From assembly GCF_007860095.1 (NCBI RefSeq), contig NZ_SJPT01000009.1, positions 62,001 to 126,000 on the forward strand: a stretch of 64,000 nucleotides of DNA, in the 5' to 3' direction. The DNA is from Novipirellula galeiformis. GTDB taxonomy: Bacteria > Planctomycetota > Planctomycetia > Pirellulales > Pirellulaceae. Below the pieces are notes generated by a model. It had not been told where the DNA came from. It saw only the letters and a program-made list of their open reading frames with translations, and searched no databases. How positions within the stretch are numbered: position 1 is the first letter of the stretch; each line of letters begins with the position of its first letter. Positions 1 to 64,000 of the stretch are shown in pieces. A program made the position numbers and the translations under genes.

Positions 1-129
1 CATCGCGCTAACGACCATCACCACGCGATGACCTTGTTGCTGGGCACGAATGGCTTTGCGTGCCGCGGCGCGGATCTTTTCGACATCAGCGACGCTGGTA
101 CCGCCAAACTTTTGAACGATCAGTGACAT
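1..129 (-). CDS. lysC: Aspartate kinase, N-terminal part (cut by window edge)
   Basis: The reverse strand from 129 to the window edge gives 43 codons without a stop. They begin with ATG and read [20 protein letters not shown], the N-terminal nucleotide-binding motif (KFGGTSV) of aspartokinase. The enzyme phosphorylates aspartate at the entry to the lysine, threonine and methionine pathway in the cytoplasm. The homoserine-kinase-like gene lies directly upstream in the same direction, with 53 bp between them, so the two are probably cotranscribed. Only the start of the protein is present, so the regulatory ACT domains cannot be judged. Confidence 0.88.
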
Positions 130-182
130 GGGAAGCAGGTGAAGTTAAAAGGGTGAAGGAAACAGAGAAATGCCAAAGGGCT

Positions 183-1418
183 TTAGAGCTTAATAAACGC
201 GTCCATCAGATCCCAACCGTGATCGAATCGGCGGCCACTCGCCTCCGCTGTAATCTCGTCATAGCTGGTCTGTGAATCGGCATCGATTCCGGTCCCCGCC
301 ATCAACAGCGGAACCATCCCGTGCGTGTGTTTCTTGGTGCTACAGAAGGTTGGATGATCGGGAGTCACCAAGATCCGGTAATCTCCATGCTTGGCCAGGG
401 CTTCGCACAGCGGGGCCACAATCGATTTGTCGATGCTTTGCAGCGCCTTGATTTTTTCATCGTGGCGTCCTTCATGCGAAGCTTCATCGGGCGCTTCGAT
501 GTGAACGCAAACGACGTCATACTGTTCCAAAGCTTCGACCGCCGCGCGCCCCTTGGCTTCATAATCGGTGTCCAGATATCCGGTGGCGCCGGCGACCTCG
601 ATTCGCGGCCAACCCACTAGAGCAGCAATGCCACGCAACAAATCAACGGCGGTAATCATCGCTCCGTTGATGCCGTAACGCTGGTGAAAACTTGGCAATT
701 GTGGTGCACCACCGAGTCCCCACAACCACAGATGGGTCGCCGGGCGTTTGCCCTCGGCGATCCGTTTTTGGTTGACCGGATGCGAGGCAAACAGCTCCTC
801 GGATTCACTCATCAAACGAACCAACCATTCGCTGCCCGGGCCGCGTGGAAAATCGTTCGCCACCGACAAATCGGTCAAATCATGCGGGGCTTGCGATCGA
901 GTGTCACTGGAAAAGGGAGCCGGAGTGGAGGCGTCGCCTCGATAAATCAACAGATTTCGATAACTGACGCCCGGCACAAATTCAAACCGTGACGCCATCA
1001 CATCGCCCGCGGCGGCGGCTTTGGCTAACAATTCGGCCTGGGCCGCACGCAGCAACTCCGCCCCTTCTTCGCTGGAAATGTGATCGGCGGTAAAGTCGAC
1101 CATCGTTTGGTCTTCGATCGTGACCAAATTGCAGCGCACCGCCCAATCATGTTCGCCCAGCGTGATGCCTTGCGCGGCGGCTTCTAAGGGGGCACGCCCG
1201 GTGAAATAGACATCGGGGTCGTAGCCGAGCAAACAGAGGTTGGCGACCTCGCTGCCGGCGGGCAAATGCGCCGGCGTATTGTTAGCCAGCGCCAACGAGC
1301 CTTGCGATGCCAAGCGATCCAGTGCGGGCAAATGGGCGGCTTGCAGGGGAGTGCGGCCACCGAGCGCTTCGATGGGTTCGTCCGCACAGCCGTCAGGAAT
1401 AATGATCACATATTTCAT
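183..1418 (-). CDS. apgM: Cofactor-independent phosphoglycerate mutase-like protein, probable homoserine kinase
   Basis: The protein has 411 residues of the alkaline-phosphatase superfamily ApgM type. It begins MKYVIIIPDGCADEP, where the Asp is the first metal ligand, and ends with metal-binding motifs such as TPDHPTF and KKHTHG. The ATG at 1418 is preceded by GGAGGA at 6 bp spacing; a GTG six codons earlier overlaps that ribosome-binding site and is less likely. Members of this branch that neighbour aspartate kinase and homoserine dehydrogenase have been proposed to be homoserine kinases (TIGR02535 type). The adjacent aspartate kinase gene supports that reading over a glycolytic role. The exact substrate is an inference from context. 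Confidence 0.85.
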   Translation of the reverse strand: MKYVIIIPDGCADEPIEALGGRTPLQAAHLPALDRLASQGSLALANNTPAHLPAGSEVANLCLLGYDPDVYFTGRAPLEAAAQGITLGEHDWAVRCNLVTIEDQTMVDFTADHISSEEGAELLRAAQAELLAKAAAAGDVMASRFEFVPGVSYRNLLIYRGDASTPAPFSSDTRSQAPHDLTDLSVANDFPRGPGSEWLVRLMSESEELFASHPVNQKRIAEGKRPATHLWLWGLGGAPQLPSFHQRYGINGAMITAVDLLRGIAALVGWPRIEVAGATGYLDTDYEAKGRAAVEALEQYDVVCVHIEAPDEASHEGRHDEKIKALQSIDKSIVAPLCEALAKHGDYRILVTPDHPTFCSTKKHTHGMVPLLMAGTGIDADSQTSYDEITAEASGRRFDHGWDLMDAFIKL

Positions 1419-1640
1419 GGCGAATCCTCCGCCCACGCGGAATTACAATAAAAACAAACGAGAATGGGGCAGTTTCCATTAGTCCCCCTGGAAGCGAAAG
1501 GGGGTGTTTGCTGGATCATTCTGTTAAACTAGGCCGCTTGTAGACCGGGGGGTTCCTGCGAACACGCGGTTCCCGATTGCATATTCCTTCGCTGCGATTC
1601 CCCCCCCGTCGATATTCCCTCCTTCCCACCAAGGCTAGTC

Positions 1641-2939
1641 ATGAAATCACAAATCTCTCGGCGCGACGCCCTTAAAACCACAACCGCTGCTGCCGCCGGG
1701 ATGGCCTTTTATCACGGTGCCTTGCCGCGCCGCATCTCCGCGGCCGAAAGCCCTAATGAAAAATTGAACCTCGCCTGCATCGGCGTCGGCGGCCGGGGTA
1801 CCGCCAATGTGAATGGCGTCAGCTCTCAGAATTTGGTCGCAATGGTCGATGTCGACGAGAGCCGAGCGGCGGGTTCGTTCAAAAAATACGCGTCGCCGGA
1901 GCGTTTTACCGACTATCGCAAAATGCTCGACAAGCTCGGCAAGGATCTCGATGGCGTCGTGATCAGCACGCCCGATCACACGCACTTTCATATCGCTTAT
2001 GCGTCGATGCAGTTGGGACTGCACACCTATCTGGAAAAACCGCTGGCCCACGACGTTTGGGAAACCCGCACGCTGACCGACTATGCTCGCGAAAACAAGC
2101 TTGCGACTCAATTAGGAAATCAACGCCACGCGATGCCCAACATGCACCGCGTCGTCGAGCTGATTCAAAGCGGCGCGATTGGCAAGGTCAACGAGGTGCA
2201 CTGCTGGATCGGCGGCAGCCGCGGCATGCCAGCGATTCCCGAGGACACTCCCCCCGTCCCTGCGGGGCTCGATTACGAACTTTGGGTAGGTCCCGCAGAA
2301 AAACGTCCCTACCACCCCTCCTTCTGTCCCTATGGATGGCGTTTCTGGTGGGACTACGGAACTGGCGAAACCGGCAACTGGGGCTGCCATATCCTGGACA
2401 TCCCGTATTGGTCATTGGGGCTGCGATACCCGAGTCACATCGACGCCAGCGGTCCTGAGGTGGACGCCGAGCGAACGCCCAAATCGATGCACGTCACCTA
2501 TCGCTTTGACCAAACGAATCAAAACAGTCCCTTGGATCTGCATTGGTACCACGGCACGCCCGAGGTGCTTGCCCAGCGTGGGATCTCTGGCAAAGGCCAT
2601 AACACGCTGTTCATTGGCGATGACGGAATGTTGTTATCCGGATTTGACAAACACGAGTTGCTGCCTGAAGAGAAATTCGCCGATTTCAAACGGCCTGAGA
2701 AATCAGTGCCCGACTCGCCGGGTTTCTACAACGAGTGGATCGCCGCGTGCAAGGGCGGCGACGCAGCGACCTGCAACTTCGATTACTCCGGCCCGATGGC
2801 CGAGACGGTATTGCTTGGCAATGTTGCCTACCGTACGGGCGGATTCGATTGGAACGCCAAAACGCTGTCCGCCGGCAACAACACCAAGGCTCAATCACTG
2901 ATCCAAACCGCCTACCGCAAAGGCTGGGAAATCGCCTAA
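1641..2939 (+). CDS. Gfo/Idh/MocA family oxidoreductase with Tat signal
   Basis: The protein has 432 residues. Its N-terminus carries a twin-arginine export signal (SRRDALKTTTAAAAGMAF), followed by a Rossmann nucleotide-binding motif (GVGGRGTANV) and the family's EKPLAHD-like lysine motif. It belongs to the large set of planctomycete exported NAD(P)-dependent sugar or inositol dehydrogenase-like proteins. The substrate is unknown. It stands upstream of a sialate O-acetylesterase and a PVC cytochrome on the same strand, which fits extracytoplasmic glycan turnover. The gaps (223 bp and 38 bp) do not prove one operon. Confidence 0.88.
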   Translation: MKSQISRRDALKTTTAAAAGMAFYHGALPRRISAAESPNEKLNLACIGVGGRGTANVNGVSSQNLVAMVDVDESRAAGSFKKYASPERFTDYRKMLDKLGKDLDGVVISTPDHTHFHIAYASMQLGLHTYLEKPLAHDVWETRTLTDYARENKLATQLGNQRHAMPNMHRVVELIQSGAIGKVNEVHCWIGGSRGMPAIPEDTPPVPAGLDYELWVGPAEKRPYHPSFCPYGWRFWWDYGTGETGNWGCHILDIPYWSLGLRYPSHIDASGPEVDAERTPKSMHVTYRFDQTNQNSPLDLHWYHGTPEVLAQRGISGKGHNTLFIGDDGMLLSGFDKHELLPEEKFADFKRPEKSVPDSPGFYNEWIAACKGGDAATCNFDYSGPMAETVLLGNVAYRTGGFDWNAKTLSAGNNTKAQSLIQTAYRKGWEIA

Positions 2940-3162
2940 GCCCATGGGGCTAGGCTTCCAACCAGCCACCAAGATCGAAATGCAAAACGCAACCGTCAAC
3001 TCTGGGCCGCAAGGCACCGGGTACAACGCGGAGCAATCATCATCTGAACCCGACGCGTCAGCGAGGGACCGAATCAATATCCACTTTCCCTCGTTTACGC
3101 TTCGGTTGTGATTTCACTAAGCCGGACCCACTCTCCCACTCTCCCACTCTCCCACAATCATC

Positions 3163-5163
3163 ATGAAACAAACCCTCACCTTCATTCTATTCCTGCTCCT
3201 CCCCACCCCGCTGCTCTCCGCAGCGGACCTCAGGCTCGCATCGGTGTTCTCAGATCACATGGTGCTGCAACGAGAACAAAGTGTCCCGGTATGGGGCGTC
3301 GCAGACGCTGGCGAATCGATCACCGTCAAGTTTGCAAACCAAACCCAAACCACCACGGCGGATAAGAACGGCAAGTGGATCATCGAACTGGATTCGATGA
3401 AGGCCAATGCTGAACCTCAATCGTTGATCGTCCAGTCCAATAAAGAACAACCCAATAAAGAACAACGCCGCGTTGAGCTAACCGACGTGTTGGTCGGCGA
3501 AGTTTGGTTGGCGTCGGGTCAATCGAACATGGAATGGGAAATGCAAAGGAAGCCGGATTCCAAAGCCGACATTCCTAACTCGACTCATCCCAACCTACGT
3601 CTGTTCGCCGTCCCGCTGACCACCGCACTGACGCCGCAAGACCATGTCGAAGCGAACTGGACGCGGAGCTCTCCTGAAACATCAGCCAGTTTTTCGGCGA
3701 TTGGCTACTACTTTGGCTTGCGATTGCACGAGGAACTTGGCGTCCCCGTGGGCATGATCCAAAGTGCTTGGGGCGGAACACGGATCGAGCCATGGACCAG
3801 TGTGGAGGGGGTCGAAGCGGTGCCCACACTGAAGAGTGAAGCCGATCGCATTCGCTCGCAAACCCCCGGAACACCAGCGTACCGCAAATCCCAGGAAGCT
3901 CATTTACAACAAGTCCAGCAGTGGACCGAGTCGCTAAGCAGTGCGCTTGACCATAATCAAGCAGCCCCCCCGCTGCCAACCCAACCGGCAACGTTGACAA
4001 AATCCGCCGCCACCCCGACGACGCTCTACAACGCAATGATCCATCCGCTGGTACCGATGGCGATTCGTGGAGCGATTTGGTACCAGGGTGAAGCGAATCG
4101 CAAGGATGGATTGGGTTATGTCGATAAGAAAAAAGCGTTGCTCGCCTCATGGCGAAATGCGTTCAAACAGCCTGAGTTGCCATTCTACTTCGTGCAAATC
4201 GCACCCTATCAATATAGCGATGAGGATCCTGAGATGCTGGCCCGTTTTTGGGTTGCTCAGCGTGAATGCATGAAGATTCCCCACACCGGGATGTCGGTGA
4301 TTACCGACATTGCCGAACTCAAAGACATCCACCCGCAACACAAAAAGGAAGTCGCGCGACGATTGTCGCTGTGGGCGTTGGCCGATACGTACGATCAAGT
4401 GGGCATCGACCCGAGCGGTCCCCTTTATGAAAACCACAAAGTCGACGGCGCGACGATCCGCGTGACATTCAACCATGCCGATTCGGGACTCGCGTCGCGT
4501 GGCCGCAAACCGTTGACCGATTTCGAGATTGCCGGCATCGACGGAAACTTTCACCCAGCGACCGCGACGATCGACGGCAATCAAATCGTCGTTCAATCGG
4601 CGAATGTGCCCGAACCCAAAGCGGTGCGGTTTGGTTGGAACAAACTGGCAATGCCCAATTTGATGGACAAAGACGGGTTGCCCGCATGCTCGTTTCACAC
4701 GCATTGGCCCATCGACCCTTCACTCGGTGACAACGTTGCACTGGGATGCACTTGGGAATCGAGTGACCCGAACGTTTCGGGTTGGAACACGGGGTTGACC
4801 GATGGAGTTTGGGGCAACCGTAGCCCTGAATGTTTTGCCACAGGTAAAAGCGAAGAGTTCCCCAAGTCGGTCACCATCGACTTGAAAAAACCTCAACCGA
4901 TCAATCTTGTTCGCTTTGGTGTTCCCGATGTGGGTTCAACCAAAACCGTGGCGATTTCGGTTAGTCACGATGGGAAGACGTTTCAGGAGGTGGGATCGCA
5001 TTCGTTTGGACAAGGCAAAGCCGAGCGGGCGGTCGCGTCGTTTGACGACACCGAAGCGAAATACGTGCGTCTGACCTTCCAGGACCATCACGCTCCCTTG
5101 GCGGGCGGCTACAGCAACGCGTACGCTTTCACCAGCGAAGTCGAAGTCTACCAAGCGAAATAG
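3163..5163 (+). CDS. Sialate O-acetylesterase-like SGNH hydrolase with C-terminal discoidin-like domain
   Basis: The protein has 666 residues and a cleavable signal peptide (FILFLLLPTPLLSAADLRLA). SGNH-esterase blocks are visible: GQSNMEW with the nucleophile Ser, the WYQGEAN block, and DIHPQHK carrying the catalytic Asp/His. The last 140 or so residues resemble an F5/8 type C carbohydrate-binding fold (PQPINLVRFGVPDVGSTK onward). The family removes acetyl esters from sialic acid or other glycans outside the cytoplasm. The ATG follows a short CTCTCCCA tandem repeat and no strong Shine-Dalgarno sequence is seen. Confidence 0.88.
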   Translation: MKQTLTFILFLLLPTPLLSAADLRLASVFSDHMVLQREQSVPVWGVADAGESITVKFANQTQTTTADKNGKWIIELDSMKANAEPQSLIVQSNKEQPNKEQRRVELTDVLVGEVWLASGQSNMEWEMQRKPDSKADIPNSTHPNLRLFAVPLTTALTPQDHVEANWTRSSPETSASFSAIGYYFGLRLHEELGVPVGMIQSAWGGTRIEPWTSVEGVEAVPTLKSEADRIRSQTPGTPAYRKSQEAHLQQVQQWTESLSSALDHNQAAPPLPTQPATLTKSAATPTTLYNAMIHPLVPMAIRGAIWYQGEANRKDGLGYVDKKKALLASWRNAFKQPELPFYFVQIAPYQYSDEDPEMLARFWVAQRECMKIPHTGMSVITDIAELKDIHPQHKKEVARRLSLWALADTYDQVGIDPSGPLYENHKVDGATIRVTFNHADSGLASRGRKPLTDFEIAGIDGNFHPATATIDGNQIVVQSANVPEPKAVRFGWNKLAMPNLMDKDGLPACSFHTHWPIDPSLGDNVALGCTWESSDPNVSGWNTGLTDGVWGNRSPECFATGKSEEFPKSVTIDLKKPQPINLVRFGVPDVGSTKTVAISVSHDGKTFQEVGSHSFGQGKAERAVASFDDTEAKYVRLTFQDHHAPLAGGYSNAYAFTSEVEVYQAK

Positions 5164-5201
5164 ACCGTTTTTTTCATCGCAGGGTTCTCGAACGTGAAGG
5201 G

Positions 5202-8200
5202 ATGAAGTCAATGCTTTACTCGTTTCGTGTTTTCGTAGGGATCTGCGGTGTGATTGCCATTGCGATCGCGTCGAATTCGATCGCAATGGCGCAACCCACG
5301 CCCCGGGCGACCAACGAGCAGGTGAACATGTTTCATTTGCCCGACGGTTTTGAAATTCAATTGGTGCTGAGTGATCCCGACATCGGCCAGCCGATGAACT
5401 TGAATTTCGATGCGCGAGGGCGGCTGTGGTTGACGCATTCCATCGAATATCCCTATCCCGCAAAAAGCGAGGGAGTCGAACCGAACCGCGGGCAATTTTC
5501 CGGTGGTGGCGAAAACCCGCCACGCGATCGATTGACCGTCGTCGAAATCGGCCCCCGAGGCGCAGCCAAGCGGATCACTCACTTTGCCAGTGGGCTAAAC
5601 ATTCCGATCGGCAACGTTCCGCTCGGCGACGGCGACGAGGCTCTCGTCTACGCCATTCCTTCGATCTTTCACGTCATCGATCACGATCACGATGGACAAG
5701 CGGATGTGAAAACGACCCGGTACACGCGTTTTGGGAACATCGATGTCCATGGCAACGCAAGCTCCTTCACCCGAGGATTGGATGGCTGGGTTTATGGTTG
5801 TCACGGTTTTTCAAACCACAGTGAAATTACGGACACCAACGGGAATGTAGTGAGACTACATTCGGGGAATACGTACCGATTTCGCGAGGATGGATCGCAC
5901 TTTGAACTGCTGACCCAGGGCCAAGTCAATCCGTTTGGAATGACGTTCGATCCCTGGGGGAACTTATTTAATTCCGACTGCCACTCCAAGCCGGTCTATC
6001 AACTGCTACGAGGTGCCACGTATCCGCAATTCGGTGGCACACCGCCGCCGATTGGATACGGCCCCACGATGATCGATCATCTACATGGATCGACGGGAAT
6101 TTGCGGCCCCGCGTTTTACGCCGCAGAGCATTTCCCCGAGGAATACCGCAACAATCTATTTATCTGCAACCCCGTGACGGGACGGGTGCATCGCGACGCA
6201 CTAAAGCCGTTTGGCTCTACCCTGCTGTGCCAGACGCAGCCCGACTTCATCACCAGCGATGATCCTTGGTTTCGTCCCGTCGATGCGATGGTGGGCCCCG
6301 ACGGAGCATTGTACATCGCCGACTTTTGCAATTTGGTGATTGGACATTACGAAGCCCCGCTGGATCATCCCGATCGTGATCGCACGCATGGACGGGTTTG
6401 GCGAGTCGTTTATCAAGGCGACGCCAAGTCGCCAGTCGAATTGAGCCCAACGGATCTGACGCAATTGTCCCCCCACGAGCTTGTCGATCGATTGTCCGAT
6501 CCGAACTTGCAAGTACGAACGCTAGCCACCCACTATTTGGTCGATAGCCCTAACGAAGAATCGCTCCGTCTGGTCCGCGATGCGGTTGCGTCGAGCGAAA
6601 TGGCAACCGCGCGGGCTCATGGTTTGTGGGTGCTTGAGCGAACGGGATCTCTTGACGATGAATTACTTAAACGACTTGCCAACGATCCCGCCGCGATCGT
6701 ACGAACCCACTTGTTAAAAATGCTGGCCGAGCGAAATAGCTGGACCACAACCGAATCGTCATTAGTGCTAAACGCATTGCACGACAGAGACGCATTTGTG
6801 CAACGTGCGGCCGTCGATGCATTGGGGCGACATCCCTCCAGCGATAACGTCCAACCGATACTAAAAACGTGGGCAACGACACCTAACGAAGACACCCATC
6901 TCATTCACACGCTGCGGCTCTCGCTGCGCGATCATCTGCTCAGCGAATCGGTCGTCACCGGGTTAACGCTGGAATCGATTGAGGGTGATCTTCGCGAGCG
7001 GTTGACGGAGGTATCGGCGGTGACCGACGGAACAGTCGCCGCCGATCTAAGCCTAAGCCTGCTAGAAACCACAACCGATTGGGAAACATCGGTTGATCGA
7101 ATCGCGGTACAAATCGGCAACCACGGATCCGACGCCCAAATCGCAAGGATGATCTCGATCGTAACGCGGCGATTCGCGGACGATACCCACTCCCAATTCG
7201 AGATCCTTTCGAAAATAGCCAAAGGAATGCAGAACAAGGGTTCTGCAGTTGAGCAATCCGCATCGCTCCGCACTTGGATGTCCGAGCTTGCGCCGAAATT
7301 GCTTAGCCAACTTACGTCCCAACCCGCCCAGTGGGCCAATCACCAAGTTCCGGGGATCGCAGCGTCAGAATCTCCGTGGGGAATTCGCCAGCGAAATTCG
7401 GCGGACGGGAATTCGCAAGCTTTGTTTTGGGACAGCATCAGCGCAGGCGAAACCTTAACGGGAATCTTGCGAAGTCGGGCGTTTATCGTTCCAAGACAAA
7501 TTCAATTTTGGATGGCTGGCCACAACGGTGCCCCCGGTTCGCCAGAGAGTCCAAAGAACTTGATCCGATTAGTCGATCTTGAATCGGGCCAGCCCCTTGC
7601 GGAACAAACGCCACCGCGCAGCGATGTTGCCGTGCGGTACACCTGGGATTTGTCACAACACGCCGGTCACACCGCGGTCATCGAAATTGTCGATGCGCAT
7701 CAAGCCGATGCCTACGCTTGGATCGCGGTCGGCCGAATCAGCCCCGCGGTCGTGACCATCGCCGAGGACAACTCGAGTGACCGAATCATCGAACTCGTGG
7801 GCGAGTTTAAACTGAGCGAACATGGTCGCTTGATTGCATCGCTACTGGGCGATGTGAATCAGCCGCCTCAAATCCGCAAACGAGCGATGACCAGCTCGTT
7901 GCGTGTGAGCGACGCGGCATCGATCGTCCCGATCCTATTTGGGATTTTGACTGCGAACGACGAAGCGAACGAGCTTCATGTGGCCGCATCGGAAACGCTG
8001 GCGAATCTCGATAACGAAGCGGCACAGCACGCACTCGCTCGTGGTCTGGAAACGTCTCCGTATGAACTTCAGCGAGTGATCACGGCGGGGCTCACTCGAA
8101 CGTCGTTCGGAATTGACTTGCTGTTAAGCCGCATTTCGCAGGGCAAGGGGTCACCTCGATTGCTGCTTGACGGTCGAATTTCCGAATTGATTCAGCGCAA

Positions 8201-8750
8201 CGCAACGCCGGAGCAAAAGACACGAGTCGCCGAGATCACACGCGACTTACCACGTGAAGACGCCCAAACGACTCAGCGGCTCGCCGAATTGCGTGAACGA
8301 ATGCGACACCATGCTTCGCCCCCCCGAGCCGCCGAGGGTGAAGTCGTATTCAAGCAACATTGTGCCACGTGTCACCAGATCGCAGGCCAGGGGGGCGTCG
8401 TGGGGCCGCAGCTTGATGGCGTCGGAAACCGAGGCATCGATCGCTTGCTCGAAGACGTGATCGATCCGAATCGGAACGTCGATGTGGCGTTCCGAATGAC
8501 GCAAATCCTGACGCTCAATGGCAATATTCTCACCGGTTTACTGCGGCGTGAGGAGGGCGATCGGGTGGTGTTGGCGGACCAAACCGGCCAGGAATTCTCG
8601 CTGGCAATCGACGAGATTGAACAGCGTCAACATTCGACCGAGTCGCTGATGCCAGCGAATTTCTCGGAAACGATGACGATTCAGCAAATCCAGGATGTCA
8701 TAGCCTACTTGCTGACTCAGCAACCTACGACGTTGCAAACGGGCGAATGA
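5202..8750 (+). CDS. PVC-type heme-binding protein: beta-propeller dehydrogenase, HEAT repeats, cytochrome c
   Basis: The protein has 1182 residues and a signal peptide (residues 1-30). Residues of about 40-400 match the planctomycete membrane-bound dehydrogenase beta-propeller (PDGFEIQLVLSDPD, PFGMTFDPWGNLF, GPDGALYIADFCN). HEAT-like repeats follow (about 430-720 and again at 880-1010). The C-terminus is a cytochrome c domain with a single CATCHQ heme site and TIGR02603-type flanks. It probably transfers electrons from sugar-like substrates in the periplasm or paryphoplasm. The start could be 5202 or 5211 (AAGGGATG lies just upstream of both). It lies 38 bp after the esterase gene and is likely cotranscribed with it. 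Confidence 0.88.
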   Translation: MKSMLYSFRVFVGICGVIAIAIASNSIAMAQPTPRATNEQVNMFHLPDGFEIQLVLSDPDIGQPMNLNFDARGRLWLTHSIEYPYPAKSEGVEPNRGQFSGGGENPPRDRLTVVEIGPRGAAKRITHFASGLNIPIGNVPLGDGDEALVYAIPSIFHVIDHDHDGQADVKTTRYTRFGNIDVHGNASSFTRGLDGWVYGCHGFSNHSEITDTNGNVVRLHSGNTYRFREDGSHFELLTQGQVNPFGMTFDPWGNLFNSDCHSKPVYQLLRGATYPQFGGTPPPIGYGPTMIDHLHGSTGICGPAFYAAEHFPEEYRNNLFICNPVTGRVHRDALKPFGSTLLCQTQPDFITSDDPWFRPVDAMVGPDGALYIADFCNLVIGHYEAPLDHPDRDRTHGRVWRVVYQGDAKSPVELSPTDLTQLSPHELVDRLSDPNLQVRTLATHYLVDSPNEESLRLVRDAVASSEMATARAHGLWVLERTGSLDDELLKRLANDPAAIVRTHLLKMLAERNSWTTTESSLVLNALHDRDAFVQRAAVDALGRHPSSDNVQPILKTWATTPNEDTHLIHTLRLSLRDHLLSESVVTGLTLESIEGDLRERLTEVSAVTDGTVAADLSLSLLETTTDWETSVDRIAVQIGNHGSDAQIARMISIVTRRFADDTHSQFEILSKIAKGMQNKGSAVEQSASLRTWMSELAPKLLSQLTSQPAQWANHQVPGIAASESPWGIRQRNSADGNSQALFWDSISAGETLTGILRSRAFIVPRQIQFWMAGHNGAPGSPESPKNLIRLVDLESGQPLAEQTPPRSDVAVRYTWDLSQHAGHTAVIEIVDAHQADAYAWIAVGRISPAVVTIAEDNSSDRIIELVGEFKLSEHGRLIASLLGDVNQPPQIRKRAMTSSLRVSDAASIVPILFGILTANDEANELHVAASETLANLDNEAAQHALARGLETSPYELQRVITAGLTRTSFGIDLLLSRISQGKGSPRLLLDGRISELIQRNATPEQKTRVAEITRDLPREDAQTTQRLAELRERMRHHASPPRAAEGEVVFKQHCATCHQIAGQGGVVGPQLDGVGNRGIDRLLEDVIDPNRNVDVAFRMTQILTLNGNILTGLLRREEGDRVVLADQTGQEFSLAIDEIEQRQHSTESLMPANFSETMTIQQIQDVIAYLLTQQPTTLQTGE

Positions 8751-8941
8751 GGCGATATTTAGGGCAAAACGAGGCCTGCATTACCGCTGTCCGGTTGCCA
8801 ATTGGTGCCGGGACAATAGGCTAGGCCTTGGCCTGGTTTTTGTATCGCGTGCTCGTTTGTTTTGGCCCGGCCCCTATCGGCTGTTCCCTATCACGGCCCG
8901 TTCCCATCACGGCCCGTCCCCTCATCCCATTTGATCCCCCC

Positions 8942-9298
8942 ATGTCTGATTCGCTTGATCCGCTCGTCCGTTTGATGCAAACGCTGCAAGAACGCGCCAA
9001 AAATCGGCCCGCAGGCTCGTACACCACGAAACTGTTGGATGGGGGGGCTGAGAAAATTGGCAAAAAAATCCGCGAAGAAGCCGAGGAAATGATCGAAGCG
9101 GCCAGCGAAGAGGGAGACGCTGGACGCGAGCATTTTGTCTACGAAGCGGGCGATTTGATCTACCACGCGATGGTCTTACTGGCGTGGAAAGGGGTCGATT
9201 TGAGCGAAGTGGCCAACGAACTCGGACGGCGTGAAGGAACATCGGGGCTTGTCGAAAAAGCCAGCCGAGGCAAAAACAGTGGCTCAAAAGCCGAGTAA
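8942..9298 (+). CDS. hisE: Phosphoribosyl-ATP pyrophosphatase HisE
   Basis: The protein has 118 residues with the all-alpha NTP-pyrophosphohydrolase pattern of HisE: a GSYTTKLL segment, the metal-binding EEAEEMIEAA helix, and YEAGDLIYHAMVLL. It hydrolyses phosphoribosyl-ATP to phosphoribosyl-AMP, the second step of histidine biosynthesis. The open frame extends upstream to 8828, but those residues are Pro- and Cys-rich and unlike the family, so the ATG at 8942 is chosen. hisG follows after 35 bp in the same direction. Confidence 0.92.
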   Translation: MSDSLDPLVRLMQTLQERAKNRPAGSYTTKLLDGGAEKIGKKIREEAEEMIEAASEEGDAGREHFVYEAGDLIYHAMVLLAWKGVDLSEVANELGRREGTSGLVEKASRGKNSGSKAE

Positions 9299-9333
9299 AA
9301 CCAAACCTAGATTGCACAAGAAAGCAGATTCCA

Positions 9334-10194
9334 TTGGAAACGGAAAATAACCTCCGAATCGGATTGCCCAGCAAGGGTCGGCTCAGCGAAATCGCAGGCG
9401 ATTTGCTCGGCCAAGCCGGACTCCAGTTTCGTCGCCAATCTCGCGGACTCTTCGCACGCGTGAGTGGATTACCGATCGATTTGATCTTCCTGCGCACCGA
9501 TGACATTCCGACGCTCTGCGCCGAAGGAGCCATCGACATGGGAATCACCGGCAGCGACTTGGTCGATGAAGCGGGTGGCGATGTCCAATTGCGGATGAAA
9601 TTAGGAGTGGGACGCTGTCGACTTGCCGTCTGCGTTCCTGAAGACTCCCCCGTGACCTCCGCTGCCGATCTCGATGGCACGCGAATCGCCACCAGCTTTC
9701 CGGAAATCACCCAACGCTACTTGGCCGGTTTTGGTGCCAAGGCTCATCTGGTCTCGTTGACCGGCAGTGTGGAAGTGATGATCCAACTTGGCGTTGCCGA
9801 TGCAATCGTCGACTTGGTTGAAACCGGCAGCACGCTGGCTGCAAATCGACTTCGTATCCTTGATGAAATTGGCTCCTACGAAACCGTCTTGATCCAAAAC
9901 GACCAATGCCGCGACAAGCAAACCGCCGACCGCGTCGTGCGGCGACTCGAAGGAGTCGTGATCGCGCGAGACTACTCGCTGTTGGAATACAATATTCCTC
10001 GCCTGAAGTTGGCTGAAGCAGAAAAAATCACGCCTGGCTTTAAATCACCCACCATCAACGCGCTCGAAGACCAGGATTGGTGCAGCGTCCGAGTGATGGT
10101 TCAGCGAAAACAAATCATCGATTCCATGGAGCAGCTCGAGAAGCTCGGTGCATCGGCGATCTTTGAAACGACGTTGTCCAATTGCCGACTGTAG
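9334..10194 (+). CDS. hisG: ATP phosphoribosyltransferase HisG, long form
   Basis: The protein has 286 residues and catalyses the first step of histidine biosynthesis (ATP + PRPP). Motifs include LRIGLPSKGRLSE at the N-terminus, DMGITGSDLVDEAGG, and the PRPP loop around DLVETGSTLAANRL. Residues of about 210-286 form the ACT-like regulatory domain found in the histidine-sensitive long form. Translation appears to start at a TTG (9334), because no ATG or GTG precedes the conserved N-terminus in frame. It is paired with hisE in a two-gene histidine unit. Confidence 0.92.
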   Translation: METENNLRIGLPSKGRLSEIAGDLLGQAGLQFRRQSRGLFARVSGLPIDLIFLRTDDIPTLCAEGAIDMGITGSDLVDEAGGDVQLRMKLGVGRCRLAVCVPEDSPVTSAADLDGTRIATSFPEITQRYLAGFGAKAHLVSLTGSVEVMIQLGVADAIVDLVETGSTLAANRLRILDEIGSYETVLIQNDQCRDKQTADRVVRRLEGVVIARDYSLLEYNIPRLKLAEAEKITPGFKSPTINALEDQDWCSVRVMVQRKQIIDSMEQLEKLGASAIFETTLSNCRL

Positions 10195-10253
10195 TCGGCG
10201 AAGCCCCATTCGCCACTTTACTGACTCCTCACTCCTGCTTCCCCTCGCTTCTC

Positions 10254-10598
10254 ATGTCTGAATCCAACGAACTTCCCATCCAAATCGACGTCTCCTCGGT
10301 TTCAGAAATGCTTCAACGAGGCGACGATTTTTTGCTGCTCGACGTTCGTGAGGAAAACGAGTACGCGGTCGCAAAGATCACCGGCAGCACGCTGATACCA
10401 ATGAGTGAAATTGGATCGCGCGTGCAAGAACTCGACGAACACAAAGACCGCTTGATTGTCGTCCATTGCCATCACGGTGGCCGTAGCCTGCAAGTGACCC
10501 AGGGATTACGCGGTCGCGGTTTTACAAAGGTACAAAACATGGACGGCGGCATTGACCTTTGGAGCCAGACCGTCGATCCGACCGTCGACCGTTACTAA
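10254..10598 (+). CDS. Rhodanese-like domain protein
   Basis: A single rhodanese domain of 114 residues. It contains the FLLLDVREENEY segment and the active-site loop VVHCHHGGRS, with the persulfide-accepting Cys present. It probably carries sulfur or serves as a thiosulfate or polysulfide transferase in the cytoplasm; the partner is unknown. The start at 10254 gives a standard domain boundary, while an upstream in-frame ATG at 10182 would overlap the hisG end. It lies 59 bp after hisG and may be read through from the his genes. Confidence 0.88.
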   Translation: MSESNELPIQIDVSSVSEMLQRGDDFLLLDVREENEYAVAKITGSTLIPMSEIGSRVQELDEHKDRLIVVHCHHGGRSLQVTQGLRGRGFTKVQNMDGGIDLWSQTVDPTVDRY

Positions 10599-10901
10599 AC
10601 GCTCGTCCCGAGCGCCGCAATGTCATTCACTCGCGTGATTTGCTTGCAATTCCACTGCGAAATCACGGCCCACTCGCCCCGCCGCCTATTTCGCCTTGTT
10701 TGCCGAGACTGCCAAAGACAGTCTGAATTGCCCAATAAATGTCTCTTTACCGACCAGGGCATCGGGCGTTATCATCGCCAGCACTCGTCACGTTGATGTG
10801 GTCTTGCCCGCGATGAATTGAATCGTTATTCGGATTCAGTCAGGGAACGAAGACAGGGCCAATGGCGGTTGTTTTTTTGCACTTGTTCAAGGATTGAAGC
10901 A

Positions 10902-12959
10902 ATGGGCGGAGTCCCCGTGCTACTGCTATTCGCGGCAATCGGCGTCACCTACGGCTGGCAACCCGATGGCGGTGGCGGCGTCGAATACATCATTCAAGTT
11001 CCCGCCGAACAAGTCGATCGTTTGCAGGAAACGGGCGAGATCAGCAGCGTGATTGACCCTCAGGTTCAGGGGCATGTCAGTCGCGTCGTGATCCGAGTGG
11101 GCAACCAACCTTTGCCTCGCGAAACGCCTCCCCACGTCGCTCAACTTCGTCACGAAGTCCCCGTTGCTCCAGGCGCTGCGGGCCGCGGCTCCCGCATGGC
11201 GGCAAACGACGGTTCTCGCTCGGGGATCGTTGAGACGCAATCTCGCGAACCGACTGCGTTTGACGCCAACGACCAAAATCCGATTCCCATTCCGCAGATG
11301 ACCGAGCGTTCGCCGGCGCAGCCGATTCCGGGACTCAGCGCCCCTTCGACCAAGTTGGCCGGAAGCCCTACAGGAATTGGCGCGCAGGCCGAGTCGATGA
11401 TGAAGCCCGACGCGAGCAATTCCGCGGCGGGGCCTGGGTTCAATTTCCCCAATTCCGCGTTGCCGCAATCACTTCAACCGCAATCACTTCAAGAGGCTGC
11501 TGAAAATGCGGCAGCCAGCGCACGCGACGGCCTCACGACCGCCGTCCAAGCGTTGGGCAACCAAACCAGAAACGAAATCGATACTGCGATCAATCGCGCT
11601 GGCCAAGGTGTCCAAGAGTCCGCTTCGGGGTTGGCCGATCGCGCTAACGACGCATTGCGCAACGGCTTTAACGTCGGAGGTGCCAGCGCTGCGGCCGCCG
11701 GCAACGGCCAGCCGAATGCCGCAGCCACGACCGCCAATCCACGTTCCGGCAATTTTGACGTCCCCTCATTCACCGGCTCCAGCGCCGCGGGAACGACGAA
11801 CCGCAATGTGGCAGCAGCCCCCTCCACCGATCCGATGGCAGGAGGCCGTGACAAAGATTGGCGTGATTTGAACGATCCCAACCTGCGTCCCCAAGGCATC
11901 TCGTCCCCAATGCCAACCACCGATCCAATTAGCAGCTCTGCGGCCAATTCGCGATCCGCCGTCGACCCTCGCAGCCCTGCGGCGCAAGCCACCCAACCAC
12001 GCATGGTAACCAACCCCGCGACCGGCACGAGCTCTAACATGGGGCTGGGAACCTCCTCGACGTTCGGCAGACCCCCCGAAGCCTTGAACCCGTCGCGCCC
12101 CAATAGCAACGACACCGCCAGCAATGATCTGCAAGCGTACCAGCAGCGGCAGCAATACGAAAAAGAACAATTCGAACGCGCCCAATACCAGCGTGACCAA
12201 GCTGCACGCGCTCAATCAAATTTGCCTCCTTCGGCTCCCGCCTCCAGCCCGTTCGCTCAAGGAACCGCCAGTCCCTACAACGCAGCGGAGCAAAACAACC
12301 GGCCGTTGGACCGTAATCCAAACGACCGCAATTTGACGCAGGCCTCTAATTTTGACGCAGCCGCAACGTCGGCGATCGCAAATGGAGACCCCCGAGTTTC
12401 GCCCAACGATGCCGGAATGCCGCCGGGCGCTTGGAGCGTCGACGCCTACGGTCGCTACATCGACCGTGAAGGGCGATTGCTTGATCGCTTCGGCCGTCTT
12501 CTTCCCAATCAAAACGCCCCCGTCGCCCCTAACCCTCGGCTCGCAGAACAGACTCCGGCAACCGCGACACCTTCGCCACGCGAACCCATGAATTACGGAA
12601 CGAATCCCAATGGTTCCAATGGATCGCAAGGAAACCCAGGCAATTTTGCTGGGATGCCGAACGCCCCCGTTTTAGCGTCGCAAAACGGCATGAATCCTGA
12701 CAACACTCGCTCGCCATCCGACCAGGATCGTCGCTATGACGCCCGTGACGCCGCATTGGCCGCTGAGCGTGAGGCCTACCTGAAATCACAGAGCACCCCC
12801 AAGTCGTTTGCGGCACAGTCTCTGTTCAACATGCTGTTTCTGATTTCCATGGCCGGCAATCTTTACCTGGTCGTCTGGCTCAAAAACCTGCGTCACCAAT
12901 TCCATGAATTGGTCGCAGCAAAACGGATGAGCCAAAACACAGGCGCGCCGGTCGTTTAA
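10902..12959 (+). CDS. Large low-complexity protein with C-terminal membrane anchor
   Basis: The protein has 685 residues. ATG 10902 is preceded by AAGGA at 8 bp spacing; the open frame reaches back to 10818 but without a ribosome-binding site. The order is an N-terminal hydrophobic segment (VPVLLLFAAIGVTYGW), a short conserved-looking part (EYIIQVPAEQVDRLQETGEI), about 500 residues rich in Ala, Asn, Pro, Ser and Gln, a GRYIDREGRLLDRFGRLLP motif, and one transmembrane segment near the C-terminus (LFNMLFLISMAGNLYLVVWL) followed by a basic tail. It is probably a surface or envelope scaffold. No enzymatic motif was recognised. Confidence 0.75.
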   Translation: MGGVPVLLLFAAIGVTYGWQPDGGGGVEYIIQVPAEQVDRLQETGEISSVIDPQVQGHVSRVVIRVGNQPLPRETPPHVAQLRHEVPVAPGAAGRGSRMAANDGSRSGIVETQSREPTAFDANDQNPIPIPQMTERSPAQPIPGLSAPSTKLAGSPTGIGAQAESMMKPDASNSAAGPGFNFPNSALPQSLQPQSLQEAAENAAASARDGLTTAVQALGNQTRNEIDTAINRAGQGVQESASGLADRANDALRNGFNVGGASAAAAGNGQPNAAATTANPRSGNFDVPSFTGSSAAGTTNRNVAAAPSTDPMAGGRDKDWRDLNDPNLRPQGISSPMPTTDPISSSAANSRSAVDPRSPAAQATQPRMVTNPATGTSSNMGLGTSSTFGRPPEALNPSRPNSNDTASNDLQAYQQRQQYEKEQFERAQYQRDQAARAQSNLPPSAPASSPFAQGTASPYNAAEQNNRPLDRNPNDRNLTQASNFDAAATSAIANGDPRVSPNDAGMPPGAWSVDAYGRYIDREGRLLDRFGRLLPNQNAPVAPNPRLAEQTPATATPSPREPMNYGTNPNGSNGSQGNPGNFAGMPNAPVLASQNGMNPDNTRSPSDQDRRYDARDAALAAEREAYLKSQSTPKSFAAQSLFNMLFLISMAGNLYLVVWLKNLRHQFHELVAAKRMSQNTGAPVV

Positions 12960-13048
12960 TCCCATCGCGATCCTCCCGCCCAACGCTACGAAGCTTTTCT
13001 GGGTAACGAGCTTCGCCCGAGGGTGGTGATTCGCACTGGACGCCAAAC

Positions 13049-13077
13049 CGTCCACGCTCTGGCGAGCGTAGCTACGC
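13049..13077. repeat. Palindromic repeat copy, family shared with 62168-62220
   Basis: The segment reads as CCGTCCACGCTCTGGCGAGC followed by GTAGCTACG. Its reverse complement closely matches the left arm of the hairpin at 62168-62220. It lies between two large secreted-protein genes, so it is an interspersed intergenic repeat, possibly REP-like. Confidence 0.5.
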
Positions 13078-13231
13078 AAGTGAAACTTCGGCTCATGAGA
13101 CTCGCCAGCCTTCCGCAGCTGAAATTCTCGCGTCATTTTCGAGTTTGATCTTTCGCTCGCCTCGTTAGATTTGCTAACGATACGTACTAGGCCATAGGAT
13201 TGGCTAGATTTCTCGCGAAGGATTGCGACCC

Positions 13232-15952
13232 ATGAAACCGTTTGGCGTACGACTTGCCGCTGGTGCTGTTACGATTTTGCTCGGTGCACTCGCCGCAGCC
13301 CAAGCCCAAAAAGACCGCAGTGACCGACACGAATCGGACTGGACCTTGTCGGCATCGAGCATGCCCAGCCAGCTTCCTGCGCCTCTGGTGGGAATCGAGG
13401 CCGACGCGAATCAAGAATACGCTGACAACAGCGGGGCGGCAGGCCCCAGCAGTTTGTTGGCGCGCATGCCCAGCGGTTCCCTAAGCAACGCCGAACCGAT
13501 CCATTCGTCTCAAGCCAACGCGAGTGGTGGCGTCGCACAGGTACAGTACACCGAACCGGCCGCAGCCGCTCCCGAATCGATGCCACTCCCCGCCTCACTC
13601 GGTGCCGCTCCGGTTGACACTCCCTCCTTTGATGCTGCTGGTATCCAAGGCGACGGCTTCGCTGGCGCTGACCCGCAAACCAATCCTGAGCCTGGAGCCG
13701 GAACGGAGGCTCCCCAACGTGACGCTCCAAGCTTCGATCCCGGCGGCTTCACCCCTCCCGGATTTGATCCCAACGTCGCTGCATCTCCAGCGGCAGCCCC
13801 CACCCAAATGCAAACGCCTGAGAATGCGGGCATCGGCTTGCCCTCCGGCCCTGCGTTCTCCGCCGCCGCTCCCATGGAATCGCCCGATTCAGGTAACGTC
13901 GCAGCGGACGCCGCGAACAATGACACCCGAAACAATGACACCCTGAACAATGGTTCCGTCGCCACGATGGGATTGCCCACCGCTGCGATGCCTCCGTCGA
14001 CTGCGGGCCCACAAACCTTTGCGGCTCCGACCGACGCTGCTGGCGGGCCCAGCAGTTTTTCCGGCGAACCCAGCAATTTTTCTGGCGAGCCCAGCAACAT
14101 GCTTCGCGGCAGTGGCGCCGACGTGGCGGCCAACCACGACGCCCCCGTCGCCGATAACGCTGCCCAGAATGATTTCGCACAACCCAACTTCGCGGCCCAA
14201 TCGCCCGCTCCGCAAGCGACCGCGAACATGGAGCAACCGCCTGCGTATGGCCAAAACGAATACGGCCCCGCTACCGCGATGCCTGCGGCCGACATGAACG
14301 CGATGCCAACGACGGCGTCCTCTCCTGCTGCCAATAGTCCAGCCACGAATTACCCAGCCACAAATTATCCAGCCGAGTCGCCACAGACCTACGGTGGCAA
14401 CGATTCGTTTGCAGGCAACCCTGTCGCAAACGAGCGGATCGCTTCGCGAACCTCGCAACCGGGAATGATGGGCACCGACCAACGCGTGCCCAAGGCGGCT
14501 CCCCAACAATTTGACGACCCCATCGCGGCACAGCCCGTACGTGTCAATCCAAACACGACGCTCGCTTCGCCAGGCGACCGCCATCTCGAAGGCGTCCAAT
14601 CGCCCAGCATCGTGATCCAAAAACGCGCTCCGAGTGAAGTCAAAGTTGGCAAACCAGCTTCGTTTGTCATCCATGTCCAAAACGTTGGTTCGGTGGAAGC
14701 ATTGGACGTTCAAATTCACGACCGAGTTCCTCAGGGAATGCGATTGGTGGACGCTTCGCCGCTGCCGGAACAACAAGGCGAAATCTTAGTTTGGAATCTC
14801 GGCCCCATGCCCGCCGGTGATGAACGCACCGTGACGATGCAATTGGTTCCCGAGCAAGAAGGCGAACTAGGCAGTGTCGCTCGCGTCACATTCGAGGCCG
14901 CCGCTTCGGTGCGTACGATCAGCACGCGCCCAGAACTGCGTGTCGTCCAACGTGCTCCCGAGCAGGTCTTGATCGGACAACAACTTGAAATCGAAGTCGA
15001 AGTCTCCAACCCTGGGACCGGATCCGCCACCGGCGTGGTCGTTCAAGAAGATGTTCCCGATGGACTCGAACACCCCAAGGGTAAACAACTCGACAACTTG
15101 CTAGGTGATTTGGCTCCGGGCGAAACTCGCCAACAAGTGCTCCGCATGCGAGCGGTTGCTCCGGGCAAGATTCAAAACACCATTCGCCTTGTTGCCGATG
15201 ATGGATTAACCACCGAACACACCGTCAACGTTGAAATCGTCGCACCCGAGCTACAAATCGCACTCGCCGGTCCAGCGCGTCGTTTCCTCGAACGTCCTGC
15301 GACCTTCCAGCTTGAGATCGTCAACGGCGGAACCGCCGACGCCACCAATGTCGAGATCAAAGCTCAATTGGATCGTGGGTTCACCTTCGTGAGCACCGAC
15401 TTCGAAGGCCAGTACGACCCCACGCAACACACCGTGTCTTGGTACCTCGAAAGTCTTCCCAAGGGTGGACGTGGTCAAGTTCCCTTGACGCTGCTTCCCG
15501 TCGAAGAAGGAAATCGCAAGATCAGTTTAGATGCCCGCGCCGATCTAGGCGTGATCGCAAAAAGCGAAAGTGCGGTCGCCGTGGACTCGCTCGCCGAGTT
15601 GACCTTCCAAATCAGCGATTCAGCGGACCCCATCGAAGTGGGCAGCGAATCAATCTACGAAATCCGCGTGAAAAACAGTGGTTCCCGCGATGACAGCAAC
15701 GTTCGTGTCCAGCTGCAATTGCCGGCTGGAATCGAGCGCATCGCTTCCGATGGCGATGCCCAGGAAGACGGTCGCGGGGGTTTGTTCTTTGCTCCTAAAC
15801 CCGTGCTCGCATCGAACGGCGAATTGGTTTATCGCGTTCGAGTCCGCGGCGTCGCCGAAGGCACTCACATCGTCAAGGCGATCGTGACCAGCGATCAATC
15901 GGCGGTCCCCGTCACCAAAGAAGAAAGCACAATGGTCTACGCAGACCGCTAA
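13232..15952 (+). CDS. Secreted DUF11 repeat protein with long disordered region
   Basis: The protein has 906 residues. ATG 13232 is preceded by AAGGA at 9 bp spacing; an in-frame TTG at 13223 overlaps that site. It has a signal peptide (GVRLAAGAVTILLGALAAAQ), then about 430 residues of Ala/Pro/Asn-rich low complexity. After these come at least four beta-sandwich modules of the DUF11/CARDB type (IVIQKRAPSEVKVGKPASFV, LRVVQRAPEQVLIGQQLEIE, and similar). Such proteins are abundant in planctomycetes and are probably exported cell-surface components. A strong terminator follows the stop codon. Confidence 0.85.
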   Translation: MKPFGVRLAAGAVTILLGALAAAQAQKDRSDRHESDWTLSASSMPSQLPAPLVGIEADANQEYADNSGAAGPSSLLARMPSGSLSNAEPIHSSQANASGGVAQVQYTEPAAAAPESMPLPASLGAAPVDTPSFDAAGIQGDGFAGADPQTNPEPGAGTEAPQRDAPSFDPGGFTPPGFDPNVAASPAAAPTQMQTPENAGIGLPSGPAFSAAAPMESPDSGNVAADAANNDTRNNDTLNNGSVATMGLPTAAMPPSTAGPQTFAAPTDAAGGPSSFSGEPSNFSGEPSNMLRGSGADVAANHDAPVADNAAQNDFAQPNFAAQSPAPQATANMEQPPAYGQNEYGPATAMPAADMNAMPTTASSPAANSPATNYPATNYPAESPQTYGGNDSFAGNPVANERIASRTSQPGMMGTDQRVPKAAPQQFDDPIAAQPVRVNPNTTLASPGDRHLEGVQSPSIVIQKRAPSEVKVGKPASFVIHVQNVGSVEALDVQIHDRVPQGMRLVDASPLPEQQGEILVWNLGPMPAGDERTVTMQLVPEQEGELGSVARVTFEAAASVRTISTRPELRVVQRAPEQVLIGQQLEIEVEVSNPGTGSATGVVVQEDVPDGLEHPKGKQLDNLLGDLAPGETRQQVLRMRAVAPGKIQNTIRLVADDGLTTEHTVNVEIVAPELQIALAGPARRFLERPATFQLEIVNGGTADATNVEIKAQLDRGFTFVSTDFEGQYDPTQHTVSWYLESLPKGGRGQVPLTLLPVEEGNRKISLDARADLGVIAKSESAVAVDSLAELTFQISDSADPIEVGSESIYEIRVKNSGSRDDSNVRVQLQLPAGIERIASDGDAQEDGRGGLFFAPKPVLASNGELVYRVRVRGVAEGTHIVKAIVTSDQSAVPVTKEESTMVYADR

Positions 15953-15987
15953 TTCACCTGGCCCTGCGAACACCGGCAACCCAATCA

Positions 15988-16020
15988 CAGCCCCCGTAAC
16001 CCGGGGGCTGTTTTCGTTTT
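15988..16020 (+). terminator. Rho-independent terminator after the DUF11 gene
   Basis: A 9-bp stem, CAGCCCCCG pairing with the CGGGGGCTG ending at 16010, encloses a 5-base loop. The run TTTTCGTTTT follows, 35 bp after the stop codon. Confidence 0.85.
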
Positions 16021-16049
16021 CCACCGGCATCACGTCGCCAACGAAGCGG

Positions 16050-16112
16050 GACAGCGGTGCGGGACGGCAGTGCGGGACGGCACAGCGGAGCGGGGCGGGA
16101 CAGCGGAGCAAG
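16050..16112. repeat. GC-rich short imperfect tandem repeat
   Basis: Several copies of a GCGGGACGGCA / GCGGGACAGCGG motif lie in tandem between the terminator and the convergent hydrolase gene. No coding or hairpin role is evident. Confidence 0.5.
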
Positions 16113-16233
16113 TTGCTCAACGCGTTTTGCCCCGTCGTAGCATTCCGCAGCATTTCACGTCCTCGCGGAAACACAAAAAGGAAAACACCCTCTTACTTAG
16201 AGAGCGTTGTAAGGAACGATCGCGGAGGGCCGA

Positions 16234-17463
16234 CTATTCAAGCCGATCCATGATCGGGTCTAAAACATCCTTTTTGATTGTCGCTAGCCAGTTTGGTGAA
16301 TCGGCCGGAATTTGCTTTTCGGACTCTGGCATCTGCTTGCCATCACTGAACCGATGCTGAGTCGCCAGCACTCCAATGTTCCTCTGACGTCGATCCAACC
16401 ACATCAGCGTGCCGCTCGATCCGGAGTGAGAGATCTCGTCGGCGAGCCCGTCGCTGCCTGCGGATCGAAGCGCAAAACCGAGTCCATAAAACGCGCCCGG
16501 TTGATCCCCTCGATACATCGCTTCGATCGCATCGCGAGGAATGAATTGCTTGCCATCATGGACACCGTGATTCTGATGCAACCGCAAAAACTTGCTCAAA
16601 TCATCCAGTGTCGAAACAATACCGCCGCCAACGGAAACGTATTTCCCAGGAGGAATGGGAGTTTGATTCAACCTGCGTCGAAACTTTCCGTCGGACCGCC
16701 ATCGCCAATAGAAATGAGCCATTTGTTCGACGGTCTGTTCGTCGGGATAGTAAGTCGAATGTGCCATTCCAAGTGGCTCGAACAACTCCGTTTGAATCGC
16801 GGTTTCCAGTAGGGTGCCAGTCGATAACTCGATGATCCGTCCCGCGATATCATATCCAATCCCGCTGTAAGCAAATTTTTTGCCGGGATTCATCCGCATC
16901 GGCATCTTGACTTCCTGAGCAACCACATCCGCTAACGTCAACCCATGACGTTGGAGCCTAACCCAGGGACGACCGCCCTCGTCATAATCGGAACGAAACC
17001 CAGCGGTATGGTTGAGACACTGACGCAGACTGGGCACGTTCGTTGGAGCCGCGTCCGACTCTAGCAACAACTCACTCATCTCGGGCAAATACGAATCGAC
17101 CGGGCGATCTAGGTCCAATCGCCCCTGGGCGGCAAGCTTGACGACCAGCGTCGCAATGATGGGCTTGGAAATGGAGGCGACACGAAACGGGGTTTCCGCC
17201 GTAAAGACCTTAGCATCTTTAATATGCCGAAACCCGAAGCCTTCTTTAAACAGAGTTTCGCCGTCGTGCATTAGTAACAGAGCGCCACCAGGCACTTCAC
17301 CACGCAACACGCTGTCGTCTAAATGTTTACGTAGCATGTCGCGATCTTGAGAGCGAAGGACGCCGGGCTGGGTTTTCGGGGCCGCAACATCGTCGGCTAG
17401 CAACGGGATCGATGTCACCGATAAAGCACACAGCACGACAGCAAAGTAACTCGCCACCTTCAT
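16234..17463 (-). CDS. Serine hydrolase of the beta-lactamase (class C / esterase) family
   Basis: The protein has 409 residues and a signal peptide (VASYFAVVLCALSVTSIPLLA). The three family motifs are visible: SISK (the SxxK nucleophile), YSG in FAYSGIGYD, and HSGSSG in place of KTG. This set is typical of class C-like esterases and D-aminopeptidases. It acts outside the cytoplasm and its substrate is unknown. ATG 17463 is chosen because the signal peptide starts there; the frame stays open to 17562 with unrelated sequence. The gene is convergent with the DUF11 gene. Confidence 0.85.
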   Translation of the reverse strand: MKVASYFAVVLCALSVTSIPLLADDVAAPKTQPGVLRSQDRDMLRKHLDDSVLRGEVPGGALLLMHDGETLFKEGFGFRHIKDAKVFTAETPFRVASISKPIIATLVVKLAAQGRLDLDRPVDSYLPEMSELLLESDAAPTNVPSLRQCLNHTAGFRSDYDEGGRPWVRLQRHGLTLADVVAQEVKMPMRMNPGKKFAYSGIGYDIAGRIIELSTGTLLETAIQTELFEPLGMAHSTYYPDEQTVEQMAHFYWRWRSDGKFRRRLNQTPIPPGKYVSVGGGIVSTLDDLSKFLRLHQNHGVHDGKQFIPRDAIEAMYRGDQPGAFYGLGFALRSAGSDGLADEISHSGSSGTLMWLDRRQRNIGVLATQHRFSDGKQMPESEKQIPADSPNWLATIKKDVLDPIMDRLE

Positions 17464-18280
17464 ACCACACCCGACTTCGTAACATTGCAAACGAATTGGA
17501 AACCCCCAGCGTAATCCGCTCCTAACGCAGATCCAAGTACGCTCTGTCCCTATCCTTCCCATTTGCCGTCACCTCAACACGCAAGTCGTCGGCACGCAGA
17601 AATCTCATGCAAAACCCTTGATAACGAAGCGAAATGGAGGCATGTAGGGCAGGGGGCTCGTAAGTCCCAACGACCTAAAAAACCAGCAACAATGGCAAAC
17701 ATGAACCGAATCGTTTCCGAACGAAGAGGCGACATCCTCCACAAATCCTCATGTCTACCGGATCCACTGCGAATGTGACTCGGCCTTCAGCAGAGGCACA
17801 CCAAGGCAACGTGCCAACTCAGATTCATCCTCACGACTAACGAGCGATGGGATCGCCTATCAGCACCGCTCGTCAGTGGAACGGCCATGCTTGAATGGCG
17901 TGCCATCCTCCGCTGCACTCGATTTCATTTTGGCGTGCCCCTAAGTGAGAACTCGACACCTTGCGGCTGTCACCCTATTCGGCTTCGGTCGCTCGGTCGT
18001 GCATACAGGATAGCCAATGTCCCACTCGCGTCGGGTAACGCAAGGTTCATTGCCCTTACAACAAGCAACGGAAAGATCCGACGATTGCGGGCAGCCAGCC
18101 GGTCATCAGGATCGTGGTTGGACTTCGCTCGAGTGTGATTGATGAACTTTGCGAAGGCACGGTTAAGTAAACGCGTATTTTCTGCGGCACGGGGTTGGCA
18201 TTGTTGTCGATTCGCAATCGACCGTGCTACAACCGACGCCCTACCAGCATCCCGACTGCAAATCCCTCGCATTGATTTCC
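17464..18280. other. Intergenic stretch, no gene recognised
   Basis: About 800 bp separate two divergently transcribed genes. Short open frames exist on both strands but show no domain, no good ribosome-binding site and biased composition. Promoters for both neighbours are expected here, but no clear -35/-10 pair was identified. Confidence 0.5.
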
Positions 18281-19546
18281 ATGCTCATGAATCCTACCGC
18301 AAATTTCTCTGCGTCACGAAGACGTTTTCTTTCGACGGCTGCAACTTCGAGTATCGGCCTTTTTCAACATGCGTCCGTTTGGAGTAGCGACACGCTATCA
18401 CGCGACCATCAACCCTATGCTGAAGTCACCTGGGATCATTGTCGCCATGTCGGCTCGGTTTCGCACGCTCATTGCCGTTCGCAAAAATCGCTCGACTTGC
18501 TCTGTCGACGAGGCCTCACACACTTGGCAATTTCAAACTATTACCCCTCGGCACCTTGCACACCAACCGAACGAATTGGCCAGTTTAAAGTGGGGCAAGA
18601 CTTCGGCACGGTTGCGAATGAAGGCTACGTTCGGCGCGAGTTTGCCTGGAACGACATCATCCGCGATCCCGAGAACGGTTGGTTCGATAAACTTTCCCAA
18701 AAACGACAAGACAGCATGCCGTTTGAAGTCGGGGGTCCGTGCTTTACTCAGATCCCCAGCGATGTGATTTTATGCCCCAATGCAGAACACCATTCGATGA
18801 CCGACAGCAACGGTCATTTCAACGCCGTCGGATCACAATTCGCTAGCGGCACGTTCGACGTTCGCGGTTACTACTTCTTGAATCGGCATGGCTACGCCAT
18901 GGGAACAGGACTGCCGTGGCGTGAAGCCTTCGAGCGAATGATCGATGCGTTACAGTTCCAAACCGGTGGCGGTATCACCATCAATCATCCGACGTGGAGC
19001 GGCATGTCGGCTGTGAAGATAGCTGAATTCCTGGACTTCGACCCCCGAGTTTTGGGAATCGAAATCTGGAACCACACGGCGGATTTCCTCAATGGAAAAG
19101 GATGGTCGCTGGCCGAATGGGACGCCGTCTTGGCCACAGGACGACGATGCTATGGATTTGCCGTTTCCGATCACGCAGCCAACTCCGACCCTGCCTTTCA
19201 AGGCCGCAATGTGTTGTTGATTGACGATGCGACACCGCCCAACGAGATGCCCGCAGCATGTTTACGAGCGTATCGCAACGGTAACTTTTACAGTTCACTC
19301 GACGGCACCTTGCAACTGAAACAATTTCAATTCACCGGCAGCAAGTTAACCGTGGAGCTCTCAGCCCCCAGCAAGCTGCGCGTCATCTCGGCCAATGGAG
19401 TGATTCACGAACAAACCGGCAACTCGCTTTCGTGGACGCTACCCGAGGGCAAAGCACTCTCCGCCCAACATGTCTTTCTACGCGTCGAGGCCGACGCGAT
19501 CGACGGCGAAGATCGCATGTTCACCCAAGCCATCCAGCTGACGTAG
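18281..19546 (+). CDS. Exported PHP-like metal-dependent phosphoesterase-type protein
   Basis: The protein has about 421 residues. The N-terminus carries a Tat-like signal (SASRRRFLSTAATSSIGLF). The body shows PHP-type histidine motifs: VGSVSHAHCRSQKSLDLL near the start, ITINHPTW in the middle, and FAVSDHAAN later. These resemble the metal ligands of the PHP fold seen in histidinol phosphatase-like proteins. The start is uncertain between the ATGs at 18281 and 18287, and the frame is open to 18224. The substrate is unknown. Confidence 0.7.
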   Translation: MLMNPTANFSASRRRFLSTAATSSIGLFQHASVWSSDTLSRDHQPYAEVTWDHCRHVGSVSHAHCRSQKSLDLLCRRGLTHLAISNYYPSAPCTPTERIGQFKVGQDFGTVANEGYVRREFAWNDIIRDPENGWFDKLSQKRQDSMPFEVGGPCFTQIPSDVILCPNAEHHSMTDSNGHFNAVGSQFASGTFDVRGYYFLNRHGYAMGTGLPWREAFERMIDALQFQTGGGITINHPTWSGMSAVKIAEFLDFDPRVLGIEIWNHTADFLNGKGWSLAEWDAVLATGRRCYGFAVSDHAANSDPAFQGRNVLLIDDATPPNEMPAACLRAYRNGNFYSSLDGTLQLKQFQFTGSKLTVELSAPSKLRVISANGVIHEQTGNSLSWTLPEGKALSAQHVFLRVEADAIDGEDRMFTQAIQLT

Positions 19547-19733
19547 CCCCAAGTCGCAGCGCGGCCGATCGCAGCGAAAAGAGCTGACGTTCTCTGAAGC
19601 TGCTTACGCACTCTTCAGCGTTTTGGCCTGCCCTGGGCGGCCATTGACTTTGCAAGCGATAACGTGAACCGCTCGCAGGTCACAAACCACTCCCATTCCC
19701 ATTAAAAAACCTTCACCCTTTTTGAGAGAAACC

Positions 19734-20612
19734 ATGAAACGACGTTCACCGAAATCTGCGTTTACCCTTGTCGAGCTGCTAGTGGTGATTGCCATTATCG
19801 GCGTCTTGGTGGGGCTGCTTTTACCAGCGGTCCAGGCGGCTCGCGAAGCGGCTCGACGGATGCAGTGCAGCAACAACTTGAAGCAACTGGGTCTGGCAAT
19901 GCACAACTATCACGATACGTTTCAATCGCTGCCGCCAGGCTGGATCGATAACGCGTCGAACCAAAATCGCTTGGGCTGGGGAGCTCACATCTTGCCGTTC
20001 TTCGAACAGTCCGCCATTTTCGATGGCATGAAAAGTGCCGGTGCTTTCGCTGTGCCCTGGTACACGATTCCCGAGATGACCACGGGGACGTCCAATGTAC
20101 CGCAACCCTACGGCAAAACCGTTCTGCCCGCCTTCATCTGTCCCTCGGATCCATCGGACGGCATCAACGAGAACGTTCACGGCTACGCCAAGTCGAATTA
20201 CACCGGTATCGGAGGCCGTCACTACATTGCGTCCGGCGGTGCCAATGGCACCTTCTACGACAACTCCTTCGTGAAATTTCGCGATATGACCGATGGCTTG
20301 AGCAATATCGTGATGCTCGGGGAACGGAGCACCATCAACGAACCGTCCCGCGGGTTCGTCAAGAAGGGGACGATTTGGATCGGCGGCACTACCGCAAGCG
20401 AATACCATCACAACAATGCGATCGTCAATGCGTCGGCGTATTACTCGATCAACGGCACCGCGGGCAATTGGAATTTGACCAGCGCCCATCCTGGCGGCGC
20501 CCAATTCTTGCTGGGCGATGGCTCGGTGCGGTTGATCAGCGAAAACATCGAACTGCAAACATATGGATTCTTGGGCGCCATCTCTGACGGTAACGTCTTG
20601 GGCGAGTTTTAG
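19734..20612 (+). CDS. DUF1559 domain protein with type II pseudopilin N-terminus
   Basis: The protein has 292 residues. The prepilin-type methylation and cleavage motif is FTLVELLVVIAIIGVLVGLL, preceded by a basic leader. The planctomycete DUF1559 hallmarks follow (NLKQLGLAMHNYHDTFQSLP), with the terminal H-x9-DG motif in HPGGAQFLLGDGSV. It is probably an exported pseudopilin-like surface protein; planctomycetes encode many. ATG 19734 is preceded by GAGAGA; an in-frame TTG at 19722 is less likely. A small lipoprotein follows after 98 bp, a common pairing in this phylum. Confidence 0.93.
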   Translation: MKRRSPKSAFTLVELLVVIAIIGVLVGLLLPAVQAAREAARRMQCSNNLKQLGLAMHNYHDTFQSLPPGWIDNASNQNRLGWGAHILPFFEQSAIFDGMKSAGAFAVPWYTIPEMTTGTSNVPQPYGKTVLPAFICPSDPSDGINENVHGYAKSNYTGIGGRHYIASGGANGTFYDNSFVKFRDMTDGLSNIVMLGERSTINEPSRGFVKKGTIWIGGTTASEYHHNNAIVNASAYYSINGTAGNWNLTSAHPGGAQFLLGDGSVRLISENIELQTYGFLGAISDGNVLGEF

Positions 20613-20710
20613 TCCGCCATTCTCATTCCACTTTCACGATGCGGTCGTCCACCTCGACGCGGGGATCGACCACTGCATCACTACACCACAACCTCAATAG
20701 GATATATGCA

Positions 20711-21016
20711 ATGCGATTGATCTGCTTATGCTTACTAACGCTCGCAATTGGATGCAACACACAAGAAGGAGTCCAATTACCCTCGCCGGTCACGAAAGGG
20801 AACCTTGTCTCTACACTGGAGCAAGTTGCGAACACCGGCCAGTACGAAGACGACGTATTAACGGCACTAACGATGGGCCTAGAGGAAGCCGGCATGATGG
20901 ATGAAGCCGCTCACATCCAACAGTGGCCTGCGATTGACAACCAGGCCAAAGTCAAGCAACTCGCCAAGCAAGTTGCGTCACGCGTCACCAAACGCTTGGC
21001 GTCCAGCAACCACTAG
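20711..21016 (+). CDS. Small lipoprotein downstream of DUF1559
   Basis: The protein has 101 residues with a lipoprotein signal (RLICLCLLTLAIGCNTQEG, lipobox LAIGC). The mature part is short and helical with no known domain. It probably sits on a membrane and may assist the preceding pseudopilin-like protein; that role is inferred only from adjacency. ATG 20711 starts the signal peptide directly. Confidence 0.75.
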   Translation: MRLICLCLLTLAIGCNTQEGVQLPSPVTKGNLVSTLEQVANTGQYEDDVLTALTMGLEEAGMMDEAAHIQQWPAIDNQAKVKQLAKQVASRVTKRLASSNH

Positions 21017-21246
21017 ATTGGCATCGACACGCGGCGGGGCTGGCATCGTTTAAGCCAGCCACCGCCTTTGGCGAAATCGAAACCTGGCGTTGTCTCACCC
21101 GCGTGCGATTGTGTAAGCCGAACTAGATTTAAAATGGGGTTAAACGTATCGCACGTCATGCGTGACATTCGTGATTTGCGACTTGCCTGGGACGATGACC
21201 GTCGTCACCTCGCCCCAGACGAAGCATCCAAACTCCCATCGAAGCT

Positions 21247-22725
21247 CTACTCTTCCCACAGAGAGTTGATCGCGGCAACGGTTTGATCGACCAGCGCCTG
21301 ACCGCCCTTAGGGCCGACTGGACAACTCGCCGCAATCGCGCTGTAGCTGCCTCCTTCGACCGCTCGGACCGTCGGCAGGTAGGTCCCCGAATCGTTGCCG
21401 GTCAATTGGATCACGAACGTCTGTTCGGCCTTGCTGCGCGCCTTGATCTGGATGCCGTAATCGGTGAACAGCTCAAAAGGGTTGGTGCAGATAGCGATGT
21501 CGCCCAGTCGGATGACGTGAAATTCTCGCTCGTACACGTCGCCTTCCTGCTGCTGTTCATAGCGGTCGGTAACTTTCTTTTGCCACTTTACCCTGCGATA
21601 ATTGGCGGGGTCCTTCGAGAGTCGATCAATCTCCGCTTGGGCTGCCGCGTTCTGCTCCTCCGTGACCATCCAAACAGGAAGTTTGAACGTTTTTACCAGG
21701 TGCGTTAGTTTGACGTCGGTGCGAATGTCGCCTTGAGCCACGTCGTTGGCGTCGCCCACAGCCACGTCGATTCGTCTGGCGATTTCTTCGAGTCGCGTGA
21801 GACCGCGGAGCTTGAGCATTCTGGCTTCTGCTGCCCGGTTGAGCATCAGGTGCGGCGATTGGTCGCCAGCCGCCCCGCACCAACCCAGCACGTCAAGTTC
21901 TTGTCCGTAACGCTTCCGCAGCAAATTCCGAGTCTCGTGCCAGAAGTCGGCGTTGACGGCCTTTCGGCCTTCCACCTCCTGCGCAGGACAGGCCACATCG
22001 ACGGCCATCGCAATCGGTTTCTTCTCCGCATCCCAAAAACTGAGGACGTCAATGTCGTGGTCCTCGTAGCCCTCGATGCCGCGGAACTCGGGCTTGTTGG
22101 TGCGGCCATACATCGCAGCCGAACCGTCGGCGTAGACCGCTCGGCGGTTGCGGGCCACCACTGCGTGCCCGAGCGCCCAGCTGACGCCGGCGGGCTTGCG
22201 TTCGGTCCAGGCCTCGACAACCGCGTCGCTGACCCGCTCCACCAAAAACTCAACATACTCGGCCGGTTGAATCTCGCCCTCGTCCGGTAGCACGTATTTG
22301 CCTTCGACCATCACCGGTGCTGTGTGAGTGTGGGTCGCGTTGACAAACAATTTTTGCACATCGATTTCAGGCAACTTTTTGGCAACCCCATTCCTGATTC
22401 GCGTTTGGACGTCCTCGCGGATGACCACCAAGTCGCAGGAGACCATGATGGCCAAATCCAGCGACGTGTCGCCATCGCGTGACTCTAGCACGAGCACATT
22501 CGCCGTGACGGGGCTCTCCACTTTCGTTGCGATCCGCGTATGAAACTGACCGGAGAGAGCGACGGGTTCATCGGGCGTGATGCTGGTGACGGCGGAACCG
22601 ACCATCAAATCGGCCGCCTTGAGTCCGGGCGTGTGGCAACACAAAAAAGCGGCTAGACAGACCGCCACACCGGAGAATCGCCCGTGAAGGGTACGGCGGT
22701 GGAAGGGCGGATGATTCTTGATCAT
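21247..22725 (-). CDS. Neutral/alkaline ceramidase-type hydrolase, N-terminal domain
   Basis: The protein has 492 residues and an N-terminal signal (GVAVCLAAFLCCHTPGLKAA). It starts the enzymatic domain with VGSAVTSITPDEPVALSGQF and carries the zinc motif NATHTHTAP. These features match planctomycete proteins annotated as neutral/alkaline non-lysosomal ceramidase N-terminal domain. The actual substrate may be a different lipid amide or a sugar derivative. ATG 22725 is preceded by AAGGAA; the frame is open to 22914. Confidence 0.83.
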   Translation of the reverse strand: MIKNHPPFHRRTLHGRFSGVAVCLAAFLCCHTPGLKAADLMVGSAVTSITPDEPVALSGQFHTRIATKVESPVTANVLVLESRDGDTSLDLAIMVSCDLVVIREDVQTRIRNGVAKKLPEIDVQKLFVNATHTHTAPVMVEGKYVLPDEGEIQPAEYVEFLVERVSDAVVEAWTERKPAGVSWALGHAVVARNRRAVYADGSAAMYGRTNKPEFRGIEGYEDHDIDVLSFWDAEKKPIAMAVDVACPAQEVEGRKAVNADFWHETRNLLRKRYGQELDVLGWCGAAGDQSPHLMLNRAAEARMLKLRGLTRLEEIARRIDVAVGDANDVAQGDIRTDVKLTHLVKTFKLPVWMVTEEQNAAAQAEIDRLSKDPANYRRVKWQKKVTDRYEQQQEGDVYEREFHVIRLGDIAICTNPFELFTDYGIQIKARSKAEQTFVIQLTGNDSGTYLPTVRAVEGGSYSAIAASCPVGPKGGQALVDQTVAAINSLWEE

Positions 22726-23033
22726 GATGCGTTCCTTAATGAATACAGGCAGGGTGGTGAAATTAATCAGGCGGGACGGTGAGCTGAGCGCACCGCGTCC
22801 GTGGCGGAGGGCAGCCAAGGCGAAGGGGAACCGACTCGGAATTCTGCAGCACCCCTCGTTAACTTGCCGCGGCAGGTAACAAGTGTAATCGATCGATCGA
22901 CAGCGTGTGGCCACCTTACCGCCGTAATTGACTCACTCGTAAGGGGCAGGTAACATCGCCGCGTACCTCGCCCTCCCTTTATCCCTCCCGCCCACCTTGC
23001 CGCGCACGCGCTCCTCCCGGAAGCAATTCTCTG

Positions 23034-24206
23034 ATGACGATCTCTGAGGAAACGGTAAATCGATTGCTCGAAACGGCCATTGCCGTTCAACAGGTACCCG
23101 CGCCCACGTTCGATGAACTTGAGCGGGCTCGGTTTGTCCAAGACGCGTTTTCCCAAGCCGGACTCGCCGACGTCACCATGGACGACATGCACAATGTCTA
23201 CGGTCGGATTCCCGGCGGCGGCGGGAATCCCAGCGGCGGCGAGATTCCCAGCGGCGGCGAGATTCCCAGCGGCGGCGAGATTCCCAGCGACGAAAAATGC
23301 CTTCTGATCACCGCGCATCTCGACACGGTCTTCCCCGCCGGGACCGATCTCTCGGTGCGGCGCACCCTGGGCCGGATTTCCGGCCCCGGCATCGGCGATA
23401 ACTCGTTGGCGGTCGCCGCGCTGATCGAGCTGCCCCGCGTGCTGCGCGAAGCCGGCATCACCCTCGCTCGCGATTGCTGGTTGGTCGCCAACGTCTGCGA
23501 AGAGGGGCAAGGCGATCTTCGCGGAGCCCGCGAAGTGATGCGCCGCTTCGGTCCTTCTCCCGCCGCCTGGATCGCCTTGGAGGGCGGGTTCCTCGGCCGC
23601 GTCTGCTTCCGCGGCGTCGGCTCGCTTCGCTACCGCATTTCGGTCCGCACCGGCGGCGGACACAGCTGGTTCGACTTCGGACAACCGAGCGCCATCCACG
23701 TGCTCGTCGATCTCGCCAAACAACTCACCGAGTTGCGCGTGCCCCGCCAACCGAAGACCACCTTCAACGTCGGCGTGATTCAGGGAGGCGCTTCGATTAA
23801 CACGATCGCCGAGTCGGCCCACTTGGAATTGGATCTTCGCTCGGACGATCCCGACGCCCTCGCCGAACTGGTCGCCCAGGTTGAGCGTATTCGCGGCGCG
23901 TTCGCCCCCGACGGCGCCGACGTCAATTGGGAAGTCATCGGCCGACGGCCCGCGGGCAGCTTACCGGCGGAGCATCCTCTGGTCGCCTGCGCCCTCGACG
24001 CCCTGAGCGAAGCGGGATTCGATGCCGACGAAATCGACACCAGCCCCGCCTCGACAGACGCTAACATCCCGTTGTCCTCGGGATGTCCAGCCGTTTGCGT
24101 CGGATTGGCGCGCGGCTTCCATCTCCACCGCCTCGACGAATACATCGAGACCGATGGGCTGGGAACCGGGATGACCCAGTTACTCTTGCTCTTGCAGAAA
24201 CTCTAG
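23034..24206 (+). CDS. M20-family metallopeptidase
   Basis: The protein has 390 residues. M20 motifs are ITAHLDTVFP (metal His/Asp), GPGIGDNSLAVAAL (bridging Asp), CEEGQGD (catalytic Glu and metal Glu), GGGHSWFDFG at the dimerisation domain, and a C-terminal GFHLHRLDE His. It probably hydrolyses a peptide or N-acyl amino acid in the cytoplasm, since no signal peptide is seen. An in-frame tandem repeat encodes GGEIPS units at about residues 60-85. The DUF819 gene follows after 8 bp. By eye the stretch 23.0-25.4 kb is more GC-rich than its neighbours. Confidence 0.88.
   Translation: MTISEETVNRLLETAIAVQQVPAPTFDELERARFVQDAFSQAGLADVTMDDMHNVYGRIPGGGGNPSGGEIPSGGEIPSGGEIPSDEKCLLITAHLDTVFPAGTDLSVRRTLGRISGPGIGDNSLAVAALIELPRVLREAGITLARDCWLVANVCEEGQGDLRGAREVMRRFGPSPAAWIALEGGFLGRVCFRGVGSLRYRISVRTGGGHSWFDFGQPSAIHVLVDLAKQLTELRVPRQPKTTFNVGVIQGGASINTIAESAHLELDLRSDDPDALAELVAQVERIRGAFAPDGADVNWEVIGRRPAGSLPAEHPLVACALDALSEAGFDADEIDTSPASTDANIPLSSGCPAVCVGLARGFHLHRLDEYIETDGLGTGMTQLLLLLQKL
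23208..23290 (+). repeat. In-frame 18-bp minisatellite inside the M20 peptidase
   Basis: Units of ATTCCCAGCGGCGGCGAG begin at 23226 (first base pair varied), 23244 and 23262. A diverged unit precedes them at 23208 and a partial one begins at 23280. Each unit is six codons, so copy-number change would keep the reading frame. Confidence 0.9.
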
Positions 24207-24214
24207 AACCCGGG

Positions 24215-25435
24215 ATGAGAGACAACGTGACAGACCAACCCACGGTTGTGGAATCGCTCTTCAGCGGCGATCCGCTTGCGACTTCACTTTGCCTGATCGC
24301 AATCTTTCTGGCCTGTCCAGCGGTGTTGATGCAGGTGATCCCCCGCATCCCCGTGATCCGCAAGGTCACCTTCGTCCCCTTTCTCTTCCTGGTGCCGATG
24401 ATCCTCTCCAGCCTGGGGATCATCCCGGACAGCTACCCGCTGTACAAACCTTTGCAGTCCACCGCGCTGTACATGGCCATTTTCTTCATGGTGTTGGCGA
24501 TCGATCTCGGACAGATCCTGCGATCCCTTGCCACCCGGATTTTGTTGCTGTTTGTGATCGGCTGTCTGGGCACTGCGACCGGCGCGATTCTGGCCCACGC
24601 GATCTGCGCTCCGTTGATCGGGACCGAGTCGTCCGCGATGGTCGCCGGCTGCACGACGGCGGCCTATTCGGGAGGCTCGATGAACTGGGCCGCCGTGAGT
24701 GAGGCGATCGACGTTCCCGGCTCGCTCAGCGCCACCGCCTTTCCCGCCATGGTGATCATGTACACGCTATACCTAGGCGCACTACTCGCCCTGGATAACT
24801 CGCCGCTGCGTCCGCTGCTCGAACGCTGGATCGGCGTGGAGGACCGCAACGACGCGCCCGCGATGGCTGCCGCAGACGAAGTTCAATCGTCCGCGGCCCC
24901 AAAACTGGAAGACTATATCAACGGTTTCCTCGCCTTTACGATCGTCTACCTAGCCTCAATCGTGCTCGAGCAATGGGTTCGCGGCTTGGTCTTCATCCCC
25001 ATGGTGATCTTCCTGACGACGTTCGCCATCCTGCTGGGAGCGGTGGCGCCGAAGGTGCGATTTGCGGGCGTCAGACGGCTCGGCAACTTGTCCACGTTCG
25101 GCGAAGCGTCGCTCTATTTCCTACTGGGGATCATCGGGGCCCAGGCTTCGCTGAGCGGCAGCCTGCTAAACGCGCCAGCCCTATTGCTGATGCCCACCGT
25201 GGTCATTGCCGTGCACGTGTTCGTGCTGTTGTTGTCCGCGCGGCTCTTGAAGGTCGACCTAGCGACGTGCACCATCGTCTCGATTGCGGCAATTGGTGGA
25301 GCGGCGAGTGCTCCGGCCGCCGCCGGCGCACTCCGCGCCCCCGAATTGATCCCGCTTGGAGTTCTGCTGGGATCGCTAGGCTATGCCATCGGCACCTACC
25401 TCGGCGTTTACCTCGGCCTGTTTTTGCTCGGTTAG
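24215..25435 (+). CDS. DUF819 family membrane protein
   Basis: The protein has 406 residues and about ten hydrophobic segments, with the DUF819 patterns GCTTAAYSGGSMNWAAV and IAAIGGAASAPAAAGALRAP. The family is thought to be a transporter-like membrane protein of unknown substrate. ATG 24215 lies 8 bp after the peptidase stop; the longer frame from 24083 would overlap the peptidase and begins with a basic, non-family stretch. The link to the peptidase suggests export or uptake of its product or substrate, an inference from context. Confidence 0.85.
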   Translation: MRDNVTDQPTVVESLFSGDPLATSLCLIAIFLACPAVLMQVIPRIPVIRKVTFVPFLFLVPMILSSLGIIPDSYPLYKPLQSTALYMAIFFMVLAIDLGQILRSLATRILLLFVIGCLGTATGAILAHAICAPLIGTESSAMVAGCTTAAYSGGSMNWAAVSEAIDVPGSLSATAFPAMVIMYTLYLGALLALDNSPLRPLLERWIGVEDRNDAPAMAAADEVQSSAAPKLEDYINGFLAFTIVYLASIVLEQWVRGLVFIPMVIFLTTFAILLGAVAPKVRFAGVRRLGNLSTFGEASLYFLLGIIGAQASLSGSLLNAPALLLMPTVVIAVHVFVLLLSARLLKVDLATCTIVSIAAIGGAASAPAAAGALRAPELIPLGVLLGSLGYAIGTYLGVYLGLFLLG

Positions 25436-25495
25436 GATCGCTCGGAGCTGCTCAAAAACAACGCCTTTGAACAGCCCAGGATCGCTCCTCGACGC

Positions 25496-26623
25496 TCACC
25501 ACTCGTACGTTTCCACGCTGTACTTTTCAAGCTTGTCTCGATTCACCCGGATTCCCAACCCCGGTCCGTCCGGCACCTTGACCTCACAGCCATCGCGAAC
25601 CTCGAACCAGTCGTCCACAATGTCATCGGTCAGATAGGCCAATCCGGCACCGACATCTGATGGGTACGTGGCGCCGGGTAGCGACGCCGCCGCAAGCCGC
25701 CCCGCTTCGGCAATCCCACTGCCCAACCGCGACCCGATCCACACCGGCGTCCCGGCCTTGCGACAGAGATCGTGAACCCGTTTCGAATCGACCAATCCTC
25801 CGACCCGCCCGACCTTGATATTGACAATATCGGCCGCCTTCATCTCCAGTGCACAGCGGGTCAGGTGCGGAGTTTGAATGCTCTCGTCGAGGCAGATCGG
25901 CGTTTTCATCCTGCGGCAGAGTTCGCGGTGGAACCATAGATCGTCGTGATCCAACGGCTGCTCGATCATCATCAGCCCGAAGCGATCCCAGCTCGCCAGA
26001 TGCTCGATATCATGCGGCTGGTACGCCGAGTTGGCATCGACCATCATCTCCACGTCGGGATAGGCAGCTCGGGCAGCCTCGATGTATTCCACGTCCTGTC
26101 CCGGACAAACCTTGATCTTGATGCGGCGATATCCCTTGGCAAGTTCTTGAGCGATCGTCTCGACCAAACTCTCGGGCGTTCCCTTGATCCCGATACTCGG
26201 CCCAACCTGGACCCACGGCTGTGACTCGCTAGGATCGTCCGCCAGCAGGTGCGCCACCGAGCTTCCCCGACTCTGTCCCAAAACATCCCACAGCACCGAC
26301 TCAAACGCCGCCTTGGCAAAGGAGTGGCCGCGGATCCCTTCCATCGCTTCGACCCATTCCTCCGGATCGCTCCACGCGCGGGATCGCATCAGTGGGGCCA
26401 ACACGGTGCGGCCGATCGAAAGGGCCGTTTCCGAAGTCTCGGTGGTGTAGAAGGGCACGCCGTCAACGGCCGCCTCTCCCCATCCGACCCACGGGCCGCA
26501 TTGGGCTTCGAGCACCACGAAGTCCTTCATGGTCACTTCGCCCACGCTGATCCGAAACGGCGACTTCAGCGGAATTTGCACCCGCCGTGCCACCAAACGA
26601 TCAAACTTAAAACCCTTTGACAT
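25496..26623 (-). CDS. Enolase-superfamily N-acylamino acid racemase / dipeptide epimerase / OSB synthase-like
   Basis: The protein has 375 residues. Muconate-lactonizing subgroup residues are seen: the KIKV acid/base pair, MMVDANSAY (metal Asp), MMIEQPL (metal Glu), ICLDESI (metal Asp), and VNIKVGRVGG (second Lys). Members catalyse o-succinylbenzoate synthesis, N-acylamino acid racemisation or dipeptide epimerisation. No menaquinone genes are nearby. The convergent M20 peptidase and DUF819 genes favour amino-acid or peptide metabolism, but this is inference. The start is ATG 26623; a GTG six bases upstream is also possible. Confidence 0.82.
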   Translation of the reverse strand: MSKGFKFDRLVARRVQIPLKSPFRISVGEVTMKDFVVLEAQCGPWVGWGEAAVDGVPFYTTETSETALSIGRTVLAPLMRSRAWSDPEEWVEAMEGIRGHSFAKAAFESVLWDVLGQSRGSSVAHLLADDPSESQPWVQVGPSIGIKGTPESLVETIAQELAKGYRRIKIKVCPGQDVEYIEAARAAYPDVEMMVDANSAYQPHDIEHLASWDRFGLMMIEQPLDHDDLWFHRELCRRMKTPICLDESIQTPHLTRCALEMKAADIVNIKVGRVGGLVDSKRVHDLCRKAGTPVWIGSRLGSGIAEAGRLAAASLPGATYPSDVGAGLAYLTDDIVDDWFEVRDGCEVKVPDGPGLGIRVNRDKLEKYSVETYEW

Positions 26624-26769
26624 ACACACAGTCCCATTTCGTTCTTTGGTGTTACCGTTCCGCCCTGAACCTTACACAACCACAGGCAAGTTCTTCGCAT
26701 GCGTGTCTCGCATGCGTCGCGACGATTTTCGATTTTGCCACCAATCATGGCGGATATGCGAGGGCGAAG

Positions 26770-27105
26770 CAAGATACGAGGAAGCCCTGACGCCAACACC
26801 GACCTTTCGTCATCCTTGCCTTTGGGTTTAGCCGGTGTCGCATCCATGCGTTCAGGAACGCCGCGAAGTGTTTCGAAGTGGGTGCGTATCCGAGAGCCAT
26901 CGACCGCAGTGAGTGGATGACCGACGACATCGAATCGAGACGGATCCGCCGATGGAACTTCGGTGGCCAATGTTGCAGCGATCTTTTTAAGCGGTTCACG
27001 GTCAACGATGCTCACCGATTCGAACTGGGATCCGAGCGATGGCCGCCCCACACCGAACTTTTTCGGAACCTCTTTGAGAGTGCTGGCTTGTTGGAGACCT
27101 TCTGC
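26770..27105 (-). pseudogene. IS4-type transposase, N-terminal remnant
   Basis: After a stop at 27106-27108 the reverse strand reads AEGLQQASTLKEVPKKFGVG, then RPSLGSQFESVSIVDREPLK, and ends near HPLTAVDGSRIR. This order, with xSLGSxxE followed by a DGS block holding the first catalytic Asp, matches the N-terminal third of IS4-family transposases. The rest of the protein and any start codon are missing. The remnant fills the 640-bp space between the racemase and the CE15 gene; nothing else was recognised there. Confidence 0.6.
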
Positions 27106-27264
27106 CTAGATCATCGCTGACGCAGACCGCCTGGCAAAGTCGGGTGGAAATCGTCGCGTAAATTTCGTGCCCAACCGTATTGGGTCCGACTTCTTTGATT
27201 TCTTCATTCCGTATTCACGACTTCGTCTGCTCTTGATACGTGCGACCAAGAGCAGAAACCCCCA

Positions 27265-28497
27265 TCACGGTTTGCTCAAATACGGGTCAGCGAACTTGAG
27301 ATACTGCTCCCAATCGTAGGCTGTGATACCATGATCTCCTGTCCGCAGGTGATACCCAATTGTCGTATGAATCGGTTGATCGGGTACAGGCGGTTGGCTT
27401 TGCGACAAAGCAGGTTTATCAAAGAGCTCATAGACCGGACCCGCATGCTTCGCGGCAAGGTACTCGCCTTTGGGATCAGCCCAACCGTCGTTCGTAGCAC
27501 TGGCAACGTAGAGCGGTCGGGGCGCGACGAGTGCCATCAGCATATGCTGATCCACCGGCAGGGCGTGTTCTCGGTGTTGGTACTGTTGATGATTGGTACA
27601 GAACCAATAGCCGACCGGTTTGATCATGTGGTGAATCCGTTCACCATAGCAACGCCGGTACAGTGCCGCTCCGCCACAACCGGAATCATTGCTGATCACC
27701 ATGGCGAATCGCGTGTCCTGTGCCCCCGCCCAAAGAGCTGCTTTACCCAGTCTTGAATGACCGATCACTGCGATTCGCGACGCATCGACCTGTCCATCCG
27801 TTTCCAAATAGTCGAGCACTCGCGACAAACTCCAAGCCCAGGCACCGATGGAACCCCACTCGGTCGGTTCGGGTTTCGTTTGCCCCTCGTCATAGAACAA
27901 GGGGTGAATGCCGTCAGTGAAATCATTGCGATAATTGTCTGGATCAACCTGATCGCGATGAACCGTCACAAGTGCGTAGCCATGATCGATAATTTTTTCC
28001 AATTGCCAACGACTTGCGGATGAGCCGCGAGCCTTTGCCGTGCCTCGCTGGATGATTTCCGAGTCAGCATGGATCGTATGATTGCCGTTGAAATTCAAGC
28101 CGACGAATCCAGCAACCGGCCCCGTCGCTTGGTTCGGGATGTACATCAAGATGTCGAGACGATACGGGTCATCGCCAAAGAATGCGGCAATTTGTTTGCG
28201 TGTGGCACGCCCGTCAAGAGCGTTGGAATCAGTCTCAACCACTTCATACTTGACCGCCAATTTTCGACTGGGTGTTTTCCCATAGACCGAATCCTCGAAC
28301 ATCCGCAGTACTTCCCCTCGTCGATGGGCTACCCATTCGTCTCGCCCAACCGACTGACCCGCGTTGTCAATCAATGCGTTTGGTAGTTCGTAGGAGGGAA
28401 CTTTTGTCTCGTCGTAGTTGGTGTCCGCTGGTGGTTTTGCTACCGATACCGAAGAACCGACCGCAAATAGAATTGCTACCATCGCAATACGAAGCAT
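27265..28497 (-). CDS. CE15-like glucuronoyl esterase / acetylxylan esterase family protein
   Basis: The protein has 410 residues and a signal peptide (LRIAMVAILFAVGSSVSVA). The nucleophile elbow is GHSRLGKAALWAGAQD, matching the GxSRxGK elbow of carbohydrate esterase family 15. A WGSIGAWAWSLSRVLDYL block precedes it and the LRTGDHGITAYDW His motif closes the triad. The family cleaves glucuronoyl esters in lignocellulose or related glycans outside the cell. ATG 28497 has AAGGA 10 bp upstream; the frame is open to 28593. Confidence 0.87.
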   Translation of the reverse strand: MLRIAMVAILFAVGSSVSVAKPPADTNYDETKVPSYELPNALIDNAGQSVGRDEWVAHRRGEVLRMFEDSVYGKTPSRKLAVKYEVVETDSNALDGRATRKQIAAFFGDDPYRLDILMYIPNQATGPVAGFVGLNFNGNHTIHADSEIIQRGTAKARGSSASRWQLEKIIDHGYALVTVHRDQVDPDNYRNDFTDGIHPLFYDEGQTKPEPTEWGSIGAWAWSLSRVLDYLETDGQVDASRIAVIGHSRLGKAALWAGAQDTRFAMVISNDSGCGGAALYRRCYGERIHHMIKPVGYWFCTNHQQYQHREHALPVDQHMLMALVAPRPLYVASATNDGWADPKGEYLAAKHAGPVYELFDKPALSQSQPPVPDQPIHTTIGYHLRTGDHGITAYDWEQYLKFADPYLSKP

Positions 28498-28985
28498 GAT
28501 TGACTCGTCCTTTTTAATTTTTCGGCTGTGCCATTCTCGACGAGTCGTGCTCATCCGCAGAACTCGCGTCGATCTTGATTGGGTTAGGCTCATTAGTCAC
28601 AGGATAGCAGCCAATGGCGAACAAAATAACGTTCAGACCGAAGTAGCCCCCATTCATTCCTGCGGGAGATCGTCCGGTGGCCAGCGGGTAAGGGTGGCCG
28701 TAGCGGAGGCGGTAAAGTAGCGGAGCCAGTATAATGGCGAAGCCAACCCGCCGGTCTAGGATCCATGCGCAGATCAACCGACACTCACGGAGCAAATCCC
28801 GGTCAAGACAGGTACTCGATCGCCCACTACACGATCGTCAACGGGATCACCAGTATAACGCGATTCCAGCCAACGAGCATTCGATACCGCCATGTGCCGC
28901 GAGGGTAAACCGACAATCACTGGCGGTCGAGCGCCTCACCCGACCACACTCGGGTGCACCCGCGTTGCTCTGCTCTTCGTGGCCG
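28498..28985. other. Intergenic stretch with a possible decayed attC
   Basis: No gene is seen. Between about 28867 and 28971 an AAC at 28872 and a GTT at 28964 flank a weak inverted repeat, placed just after the stop of the decayed lipocalin-like gene. This is where an attC would lie if that gene had been a cassette. The pairing is too poor to be sure. Confidence 0.3.
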
Positions 28986-29399
28986 TCAGATTCCCGTTAC
29001 AGGAACCCGCCGAAAGTATTCGGTGAATCCACCGATGGCGGTGATGATCCAGTACGAGTCAGGGCTGTCAAATTGTATCTCGGTGAAGGTCGACAATTCG
29101 AACATCGCCATGTCCGGGGCCGGCTTTGAATCATCGCGAATCACAACGCAGTGCAAGTCAGTACCCATCACGGTGTACGGTATTGTTTCATGATTACCGT
29201 CTAGCTCAGTCGTGTATGTAGACTCTGTATAGGTCACCTTCAACTTGCCAAAAAGCTGTCCAAGTGTTTCCTTCTGGCTTTCGCAAAGGTGCTCTACGGT
29301 GCGGTCCCTATCTGATATCCACGTTCCGATTAGGGGACGAACTCCGGCGTCGATTGTGAGGGCATCGCGAGCAATCCGATTGGGCTAGAGAATGAGCAT
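28986..29399 (-). pseudogene. Small lipocalin-like hypothetical gene with early stop
   Basis: From an ATG at 29399 the frame meets a TAG at codon 5 (29385-29387), then stays open for 132 codons to a TGA at 28986. The protein has a lipocalin-type start (RPLIGTWISDRDRTVEHL) and beta-rich blocks (KVTYTESTYTTELDGNHETI). No ATG, GTG or TTG lies between the stop and the conserved GTW. The upstream ACAGAAC at 29411 looks like an attC half-site, so this may be a decayed integron cassette. It could be translated only from the internal TTG at 29243. Confidence 0.5.
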
Positions 29400-29479
29400 G
29401 TGTCTTAGTAACAGAACGATAATGATCAGCGAGCGGCGGAAACCGGCAGGCGTTGGCTTGTCTTGCTGGCCGGATCGAC

Positions 29480-30757
29480 CACGCCCCCATCCACTTGCAC
29501 CAAATGATACCTGAGATCATTGGCCAGCGCAACATTCGTCCTTGCACGTCTGAACGTGAGCTGTCCGCCCTGAGCAGAAATGAATAAACAGGAGAAAACG
29601 GAGGAAACAGAGCAGAGCGGTCCAGTGTCTCCGTTTACTCTGCGACCTCCTGTTCAATCCAACCGCGCCCCATCCAATTGCACCAAATGATACCTGAGAT
29701 CACTGGCCAGCGCAACATTCGTCCTTGCAAGTCTGAACGTGAACTGTTCGCCGTGAGCAGAAATGAACAAACAGGAGATAACGGAGGAAACAGAGCAGAA
29801 CGGTCCAGTGTCTCCGTTCACTCTGAGACCTCCTGTTCAATCCAACCGCGCCCCATCCAATTGCACCAAATGCCACCGGAGATCATTGGCCAGCGCAACA
29901 TGCGTCCTTGCACGTCTGAACGTGAACTGTCGGCCGTAAGCAGAAATAAAAAAACAGGAGATAACGGAGGAAACGGAGCAGAGCGGTCCAGTGTCTCCGT
30001 TTACTCTGCGACCTCCTGTTCAATCCGACCGCGCCCATCCAATTGCACCAACTGATACCTGAGTTCATTGGCCAGCGCAACATTCGTCCTTGCACGTCTG
30101 AACGTGAACTGTCAGCCGTGAGCAGAAATGAACAAACAGGAAATAACGGAGCAGAGCGGTCCAGTGCCTCCGTTCACTCTGCGACCTCCTGTTCAATCCA
30201 ACCGCGTCCCATCCAATTGCACCAACTGATACCTGAGATCATTGGCCAGCGCAACATGCGTCCTTGCACGTCTGAACGTGAACTGTCAGCCGTAAGCAGA
30301 AATAAAAAAACAGGAGATAACGGAGGAAACAGAGCAGAGCGGTCCAGTGTCTCCGTTCACTCTGCGACCTCCTGTTCAATCCGACCACGCCACATCCAAT
30401 TGCACCAAATGATACCTGAGATCATTGGCCAGCGCAACATGCGTCCTTGCACGTCTGAACGTGAACTGTCAGCCGTAAGCAAAAAGAACAAACAGGAGAT
30501 AACGGAGGAAACAGAGCAGAGCGGTCCAGTGTCTCCGTTCACTCTACGACCTCCTGTTCAATCCGACCGCGCCCATCCAATTGCACCAACTGCCACCTGA
30601 GTTCATTGGCCAGCGCAACATTCGTCCTTGCAAGTCTGAACGTGAACTGTTCGCCGTGAGCAGAAAAGAACAAACAGGAGATAACGGAGGAAACGGAGCA
30701 GAGCGGTCCAGTGCCTCCGTTTACTCTACGACCTCCTGTTCAATCCGACCACGCACC
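29480..30757. repeat. Seven-unit tandem array, unit 174-183 bp
   Basis: Homologous GATCATTGGCC-type landmarks begin at about 29515, 29698, 29881, 30063, 30237, 30420 and 30601 (steps 183, 183, 182, 174, 183, 181). Each unit contains GCACCAAATGATACC, a CCAGCGCAACATTCGTCC block, and an AACAGGAG ... CTCCTGTT inverted pair about 70 bp across. Copies differ by scattered point changes and one 9-base deletion. Open frames across the array have shifting stops and no domain, so it is not treated as coding. Confidence 0.9.
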
Positions 30758-30758
30758 A

Positions 30759-31760
30759 ATCAAACGGTGACTTCAAAGTCGAATCCCAGCAAACAGCGGC
30801 CTGATGAATTCAGATTGGCCAAGTCCGAACGCAACCATTAGTGATTATCAGTGTTCATTCGTGGTGCAAAACATCCGGAAACACGAACCGCTAGTCGGCA
30901 CTAATGAACACTAATCTCAGCCCCCGTTCCAAGCAATGGACAGCGGGAACGGCGGTTATCACCCGGTCCGAGCGGACGAGCCACCATCAGAACAAGTGCA
31001 CACCAAATGGACACCAACGATCGATCGGCAACACAACATTGGTCCGCGCACGTTCAAGCAAGGACCGTTCGCCGCAAGAAAAAATGATCCAACAGGAGGG
31101 AACAGAGAGAACAGAGCAGAATTGATCATCGCCTCCGTTTACTCTGCGACCTCCTGTGCAATCCGACCGCGCCCCCATCAAACGGTGACTTCAAAGTCGG
31201 AATCCCAGGATACCGAGGCCTGATGAATTCAGATGGGCTAAGTTCGAGAGCAACCATTAGTGATTATCAGTGTTCATTAGTGGTGCAAAACATCCGGAAA
31301 CACGAACCGCTAATCGGCACTAATGAACACTAATCTCAGTCCTCGTTCCAAGCAATGGACAGCGGGAACGGCGGTTATCACACGGTCCGAGCGGACGAGC
31401 CACCATCAGAACAAGTGCACACCAAATCGACACCAACGTTCGATCGGCAACGCAACATTGGTCCGCGCACGTTCAAGCAAGGACCATTCGCCGCAGGAAA
31501 AAATGATCCAACAGGAGGGAACAGAGAGAACAGAGCAGAATTGACCATCGTCTCCGTTTGCTCTGCGACCTCCTGTTCAATTCGACCGCGCACCCATCAA
31601 ACGGTGACATCAAACACGAATCTCAGGAAACCGAGGCCTGAGGAATTTTGGCGGACCAAGTTCGGGTGCAAATCCTTGCGTTCATCACGCAGCTTAAAGA
31701 CTACGGAAACACGAACCGCTAATCGGCACTAATGAACACTAATCTCAGAAACCGTTTCAA
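30759..31760. repeat. Second tandem array, unit about 418 bp, 2.4 copies
   Basis: Units start at 30759, 31177 and 31596 (ATCAAACGGTGAC); the third is partial and rearranged. The second half of each full unit is a diverged copy of the neighbouring 180-bp unit, including AACAGGAGG ... CCTCCTGT. The first half is a different 230-bp module with an inverted pair AGTGTTCATTAGTG / CACTAATGAACACT around a loop of about 45 bases. It ends just before the outermost attC-like site. Confidence 0.88.
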
Positions 31761-31799
31761 GCAATCGACAGCGAGTACGCCTGAAAACACGCGATTGTG

Positions 31800-31891
31800 G
31801 ACAAACGACACCGTTTACGGGGCTGCGACGATAAGATCTCAACTTGTCGAAAACGTGACTTTGCCGTTCCAGTGCATCGCTATGGTTACCC
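31800..31891 (-). other. attC18, outermost attC-like site
   Basis: The right half reads GTGCATCGCTATGGTTACCC, very like the other sites, and abuts the stop codon of the C18 gene. The left half has AAC at 31804-31806 but the stem is weak. It is probably a decayed site. Confidence 0.45.
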
Positions 31892-31894
31892 GTT

Positions 31895-32299
31895 TTACTT
31901 TTCGGGTATGATGCGTCGTGAATTCTTTTCGGTTCGCAATGCATACGCTGCCCACACGATGCAGGCAGCGGCAACAGCGATTGCAAAACCCAGCCCAAGT
32001 CTGGTTGAGGGAGGAGCAGGTAGAAGTAAACAAACGAGCAAATAGAGCAAGATTGGGTGCACTACCTTGCCCCAACTACGCGGTACCAACCAGCCAAGTT
32101 CAACGGCAGAGCAGCGAACGAATATGTGAAAAGAAGCGAGAAAGAGCGGGATGAACAACCAGGGGGCAAACGCCGGGTATCCGAACGGAGCTAGGTAGAA
32201 ACGTGTGGTCCAGGGAAAGCTAAATCCAACAAGCGACACTGTCAGCAAGAATGCAGACCACAGTAATTGAACGCCATTCGTATTTCGCGGAGATTCCAT
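31895..32299 (-). CDS. Cassette C18: small multi-pass membrane protein
   Basis: The protein has 134 residues and about four hydrophobic segments (LLWSAFLLTVSLVGFSF, FAPWLFIPLFLASFHIF, HPILLYLLVCLLL, GFAIAVAAACIVWAAYAL). No family was recognised. ATG 32299 is chosen; a GTG at 32344 would add 15 residues and overlaps the degenerate attC17. The stop codon sits 3 bp from the attC18 box, as in other cassettes of the array. Confidence 0.6.
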   Translation of the reverse strand: MESPRNTNGVQLLWSAFLLTVSLVGFSFPWTTRFYLAPFGYPAFAPWLFIPLFLASFHIFVRCSAVELGWLVPRSWGKVVHPILLYLLVCLLLPAPPSTRLGLGFAIAVAAACIVWAAYALRTEKNSRRIIPEK

Positions 32300-32334
32300 C
32301 AGGGAAGCGTCAGAGGTTGGAGTTGTTGGTCGGA

Positions 32335-32400
32335 TCGTCGTCACGGTTGAGCGGGTGGCGCGAGCGATCTTCCATTAGTAAAACGTATAGCTCGCCCGCC
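32335..32400 (-). other. attC17 remnant (left half only)
   Basis: The sequence GTCACGGTTGAGCGGGTGGC resembles the left half of attC9, followed by an arm CTCGCCCGCC. The AAC core triplet is changed and the right half is missing, replaced by group II intron 3' sequence. Confidence 0.45.
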
Positions 32401-32820
32401 CCGGGCGAGTAGAACGGGATCTCTCGGATGTTAGGATACGCTTTGTGTTCACGGTTTGCCACGGATTTCTCCTTGTGGTGTCACCATATTTGGTCCTTGT
32501 CCAAATTGATCACCGAATTGTCTCAGAACCGCCTATTTGATTGATACAGGGCGCCGTTAACGCATCCGACTCCCAACCAACACCTCTCACCTGGCATCAC
32601 TTCACACTCCCCATCGCGATCAAGTCCGTAATCTGTCCCGGATTCGGCAACGGGTGTCGCTCGAGATAAAGGCCGTAAGCTTCCCAACTGAGATTTCGAC
32701 CCTTCTGACTACGACGCATCCAACGAAGACCTAACTTTCGTGCCGCCTCTCGGAACTTCACCAGCATCTCCCAATTGTCATTGTAGTACTGAAAGTGTCC
32801 CTGGAGTTTGCGGACCGCCC
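32396..32820 (-). mobile_element. Group II intron remnant, 3' part
   Basis: This stretch aligns by eye with the 3' part of the complete intron at 36010. It shares the tail CCGGGCG, TGTGTTC, GTTTGCCAC and TGGTGTCAC in the same order, and the CCAACACCTCTCAC segment beside the reverse transcriptase stop. Domain V has lost its second strand (GAGTCGGATGC is not followed by the GCACGTCCGG partner), so the element should be inactive. Confidence 0.65.
32597..32815 (-). pseudogene. Group II intron reverse transcriptase, C-terminal fragment
   Basis: The last 72 residues of a 179-residue open frame read KLQGHFQYYNDNW, GLRWMRRSQ and ERHPLPNPGQITDLIAM. These match the C-terminal maturase region of the intact reverse transcriptase at 36176 (KLRGHYQYYGVNDNW, DRHPLANPRRLTDLIAL). 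The residues before them come from a palindromic repeat and are unrelated. The polymerase domains are gone. Confidence 0.8.
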
Positions 32821-32826
32821 TGATTT

Positions 32827-33050
32827 CGTACTCGTACTCAGCGAAGCGGTACTCGTACTCGAATGCAGCTGGGAACCCCGCCTCAGGATCAACGGCGCCA
32901 TCAGATTCCATCGCGATCCAGAGCAACACCACAACCATTCGGTGCAGCATCGCTTGCGCCGCCACATCGTCCTGGACGGTGACGCCCTGCGTGTTCATCC
33001 GCGCCGGTTTCGAGCACGAGTACCGGGCTACGCCCTGAGCACGAGTACGA
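32827..33050. repeat. Paired inverted repeat element in cassette C17
   Basis: The left arm (32827-32861) is built of CGTACTCGTACTC around AGCGAAGCGG. The right arm (33011-33050) is its inverted, diverged partner with CGAGCACGAGTACC and GAGCACGAGTACGA. Each arm is itself a short palindrome. A second copy with an unrelated centre lies at 34863-35018. The layout resembles REP doublets. Confidence 0.7.
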
Positions 33051-33057
33051 TTCCTTG

Positions 33058-33143
33058 CAAGAACGGCGGACATCACGGGGCACGGAGAGTTGGGCATCCA
33101 TTGCCCAAGATCAATTCGAGGACTTCGGTGCATCACGTTGTCC
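33058..33143 (-). other. attC16
   Basis: An 86-bp site with outer boxes CAAGAAC (33058) and GTTGTCC (33137). The stem shares ACATCACGGGG and GGTGCATCAC with other sites. The boxes are not complementary to the start of their own cassette, so this site is diverged or hybrid. Confidence 0.75.
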
Positions 33144-33663
33144 TGCTCTTCCGGCGTCGCGCGACGGTGATCTCCGCAGTTACGGGGCTATTACCCACGA
33201 TTACAAATCGCGGATCATCCCGCAAGTATCTAAGCATCTCTTCGTCTGTGAATGCAAAATAATCGTCGTGCCAAATCCCGAATTGAAGGTCGGCAAGGTG
33301 TCGCGGCTTATGTTTCGGTCGAAGAAACTCATAGCACCGGTCGGCGACATTGTTGTCCAATCGAATGATCGTCGGGCGGATCACCCAGTCGAAATCATTC
33401 TCGGATTTCCCGATCGCGAAGAGTGCATCCAGAATGTGATGTTGAAAACATGAAATCTCTGGATAATCGTGGTGCATTCTTGCACCAAACTCGATCGCCC
33501 TTTCGTAGTTTCCGTTCAGCACGTAGGCGTGTGCCAATCGTTCCGCCGCGTAGAGATCGTCTGGATATCGCCTAACATCGTCTTGACAATACGCGACGAG
33601 ACCTTCGTAGTCACGGCGTTCGCGAAAGTCGCAGATGTCTTCCCAGGTTTCAAAGTCTCGCAT
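33133..33663 (-). CDS. Cassette C16: TPR-like hypothetical protein
   Basis: The protein has 176 residues, helical, with TPR-like spacing in the first half (YEGLVAYCQDDVRRYPDDLY, AAERLAHAYVLNGNYERAIE). The second half is an unrecognised domain (DLQFGIWHDDYFAFTDEEML). ATG 33663 starts 16 bp inside the cassette; a TTG precedes it by one codon. The stop codon lies in attC16. The function is unknown. Confidence 0.7.
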   Translation of the reverse strand: MRDFETWEDICDFRERRDYEGLVAYCQDDVRRYPDDLYAAERLAHAYVLNGNYERAIEFGARMHHDYPEISCFQHHILDALFAIGKSENDFDWVIRPTIIRLDNNVADRCYEFLRPKHKPRHLADLQFGIWHDDYFAFTDEEMLRYLRDDPRFVIVGNSPVTAEITVARRRKSRTT

Positions 33664-33673
33664 CAATTCAGTA

Positions 33674-33763
33674 GCAGAACGGTAGCGATATGCGGGCGGC
33701 GAACGGTGATTGAACCATTTTGGAAAAACGATGCCGCCGTTCCGTCACCATCGCATGTTCCCC
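33674..33763 (-). other. attC15
   Basis: A 90-bp site from GCAGAAC (33674) to GTTCCCC (33757). The arms GATATGCGGGCGGCG and GCCGCCGTTCCGTCACCATC form the stem. Its GTTCCCC box complements the GGGGAAC at 34093 that begins cassette C15. Confidence 0.85.
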
Positions 33764-33881
33764 CGGTTTGCGGTAGTGGGATGTCGCTAACCACGACGGT
33801 TGACGTTGCTCCAATCATAGCTAGCGCAACGACCGCCGGCAAATCCGTTGATTACCGCAAAAACAAAGAAGAAATTTGCAG

Positions 33882-33950
33882 GCAAAATGATGTGAGGCAA
33901 AATGATAAATCAGCTCGCGTCAATCATTTTGCCACCTAATCATTTTGCCA
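33882..33950. repeat. Double GGCAAAATGAT palindrome in cassette C15
   Basis: Two copies of GGCAAAATGAT (33882 and 33896) face two copies of ATCATTTTGCC (33923-33950), giving a nested hairpin. C15 (419 bp) has no open frame of 60 codons or more on its minus strand, so this palindrome is its main visible content. Confidence 0.8.
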
Positions 33951-34092
33951 TTTGTTCAACCACGTATGCATTTGCGACAGCGAGTTGACGCTTGCCTCAA
34001 CAAGAAACGCTGGAAAACTAGCGGCGGTTCCATCACGCATGCTGGCCGGTTGAATCGCCGACACGATTGACATCAGATCATCATCGCCAGTC

Positions 34093-34182
34093 GGGGAACG
34101 ACAAAGTTCACGCGGCGGGTGCGTGGGACATTGATTTTACAACCGACGTTGCCGCCCGCTCGCGTGCAACACCTGGTTCTGT
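34093..34182 (-). other. attC14
   Basis: A 90-bp site from GGGGAAC (34093) to GTTCTGT (34176). The arms CACGCGGCGGGTGCG and GCCGCCCGCTCGCGTG pair. The GTTCTGT box is the exact complement of the ACAGAAC at 34641 that begins cassette C14. Confidence 0.88.
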
Positions 34183-34299
34183 CGCTTTTCCGGGATGGAC
34201 ATAACTGACGCCAAAGTGCACTTGGTGCAGTAGAGCGTTGCCCGGAATACATGAATTGGACGTTTTGATTGTAGCATATTAGACTTCGAAACGTCATCT

Positions 34300-34608
34300 T
34301 CACTTAGAGTCGATTGGTTCGCGACGAATGAATCCGACAACGAGCAGTGCGACACCAAGAAGCGCAAGCGGCATGGCCCCTATGGATGGGATCATGGCGT
34401 TGCTAATGCCGGTGGCCAAATCAGATGGTTTTGGAGCGGTTGATGAATTCGCGACCGCGTCGAAGGACCAGATCATTCCAATGACAGTCGCGATAATGCA
34501 AAGTGTCGCCAACGCAAGTGAGGTGAATCCCGCCCAAAGCCAGCGGCGCGATGCGCGAGTCTTTGGCTTGCTGGAAATAGAACCGGGCGTATAGGGATTG
34601 TCGTCCAT
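34300..34608 (-). CDS. Cassette C14: small two-helix membrane protein
   Basis: The protein has 102 residues and two transmembrane segments (WAGFTSLALATLCIIATVIG and SIGAMPLALLGVALLVVGFI), with a basic, cytoplasm-like N-terminus and a charged tail. No family was recognised. It begins 38 bp into the cassette. Confidence 0.65.
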   Translation of the reverse strand: MDDNPYTPGSISSKPKTRASRRWLWAGFTSLALATLCIIATVIGMIWSFDAVANSSTAPKPSDLATGISNAMIPSIGAMPLALLGVALLVVGFIRREPIDSK

Positions 34609-34640
34609 TCGACGGTGTCAGTCCAATTGTTGTATTCGCG

Positions 34641-34731
34641 ACAGAACGGTTGACATCACGGGGGACGGAGGGTTGGTTGACCATGGGAGCAATTGCCGCA
34701 AGCCGTCCTCGCGTGCATGTCGTGGTTCTGG
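34641..34731 (-). other. attC13
   Basis: A 91-bp site from ACAGAAC (34641) to GTTCTGG (34725). It shares TGACATCACGGGGGACGG and CGTGCATGTCGTGG with attC1 and attC5. Its GTTCTGG complements the CCAGAAC that begins cassette C13. Confidence 0.88.
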
Positions 34732-34862
34732 CTTTCGCGGCAGGGACCGATTCGGCAAATCCGAACCGGTCTCGTCCCCCATCAGCATACCACCGCATCA
34801 TGGACTGCGCAACTTCGAGCGCACCAGATTGACCGCGCATCCTTCATCGAGCGCACCGTCAT

Positions 34863-35018
34863 GCTCGTACTCAGCGAAGCGGTACTCGTACTCGGTTCGG
34901 ACGATGAAACGAGAAGACCGTTTGCGTCGACTGTCGACTCGGCGGCACACGCCGTCCGCTCGTTGCCGCGGATTCGAGTAGGAGCACGAGTACCGGCTGC
35001 GCCTGAGTACGAGTACGA
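34863..35018. repeat. Paired inverted repeat element filling cassette C13
   Basis: The left arm at 34863-34895 and the inverted arm at about 34974-35018 are the same family as 32827-33050. The centre between the arms is unrelated to the other copy. The right arm begins 12 bp from the attC12 box, and C13 (389 bp) shows no convincing gene. Confidence 0.7.
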
Positions 35019-35029
35019 TTTCTTCGTTG

Positions 35030-35126
35030 CCAGAACGTTTGGGTTAGCGGGGCCGCGCGAGCGATTCCCCACTTCGAAAACGTCAGCTCGCGGCCTCCGT
35101 TGCAACCCTTGGCTCGTTGGTTCTTG
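35030..35126 (-). other. attC12
   Basis: A 97-bp site from CCAGAAC (35030) to GTTCTTG (35120). The stem pairs GGGGCCGCGCGAG with CTCGCGGCCTCCG. The outer box does not fully complement the start of its own cassette (GTTCGTT). Confidence 0.75.
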
Positions 35127-35129
35127 TCG

Positions 35130-35801
35130 CTAGGGAGACGGTATCACGACGGCCCCACCTTGTTCGAACGTGGTGGATTGTTCGTGAGTCAGTACACGAT
35201 CTGACAGCACAGGAACCGTGAATGGTTCAAGAGCATGTCTCCCATCGGAAGTAACGAGTTGCGTTGCGATAGTGTAAGTTCCTGATATGTCTACGTGGCG
35301 AGGCCAAACCAGCGAAACAACAAAATAGTCGGCGTCATTTGGTTTCAGCACATGTGGGGTTTTGACGTATCGCGTTGCCTTTTCGCTAGGTTGCAAGTCC
35401 GGAACGGAAATGACGTACTCCCCGCTGGTTTCGAGCTTTGCCGTTTGAATGCTGCCCTCCGGCACGTTTCCTTCCGCTACGAATTCGAACTCGGCTCGTT
35501 CCACAAGAATTGTATGGTTTGTGTTGTTTAATAACTTGACCCCGATTTCCACGCGATCTGTATTCTTGGCCGGATCATAGTGTGCCGCATCACGATCAGG
35601 AGGGTAGAAAGGGGAAGGCGGATTGACGAATGACTCATGGGTGAACTCTGAAATGCCAAGGCCTTTTGAGGCGAAAAACCAACGGTCAGCTAGTGAGACG
35701 AGTTCATCTCCCTTGACGACGAACACGTAAAAGAAAGTGAACCAAGTCGCAACTTTGGTCCATTCTATCCGTCGAAACCATGACCGCTCCGGCTTCGTCA
35801 T
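35130..35801 (-). CDS. Cassette C12: membrane-anchored hypothetical protein
   Basis: The protein has 223 residues. One N-terminal transmembrane segment (VATWFTFFYVFVVKGDELV) is followed by a beta-rich soluble domain (VEIGVKLLNNTNHTILVERA, ISGTYTIATQLVTSDGRHAL). It has no recognised family. ATG 35801 is chosen; a TTG at 35852 would extend it by 17 residues. The stop codon is 4 bp from attC12. Confidence 0.65.
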   Translation of the reverse strand: MTKPERSWFRRIEWTKVATWFTFFYVFVVKGDELVSLADRWFFASKGLGISEFTHESFVNPPSPFYPPDRDAAHYDPAKNTDRVEIGVKLLNNTNHTILVERAEFEFVAEGNVPEGSIQTAKLETSGEYVISVPDLQPSEKATRYVKTPHVLKPNDADYFVVSLVWPRHVDISGTYTIATQLVTSDGRHALEPFTVPVLSDRVLTHEQSTTFEQGGAVVIPSP

Positions 35802-36128
35802 GGGGTTTCCATGATGGTCAAGCAGGCCCCGGTCGTGTTCGGAATTCGTCAAATCATTGCCCCCGAATAAAGTGTCCTATGGAAGAGGCGTGATTTGGTC
35901 GAGTGCAAGGCGCAAGTATCGAGGTTTTCGCTTCATCCAACGAACGACCGCCGTCACCGGGCGGCGAGAGCAAAACTAAATGTGAGAAAACGCATTGACG
36001 CCGCTCCGGGCGCGTAGACCGAGGTCTCTTTGGTTTAGGTTAGTGTTTGTGTTCCCTGTTTGCCACTGGTTTCCCGTTATGGTGTCACAAGATTCTAACC
36101 GTGCCGCATTGACCCTCGGCCCCTCTCA

Positions 36129-36161
36129 GATCCGGACGTGCCACTTTCTAGCATCCGGCTC
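36129..36161 (-). ncRNA. Group II intron domain V
   Basis: The minus strand reads GAGCCGGATGC, then TAGAAAGTG, then GCACGTCCGGATC. This is the standard 33-34 nt domain V hairpin with AGC catalytic triad, internal bulge and GAAA-type loop. It lies 15 bp beyond the reverse transcriptase stop codon. Confidence 0.85.
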
Positions 36162-36175
36162 CCAGCCAACACCTC

Positions 36176-37654
36176 TCACACGGCACTCCACTTTGTACGC
36201 GACAGGGCAATCAGGTCGGTCAAGCGGCGTGGATTCGCTAATGGATGACGGTCGCATAGGCGATCAAGATGCGTCCAGTTCACATAGCTGCTCTGACTCC
36301 GGCGGCTCAAGTGGCGTTTGACCATCACGCGGGCTCGGTTGCGGTATGCCATCAGCATCGGCCAATTGTCATTGACTCCATAATACTGATAGTGACCGCG
36401 GAGCTTCGCGTTCAACGTCTGCCACATCTCACCGATCGGTGTATCTAGCTGACTACGAAACCATTTACGCAATTCAACCACTTTCTGACGATACTTCTTC
36501 CCAGAGGTCTTCCGTTTCAGCTTGAATTTCCCGGCGCGACTGCGCCCACAGTAGTGAGTGAATCCGAGGAAGTCGAAAGCTCCTGGGCCCCCTTCGTCAT
36601 ACCGGGTGGAGTCCCGGCGGGCGAGACGGCCGAAGCGAAGCAGCTTTGTCTTATCCTCAGCGACCGATAACGAGAACCGAGCAAGACGTTTTGGCAACAC
36701 CGCTTGGTATCTCCGTGCATCCAATTCAAATTCAAAGCAGCAGATGAAATCATCTGCATACCTGATTAGGGACGCATAGCCACGCATACGCGGTTTCACA
36801 TCACGTTCGAACCACTGATCCAGAACGTAATGCAAGTAGACGTTTGCTAGCAGCGGAGAGAGGCTAGCCCCTTGCGGGACGCCCTCATCGGTTGCTTCCT
36901 GTTTGCCTTCGATCAGAACTCCTGCCTTCAGGAAGCGGCGAACTAGTTCGAGCAGCTTCGGATCGCTGATGCGAATCTGCAGCAACTCTAGTAGCTGGTC
37001 GTGCGACACGTTATCGAAGAAGCCTTCAATGTCGGCGTCGCTGACCCAGTTCACTTTCTCTGTGGCGATCGTTCGACCGAGTACCGCAAGTGCCTGGTGA
37101 CATGATCGCTTGGGACGGAAGCCATACGAAGTGTCATAAAAGTCGACTTCGTAAATCCGTTCCAGAACCATGACGACCGCTCGCTGAACGAGCTTGTCTT
37201 CCACACAGGCGATCCCCAGCGGGCGACTCTTCCCATTCCCTTTGGGGATGTTCACTCGCAGACTGGGATTGGGTCGATAGCTTCCGTCATGGAGACGTTC
37301 CAGAAGGTTCAGCAGATTGCTCTTTAGATCCTCCTCGTAATCCTCCACAGTGCGGCCATCCACCCCCGGCACTTTCCCTCGTTTCAGTCGGCGAAACGCA
37401 TACCACAGCAGCTCGTAATTGAGCAGCGAGAAGAGGTTATTGAAAACCTCATCGGGATGCGATGTCGCTCTTTCGGCGATGCGTCTAAGACGATCCAGAA
37501 CCGAACTCCCACCACTGAGTGTGGGCGATTCGGAGTCTTCAACGCGTGTTGGCCTGACCGCCTTCCCTTCACCAGCATTACCCAGCTTCATTCCACTTGA
37601 TTGGGCACCAAGCTTCTGCGGTACTATTCGGTCATCCGACTCCCTGAATGTCAT
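36176..37654 (-). CDS. ltrA: Group II intron reverse transcriptase/maturase
   Basis: The protein has 492 residues. The RT domain has motifs IPKGNGKSRPLGIACVEDK, SYGFRPKRSCHQAL, GVPQGASLSPLLANVYLHYV and the YADDF catalytic box. A maturase X domain and a C-terminal segment (LRGHYQYYGVNDNWPMLMAY, RHPLANPRRLTDLIAL) follow. No HNH endonuclease domain is present, as in class C introns. It serves splicing and retrohoming of the host intron. ATG 37654 begins about 425 bp into the intron. The frame is intact, so the intron may be active. Confidence 0.92.
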   Translation of the reverse strand: MTFRESDDRIVPQKLGAQSSGMKLGNAGEGKAVRPTRVEDSESPTLSGGSSVLDRLRRIAERATSHPDEVFNNLFSLLNYELLWYAFRRLKRGKVPGVDGRTVEDYEEDLKSNLLNLLERLHDGSYRPNPSLRVNIPKGNGKSRPLGIACVEDKLVQRAVVMVLERIYEVDFYDTSYGFRPKRSCHQALAVLGRTIATEKVNWVSDADIEGFFDNVSHDQLLELLQIRISDPKLLELVRRFLKAGVLIEGKQEATDEGVPQGASLSPLLANVYLHYVLDQWFERDVKPRMRGYASLIRYADDFICCFEFELDARRYQAVLPKRLARFSLSVAEDKTKLLRFGRLARRDSTRYDEGGPGAFDFLGFTHYCGRSRAGKFKLKRKTSGKKYRQKVVELRKWFRSQLDTPIGEMWQTLNAKLRGHYQYYGVNDNWPMLMAYRNRARVMVKRHLSRRSQSSYVNWTHLDRLCDRHPLANPRRLTDLIALSRTKWSAV

Positions 37655-38101
37655 TTGTCTTCGTCGCTTATTCCACTCCTAAGACATACTCGGTCGCTTG
37701 CGACTGGATGTCGCCGAGCGAGCAAGAACATCAGGGTCTCACTGGTTGCCTGCTTAACATGGTGTGTAGTGCGAATGGGCCGCCGACCCCGGGTCTTCCT
37801 TTGCAACTTGCCATAAGCGCTGCAAACGATGTTGCCTTCAGGTGTGAACAAACCTTGGGCAGGATCCAACAGGTACAAAATTTCGGGGCTAATTCCATTC
37901 AACGTCGCAGGGCCACCTACGATCGCTTCATCCTCACTACCTTTCTGTGTACGCTTCAACGACTGACTTCGACCCAAGGTCTTATACAGCCGCTGCAACA
38001 CTCGATACCGGGCACGTGGCTAGCGTTTACCCAGGCGGGATTCACACCCGCTAGTCAAGCAGACCTTGCCAGTCCGCACGTGCACGCGATTGTTCGCCGA
38101 G

Positions 38102-39076
38102 CTACCCCCCGCTCGCGATCAGGTAAATCTTTATCGCTTCTTCTGCGACCCCACGACCAGCTTCTAGTGCATCACGAATCTTATTCAACGAGGCTGTGAA
38201 TTCATCGATGTCTCGCGGCAAGCCGGAATTATTGCTTGCCTTTGCAACAATCGCGAGGTGGCGAGTTCGATTGATGACGTCCAATGGTACTGTGAAGCTC
38301 CCGTCAGTCTTACCTCGTGCGACGCCCGGATTGTTAAGTGGATCTGCATTGGCACCCCGATGCACATTGAGAATGTCCGATTTGAAAAGAGTGTTTTGTG
38401 TATCGTCCAACAATACTACTTGGCCGTACGCGTAACCACTTCCATTGAGGCCTGCCTTTTTGACACGTACAAAAAGCTCAACCAACCCATCCTGTGATCT
38501 GCGACTTGCCTTTGCGTGCACATATGCCGTCGTTTGTCCGTCATGATCGGTGACGGTATCGGTGGTAAGCGGGAACCTTGCACCACTTGAGCTGTCGCGG
38601 TCACTCGCGCCCTGAAGAGAAGCCAAGAAATCCGTAACAGACTCCTGCGTTGGCTCAGAGCGAACTGTCCCGGAATACGTCTTCACCCCTGTAAACGTCT
38701 GGCCGTCCCCTGATATATACAAACGCCAGCGAGTTCGCCCATCCACTGTATTGAACGAGGATGCTCCAAAGAAGAAAGACGTTGGGTCCTCCTTGTCCTT
38801 GTATATGAAGCCTTGCTCTGTGAATCCGCTGTTGTCGGTCGCACGAAGGCCAGCAGACCGCACGAACTTAAGTTCGGACCAATACGTTTTGTTGGCGTAG
38901 CTATAAATCGCTGCCCCTTTCCTATTTCCCAAAAAGTACGACCCTTGATCGTTAATGTAAACGGCTTTGGGACCTTCTTGCGCGAACGGCGAATCGACGG
39001 TCTGAAATTCATCTTGCGCGAATGTTCGCGATCCTCCCACGGCAAGAAAAGCGATGAGGACGAAGCGTTGTAACAT
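38102..39076 (-). CDS. Cassette C11: secreted hypothetical protein
   Basis: The protein has 324 residues and a signal peptide (LQRFVLIAFLAVGGSRTFAQ). The mature protein is beta-rich (YWSELKFVRSAGLRATDNSG, SGYAYGQVVLLDDTQNTLFK) with a C-terminal helix. No known domain was recognised. ATG 39076 is chosen by the signal peptide; the frame is open to 39202, which runs into attC10. The stop codon is 4 bp from the right half of attC11. Confidence 0.7.
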   Translation of the reverse strand: MLQRFVLIAFLAVGGSRTFAQDEFQTVDSPFAQEGPKAVYINDQGSYFLGNRKGAAIYSYANKTYWSELKFVRSAGLRATDNSGFTEQGFIYKDKEDPTSFFFGASSFNTVDGRTRWRLYISGDGQTFTGVKTYSGTVRSEPTQESVTDFLASLQGASDRDSSSGARFPLTTDTVTDHDGQTTAYVHAKASRRSQDGLVELFVRVKKAGLNGSGYAYGQVVLLDDTQNTLFKSDILNVHRGANADPLNNPGVARGKTDGSFTVPLDVINRTRHLAIVAKASNNSGLPRDIDEFTASLNKIRDALEAGRGVAEEAIKIYLIASGG

Positions 39077-39139
39077 CTGTGGTCTCCCTGAGTCTTGAGG
39101 CAAAATGAAGTCGGAAACGGCGATAACGTGATGGGTATT

Positions 39140-39231
39140 GGCGAACGTCAGCGATATGCGGGCGGCGGCGAGAGACTCAGCTGTTGCGAGGGCGACAACC
39201 ACCGCCGCTCCGCATCATCGCATGGTTCGCC
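39140..39231 (-). other. attC10
   Basis: A 92-bp site with perfectly complementary outer boxes GGCGAAC and GTTCGCC. The stem pairs GCGATATGCGGGCGGCGG with CACCGCCGCTCCGCATCATC. The right box does not complement the start of its own cassette C10 (GCGTAAC side), which suggests a past hybrid or mutated site. Confidence 0.88.
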
Positions 39232-39243
39232 GTCGCTGTGAAT

Positions 39244-39750
39244 TCACCGATCTTCCGAAGTGTAGAATTCAAGGGTGGGCGGAAGGAAGTCAAATCGTTT
39301 CATCATGCCAGTATTCCTGCCGTACGCCGGCGTGAGCAGCAAATGACCCTGTGATGTCCACCCGTATTTGCAAGCGGCTGACCAACTTGAAGCCTCAGGT
39401 CGAGTGTCGACAATTTCGTTGTTTTCTTTCGCGACAGCCGAATGCAACGAGAGAAAGAGAATGTCTCCGTATCTCTTTCCGTCTTGGAAGTGGTAGCTGC
39501 CTGTATATACGGTCTCACGGTCTGGCGCGTTGTAACGTCCTCGTAAAATCTCTCGTTTCGTGAACGAACCATCTGGCGAGAAGTGAAGTCGAGTTTCGCA
39601 CTTCTTCGGGTCGAAGCGGTTGACCCATGTTCCGGTCAAATCAGGCTTTCCATGTCCGCTGAAGAAGTACGCTCCGCCTAGAAACGCGACGATCGGAGCG
39701 ATCACGCTCCACACAACGAGCAGTCGGTTTGTGCTATTGAGCTTTGCCAT
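39244..39750 (-). CDS. Cassette C10: membrane-anchored lipocalin-like protein
   Basis: The protein has 168 residues. One N-terminal transmembrane segment (LLVVWSVIAPIVAFLGGAYF) precedes a lipocalin-type start (DLTGTWVNRFDPKKCETRLH) and short beta strands. Similar GTW folds are common among small planctomycete extracytoplasmic proteins. No catalytic motif was seen. It begins 42 bp inside the cassette. Confidence 0.68.
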   Translation of the reverse strand: MAKLNSTNRLLVVWSVIAPIVAFLGGAYFFSGHGKPDLTGTWVNRFDPKKCETRLHFSPDGSFTKREILRGRYNAPDRETVYTGSYHFQDGKRYGDILFLSLHSAVAKENNEIVDTRPEASSWSAACKYGWTSQGHLLLTPAYGRNTGMMKRFDFLPPTLEFYTSEDR

Positions 39751-39786
39751 TCTAAAAGTCGTGTAGCTACGCTTCTGATTCAGTCG

Positions 39787-39878
39787 GCGTAACGTTACGG
39801 TTCAGCGGGCGGCGGCGAAAGATTCGACCATTGAAATCACGGTGACCACCGCCGCTCCGTTGCAGCCGATGGTTATCC
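39787..39878 (-). other. attC9
   Basis: A 92-bp site from GCGTAAC to GTTATCC. Arms CAGCGGGCGGCGG and CACCGCCGCTCCGTTGCAGC pair. GTTATCC complements the GGATAAC that begins cassette C9. Confidence 0.9.
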
Positions 39879-39884
39879 GCACAG

Positions 39885-40433
39885 CTAGTCCATTGGAGAC
39901 GGATAGCGATGAGCGACCCAGACTCTATTTGAACCTGGATGCACGTACAATGTTACAGAATGCGAATTGATAAGGCTTGTCGTGTCGTACCTTTTCGTCA
40001 ATGCAGGAACTTTTCGGTTTGCCTCACTGAGGTCTGGGAAAGTCGTAGTTTCTTCGGAAGTCAGCAAGGGCTCGCCAAAGCGATCGGACGGGATCATCGG
40101 GAGTATTGCATCGGTCGGAAGTTGGAAGCAGCAGGAAACCTGTCCCCACGAATCATCGTGCTGGTCCAACACAGTGCCATCGGGGAATGAGATCCCGGTG
40201 CCGTTCGCGACGAAGTTGTAGTTCGATTCCGCGTCCGAGTCGGTAAACTGACCAATCGTCTCTACAGATCGGTGTTCGAGGCCAAAAAGTGGCCCCTCGT
40301 CGGACAGTTCGCCTAACGCAGACAGAAACATAAACGCGGTGATCGCTCGTAGGGTGTGCCATCCAACAATGCCAAGCAATGTGACAACCGTTGCCACAAC
40401 GACGACCTTCGTCAAGCGTTTCCGTTTCGTCAT
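39885..40433 (-). CDS. Cassette C9: membrane-anchored hypothetical protein
   Basis: The protein has 182 residues. An N-terminal basic stretch and transmembrane segment (VVVVATVVTLLGIVGWHTL) are followed by a soluble domain with a CC pair (GQVSCCFQLPTDAILPMI) and a C-terminal strand (YVHPGSNRVWVAHRYPSP). No family was recognised. The ATG lies 19 bp into the cassette. Confidence 0.65.
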   Translation of the reverse strand: MTKRKRLTKVVVVATVVTLLGIVGWHTLRAITAFMFLSALGELSDEGPLFGLEHRSVETIGQFTDSDAESNYNFVANGTGISFPDGTVLDQHDDSWGQVSCCFQLPTDAILPMIPSDRFGEPLLTSEETTTFPDLSEANRKVPALTKRYDTTSLINSHSVTLYVHPGSNRVWVAHRYPSPMD

Positions 40434-40446
40434 GTGGATTTAGGTC

Positions 40447-40537
40447 GGATAACGTGGGCGATCAGCCGGTCGCGACGGTTGATTTTCCATTGTCAAAAAT
40501 GACGACTCCGCGACTTGGGTGCATCGCTTGGTTCGCC
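40447..40537 (-). other. attC8
   Basis: A 91-bp site from GGATAAC to GTTCGCC. Shared core elements include GTCGCGACGG and GACTCCGCGACTTGGGTGCATC. GTTCGCC complements the box starting cassette C8. Confidence 0.88.
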
Positions 40538-40566
40538 TCGTGGGCTACGAGCCATGAGCAAACCGA

Positions 40567-41466
40567 TCAACGATCGGTGTTCTGTTCACGCGCCGTCGTC
40601 GAGCGGGAGACCTTCGACATGAGATTGATTTCTCTTCCGGATCGTGTCGCGAGTGCGTGGTAGTCCTCTGGCTTCGTCTTAAGCGTGTTCAAAAAATAGG
40701 CAAAGCTGTCGACGTTGACGAAGTAAGCGCCTCCTTTATAAGGCCCGCCAAAGGATAACGCATCGTTTTCCACTGACGGATGATAAACATGCCGCGACGT
40801 TGCTGGTCCCGCAGCGATCCAGGGGCCTAACGCGGTGTCCACCTGGCCCAATGCCAGTGTTGAGTCGGTGCCGTCAGTGATGTCTTTGATCGTGATCCCG
40901 GCCGCATTTGTAAATGCACCATTGTCCTTCCCGAGAGCGCCCCGGACAAAAGCAAAGTGCGCTAACGCGTACCCGTCCTCACTGCGGATTGGCTTGATGC
41001 CAGGGGCCAAGAATGCCGGGACGACTGACCGGGCCGCCTCCAGGTTGGCCGGATCATCCCATGCCTTCGATCGATCAATTGAGTCGTAAAGCGTCTTGGC
41101 AGCACGTGCGATCTCGTCGTCGAAAAACCGATTTCCCAGTTCACCGCCGCTCGAAAAATCCCGCGCGTCCAGGTACGGGAGCAACAAGACGAATCCGCTG
41201 AGGCGTTTTTCTGGGGGCAATTCTTCGTTTGGGATCACAGCAGGCGGGAGTGAACCCTTTTCATCGTGGTACTTGTGCATCGCACGCACGAGTCCCCGCA
41301 AATGGTTGCGAGTGATCTCGCCCATTTCTTCCTCATCAAGTTGGGCCCATTCCGCCGGTAGCGATTCCGTTTCCACTGCTGTATCGCCTATTAGCTGACC
41401 GAAAGCTGATGTATGCATTGCAATGAGCAACGCAGCTACTGGGAGAAACGTGAGTCGAGGCATCAT
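40567..41466 (-). CDS. Cassette C8: secreted DUF1559-like protein
   Basis: The protein has 299 residues and a signal peptide (LTFLPVAALLIAMHTSAFGQ) instead of a pilin leader. It carries DUF1559 landmarks: GLVRAMHKYHDEKGSLPPAV (compare AMHNYHDTFQSLPPG at 19734) and a DITDGTDSTLALGQV block. The terminal H-x9-DG motif is absent. A planctomycete-specific protein family carried as a cassette is unusual and suggests capture of a host gene. The role is unknown. Confidence 0.75.
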   Translation of the reverse strand: MMPRLTFLPVAALLIAMHTSAFGQLIGDTAVETESLPAEWAQLDEEEMGEITRNHLRGLVRAMHKYHDEKGSLPPAVIPNEELPPEKRLSGFVLLLPYLDARDFSSGGELGNRFFDDEIARAAKTLYDSIDRSKAWDDPANLEAARSVVPAFLAPGIKPIRSEDGYALAHFAFVRGALGKDNGAFTNAAGITIKDITDGTDSTLALGQVDTALGPWIAAGPATSRHVYHPSVENDALSFGGPYKGGAYFVNVDSFAYFLNTLKTKPEDYHALATRSGREINLMSKVSRSTTAREQNTDR

Positions 41467-41481
41467 AGTGTTCCTTGTGTA

Positions 41482-41571
41482 GGCGAACGTTAACGATCAC
41501 GTGGTCGCCGCGAACGATCAACCACTCCAACAAACTCAACTCGGCGACTCACGTGCATCGTCTGGTTCGCC
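41482..41571 (-). other. attC7
   Basis: A 90-bp site with complementary outer boxes GGCGAAC and GTTCGCC. Its interior (GATCACGTGGTCGCCGCGAA) is nearly identical to attC4. The box complements the start of cassette C7. Confidence 0.9.
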
Positions 41572-41940
41572 GCTTCCGAATAGTCTCTTCCAAAATGGCT
41601 TCTTCGAAACCGACTGCGATTTCATTGCATCTGGATATCGTTCCCCATCGTCTCCTTGGACATTAGCACCAAGCAGGTCGGCAATTGCAACCATCTTGTC
41701 GACCAGAGCGTCGTTGGGATGTTTTGAAGTGATCTCACCGGAATAGTATCCGAGCACTCCAGGCTCGCCGTTCCAAGCGGCAAATACGTACTCACCATCC
41801 GTCATTACGCAGCGAGTTTCGGTGTCGAGTTCCAGTTCGGGATCATTGTCGATCAAATGTCGCCACTCCGCCTCGGTTATTTCGGGACCGTGCCCGTCGC
41901 ACCAATTTTCTTTTCGGGTGATGTGTAGGTCGTAACCCAT
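41536..41940 (-). CDS. Cassette C7: hypothetical protein of the MGYDLHITRK type
   Basis: The protein has 134 residues. It starts MGYDLHITRKENWCDGHGPE, a pattern I associate with a family of small bacterial proteins of unknown function. A middle block (FAAWNGEPGVLGYYSGEITS) may bind a ligand. The last residues, DDARESPS, are encoded by attC7 itself. It is soluble and its function is unknown. Confidence 0.72.
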   Translation of the reverse strand: MGYDLHITRKENWCDGHGPEITEAEWRHLIDNDPELELDTETRCVMTDGEYVFAAWNGEPGVLGYYSGEITSKHPNDALVDKMVAIADLLGANVQGDDGERYPDAMKSQSVSKKPFWKRLFGSGEPDDARESPS

Positions 41941-41965
41941 AGGTCAACATCCAAGCATCTCAGTC

Positions 41966-42058
41966 GGCGAACGTTAGAAATCACGGGGAACGGGCGGACG
42001 ACTTGCAAGCAAACCAAAAAACGGACCACCCGTTCTCCAGTGCATTTCATGGTTCCCC
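41966..42058 (-). other. attC6
   Basis: A 93-bp site from GGCGAAC to GTTCCCC. GTTCCCC complements the GGGGAAC beginning cassette C6. Arms AATCACGGGGAACGGG and CCGTTCTCCAGTGCATTTC pair. Confidence 0.88.
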
Positions 42059-42080
42059 GAATCTTGGTCAACCAGAAATT

Positions 42081-42491
42081 TTACCAGTTGTGCCATCCCT
42101 GATTGTAGCAAATTGTTTTGTCGCGAATCCTACACGTCGTGCCAGTGTTGTCGATAACGATGTCGCCATGAATCCAGACGCCTGAGAAACCCGAGTCACG
42201 CCATGCGTCAGCGTGCTGAGTGTCCATGGCGAACAGAATGCGGTCATCACGATAAGTCTTACGGAACCGAAGCCGGACCTCTGTGTTTTCGTCAACTGGG
42301 CTCGTTGAAACAGTTGTCCCAACGACATTGAACTGGTGTGTACGATCATCGCGAACGCAAACCTTGACCGATGCCACACAATCCACGCCAATTTCGCTGG
42401 CAATGTCAGTCAAAACCGGAATCGCGATCTGAGTGACCACCGCCGTCAGCAATTCTTGCGGTGGGTCAAACTCATCGCGTTGCGTTGCCAT
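42081..42491 (-). CDS. Cassette C6: hypothetical soluble protein
   Basis: The protein has 136 residues. An amphipathic N-terminal helix (LLTAVVTQIAIPVLTDIA) is followed by beta strands (VDCVASVKVCVRDDRTHQFN, VRLRFRKTYRDDRILFAMDT). No known motif or signal peptide is seen. The ATG is 20 bp inside the cassette. Confidence 0.65.
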   Translation of the reverse strand: MATQRDEFDPPQELLTAVVTQIAIPVLTDIASEIGVDCVASVKVCVRDDRTHQFNVVGTTVSTSPVDENTEVRLRFRKTYRDDRILFAMDTQHADAWRDSGFSGVWIHGDIVIDNTGTTCRIRDKTICYNQGWHNW

Positions 42492-42505
42492 TCAGTACTT
42501 CGGTA

Positions 42506-42595
42506 GGGGAACGGTAGACATCACGGGGGACGGACGAAAGATCTTCCACTTCAAAAACCGCGCAAGCCGTCCTCCCGTGCATGTCATGGTTCCAC
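42506..42595 (-). other. attC5
   Basis: A 90-bp site from GGGGAAC to GTTCCAC. The interior is nearly identical to attC1 (AGACATCACGGGGGACGGAC, CCGTGCATGTCATGG). GTTCCAC complements the start of cassette C5. Confidence 0.9.
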
Positions 42596-42654
42596 CCATT
42601 TGTGGACGGCAGTCCCAGCAGCTTTACGACGACGGCCGTTGGTTAACGAGTATA

Positions 42655-43017
42655 TCACGTTGAGCTCCCAGGCAAACCGGAAATCGAACGGGCGCGATCA
42701 CGCTTGAGCGCAGGCGTAAGGAACTGAAGTGCCCACGAACGCAGAGTCCGTTCATCGTGGAAGTGCAGGTCTTCGACGAACTTGACGTGGAAAAGTGATC
42801 GCATGTCAGGATAGCCGCAAGTTAGGACTCGGTCGGCCATTTCAAAAAACTCGAGCACCCGTGCTTGATCGTGGTGGTCAATTGCTGTTTGGGTGTGCTT
42901 TCGAAACGCGACGAATGCAAAGTGTAAACGAGTCTTTGCGGACTCGCCTTCGAAGTCGAGCGAAAGCTCTGGAAACTGCTCAAGGGACCATTCAAGGAAT
43001 GAAGTGCGAAACGTCAT
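42655..43017 (-). CDS. Cassette C5: small hypothetical protein
   Basis: The protein has 120 residues, helical and soluble (AFRKHTQTAIDHHDQARVLE, FHVKFVEDLHFHDERTLRSW). The pattern is reminiscent of DUF7674-type small proteins, but I cannot confirm it. The ATG is 24 bp inside the cassette. Confidence 0.65.
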   Translation of the reverse strand: MTFRTSFLEWSLEQFPELSLDFEGESAKTRLHFAFVAFRKHTQTAIDHHDQARVLEFFEMADRVLTCGYPDMRSLFHVKFVEDLHFHDERTLRSWALQFLTPALKRDRARSISGLPGSST

Positions 43018-43035
43018 CGTGCATCACGCTTCGTG

Positions 43036-43125
43036 GTGGAACGTTTGGGATCACGTGGTCGCCGCGAACGATCAACCACTTCAATAAACTCAACTCGGCG
43101 ACTCACGTGCATCCCTTGGTTCTGC
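43036..43125 (-). other. attC4
   Basis: A 90-bp site from GTGGAAC to GTTCTGC. GTTCTGC complements the GCAGAAC that begins cassette C4. The interior is shared with attC7. Confidence 0.9.
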
Positions 43126-43545
43126 CTTTTCCTCGACAGCCTCGTAGGCCACAAGCACGCGATCGCCAATTTCAGGCACAGCTTTTTCGATGCATCGCAC
43201 GAAATCGCCGACGTCAAACTTGGCTCGTTGAGGAGCGTCAATGTCGGTAATCTCGTAAACATCCCCAGGGTACCAAACCGAACCAGCGGTGTAGTACTCT
43301 CCGGCACTCGTTCGAGAAGGAATCAGTATATTTACGGCCGTAATGAATCCCTCAACCCAGTGATCAACCCCAAGTTCGTATTCACCAATCGAGAACCCAT
43401 CAGGCCAGTCGCGGAAACCTGGTTGCATACGCAGTCTAACGATAGCGTCTTCCGCATCGTCATTCGTCGCGTACACTCCGATGAATTTGGCGTGCTCGCG
43501 ACCGCAAATTTCATGCTCGTGCTGAAGTACGAATACTTTGGTCAT
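43090..43545 (-). CDS. Cassette C4: DUF7336-like protein
   Basis: The protein has 151 residues. The start MTKVFVLQHEHEICGREHAK and the middle GVYATNDDAEDAIVRLRMQP resemble the widespread DUF7336 small proteins (VxVLQH start, DGFSI, and ELxxDHWxEGF, here YELGVDHWVEGF). The C-terminal residues RDARESPS come from attC4 sequence. ATG 43545 is chosen by the conserved start. The function is unknown. Confidence 0.75.
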   Translation of the reverse strand: MTKVFVLQHEHEICGREHAKFIGVYATNDDAEDAIVRLRMQPGFRDWPDGFSIGEYELGVDHWVEGFITAVNILIPSRTSAGEYYTAGSVWYPGDVYEITDIDAPQRAKFDVGDFVRCIEKAVPEIGDRVLVAYEAVEEKAEPRDARESPS

Positions 43546-43550
43546 GATTG

Positions 43551-43642
43551 GCAGAACGGCGGCGATCACCGGGCCGCCGGAGACACGCTCTCCACTAGCA
43601 AACCGCGCGACCGGCGGCTCCGTGTGAATCGCATTGTTATCC
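43551..43642 (-). other. attC3
   Basis: A 92-bp site from GCAGAAC to GTTATCC. The arms GGCGATCACCGGGCCGCCGG and CCGGCGGCTCCGTGTGAATC pair. GTTATCC complements the start of cassette C3. Confidence 0.9.
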
Positions 43643-43650
43643 GCAAACGA

Positions 43651-44523
43651 TTACGGCTCAAGTCGACCAACCGATTCCAAGTTCACACTCGAATAAACGT
43701 CCCCGGCCACATTGACCACATACGCGCCATTGCCGGCGAAGTAGTGCGTATAATCTGTCGTGAACGAAAAACAATCAACGATATCGCCAGACGTTGGCTG
43801 AATCGTAAGCAAGCTCTGTGCACCGCCTGTTTCGAATGGCCATGTAATTGCGAGAAAGAGCTTTCGTTCTTCATCGTACGCCAACCGCAACGCATGGACT
43901 CCCTTAGAGTGATGAGCTTCCCAAACAGGTGTTCCATTCGCGTGGTAACAGGAGATTGGCGCACCACTTTCAGAAACACAAACAAACTCGGGAGCGAATG
44001 CTACATCAAGTACTGCGAATGATTTGCGATCAACATCACAAATTGGATCGAGTTTACTGGTCGCAAATTGCAAGGGTCGTTCCATGCGATCATGGACGGA
44101 CAAATCATCGTGCGGGCTTTCGTAGAGTTTTTTGAGGCCGACTAGGTGTTTGCGAAACCAGCCAAAGCGACTCAGCTGGCCGGTATTCACATCGAACGCT
44201 GAGACGAGGCCTCGATGGTGTGAACAATACACGGTTTGGGAATCGAGAGAAAAACGAACCGACTGAAGCTCGTCCAGAGCTTCGCGTTCCCAGGCCTTCG
44301 TCCCGTCTGAACGATGCAGCGTTAAACGACCAGTCCCGTATTCTCCGGCCGCAATCATCTTGCCATCTGGTGCCAAAGCAAGCCGTGACCCACCGAAATC
44401 AGTTTCCACAGAAAACGTAGCGATCTTCTGTAAAGTCTCCAGCTCGTAGATGCGCACGACATTGTCACCGTCAAGCGTCGCGACGAGGTTTCGAGAAGAG
44501 ATGACGTCGCGTGAAAAAGCCAT
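43651..44523 (-). CDS. Cassette C3: beta-propeller (WD40/YVTN-like) protein
   Basis: The protein has 290 residues with no signal peptide. Repeated four-strand blades are visible (NLVATLDGDNVVRIYELETL, RLALAPDGKMIAAGEYGTGR, SVRFSLDSQTVYCSHHRGLV). It is probably a binding or scaffold protein. ATG 44523 lies 16 bp inside the cassette. The frame is open to 44691, but that extension is attC2 sequence. Confidence 0.75.
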   Translation of the reverse strand: MAFSRDVISSRNLVATLDGDNVVRIYELETLQKIATFSVETDFGGSRLALAPDGKMIAAGEYGTGRLTLHRSDGTKAWEREALDELQSVRFSLDSQTVYCSHHRGLVSAFDVNTGQLSRFGWFRKHLVGLKKLYESPHDDLSVHDRMERPLQFATSKLDPICDVDRKSFAVLDVAFAPEFVCVSESGAPISCYHANGTPVWEAHHSKGVHALRLAYDEERKLFLAITWPFETGGAQSLLTIQPTSGDIVDCFSFTTDYTHYFAGNGAYVVNVAGDVYSSVNLESVGRLEP

Positions 44524-44532
44524 TCTTGATTC

Positions 44533-44623
44533 GGATAACGGCAGGGTTGACCGGGGCCGAGCGGATGAGCAACCACTGCCCAAAAACGTTTTCGAGGCCT
44601 CCGCGTCCAACCCATGGTTCCAC
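44533..44623 (-). other. attC2
   Basis: A 91-bp site from GGATAAC to GTTCCAC. The arms GCAGGGTTGACCGGGGCCGA and GGCCTCCGCGTCCAACCCAT pair. GTTCCAC complements the GTGGAAC that begins cassette C2. Confidence 0.9.
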
Positions 44624-44651
44624 CTTCTTTGCAGCGGAACGGGGCATTGTA

Positions 44652-45098
44652 TCAGGTGTCGCAATTGTGGGTTCTCGGCGGCCAGGGCCATTCTTCGTGG
44701 TCGCTGTTACGATTACCACCGACACTCTTCAGCCATTCGCGGAAGGCTGGGCGTGCATGACAAACAGCCCAATCCAACGGAGTTCCGCCACTCGAATCGA
44801 CACTGTTGATATCAGCACCGTGCTTGTGTAGTAATCGCGCGGCATCGAATTGGTCGCAGACGCAAGCGAAGCTGAACGCGGTCTCGCCGCCTTCGTTCTT
44901 CCAGAGCACATTGGCATCGGAGTCGAGAAGGACGTGCATCGCATTAAGACTTCCCAGGTTTGCGGCTAAGGTCAGCCAAGCGCCAAGATCTTCGTGACCG
45001 ATGAGATTGGATGACTCAATCGTTTGGCGCAGTGCGTTCGCATCGTCCAATTCGATTGCTTGGGAGATGTCAGATTCGATGTCGTCTGGGATGGTCAT
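44652..45098 (-). CDS. Cassette C2: ankyrin repeat protein
   Basis: The protein has 148 residues with about three ankyrin repeats (LGAWLTLAANLGSLNAMHVL, ETAFSFACVCDQFDAARLLH, GGTPLDWAVCHARPAFREWL). It is a cytoplasmic protein-binding module, and the partner is unknown. The ATG is 14 bp inside the cassette. Confidence 0.82.
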   Translation of the reverse strand: MTIPDDIESDISQAIELDDANALRQTIESSNLIGHEDLGAWLTLAANLGSLNAMHVLLDSDANVLWKNEGGETAFSFACVCDQFDAARLLHKHGADINSVDSSGGTPLDWAVCHARPAFREWLKSVGGNRNSDHEEWPWPPRTHNCDT

Positions 45099-45105
45099 TT
45101 TAATG

Positions 45106-45195
45106 GTGGAACGCTAGACATCACGGGGGACGGACAAATGACTTTCCACTTCGAAAACCGCGCAAGCCGTTCTCCCGTGCATGTCATGGTTCTGT
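45106..45195 (-). other. attC1
   Basis: A 90-bp site from GTGGAAC (45106) to GTTCTGT (45189). GTTCTGT complements ACAGAAC at 45670, the start of the first cassette. The stop codon of the C1 gene lies just inside the site. Confidence 0.92.
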
Positions 45196-45660
45196 TGCTT
45201 CGTCTGCCGTTCCAGAATGGCCAGCACCATCGTCCGTCACGCCGGAACGAAGCGTAATCATCGAGTATATTCCGATCAACACGACGGTGACGATCAACGG
45301 TGGGATCCAACCGGTCACCAGGAGTGCAGCATTCATTCCAACGCCATCATACATGTAGTCACCACGCTCGTGCGCAAGTTCACGCATAGCAGGCAAATTT
45401 AATCGCAATCGGAAAACAAGCGTCGCGTACCATGAGATCACGGTAGCGAGAAAGAGACGTAGCGGCCAGTTTCGCGTTGCGTTCTGCTTTGGAGGAGTAA
45501 GCACAAACGCTGCAGGAATTATAGTCCACGAAGCCGTCATGCCCCATTCGCCAATGAAACCTCGAGCTTGCGTAGGCAGCAACGGTGACACGACCACCAT
45601 CACGAAATCGAAACAGATGGCAGCGAAGATGCATCCAAAGATGAGAATTATTTTACGCAT
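45184..45660 (-). CDS. Cassette C1: four-helix membrane protein, first in the array
   Basis: The protein has 158 residues and four hydrophobic segments (IILIFGCIFAAICFDFVMVV, WTIIPAAFVLTPP, LRLFLATVISWYATLVF, LLVTGWIPPLIVTVVLIGIY). It has no recognised family. It is the cassette nearest to intI and therefore the one most likely to be expressed and most recently inserted, as known for integrons. The ATG is 15 bp from the attI junction. Confidence 0.7.
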   Translation of the reverse strand: MRKIILIFGCIFAAICFDFVMVVVSPLLPTQARGFIGEWGMTASWTIIPAAFVLTPPKQNATRNWPLRLFLATVISWYATLVFRLRLNLPAMRELAHERGDYMYDGVGMNAALLVTGWIPPLIVTVVLIGIYSMITLRSGVTDDGAGHSGTADEATEP

Positions 45661-45668
45661 CTACTGTC

Positions 45669-45810
45669 AACAGAACGAGGTAATTATCGCCGGTTGCGGG
45701 GGTGATAAGCTGATCCTGGGGTTGTTATCGCCGGTTGGACCTTCGGCTCCCTCGGTGACACGTGGAACGTTATCACCGGTGCGAGGGAGTGTTATCGCCG
45801 GTTGGGCGTC
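45669..45810. promoter_or_regulatory. Predicted attI junction with four 14-bp direct repeats
   Basis: The cassette/attI junction is in ACAGAACGAGG (45670-45680). Copies of GTTATCGCCGGTTG lie at 45683-45696 (first base A), 45724-45737, 45769-45782 (two changes near the end) and 45791-45804. An inverted half (GGTGATAA, 45701-45708) faces the first copy. Integron attI sites carry direct integrase-binding repeats, so these are candidates for them. They could also be operator sites for intI, which starts about 320 bp away. Confidence 0.6.
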
Positions 45811-46126
45811 CGCCGAGTATGAGGACTCTCAATGCTTGCGTCAAGCAAAATCACAACCCCCTTTTTCTGACGAAAGCTCCAGCGGAGGCATTGACCTGTA
45901 ATGCTGGCGTGCCAAGAATTTTCAAGAGTGTGCTGCGGCGATGTGCAACGGCGGGAAGGACGCTTAGAACTCCTGAAAACGCCGATCTGCTTGCATTGAT
46001 AATGGCTGCGGGAGAGGGCGGTGGTCTTCGCTGGGAGACCACGGGCTACTGGGACGGAATCTGATCCCTACGATCGACGCGGCGAGTTTCTCGTTGCCGA
46101 GTCGGATGATTGCAAAGGACGATTCC

Positions 46127-47848
46127 ATGGCAGGGATGAGTCAGTCTGGAACGACGTGGTCCAGAAGCGAGTGGCACCAGACGCGTGACAAGTGGGCGAA
46201 GATTTGGTTCGAGAATCTCGCCCGGTTCCATGGTCGCAAGCCCCAGGCGACCTGGGAATTCACGCCGGACGAGGTGATTGCCTTCCTCCGCGACCACCTG
46301 CGGCGCAAGACGCCAGCTTGGAAACGCCTCAAAATCATCCAATCCCTGATCTGCTATCGTCGCTATGTCCAGTCATCACCGTTTGATGATCTGACATTCA
46401 TTCGAGTGAAGCTTGAAGAACTCGCTCGGGCAGAGAAGGTCAACGCAGCGAGATCGAGGGGATCGGGTGAAGAAGCGGGCGAGGAGATCGAGGACGTCAT
46501 CGGCCATATCGATCCGAGCGAGCCGGACGTGATTCAGAATATGCGGCGTGCCATACGGTCGCGTCAGGATGGTCTCGAGACGGAAAGAGCGTACGTGTCG
46601 AACGTCCGGGCATTCATGCGTGATCGAGGGCTGAAGTGTCAAGCGAATTTTTCCACGATTGGCGCTGCCGACGTGCAGGCTCATTTGACGGATTTGGCAG
46701 TGGATGGGAATGTGGCCGCTTCGACTCAGAACCGAGCGTTTTACGCTCTCTTGTACCTCTTTCAGCATGTATTGAAACGCGAACTGGGCGAAGTCAATGC
46801 GATTCGCTCGAACAAGGGGAAGCAAATTCCTACCGTGTTGAGCGTTGATGAGATTGAGCAGATTTTTGCGCACTTGCGTGGCGTTCATTTATTGATCGCA
46901 AAGCTACTCTATGGTTGTGGGATGCGGATCAGTGAGGCGATGCGGCTGCGGATGAAGGATTTTGATTTTGACCGGATGGTGATCGAAGTGCACGATTCCA
47001 AGGGAGGGAAGAGTCGGATCGTGCCGATGCCGGCCAGCGTCGTGCCGGACATTCGGAATTGGATGGAGTCTCGTCGGGTGCTGCATGAACACGATTTAGA
47101 ACAGGGGCAAGCGTCGGTATGTTTACCGAAGGCACTGGAGCGTAAGTATCCGGGTGCCGCACGCGAATTGAAGTGGCAGTTTTTATTTGCGTCTCACCGT
47201 TTGTCACGCGACCCACGATCACGTGTACTGCGACGACATCATTTGCACAAAGATACGTTCCCGGCAAACTTGCGTGCGGCCGTTCAACAGGCGGAGATCC
47301 ACAAGCACGTCAGTTCGCATGTGTTTCGCCATAGCTTTGCCACACATCTGTTGCGTGAGGGGACCGACATCTGCACCATCCAGGAGTTGTTGGGCCACGC
47401 CGATATCAAGACGACTCGCATCTACTTGCACTCGCTCAACCGCGTGGATGTGAAGCTGGTTAGCCCACTGGACCGGATGAGCTCGAATCGTCAAACGATT
47501 TCAGCGAACCATGAAGCGGTCGCTGCAAACACACGAGGCTCGGTGCAGGAAGACGCCCGTGGCGAAGGCGTGGCAGTTGAACGATTGGTATCGGAACGAG
47601 CGAATCAGGAGCATGGTGTGATTTCCGAGCACGCCGAGGTTGATCACCAGGTGGCGGCATTGATGCGTGCACTCTCGTCGCCCCAAGATCGCTCGCGGCA
47701 GAAGCGTCAAGCAGCCCCAGACCCGAAGGTGGCCAGAGGCGTAGGCGACCCAGCGCCACCTTATGCAGCGCCACCTTATCCAGCGCCACCGACAGCGACA
47801 GGGTCACTCCGAAAACGGTTGAGGTGGTGGCGCCGCGCGGCGAGCTGA
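46127..47848 (+). CDS. intI: Integron integrase IntI with N- and C-terminal extensions
   Basis: The protein has 573 residues. ATG 46127 is preceded by AAAGGA at 7 bp. The tyrosine recombinase residues are all present: Arg267 in GCGMRISEA, Lys292/295 in DSKGGKSR, His398 and Arg401 in HVFRHSF, His424 in LLGHADI and Tyr433. The IntI-specific insert, absent from XerC/D, is seen at about 335-360 (ALERKYPGAARELKWQF). Usual IntI length is about 320-340. Here about 140 extra N-terminal residues precede the core-binding domain, and about 125 disordered residues with PPY repeats follow the catalytic Tyr. It recombines attI with attC and is oriented away from the cassettes. Confidence 0.92.
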   Translation: MAGMSQSGTTWSRSEWHQTRDKWAKIWFENLARFHGRKPQATWEFTPDEVIAFLRDHLRRKTPAWKRLKIIQSLICYRRYVQSSPFDDLTFIRVKLEELARAEKVNAARSRGSGEEAGEEIEDVIGHIDPSEPDVIQNMRRAIRSRQDGLETERAYVSNVRAFMRDRGLKCQANFSTIGAADVQAHLTDLAVDGNVAASTQNRAFYALLYLFQHVLKRELGEVNAIRSNKGKQIPTVLSVDEIEQIFAHLRGVHLLIAKLLYGCGMRISEAMRLRMKDFDFDRMVIEVHDSKGGKSRIVPMPASVVPDIRNWMESRRVLHEHDLEQGQASVCLPKALERKYPGAARELKWQFLFASHRLSRDPRSRVLRRHHLHKDTFPANLRAAVQQAEIHKHVSSHVFRHSFATHLLREGTDICTIQELLGHADIKTTRIYLHSLNRVDVKLVSPLDRMSSNRQTISANHEAVAANTRGSVQEDARGEGVAVERLVSERANQEHGVISEHAEVDHQVAALMRALSSPQDRSRQKRQAAPDPKVARGVGDPAPPYAAPPYPAPPTATGSLRKRLRWWRRAAS

Positions 47849-48317
47849 GGGTTCCGTTGCAGCGGTACCCGATCCGTGAGCGATGTTTTCAAGAGAAGAC
47901 GGAACTGTTCGAGCACAGCGATCGCTACCAAAAATCGGCAAGTCATCCAAGTTGGCCCGTTCAGCGGGAAGGGGAAAACGCATCGGAGGATGCGAAGTAT
48001 TCCGGGACCAGCGGATCGGCTTGAGCGGCACTCACACCGATGGGGTTTGGGATGTCAGTCGCAGTCGCTTTGTGGTGGCCCCGATTGAAGAGCGGTTGGG
48101 GAAAATCCGGCGTCACCAGGCTCGCTTGTGATTAGCCAGTGGGACCGTCCCTACCGCTCACACCCATTTTTTGAGAGACGCTAAGCAGGGAGGCAGGAAT
48201 GATTGGGTGAAATCCCATTAGCCGCTTGGGCGTTAGCCCCGGTTGAACCAGTTGAACCGCTTGAACCGTGGCTAACGCCAAAACGGCTAATCTACCGAAA
48301 GACTCCTGCCTACCTGG
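47849..48317. other. Intergenic stretch with a palindromic repeat
   Basis: No gene is recognised downstream of intI. The main structure is the hairpin repeat at 48217-48291. The right limit of the integron is probably in this stretch. Confidence 0.5.
48217..48291. repeat. ATTAGCCG palindromic repeat with TTGAACC core
   Basis: ATTAGCCGCTTGGGCGTTAG at the left faces GCTAACGCCAAAACGGCTAA at the right. Three TTGAACC copies lie between the arms. A related copy is at 61460-61518 beside enolase. Confidence 0.8.
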
Positions 48318-49712
48318 TTAGACTTGCAAGCAGTGGCGGTTGGCCATGCTGATGCCGCTGACGATCGCGCCGACGATGCCGACGAAACCTTGATCGGTGC
48401 CGCACAAAAAGACGTTGGGTAAATGAGTTGTGCCATCAAGCTGCTTGTCCGGCGCGCCATAAACGGCACCGTTGTCGTGCCATGTGAAGCGGCGAATCGT
48501 CTTGGGCGTGAAGACGTCGGTGTCGACGACGTGACGGCGAAAATCGGGCATGAAACGAACCGCCGATTCAATCGCCGCATCGTACTGGATCACTTTCTCG
48601 GCGCGGTACTTCGCCTCCGGCAGCGCACACCAATGATCATGGTTGGCCAGCGTCGTGATCCGAATCACCCCTTCGGGCAACTCACCTTCCTCGGCGTCGT
48701 AGACGTAATTGTTCGGCGAACAAATCACACCGGTACGCACATCACACAAACGATCTTCGGGACGCTCCCAATGAAACCGCTCGCTATCGTTGTAGAACAC
48801 AATCGTGCGATCAAACCCGATGTCTTTGGGCAGTTTATCGAGCACCGAAATCGACTCGATGAACGACAACTTGCCAGCGCGAGCGACATCAACTTCGCTG
48901 ATGTCGTCGCACATCCGCAACGTTTCGATATTGCCTGCGGACGACAAGATCCGCTTGCCTTCGATGACCGTGCCATCGTCGAGCACGACACCGACGGCGT
49001 GACCGTTATCGACGTGAATCTTCGAGACACCGCTGCGTAGTTTCAGCTCGCCCCCGAGTCCGCGAAACTTGCGGACCAAGTTCTTCAGGATCAGACGCAC
49101 GCCTTTGAAGGGACGCCCAAAGCCTTCCAAGTAACAGGCGCGGAACATGATACAGAACTGGCCAAAGTCCATGTCGTTTTCGCGGGCGTTGCCGTACCAC
49201 ATCAAGGGACAAAGCAACATGTCGATCAACAACGGATCGGACAAATGCGTTGCCATCACCTCGCGTGCGGACCGCATGAATAGCGGGTCGCCGCCGTCCA
49301 TGTCGCTGTAATCCAACAACGAGCCACAGAGCGAGCGAAAGCCATCGATTTGGCCTGGGAATTTTTCAGCGATCTCGTTTTCGAGCTGAGTGATATCGTT
49401 ATCGAAATCGAGCGACATGCCGGGAAAGCGGATCGACGAACCGTTTTGCTCGGCCAGCTTGAAATCATCCCAGCGAAAACGCAGTTGACGAATCAACTTT
49501 GCCAGCGGCCCTTTTTTGTCGCCTTTGCGTGCGAAATTCGTCATCGCATGCAGCCCGACATCGTAATCACGACCGCCCATGCGGTAGAACGAGTTGAGTC
49601 CACCGATGGTGTAGTGCCGCTCGAGAATGCAGACGCGTTGGTCGAAATGGGCCAGGCGAATGCCGGCGGCAAGCCCACTCATTCCCGCGCCGATGATAAT
49701 CGTATCGTACAA
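48318..49712 (-). CDS. FAD-dependent oxidoreductase, CrtI / retinol saturase-like
   Basis: The protein has 464 residues. The N-terminal dinucleotide motif is TIIIGAGMSGLAAGIRLA, followed by an ERHYTIGGLNSFYR block and a C-terminal FAD motif (NVFLCGTDQGFVGIVGA). The family includes carotenoid desaturases and all-trans-retinol saturase-like enzymes. The frame has a TAA just upstream and the only usable start is a TTG at 49712. It lies downstream of an acyl carrier protein and a ketosynthase on the same strand, suggesting it modifies an ACP- or lipid-bound chain. Confidence 0.85.
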   Translation of the reverse strand: MYDTIIIGAGMSGLAAGIRLAHFDQRVCILERHYTIGGLNSFYRMGGRDYDVGLHAMTNFARKGDKKGPLAKLIRQLRFRWDDFKLAEQNGSSIRFPGMSLDFDNDITQLENEIAEKFPGQIDGFRSLCGSLLDYSDMDGGDPLFMRSAREVMATHLSDPLLIDMLLCPLMWYGNARENDMDFGQFCIMFRACYLEGFGRPFKGVRLILKNLVRKFRGLGGELKLRSGVSKIHVDNGHAVGVVLDDGTVIEGKRILSSAGNIETLRMCDDISEVDVARAGKLSFIESISVLDKLPKDIGFDRTIVFYNDSERFHWERPEDRLCDVRTGVICSPNNYVYDAEEGELPEGVIRITTLANHDHWCALPEAKYRAEKVIQYDAAIESAVRFMPDFRRHVVDTDVFTPKTIRRFTWHDNGAVYGAPDKQLDGTTHLPNVFLCGTDQGFVGIVGAIVSGISMANRHCLQV

Positions 49713-49795
49713 AGGGTGAACTTAACTGCTGGCGAATAACGTGGGCGTGGGGATGCGATTCAAAACGACCGCGAGCGACTTTGCGTCTTAGCGAG

Positions 49796-50056
49796 CTAAG
49801 ACTTGACGATGTCTTTCATCTTGGGCTCGAGGTAGGAAACCGTCGAGCTCATGCTGGCGAGGTTCCCGTAATCTTCCTCAGGAATTTGAACGCGATGACG
49901 TTTGCGAAGTTCCATCACAATGTCCAAGAAATCCATGCTGTCCAATTCCAACTGCTCGCGGAATGGCTTTGCATCATCAAGATTTTCGAGATCATCATCG
50001 GGCGAGATGTCTTCGAGAATATCTAGGATCTCGTCACGGATTTCAGCAGGGGTCAT
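49796..50056 (-). CDS. Acyl carrier protein
   Basis: The protein has 86 residues with the phosphopantetheine attachment motif LELDSMDF (Ser40) in the usual four-helix ACP pattern. It carries the acyl chain for the neighbouring ketosynthase. The gene lies 57 bp after the ketosynthase stop and 83 bp before the oxidoreductase. It is not the main fatty-acid ACP by context, since no fab genes are nearby. Confidence 0.9.
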   Translation of the reverse strand: MTPAEIRDEILDILEDISPDDDLENLDDAKPFREQLELDSMDFLDIVMELRKRHRVQIPEEDYGNLASMSSTVSYLEPKMKDIVKS

Positions 50057-50113
50057 TTGTTTTTTGGATTGGAGGAACGGGAAACAGAGATTTTTGGAAA
50101 CGGGGAGGGCGAA

Positions 50114-51373
50114 CTAAACTCGACCGATGATCACGACCGAGTTGATCCCCAGCATGCCGAAGGAATTGTTCAGCACGTAGTCGACCTGGGCGACCTCTTG
50201 AGGCTCGTTGATCACGAGTCCCTTAAGATCACAATCCGGGTCCAGTTTATCGACATTGATTGTCGGGTGAACCACTTGATCACGGAAGGAGGATAAGTTG
50301 CCGGCAAGTTCGAGCGCACCGGCGGCTCCCATCGCGTGCCCAATATAGCTTTTCGTATTGTTAAAACGAACCGTGTTGCAGTTCCCAAAAACGCTGCGAA
50401 GCGCTTTGCATTCCTGGGCATCGCCGCTGCTCGTGCCGGTCGCATGCGTGCTGACGATGTCGATCTGCTCGGCATCGAGTCCGGCTCGCTTCAGCGCCAT
50501 TTCGACGCATTGAGCTTGTCGCTCGGGGTTGGGCAAAACGAAGTCGGTCGCGTCGGTATTGATCGCGTATCCAACCAACTCGCCGTAAATCTCAGCTCCA
50601 CGAGCCTTGGCGTCACTGAGCCGCTCGAGCGTGTACAAACATCCGCCTTCGGCAACGACGATTCCGTTGCGGTCAACGTCAAAGGGGCGGGACGCCTTGG
50701 TGGGATCTTCGTGCGTGGCCAGTGCGTTTTGACTATTAAAGCTGGCGAAGATGCCAAACGTGTGAATGCTCTCGCTCGTCCCACCGGCAATCGCAATGTC
50801 GCACTCGTTGAGCCGCAGCATCTGAGCGCCTTGGATCAGCCCCGCATTGCCGGCGGCACAGGCGGCTCCGATCGTGTAATGGGGGCCCGTCACGCCAAGA
50901 TTCAGCGAGATTTCGCCAGCGGGGTTGTTGGCGACCGTGCGCGGATTGTGGTGATGCGACCAGCAACTGGTGTCGTAGTCGAAACCTTTGATGATAAAGA
51001 TTTCGTTTTCGGTTTCGACATTGCCGTGTTCGGTCACACCGACGTAGATGCCGACGCGTGATTTGTCGACGTTTTCCCAGTCCAAACCGCTATGGGCGAT
51101 CGCTTCGTTGGCGACGTACACGCCCACGCTGCCGGCGCGTGTACCGCGGCGGACATCTTTTTTCGACTGGTAACGTTTGGTATCGAAATCGCAAATCCCG
51201 GCCAGGGTCTCGCCGAAATAGCGGATTTCGTAGGGCTGAACGCCGCTACGCTTTTCCAACAGCGATTGGCGGAACGTCGTCCAATCGTTCCCATTGGGAG
51301 CGGTTAGGCCGATACCGGTAATGACGATGCGCTGGTCGTCAGGAAGCTGAGATGCACGATTCGGGGCAATCAC
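50114..51373 (-). CDS. Beta-ketoacyl-ACP synthase (KAS II-like)
   Basis: The protein has 419 residues. The Cys-His-His triad is in IGAACAAGN, STHATGTSSGD and KSYIGHAMGAAG. It condenses malonyl-ACP with an acyl chain. Together with the adjacent ACP and FAD oxidoreductase it forms a three-gene set in one direction, likely making or modifying a specialised fatty or polyene chain. The product is unknown. Confidence 0.9.
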   Translation of the reverse strand: MIAPNRASQLPDDQRIVITGIGLTAPNGNDWTTFRQSLLEKRSGVQPYEIRYFGETLAGICDFDTKRYQSKKDVRRGTRAGSVGVYVANEAIAHSGLDWENVDKSRVGIYVGVTEHGNVETENEIFIIKGFDYDTSCWSHHHNPRTVANNPAGEISLNLGVTGPHYTIGAACAAGNAGLIQGAQMLRLNECDIAIAGGTSESIHTFGIFASFNSQNALATHEDPTKASRPFDVDRNGIVVAEGGCLYTLERLSDAKARGAEIYGELVGYAINTDATDFVLPNPERQAQCVEMALKRAGLDAEQIDIVSTHATGTSSGDAQECKALRSVFGNCNTVRFNNTKSYIGHAMGAAGALELAGNLSSFRDQVVHPTINVDKLDPDCDLKGLVINEPQEVAQVDYVLNNSFGMLGINSVVIIGRV

Positions 51374-52043
51374 GTAGGCAGCTGCCGAAGGGGGTGACTG
51401 AAATGGGGGAAGCGGAACCGCTTTTAAAACCGTACGAAAACAGGCAACGCAACGGCTGATTTGGTTGGTTCAGCAAGTGTCGCAGGCTAACAATTCCGAT
51501 AAAAATTGGCAACGCCCTCAATTTCGCTTGGGGCTCGGAATCGCCGACGGAGCACGGATTCTCGAGGAAAGCCGCTGTCGAGATTGCAAAGGACCGGCGG
51601 AATGACACCCAAGCAGGGGTTCGGTTTGCTACCGGAGTGCGGTGGGAGCCCCCTCGCTAAAGCGTTTTTCAGTGGCGTTATTTCCAAATTTCCAAATTTC
51701 CAAAACCTGACGCGTACACGAGGGAAAACCACTCTAGACCCGATCCCTCGCTTACGCCTCGGGTGATCATTTGCAGCGAATAACGAGCTAACGTAACTTC
51801 ATGACGGACGCGGCGGGTGGTGATGCCGATAGCTGTGGGACCTCTTTAGCAAGATCCACTACGGAAACACTACGGGAAGATGCGTCCATCATTGATTGCA
51901 CGTCCCCCGCAATGCCCCCTAAAGCGGCTCAAACCGGGCACGAAAAAACCGACGCCCCCTTTTCAGGGTGACGTCGGTTTTCGATGTCAACGAATCATGT
52001 TGTCAAAGTCACAAGAGCGGTGTGGTTGACAGCAAATCTAATT
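51374..52043. other. Intergenic stretch with a terminator
   Basis: About 670 bp upstream of the ketosynthase. Apart from the hairpin at 51943-51981 nothing was recognised. The ketosynthase promoter should lie in it. Confidence 0.5.
51943..51981 (-). terminator. Terminator for the Gly-rich secreted protein gene
   Basis: On the minus strand, AAAACCGACG pairs with CGTCGGTTTTTT around an inner CCCT/AGGG, and the T-run follows. It lies about 60 bp after the stop at 52044. Confidence 0.8.
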
Positions 52044-53240
52044 TTAGAAACCTGAGGGCGATGCGACCGAGCCTGGTTTCTCGTCGTTACCTGTCGCGAG
52101 AGGGATTGCGATCGCCGCACCGATTCCACCAAGCAGACCGATGCCGCCAAGACCACCGCCGCCTGCCGAACCGCCAGCACCGCCGCCGAATCCTGAACCG
52201 CCACCACCGACGCTACTTCCGCCGCCAGCGAATCCGCCACCACCATGGTGCCCAAATCCGGCCAGCTCGCTGCCGTTAGCCGAAGGAACGGGTTCGGCCA
52301 TCACACTTGCTCCGAAAGGATCGACCACTCCAGGAATCATCGCGGGAGGGACCATCACAACGGGCAAGGTATTGGACGTGTCGCGGTTCATCACCGAAAC
52401 GAAGTGATGGCCCGCCTCTCGTTTGCCCGCAACTCCAGCGGGGCTGACGGCTTCGAAGGCGATCGTGGCATAGCCGGTGGGCCCCGCCGCAACGATTCCG
52501 TGCGGCCCGCTGCGAACTCCTTTGAATTGGAACTCGCCCTTCTCATCGGCATAAGCTCTGCCAACTGCGATCCCTTTCTGCATCAAGACCACTTCCGTTC
52601 CTGCGTGCGAAACGTCCTGGCCATCTTGCTTCAAAACCGAGACAAGTTGCCCGCTCAATAGCCCTCCTTCCTGAAGCTGAATTCGACTTCCCTTTATCGC
52701 CAGGTCGCCGTCCACCTGGGAGGAGACCTCGCCGAGTTGGCTGGCATGCTTATTGGAAAATTGCTTGGTAAAGCGATCGATCCAAGGCATTAGCTTCTGG
52801 GGGTTCACTTGGGCGAGCGACATCCGAGCGGGGCTAGCATGTGCAGCGGTGTCGGCCTCCGGTTGAACAAACAACAACGTTGAACCATAGACGTTCCCGT
52901 TGGACGCGACCACGGCGTAAGGTTGAGCGGACAGCCCGGTAAGGCGAACGATGCCTTGCGGGTCGGCTTGGAATTTACGTGCACTGCCGTTGCGGTCCAC
53001 CAACGTGACCGTCGCATAGGACAGCGGTTGACGGCTTTCGCCGGCGGGCACGTCGAGTTGCAAAAGCACCTGACCGCCGCGTTGCATCGCCACGGTATTT
53101 TCGACCGGCAAGCGGAGTCCCGATTGAGCTTGGGCTGATTGAGCTTGGGCTGATTGGGCTTGGGCTGATTGGGCGTTGGCCGCGTGGACACCGATGGAAG
53201 TCGCGATTGCCGCAAATGCGTATAAGATTTGAGTTTTCAT
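52044..53240 (-). CDS. Secreted protein with SAQAQ repeats and Gly-rich tail
   Basis: The protein has 398 residues and a signal peptide (ILYAFAAIATSIGVHAANA). The mature protein begins with four SAQAQ repeats from a 15-bp tandem repeat. Carboxypeptidase-regulatory-like beta modules follow (YATVTLVDRNGSARKFQADP and GRAYADEKGEFQFKGVRSGP). The C-terminus is a Gly-rich, hydrophobic tail (GGGGFAGGGSSVGGGGSGFG) that could insert in or associate with a membrane. ATG 53240 is chosen by the signal peptide. The function is unknown. Confidence 0.8.
   Translation of the reverse strand: MKTQILYAFAAIATSIGVHAANAQSAQAQSAQAQSAQAQSGLRLPVENTVAMQRGGQVLLQLDVPAGESRQPLSYATVTLVDRNGSARKFQADPQGIVRLTGLSAQPYAVVASNGNVYGSTLLFVQPEADTAAHASPARMSLAQVNPQKLMPWIDRFTKQFSNKHASQLGEVSSQVDGDLAIKGSRIQLQEGGLLSGQLVSVLKQDGQDVSHAGTEVVLMQKGIAVGRAYADEKGEFQFKGVRSGPHGIVAAGPTGYATIAFEAVSPAGVAGKREAGHHFVSVMNRDTSNTLPVVMVPPAMIPGVVDPFGASVMAEPVPSANGSELAGFGHHGGGGFAGGGSSVGGGGSGFGGGAGGSAGGGGLGGIGLLGGIGAAIAIPLATGNDEKPGSVASPSGF
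53111..53170 (-). repeat. 15-bp tandem repeat encoding SAQAQ
   Basis: Four copies of a GCTTGGGCTGATTG-type unit lie in frame directly after the signal-peptide cleavage region, so copy-number change would preserve the frame. Confidence 0.85.
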
Positions 53241-53815
53241 TTTAATCACTCGTGATGGCTCCCCGTGTTGGATGCGAGTTAGGAAATTGCCCGCATCTCG
53301 GAATATTTCTGCATCCTCACCCCGGAACGAGATAAGTCGCCAGCAAAGCCTACGACACGGCAAATAACAAGCAAGCAAAAACGGCCGATCCCAAGGGGAG
53401 TCGTTGCCCCCACCCCCGAAGAACCGTTGGAGGACGACGAACGTTCATTCCCTTCACTAATCGCGGCCTAAAAACGCGTTTTGACTCAAGCGTAGCGTGC
53501 GGCAGCGATGGCCGATTCGCTGCCGGGGAAAGGGGGTCGGCGACGGATGAGCTTGAATCATCCCTAAAAGAATCTCCCGGGTCGCGGGCGGGGCATTCGT
53601 GTTGCACACCGCGGGTGCGGACGCCGCGTGAAACACGCCCCGGATCGTTGTTGTTTGAAATCCGCCGGAGGGAGACTGAATTGCAGTGGCGTTAAAGTCC
53701 ACCCAACTTGTACTTTCGGTTCAAGCGGTAGGAGGGTTCCTGCCGATATTAACCTCAATTGAGCGTTCTTGCTCTCCATTCGCACCCACGCTTTCACGAC
53801 GTCAGGACAGGTTTG
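53241..53815. other. Divergent intergenic stretch
   Basis: About 570 bp between divergent genes. Open frames here lack domains and ribosome-binding sites. Promoters for both genes are expected, but no clear element was identified. Confidence 0.5.
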
Positions 53816-55003
53816 ATGCGTACGGTAGCCCTCACACTGTTATTTTCCGCCGCGATTACCGCGACCGCTTCCTCAATAGCGACCGCAGAAATCGCCTGGA
53901 ACGAAAACCTTCGCTCGGCTCACGCGCAAGCCCAAGCTGAAAACAAACTGTTGCTGCTGCACTTCTACAGCGACAATTGTGTTTTCTGTGATCGACTTGA
54001 AGAGGGAGCGTTCCAAGTACCGGCGGTCAACACCGCTTTGACTCAAAATTATGTTCCGGTGAAAATCCACGCGGGTAAGAACCCTCAGTTGGTGGAGATG
54101 TTCCACGTCACCAAATTTCCTACCGACGTGATTGTCACGACCGCTGGCAAAACATTGTCACATTCCGTGAGCCCGCAAGCGGCCGATCGCTACATTGCGA
54201 TGCTGCAAACAGCGGTCCCCAAGGCTGGCTCCCCAACCGCTCCGGCTCCGCAAGCTCCTGCGGCTGCCGCACCCGCGGTGGAAGCTGTCGCTCAACAAGC
54301 TCCCGCGGCGACAGCGCCTGCTGCAACAGCACCAGCGGCAGCACCAGCGGCAGCGGCGACACCGCCACAAACCGCCGCCATTCCCGCTGCGGCCCCCAAT
54401 TCACCAGCCCAATTCCCGGGTGGAGCGCAAGGCATCTTGGCCGGGGCACGGACTGACGGCATGACCCTAGGAATGCCTGCACAGCTCAACCCCGAACCCG
54501 CTTCGCCCGCGGCGGAGACGGAAGCCGTGCCGGCAATCGATACCGCCCCCGAAATCGCGGCGGCAACCGAAACCACGACAGCACCAGAGTCGAAACCGAC
54601 CGCAACGGACAAATCGGGACAGCCTGAACTGGCGATGGAAGGCTTCTGTGCCGTAACCGTGATCAAAGAAGATCGTTGGATCGAAGGCCGATCCGACTTT
54701 GGTGCGATTCACTTGGGCAAGCTCTATCTGTTTGCGAGTGCCGAAGCGATGGAAACCTTCCTTGCCGATCCGGTCACCTACACTCCTGTGCTAAACGAGA
54801 TCGACGTGGTTCGCTTCTTTGAAGAGCGACGCATCGTTCCTGGGAAACGCGAATGGGGATTAAAAGACCCCACGCACAATCGCATGTTCTTCTTCGCCGA
54901 TGAAGCCGCGATGAACCACTTCTGGAACGAGCATCACCGCTACGCTGACGCGGCGATCAAGGTGATGGACCAAGCGGTCAAGGATGCCAACCCAGGCACC
55001 TAA
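53816..55003 (+). CDS. Secreted thioredoxin-like protein with C-terminal YHS-like domain
   Basis: The protein has 395 residues and a signal peptide (TVALTLLFSAAITATASSIA). The thioredoxin-like domain has LLLLHFYSDNCVFCDRLEE, where the active site is CVFC, and a KFPTDVIV cis-Pro region. About 130 residues of Ala/Pro/Thr-rich linker follow. The C-terminal part has two YHS-like segments (GKLYLFASAEAMETFLADPV and NRMFFFADEAAMNHFWNEHH). It is probably a periplasmic thiol protein. ATG 53816 is preceded by AGGACAGG. Confidence 0.8.
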   Translation: MRTVALTLLFSAAITATASSIATAEIAWNENLRSAHAQAQAENKLLLLHFYSDNCVFCDRLEEGAFQVPAVNTALTQNYVPVKIHAGKNPQLVEMFHVTKFPTDVIVTTAGKTLSHSVSPQAADRYIAMLQTAVPKAGSPTAPAPQAPAAAAPAVEAVAQQAPAATAPAATAPAAAPAAAATPPQTAAIPAAAPNSPAQFPGGAQGILAGARTDGMTLGMPAQLNPEPASPAAETEAVPAIDTAPEIAAATETTTAPESKPTATDKSGQPELAMEGFCAVTVIKEDRWIEGRSDFGAIHLGKLYLFASAEAMETFLADPVTYTPVLNEIDVVRFFEERRIVPGKREWGLKDPTHNRMFFFADEAAMNHFWNEHHRYADAAIKVMDQAVKDANPGT

Positions 55004-55087
55004 ACGCGACACCGAAAAACGGCAGCCCCAATAGAGGCCGGATACTGAATACCCCCGAACGCTGCGAAACAGAGATTCTGTTTCGCG

Positions 55088-55180
55088 GCGTTTGCCGTTT
55101 GATCGCTCAACCTTTTTGATCGCTCAACCTTTTTGATCGTTCAACCTTTTTAAACGCTCAACGGCTTTGATCACTCAACG
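55088..55180. repeat. About 19-bp imperfect tandem repeat, GATCGCTCAACCTTTTT
   Basis: Four to five copies lie at the convergent 3' ends of two genes. The T-runs could aid termination, but no hairpin is seen. Confidence 0.7.
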
Positions 55181-55425
55181 GAGTGATGCTCGACGGGCTC
55201 GACATAAGAGGGACGCACCCCGCTGAGGATAGCGATCCCAGCAGCAAAGGCGGCAATCGCCACGGCCAACCAAAGACAGCGTGCGGCGAGTTTGCCAAAG
55301 CGATGCTCGACCGCCGCGATACTTCGTAAACGATACGGCCCCGCCCAGGGCCCCACGGCGACCACGCTTGATGCCACAGCGAACACCACCGCAAGGGATC
55401 CTACAAGCGGTTCGTCATAACTCAT
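55171..55425 (-). CDS. Small two-helix membrane protein
   Basis: The protein has 84 residues and two transmembrane segments (PLVGSLAVVFAVASSVVAVG and LWLAVAIAAFAAGIAILSGV). GAGGA lies 6 bp before ATG 55425, so it is likely translated. No family was recognised. Confidence 0.65.
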   Translation of the reverse strand: MSYDEPLVGSLAVVFAVASSVVAVGPWAGPYRLRSIAAVEHRFGKLAARCLWLAVAIAAFAAGIAILSGVRPSYVEPVEHHSVE

Positions 55426-55635
55426 TCAGCTTCCTCTGATCCAGGATGCATGTGAAATGTTGCAATACAGGGATTTTAGCCTGCAAACCGTTGAGCGGGC
55501 AGCCGTTTTAGATTTCGGTTGCAGGGACACTGATTACAGGGACACTGATTGCAGGGACTCAGCGACCGCTCAATGCAATCTATTTTCGTAGCGGTGCGGC
55601 GTGAACCGTCGGGTCACAGCAAGAAAAAAGGTTCG

Positions 55636-55706
55636 AACGACACTGGCTTACCCGACACTGGCTTACCCGACACTGGCTTACCCGACACTGGCTTACTCGA
55701 CACTGG
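55636..55706. repeat. 15-bp tandem repeat, five copies
   Basis: GACACTGGCTTACCC repeats at the 3' side of the HEAT/TPR gene with one changed base in the later copies. It follows a shorter GCAGGGACACTGATT repeat at 55520. It appears non-coding. Confidence 0.85.
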
Positions 55707-55757
55707 TCGACTCGCGCCGCTCCGCTTGAGGGAGTCCGCTTCGTCTTTCACTGCAGC

Positions 55758-56441
55758 TCAAGCGTCGGTTTGTCGCAAACGCCGCTCAAGCACACGGATT
55801 TGAATGCGTGCGTTTTCAACATCGGGACAGATTCCGACACAGCGGCGAAGGGCCGAAATCGCAGCCTCATAATCATGTTCTAACATCCGACAGCGTGCCA
55901 ATCCCTGCCATGCAAGGTAGTGATAACGGCAATGCCACAGGCATCCGCGGAACGCCGCTTCGGCTTGCGGAATGTCATCCAAGCCTTGCCAGCAAATCGC
56001 CAATTGATGAAACGCTTCGCTGTAACGAGGCGATTGATCCACCAAAATCATCGTCGGTGCTAATGCGGCGGCGTACTCGGCGCCGTCGTTGAGGTGCATC
56101 ACTTGCAGCAGTTGTTGATGATGACGCGGCGCGGCATCGCGAACCAACAACGCTCGAAACGAATCATCGGCAGCCAGACGCACGCCACGATCGGGATCCG
56201 AAAGCGCTTGGCCAAGCGATTCAATCGAACGGTGATCGCCGAGCATCCCTAAGGCCAACGCGGAAGCGCGTCGCATTTCGACATCGCTACGCCGCAGCAA
56301 ACTTGCCAACGTTGACGCCGAATAGTACTCATCGACTTCAGCGACGAATTGAGGCGAGTTGGCTGACGTGAGATAACGCCGATAGGCGACCGTCAATCGA
56401 GTCGTTCGCACGAAGGGAGCAGTCACAAGGGAGTCCATCAA
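55758..56441 (-). CDS. HEAT and TPR repeat protein
   Basis: The protein has 227 residues. HEAT-like repeats come first (MRRASALALGMLGDHRSIES, LSDPDRGVRLAADDSFRALL), then TPR-like repeats (EAFHQLAICWQGLDDIPQAE, YLAWQGLARCRMLEHDYEAA). It is cytoplasmic and probably scaffolding. No catalytic motif was seen. The ATG is at 56441 or one codon later. Confidence 0.78.
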   Translation of the reverse strand: MMDSLVTAPFVRTTRLTVAYRRYLTSANSPQFVAEVDEYYSASTLASLLRRSDVEMRRASALALGMLGDHRSIESLGQALSDPDRGVRLAADDSFRALLVRDAAPRHHQQLLQVMHLNDGAEYAAALAPTMILVDQSPRYSEAFHQLAICWQGLDDIPQAEAAFRGCLWHCRYHYLAWQGLARCRMLEHDYEAAISALRRCVGICPDVENARIQIRVLERRLRQTDA

Positions 56442-56842
56442 GGTGAGAAAATTAACAGAGGTCAGCCGCGAGTCATGTTTCGCAGTGCGACTGGCATGTT
56501 ACGCAAGCGACTGGGGGCGGCAAGCGATAACGTCTCGGAGGCCTGCGTCACAAACGCATCCGCCCCCCGCCACCCCGCAGCCATCCCTCCTTGGATCTTC
56601 CGCACGTCTGAATCGCGAAACATCGTGATTTCGCGTAGAATCATGTTCAGTTCCTGCGAGTCTAGTTGCCGCTAATGCCCTCGGCAACCAAGCAAACTCT
56701 AACTTATCGCCGCGAGTGGTAATTCGATCGGACACTCACGATCGATGCCCCACGTGGTGCGACAAAGCCCGCTCGGACCTGTGATTTGATTCTCCGCAGT
56801 CGGCCGCTCCCTAACGCGTCACTCTCGCCTCTCAACTCAGCA

Positions 56843-57937
56843 ATGAAAACCTTCGCTATTTTAACAACGCTGTTACTTTGGGGGATTTCCCAACCTCAAC
56901 AAACCACGCTTGGGCAGCAGCCACCAACGTCTTCGGACTCCGTTTCGCTTGCCAATCCGTTCTACGCCAAGCTGTCCGCAGGCAGTCGCGCGATCGTCGA
57001 TGGCAAACCGTTTCGAATCGCGTTAACGGACTTGGCTGATCGCGTGGAGATCCCCGTCATTCTGGATCGCCGCGTGGATCCGTCGTCCATCGTGAACGTG
57101 GGATCGATTGGGCCCACGGTGTTTGCGGGAATCCAACGCGTCGCCCAGGCGCAAGATTGCGTGGTGATGCCCATCGCAGGCGTGATCATCGTCGGACGCC
57201 CGGCATGGATCGATGCGACAAGCGAAGCGATCTTGTCCGTTGCGTCCGCATCGGAATCGGCTGAATCGTCCCGGATCGATGTCCAGTGGTCCGAGGCGAC
57301 CACGCCGACCGAGGCGTTGCGTTTGATCGCACGCGCCAGCGGTAAAGCCGAGCCGGCCGATGAACTGCCCCACGACTTGTGGGCTGCGGCCGATTGGAAA
57401 TCGATCGCCCCGAACGTCGCCAAGACGTTGGTCGTTAGCCAATTCGATTCGCCGGCAGCGGCGGCGAACTCGCCCCCTAGCGAAAAACGCTTTGCCCTCC
57501 GCTATCGGCTCGATGCCAATCGGACTCCCGTGATCGCTGCGATTCGTAGCATCGACCGACAAAGCAACGTGAGGAGAGCGGGGCAAGAAATTCGGGCGAT
57601 GGAAACGGAGGTGACCGCCACCGCGGCAGCCCACCGAGCTGGGATCGAAGCGTTTTTGATCAGCCAATCGGCAAAGCAAGCCGCCAACGTCGATCTCGAC
57701 AATGCGAACTTGACGCTCAAGCTGCAGTACACCCCGGCCAGCCAAGTGTTCACCAAGTTGGCGGGCGCCGCGGGCCGTGCCTGTCAAATCGAAGCGTCGG
57801 CCGAAGCGGCCTGCGGCAAATTGATCACGATGAGCATGGAGCAAGCGTCGCTGCGCCAATTGGTTGCCGAAGTGGCCTTACAAGCTGGAGTGCACGTTCG
57901 TTGGAGCGACGCGGTGCTGGTCGTCTCGGCACCGTAG
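56843..57937 (+). CDS. Exported hypothetical protein with secretin-N-like ends
   Basis: The protein has 364 residues and a signal peptide (KTFAILTTLLLWGIS). Two regions resemble secretin/TonB short N-terminal (STN) folds: LTDLADRVEIPVILDRRVDP near residue 60 and MSMEQASLRQLVAEVALQAG near the C-terminus. No transmembrane pore domain is present. ATG 56843 is chosen because the longer frame (56786) has no signal-like start. Confidence 0.68.
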   Translation: MKTFAILTTLLLWGISQPQQTTLGQQPPTSSDSVSLANPFYAKLSAGSRAIVDGKPFRIALTDLADRVEIPVILDRRVDPSSIVNVGSIGPTVFAGIQRVAQAQDCVVMPIAGVIIVGRPAWIDATSEAILSVASASESAESSRIDVQWSEATTPTEALRLIARASGKAEPADELPHDLWAAADWKSIAPNVAKTLVVSQFDSPAAAANSPPSEKRFALRYRLDANRTPVIAAIRSIDRQSNVRRAGQEIRAMETEVTATAAAHRAGIEAFLISQSAKQAANVDLDNANLTLKLQYTPASQVFTKLAGAAGRACQIEASAEAACGKLITMSMEQASLRQLVAEVALQAGVHVRWSDAVLVVSAP

Positions 57938-58017
57938 CGTGTTCGAGCGAAACCGCGGCTGGAATCCGTCTCCAACGTCACCCCAGTCTGCAACGCCCGC
58001 ATTGATCGCAACCGCAT

Positions 58018-58078
58018 TGATCGCAACAACGTTTAGCGAACTCGTTTAGCGAACTCGTTTAGCGAACTCGTTTAGCAA
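58018..58078. repeat. Tandem repeat of GTTTAGCGAACTC
   Basis: Four copies of a 13-bp unit lie between the convergent ends of the secretin-N-like gene and rsmA, preceded by two copies of CATTGATCGCAAC. Confidence 0.85.
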
Positions 58079-58123
58079 CGCGCAGGCGACGATCCGTCGC
58101 TGATTCCCTAGGCCGCGTTGACG

Positions 58124-59044
58124 CTACGCGTCGGCTTGTGCTTTCAGTTCGGCTTGCCGCAGCCCTTCCACCAATTTCTGAATTTCGGCAACGGGCAACT
58201 CTTCCGTTCTCGCGTTTTCGGAATGCCCGAGCGCGCCGAGCACTTCGTCGACTTGCCGTTTATCCAACCGCCCCTTCATGCCGCTGACGACGACGCTGCG
58301 CAGGAACTTGCGGCGGTGAAAGAACAGCGCGCGGACCGTTTCATGAAAGTAGCGTAGATCCGGAATTTGTGCGCGCCACTCGGGCTGGGCATCCAAGCGG
58401 ATGATAGCTGAATCGACGTTGGGTCGCGGCCAGAACACTTTGGGGGACAGGATGCGAACGATGCTGCATTTGCATAACGATTGCAACCAAACGCTCAGCG
58501 CTCCGTAATCCTTGCTGCCGGGTTCCGCGATAATTCGATCGCCGAGTTCTTTTTGAATCGTCGCGACCACGACATCGGGCGAGGGAGTTTCGAGCATCAA
58601 GTTGCTAATGATCGGCGTCGCGACGTTGTAAGGCAAATTCGCCACGAGCAAGAAGCGAGCGTCGTCACCGATGCGCTGCATCGCGTCGCGAATCTGTACC
58701 ATCATGTCGGGACGCAGGGTGTTTTTATTGTGCAATGCATCACCGTGCAGCAACCGTACATTGGGCCGCCACCCCACTTCTTCCTTCGCTAAACGATGCA
58801 AGTTTGCATCAATCTCGATCGTCAACACCGCTCCGGCGGCATCGGACAATCGCGAGGTCAACGAACCGACCCCGGTGCCCACCTCTAACACGACGTCGTC
58901 CTTGCGCAGTTCCGCTGAATTCGCAATCAGGTCGACAAGATTCAGGTCGATCAAAAAGTTTTGGCCATATCGCGAGACCGGTTGCAGCCCGGCGGCGGTG
59001 AGTCGCTTGGAAAGATACGATGCGGTTTGTCGTGGCTGGTTCAC
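58124..59044 (-). CDS. rsmA: 16S rRNA dimethyladenosine transferase RsmA (KsgA)
   Basis: The protein has 306 residues. SAM-binding and catalytic motifs are [35 protein letters not shown] and [12 protein letters not shown], where NLPY is the N6-adenine methylase box. It dimethylates two adenines at the 3' end of 16S rRNA during ribosome assembly. It is slightly longer than the 270-residue E. coli protein because of an insert around [17 protein letters not shown]. Confidence 0.95.
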
Positions 59045-59195
59045 GTGCTTAGAGTCTTTGGGTTTCTAGTGACAACGATCGATCAAAGTGACAATGATCA
59101 AAGTGGACGTTGAAATGGGGTTCAGGAGCGTTTAGCGGAAAAGCAAAGCAATGACGGTAACGAAAAAGCAATGGCAGTAACGAAACGGGGTGCGA

Positions 59196-59792
59196 TTAAG
59201 ATTTGCTGCATTCGAGTGAACGTTGGACGTATTTGGCCAAGACGTCCGTTTCCAAGTTGACGCGGTCGCCGATCACCAAGCGTCCCAGCGTCGTTTGATC
59301 CAACGTGTGGGGAATCAACGCCACACTAAAGCAGTCACTTTCCACATCCACCACGGTTAAGCTTACCCCGTCGACCGCGACGCTGCCTTTGGACGCGATC
59401 TGAGAGATCCAATTTTCGGGTACCGAAAAATATAAATTCGCCCAAGGGGGATCGTCTCGGCGCTCTTTTAGGGTCACCACGGTGTCGATATGGCCGGTCA
59501 CATAGTGGCCTCCCAATCGATCTCCGACCGCCAACGATCGCTCCAAATTGACAGGACTGTCGACCTCGAGCTGCCCCAAATTGGTTCGCGAGAGGGTTTC
59601 GGCCCCCGCTTCAAAGCGGAGCCGACCGCCATTGATTTCGATAACGGTCAAGCAACAACCATTAATCGCAATACTGTCTCCGATTTGGACTCCTTCGCAA
59701 ATCGCAGCGGCCTCAATTTGGAATTGCCTTCCCGGTGCCTCGATTCGGATCTCAGAAATACGTCCGACCGTTTCGACAAGTCCCGTGAACAT
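59196..59792 (-). CDS. ribE: Riboflavin synthase alpha chain
   Basis: The protein has 198 residues and two homologous lumazine-binding halves. It starts MFTGLVETVGRI and has GDSIAINGCCLTV in the first half, matched by KGSVAVDGVSLTVV in the second. It converts two 6,7-dimethyl-8-ribityllumazine molecules to riboflavin. It is on its own strand beside rsmA and divergent from eno. Confidence 0.95.
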   Translation of the reverse strand: MFTGLVETVGRISEIRIEAPGRQFQIEAAAICEGVQIGDSIAINGCCLTVIEINGGRLRFEAGAETLSRTNLGQLEVDSPVNLERSLAVGDRLGGHYVTGHIDTVVTLKERRDDPPWANLYFSVPENWISQIASKGSVAVDGVSLTVVDVESDCFSVALIPHTLDQTTLGRLVIGDRVNLETDVLAKYVQRSLECSKS

Positions 59793-59827
59793 CAGTCTAT
59801 AAATTCTCTGGCGAGGAAAGATTTGGA

Positions 59828-59866
59828 GGCAACCGATTTGCAGGCAACCGATTTGCAGGCAACCAG
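59828..59866. repeat. Short tandem repeat GCAACCGATTTGCAG
   Basis: Three imperfect copies of a 15-bp unit in the divergent ribE-eno spacer. Confidence 0.75.
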
Positions 59867-59886
59867 CCCCGTTTTGGATTCAGTGA

Positions 59887-61308
<1,422 letters not shown>

Positions 61309-61374
61309 ATCGTTAGCGATCGCCTGGGGACGATTTGTCTCCGAAAAGCGACACTCGCTTGTGACGATTTTGAA

Positions 61375-61408
61375 GGGGCGATGTTTTAAGAACATCGCCC
61401 CTTTTTTC
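61375..61408 (+). terminator. Rho-independent terminator of eno
   Basis: GGGGCGATGTT and AACATCGCCCC form an 11-bp stem with a 5-base loop, followed by TTTTTT. It lies 66 bp after the stop. Confidence 0.95.
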
Positions 61409-61459
61409 ATGGCCGCCTCGACAATCGAGTAGGCTACATTGATCCGCTGTGATTCGCTT

Positions 61460-61518
61460 CGCCGTTAGGCGTTAGCTCCAGCAAAACGCGGGAACGGTGG
61501 TTAACACCCAAACGGCGC
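61460..61518. repeat. Palindromic repeat related to 48217-48291
   Basis: GCCGTTAGGCGTTAGCTCCA faces GGTGGTTAACACCCAAACGG and GCGC, giving arms with the same order of blocks as the copy after intI. It lacks the TTGAACC core. Confidence 0.6.
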
Positions 61519-61596
61519 AGGCAGCACACGAGAGATGCCTGCTTGCTCCCTTTGCCGACATTCGATTTGCCCCCCCAATCCAGAGACTCCGTGACG

Positions 61597-62151
61597 ATGC
61601 AAGTCCTTGCTGAACAACCGCTTCTCATTTCGTTGATGGTCGGCCTGATCGGCGGTGCCTTACTTTACGGGTGGACCCAAACAGGCAAACGAGCCGCCGC
61701 GATTCTGGGGCTTGTCTTTTTATTGTTGATCCCCACGGTCTGGATCGTTTCATCGATGATGGTCACCGATCGCGAACAAATCGAGGCGATCATTTACGAA
61801 GTCGCTGCGGCGGTGGAAGCCAACGATCACGACGCGGCGCTAGCGTACATCAACGATCCGAACGCCAAGGCCCAGGCGGCGCAAGAGTTGCCGAACTATG
61901 TCTTCAGCCTCGCGCGGGTGAATCGCATTCGCAGCATCACGATCGCCCAGGGCAGCTATCCGTTGGAGGCCGATGTCGACATGAGTGTGAAAGTCGACGT
62001 CAGCAGCAAGAGCGGGAGCATCCGCGACTTTCGTATTCCACGTCGCTTGCTGCTGCGATTCCAAAAAGACTCCAACGATCAGTGGAAAGTCGTCAAGTAC
62101 GAACACATGCCAATCGCGGGCGGCCCCGATCAATACACCACAGGGAACTAG
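61597..62151 (+). CDS. Membrane protein with NTF2-like soluble part, hypothetical
   Basis: The protein has 184 residues. Two transmembrane segments (LLISLMVGLIGGALLYGW and AAAILGLVFLLLIPTVWIVS) precede a soluble domain (IIYEVAAAVEANDHDAALAY ... FQKDSNDQWKVVKYEHMPIA) of NTF2-like length and pattern. It has no catalytic residues I can name. ATG 61597 is chosen because the longer frame (61543) has no hydrophobic start. Confidence 0.7.
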   Translation: MQVLAEQPLLISLMVGLIGGALLYGWTQTGKRAAAILGLVFLLLIPTVWIVSSMMVTDREQIEAIIYEVAAAVEANDHDAALAYINDPNAKAQAAQELPNYVFSLARVNRIRSITIAQGSYPLEADVDMSVKVDVSSKSGSIRDFRIPRRLLLRFQKDSNDQWKVVKYEHMPIAGGPDQYTTGN

Positions 62152-62886
62152 CACATTTTCATCTTTGATGTAGCTACCGTCGCCAGAGTGTGGACCACGT
62201 TCTGGTGAACGCAGCTACATTTTTTACCTACGTCATTTCTCAAATCGCTCTCGCTGGACAGCGTCACTTCGCCCGAAGGACGCGTTACCTCTATACCCGA
62301 CGCGTCCGTTTTGAAGTGACGTGATTGCGATGCGTTTGGGGGGGGGCCGAAGGCCAAGCAATGGCCCTAATCATTGGCCCCGTGCTGCGCTACAGCTAGG
62401 AATGACGGTTGAAGCGATTCGCCGTTTTGGCGCTCGAGCAATTTTGAAAATTGACGTGGGATTCCAAACACCGCGGCGTTCGCCACTCGTCGGGCTCAAC
62501 GGGCTGTGCTATCCCCCTCATGCTTGCCTTCGTCACGATCGCCACGAAGGCCAATGATGCTCACGACGATCGTCGCGATCGTGACTGACAATTGTTGAGA
62601 ATCAACCGCGTTCGCGAGATCCACGCCGCCCCCCTAACAGCGTTAGCGGAGAGTGAAGTCAGGACGTAAATCGTTACGAAACGATGACTGAATAACGGCA
62701 CGTCCTGCTAGGTGTGAGGCAGAAAAGACGGCTAAAACACCGTGTTTTCACCAATTCTCAAATTTTCTTTCGGCTTTCGTGTTCGTTGTGACCAGACGTG
62801 TCCAGCCGCCTGCGATTCTATTCATGTCGCCCAACGGTACGGGGTGACACGCAAACGACCTCCACGCTATCACGGAAGAAAATCTC
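62152..62886. other. Intergenic stretch with hairpin repeat
   Basis: Contains the palindrome at 62168-62220 and a CCCGACGCGTCCGTTTTGAA motif near 62298 that recurs near 63302. Open frames are short, without domains. No gene was recognised. Confidence 0.5.
62168..62220. repeat. GTAGCTAC-type hairpin repeat
   Basis: ATGTAGCTACCGTCGCCAGA pairs with TCTGGTGAACGCAGCTACAT around a 12-base loop. It shares its left arm with the copy at 13049-13077. Confidence 0.8.
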
Positions 62887-63273
62887 ATGGCTAAGTTCTA
62901 CGTTCAATGTGGCTCGATCGAAACCATTCTAGCTGCTGATTCGGCGGAGTCGGCGGCAATGAACGCACTGGACCAGATGCTGCAAACCCATTTGTGGATT
63001 TACGACGACAGCGGACTCAGCGAGCAAGATTGCCGAGATCATTTGATGATCGAAGCGTTGCTGCACCTCGAACCGTCGGTGCGCATTAGCGAACAAGGCT
63101 TTCACCGTGACGATGCGATCCAAATCGGCACCCCTGAAACGATTGAAATGTGGCACCGTTTGATGGTGGGGATGAAGCGGTTGTTTGCCTCGGCGGGGCT
63201 GGCAACTCGATCGATGACTTCGATCGGCTCGGCTCCCATCGCCGCCTTCACCGCCCCCCGCATGCCTCGATAA
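62887..63273 (+). CDS. Small hypothetical protein
   Basis: The protein has 128 residues and starts MAKFYVQCGSIETILAADSA, a short strand-turn-strand pattern. A helical middle (AMNALDQMLQTHLWIYDDSG) follows and the C-terminus is of low complexity. GGAAGA lies 8 bp before the ATG. It is probably a real gene, but no family was recognised. Confidence 0.65.
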   Translation: MAKFYVQCGSIETILAADSAESAAMNALDQMLQTHLWIYDDSGLSEQDCRDHLMIEALLHLEPSVRISEQGFHRDDAIQIGTPETIEMWHRLMVGMKRLFASAGLATRSMTSIGSAPIAAFTAPRMPR

Positions 63274-63350
63274 GGCGGCCGAAAGAAAACAGTCTCCCAA
63301 CCCGATGCGTCCGTTTTGAAATGGTGTTTTTAGCCACGACCGTGGCGACA

Positions 63351-63385
63351 GCATAAAGCCTGGGGGCTCGCGCCCCAGGCTATGC
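63351..63385. terminator. Strong hairpin between convergent genes
   Basis: AGCCTGGGG and CCCCAGGCT form a 9-bp perfect stem inside GCATA/TATGC. No T-run is adjacent, so it may be a bidirectional terminator or a REP-like repeat. Confidence 0.5.
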
Positions 63386-63388
63386 GTG

Positions 63389-64000
63389 CTACCGCATTTT
63401 TAAATCCTTGCGTTGCCCGGTACGCGAACTCTCGCGTGCCGCCACCAAGATACTGCTGGCACAATAGACGTCATTCAAGTCGCTCATGTTTCGCACCAAA
63501 CTGGTGACCGCTCGATAGAACTGCGTCAACAATTGTTGGCCCACGGGCAACTCGGTTTCCAATGATTCGACATGTCGGCCGGCATCGTCAAACCACACCA
63601 ACGTGGAGGGCAGATCGATAAAGGCCACGCCACGTTCGCAACAGATCTGCATCGCCGATGGAGGCCGAAAACTAACCGCTTCGTGCCACGTCGGACGAAT
63701 GTAACTACCGCAACTGATCTGGGCGGTAACAGCCGGCTTCGCTTTCTCGCCAGCAAATTGCAGACTCATGCATTCGTAATCGGCCGGCGAGGTATGGCTG
63801 AGCCCCGTCGAGACAACGGACTGCGGTTCACGCCCCACGACGTAGCGACACCAATCAATTAATTCGATCAACTCTTGCTGTAACGGGTTCACCCCCACGA
63901 TGTTGGCCTTGGGGGGGGCGGGATCGACTTGCACGCGACGATGGCAAAAGACGAGACGCGGAGGCCCCAGATGGGTTGCAATCAACTCCTTCATTCGCAG
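63389..64000 (-). CDS. Gfo/Idh/MocA oxidoreductase, C-terminal part (cut by window edge)
   Basis: The 203 C-terminal residues of a longer protein run to the window edge. They resemble the C-terminal half of Gfo/Idh/MocA proteins: HLGPPRLVFCHRRV, an ELIDWCRYVVGREPQSV helix, RGVAFIDLPSTLVWFD and a closing helix. The nucleotide-binding half is outside the window. It is probably cytoplasmic or exported like the relative at 1641; the signal cannot be seen. Confidence 0.72.
   Translation of the reverse strand: MRMKELIATHLGPPRLVFCHRRVQVDPAPPKANIVGVNPLQQELIELIDWCRYVVGREPQSVVSTGLSHTSPADYECMSLQFAGEKAKPAVTAQISCGSYIRPTWHEAVSFRPPSAMQICCERGVAFIDLPSTLVWFDDAGRHVESLETELPVGQQLLTQFYRAVTSLVRNMSDLNDVYCASSILVAARESSRTGQRKDLKMR

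Follow-up and report, generated by a model that had tools for sequence, protein, structure and literature searches.

As described in the accessible parts of the relevant literature, the integrase IntI1 binds the L, R, DR1 and DR2 sites of attI1, that is, two repeats beyond L and R (PMC12901181). These repeats favour the attI1 x attC reaction and may act as a topological filter (PMC8946536), and accessory binding domains have been noted in some attI sites (PMC4792948). Long attI sites are already known, given that attI3 of class 3 integrons spans 131 bp, as compared to the 65 bp of attI1 (PMC8876359). Outside class 1, attI sites are poorly described and are not detected by IntegronFinder, according to the available text of PMC9024848. 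The site considered here lies in a window corresponding to the whole 64,000-nucleotide stretch of Novipirellula galeiformis DNA that was analysed (contig NZ_SJPT01000009.1, positions 62,001 to 126,000). As in attI1, direct repeats are found on the intI side of the crossover, by the L/R core and before the cassettes. Unlike attI1, with its 65 bp and exactly two repeats, the site presents three direct boxes and one inverted box beyond L (box 1), covering about 130 bp and in this respect resembling attI3. Moreover, and again unlike attI1, the boxes are spaced in steps of about 11 bp and a predicted cassette promoter, Pc, lies directly beyond them. Like attIA of the Vibrio cholerae chromosomal integron, the site is chromosomal and is accompanied by its own IntI, although attIA is reported to lack such direct repeats in that part of PMC8946536 that could be consulted.

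The integron integrase gene intI (46127..47848, + strand) encodes 573 residues, with residues 135-451 matching TIGR02249 (408 bits; cut-off, 265). IntI contains approximately 130 N-terminal and 120 C-terminal residues in addition to the 315-residue core of the family; its predicted structure (mean pLDDT 37.5, from 3 sequences) was too poor to interpret. To the left of intI lies a cassette array, in which a covariance model built from ten window attC sites identified 15 attC sites at E <1e-7 (including the ten seeds), spanning 33059 to 45195 and all on the - strand. The attC of the first cassette, found in the same manner, corresponds to 45107..45195 (- strand). As expected of an integron attI, the block addressed here (45676..45850, - strand) is situated between the cassette array and intI, adjoining the latter. 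The crossover region was assigned to 45670..45677 (- strand), with exchange predicted between 45675 and 45676, namely, G|TT on the - strand and ..AA|CGAGGTAATTATCGCC on the + strand. The R side of the crossover comes partly from the first cassette, reading TTCTGTTG on the - strand. As such, the GTT of the GTTRRRY R box is kept, yet the next bases are CTGT and do not match this consensus. In other copies of the block, the bases after GTT vary with the first cassette, and most of the R box is described as coming from the cassette (PMC9410878).

Four direct 14-bp repeats had been proposed upstream of intI in an earlier, sequence-only reading of the window. When the + strand of the window was scanned, the motif was indeed found at each of the four proposed starts, but as the exact 14-mer at only two, namely 45724 (box 2, 45724..45737) and 45791 (box 4, 45791..45804). 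Box 1 (45683..45696, + strand), ATTATCGCCGGTTG, contains one mismatch to the 14-mer, while box 3 (45769..45782, + strand), GTTATCACCGGTGC, contains three and matches the 11-bp core GTTATCRCCGG. An inverted half, GGTGATAAG, noted in the same reading, is present at 45701-45709 and reads CTTATCACC on the - strand. The distance of 7 bp claimed to separate the predicted crossover from box 1 likewise holds with the crossover placed between 45676 and 45675, with box 1 occupying the position of an L half-site. A conserved element, GACCTTCGG (CCGAAGGTC on the - strand), is found at 45738..45746 (+ strand). A promoter scan of the region returned two promoter-like sites, as compared to 0.3 expected, these being the predicted Pc (TTGACG-17-CATACT; 45816..45844, - strand) and the predicted intI promoter (TTGACC-17-AAGAAT; 45891..45919, + strand). 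A sequence resembling the intI promoter, TTGACC..GAAGAAT, was recognized by eye in other copies. The boxes are flanked by Pc on one side and by the attI crossover on the other, with box 4 being just downstream of the predicted Pc start.

The four repeats are not the product of chance. In the window as a whole, 14 sites match the motif at up to three mismatches, as compared to 6.8 expected, a number reached by none of 100 shuffles (largest, 13), with four of the 14 falling within 122 bp. When 10-mers were counted in the 1.1 kb preceding intI, TTATCGCCGG was found four times, which none of 20 shuffles attained. Across the 7.4-Mb genome, 12 motif sites were detected at up to one mismatch, as compared to six for a reversed control pattern. 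Half of these 12 belong either to the window block or to a single further copy that the genome contains, and the remaining six, counted as a total outside both blocks, equal the six of the control at the same stringency. The sequence-only reading had held that a repeat common elsewhere in the genome, or absent upstream of orthologous intI genes, would speak against it; instead, the motif is at background level outside the attI blocks and is found upstream of related intI genes. An exact two-box pattern searched across 296 genomes of the order matched this genome only, being too strict to be informative.

With up to three candidates scored per genome, matches to the block were found in at least 11 of 241 genomes of the family, the Pirellulaceae (own genome included), with Aporhodopirellula aestuarii ICT_H3.1 and Rhodopirellula solitaria CA85 being the named matches. 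Nine genomes, scored in full, contained between 1 and 11 block rows each, namely, 2 in G000, 5 in G143, 7 in G144, 11 in G154, 10 in G160, 4 in both G157 and G149, 1 in G145 and 3 in G170, the latter of only 25 bp each. Two of the five G143 rows represent one split copy. In all, the 47 rows correspond to 46 places. Six places (three in G144 and one each in G149, G157 and G145 (L110)) were outside the analysis, and one of the two places at L080 was oriented. When copies from the same genome were compared in pairs, homology mostly began at about the same point, a few bases to the left of the block, beyond which most pairs present unrelated or rearranged DNA, with some pairs also sharing cassettes. 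AAC, corresponding to GTT on the cassette strand and hence to a G|TT crossover, stands at the crossover, ahead of the first box, in 35 of the 39 oriented copies. In 29 of the 39, AAC plus one base (AACG in 25) stands right before the block, while in six others AAC was found at a shifted start; AAC was not detected at this point in the remaining four oriented copies (C8, L074, L083 and L094). At the opposite end, similarity is lost just past TCAAGCAAA, the upstream flank of the predicted Pc, in C8, L079, L080, L082 and L089. With similarity ending at the crossover and at the Pc flank, the conserved block extends from the crossover through the boxes and leader to Pc. A constant platform side next to a changing cassette side is the behaviour of an attI. 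Judging from these sequence comparisons, the block indeed carries an attI.

The second copy of the block in the own genome matches window positions 45678-45850 at 95% identity and lies about 250 bp from an IS91-type (Y2) transposase gene, with no intI. As this copy lacks AAC at its left edge and the sole nearby attC match is weak (E 0.23), it may be a relic. The transposase gene (L013 1052-2239; G000:C8) is found directly to the left of this intI-less block copy, in a cassette-like orientation.

To assess conservation within the block, 34 of the 39 oriented copies were aligned (alignment A1), with L074, L083, L092, L093 and L094 being omitted as divergent or partial and the start points of L073, L081 and L082 being shifted. 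In this alignment, mean column identity was 0.87, 0.94, 0.97 and 0.85 in the cores of boxes 1-4, respectively, 0.67-0.86 in the spacers and 0.57 in the region upstream of Pc. At the crossover itself, the attI side scored 0.88, as compared to 0.45 for the cassette side. The inverted box (0.74), the GACCTTCGG element (0.96) and the -10 and -35 elements of Pc (0.97 and 0.99, respectively) were scored in the same terms. Four boxes were counted in 22 of the aligned copies, three in eight and five in four; the fifth box of L075 lies 90 bp away and may be spurious, and that of three G157 copies lies at 20 bp. Boxes 2 and 3 are spaced 45 bp apart in all 34 copies, and boxes 3 and 4 are spaced 22 bp apart in 31 of the 34. 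Of the 28 copies with box 1, 18 show a spacing of 40-42 bp to box 2 and ten a spacing of 51-53 bp, a variation of about one helical turn.

The distribution of such boxes among more diverged integrons was next considered. TIGR02249 matches at E 1e-60 were found in at least 123 of 240 genomes, with up to eight candidates scored per genome, and the most repeated 10-mer upstream of 38 intI rows (37 places, two being too short) was sought with no preset motif. A 10-mer of the present kind was obtained at 10 of the 16 other loci with an IntI at 55-61% identity, with 0-4 of 20 shuffles scoring as high, examples being TTCTCACCGG (L135), GTTATCACTG (L140), CTTGTTATCA (L132), CGTTATCACC (L106) and GTATTCTCAC (L027). 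In the same scan, the top 10-mer was of another kind at L105, L111, L113, L116, L129 and L139. A degenerate box pattern was also scored at 35 loci, after omission of L104, which duplicates L136, and of L120 and L127, which were too short; this pattern was written after several loci had been seen, such that only the 10-mer scan is unbiased. At least three same-strand degenerate boxes were present within 250 bp upstream of intI at 11 of the 17 loci with an IntI at 55% identity or more (10 of 16 when the window locus is not counted), a level reached in none of 200 shuffles of each. Four of the 17 presented two boxes (5-17 of 200 shuffles as high) and two presented none, one of these offering only 560 bp of upstream sequence. 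By contrast, none of the 18 loci with an IntI at 51% identity or less reached three boxes or even two on that strand, with L107 and L118 containing two boxes on the opposite strand. The presence of the boxes is thus tied to the IntI lineage.

Within that lineage, the boxes themselves are not uniform. Two integrons of the same genome contain different versions, namely GTTATCGCC at C9 and TATTCTCACC at C15, which suits an integron-encoded binder better than a single host regulator. Examined by eye, the crossover-adjacent sequence next to AAC fits the box at L128, L132 and L135 and does so loosely at L105, L106, L133 and L140, but not at L027, L104 and L138. Because the crossover sequence departs from the box in some platforms, a single reader need not recognize both the L half-site and the repeats. 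As a possible reader of the extra boxes, the N-terminal extension of IntI was considered but not retained, since several IntI proteins with the extension lack the repeats; those IntI proteins with repeats carry the extension, and loci where the match starts near residue 129 lack the repeats. Markedly different repeats were seen upstream of further intI genes of the family, namely, GTGACCCTGT six times at L114, TACTGGGCCA ten times at L119 and CCGCAGAACA six times at L130.

The spacing of the boxes was considered in terms of helical phasing, given that the helical repeat of free B-DNA is 10.5 bp and that inferred in living bacteria is about 11 bp. The 29 spacings available from 11 platforms fit a period of 11.0 bp with a mean cosine of 0.71, a test that common descent may inflate, in which the spacings of L128 and L132 are identical and a spacing of 58 lies off the period. 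None of 20,000 random sets fit as well when the period was left free, and the same held for the 19 distinct values. When one spacing per locus was used, the mean score was 0.69 (5-95%, 0.54-0.84), as compared to a 99.9% null of 0.66. A period of 10.5 bp fits poorly (mean cosine 0.27, reached by 2% of random sets). Spacings near multiples of 11.0 bp are what would be expected for proteins arranged on one face of duplex DNA, and this phasing is taken here as the strongest sign of proteins binding the boxes on duplex DNA.

The repeats are thus probably an attI arm, comprising additional boxes bound by the cognate IntI much like DR1 and DR2 of attI1, albeit more numerous. The sequence-only reading had offered integrase-binding direct repeats, more than the usual two, as one option; the position of the boxes at attI with box 1 at the L place, the link to the IntI lineage and the phasing of about 11 bp agree with this proposal, making such predicted IntI binding the best-supported reading. 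That the block is multicopy and that Pc and attI enclose the boxes could not be seen in the sequence-only reading. The attI, with its phased boxes, is real, conserved and present in multiple copies, and the mechanism that follows is likely. Box 1 would serve as the L half-site of the crossover core, while boxes 2-4 and the inverted box would provide extra duplex binding sites for the cognate IntI. Placed at about whole turns of 11 bp, the boxes would hold a row of IntI, presumably bound cooperatively, on one face of the DNA, and this row would raise the amount of IntI at attI and favour attI x attC over other pairings. Given the placement of the boxes after Pc and ahead of the crossover, with box 4 immediately beyond the predicted start, damping of Pc by bound IntI would likewise be anticipated. 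In a literature search limited to titles and the starts of abstracts, with subscription papers being mostly outside its coverage, no description of this attI or of its copies was found.

Three other explanations were weighed against accessory IntI sites. The boxes could be operators of a separate regulator of Pc and the intI promoter, which, lying downstream of the Pc start, would have to act as roadblock operators. The position of the boxes, between the crossover and two predicted opposing promoters, would suit such a role, as a cooperative regulator would suit phased direct repeats; furthermore, in the accessible text of PMC3108266, the E. coli motif is reported not to serve planctomycete LexA, and a survey of intI regulation by the SOS response names R. 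baltica as an exception. Yet the background level of the motif outside the attI blocks, the difference in motif between two integrons of one genome, the repeat placed 7 bp from the crossover at the L position and the retention of boxes in copies without detectable intI all argue against a separate regulator, to which none of the present findings points. This explanation is accordingly considered unlikely, and LexA or another global operator was disfavoured given the background-level motif count across the genome. The multicopy nature of the block prompted a second alternative, in which the block is the end of a transposable element, for example one that is IS91-like, with the repeats being transposase sites. 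The dispersal of several copies within a genome and the Y2/IS91-type transposase gene about 250 bp from the second own-genome copy would agree with this. However, this transposase was not found near 25 other block loci (flanks of up to 1.5 kb), the left edge is an integron crossover, 35 of 37 copies have attC sites on the crossover side and 21 of 37 are followed by intI or by what remains of it. With that edge and those attC arrays, an IS91 or other transposon end was disfavoured and is deemed very improbable.

Under the third alternative, what is conserved is RNA structure in the leader of the cassette transcript, or hairpins in single-stranded DNA, with the repeats being parts of stems. Such a pure leader was kept as a rival since its named helices show paired changes, with the controls being mixed. 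In alignment A1, 23 cells of the four named helices changed on both sides, as compared to 8.3 in shuffles (0 of 500 as high), and the covariation score was 0.136, as compared to 0.082 in shuffles (0 of 500) and to no more than 0.071 in slid versions. On the other hand, the count of pairs changed on both sides (8) was reached by 28 of 500 shuffles and was exceeded by a version slid by +2 (10 pairs, 19 cells), related rows share changes, pairing in the inverted-box helix holds for only 74% of cells and RNAalifold yields only -3.2 kcal/mol for the 34 copies. The stem TCCCTC/GAGGGA shows paired changes in four of its six pairs and the closing pair of ACC-GAA-GGT varies between A-U, G-U and G-C. 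Paired changes in a stem between boxes 2 and 4 mean that the boxes are not the only conserved thing in the block. While boxes 2 and 3 stand out in the alignment, the conservation of boxes 1 and 4 does not exceed that of the spacer separating boxes 2 and 3 (0.86), which slightly weakens the assignment of the boxes as IntI sites and slightly strengthens the leader. Of the six platforms having CCTTCGG, four (W, L128, L136 and L138) contain an adjacent stretch whose folding surpasses that of at least 292 of 300 shuffles, unlike L132 and L131, where 39 and 219 of 300 shuffles, respectively, were as good. At the same time, CCTTCGG is missing from seven of the 13 platform regions scanned, in which the boxes remain. 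The phasing of about 11 bp is not explained by RNA, and a riboswitch proposed for the attI1 leader was later contradicted, according to the part of PMC9410878 at hand. A leader as the sole explanation is therefore judged quite improbable. In the window, a CCTTCGG element with a hairpin within 45747-45790 is conserved between boxes 2 and 4; this CCTTCGG/stem layer could belong to an RNA leader or form a hairpin in DNA.

If the repeats are accessory IntI sites, then the many platforms lacking an integrase deserve attention. Accordingly, 37 other copies of the block were read in context, covering about 1.2 to 9.6 kb on the crossover side, with attC matches above E 0.01 (L074 has such weaker ones) being left out. 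At least one attC was present on the crossover side in 35 of the 37, the nearest being within 650 bp in 28. The attC orientation was as expected in 34 copies and opposite in L066, the sequence of which holds a run of N; only L065 and L071 have attC on the other side. A full intI was found beside three copies, all in G154, a partial intI beside 18 and none was detected beside 16. As such, 34 of the 37 lack a full intI in the stretch read, although draft contig ends may hide some. Most copies thus head attC arrays with no intact intI, as in CALIN elements, an assignment that, with the usual threshold of two attC sites, applies only to copies with at least two. Unlike CALIN elements, defined by attC sites and a missing integrase, the block copies keep a conserved attI and Pc. 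Similarly, the delta-attI of mobile integron cassettes is attI sequence found away from the integrase-linked site (PMC12901181, in the text available); delta-attI, however, mostly consists of short fragments downstream of cassette genes, whereas here blocks with Pc and attI head arrays. In G143 (5 rows) and G144 (7 rows), scoring all candidates revealed no full-length match to the window IntI, and no TIGR02249 row at E 1e-60 was present among the matches listed. In G170, L092, L093 and L094 are dispersed copies with common internal intI deletions, 92-95% identical over about 1.2 kb or more, a pattern that looks as if a shortened intI module had spread.

An exchange between platforms may be reflected in G160, where a cassette internal to the C12 array is also the first cassette at the C17 attI, with identity in 11 of 11 full 40-column windows. 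The flanks of this common cassette are unrelated and its edges fall at the crossovers, i.e., it extends from crossover to crossover. As the C12 and C17 platforms are 90% identical, copying of the cassette must be recent when set against the age of the platforms. Of the C17 intI, only residues 1-76 are left; if this intI was already truncated at the time, an enzyme acting in trans moved the cassette. This comparison suggests that an intI-truncated attI may have been served in trans. The sole full-length relative of the window IntI in G160, 54% identical and located at C12:180840, has its own attI with related boxes.

A possible, if doubtful, wider picture is of an integron network in the Pirellulaceae, in which one or a few IntI proteins would serve many dispersed Pc-attI platforms in trans, with each platform heading its own array and with the phased IntI boxes assembling a long attI complex that couples capture to transcription. 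Since attI and Pc can persist in arrays that have no intact intI, counts based on intI or on attC alone would miss possible capture platforms. With attI being poorly described outside class 1, as stated in the accessible text of PMC9024848, the block family offers a comparative definition of a long attI in terms of core, repeats, inverted box, phasing and promoter. The natural series of copies with three, four or five boxes, or with a spacer about one turn longer, suits tests of the role of the accessory boxes.

Elsewhere in the window, a group II intron (RF02005, 109 bits) lies within the cassette array, at 37777-38044 on the - strand. To the left of the main attC array, the region at 29412-31793 contains multi-copy direct repeats spaced about 182 and 419 bp apart.
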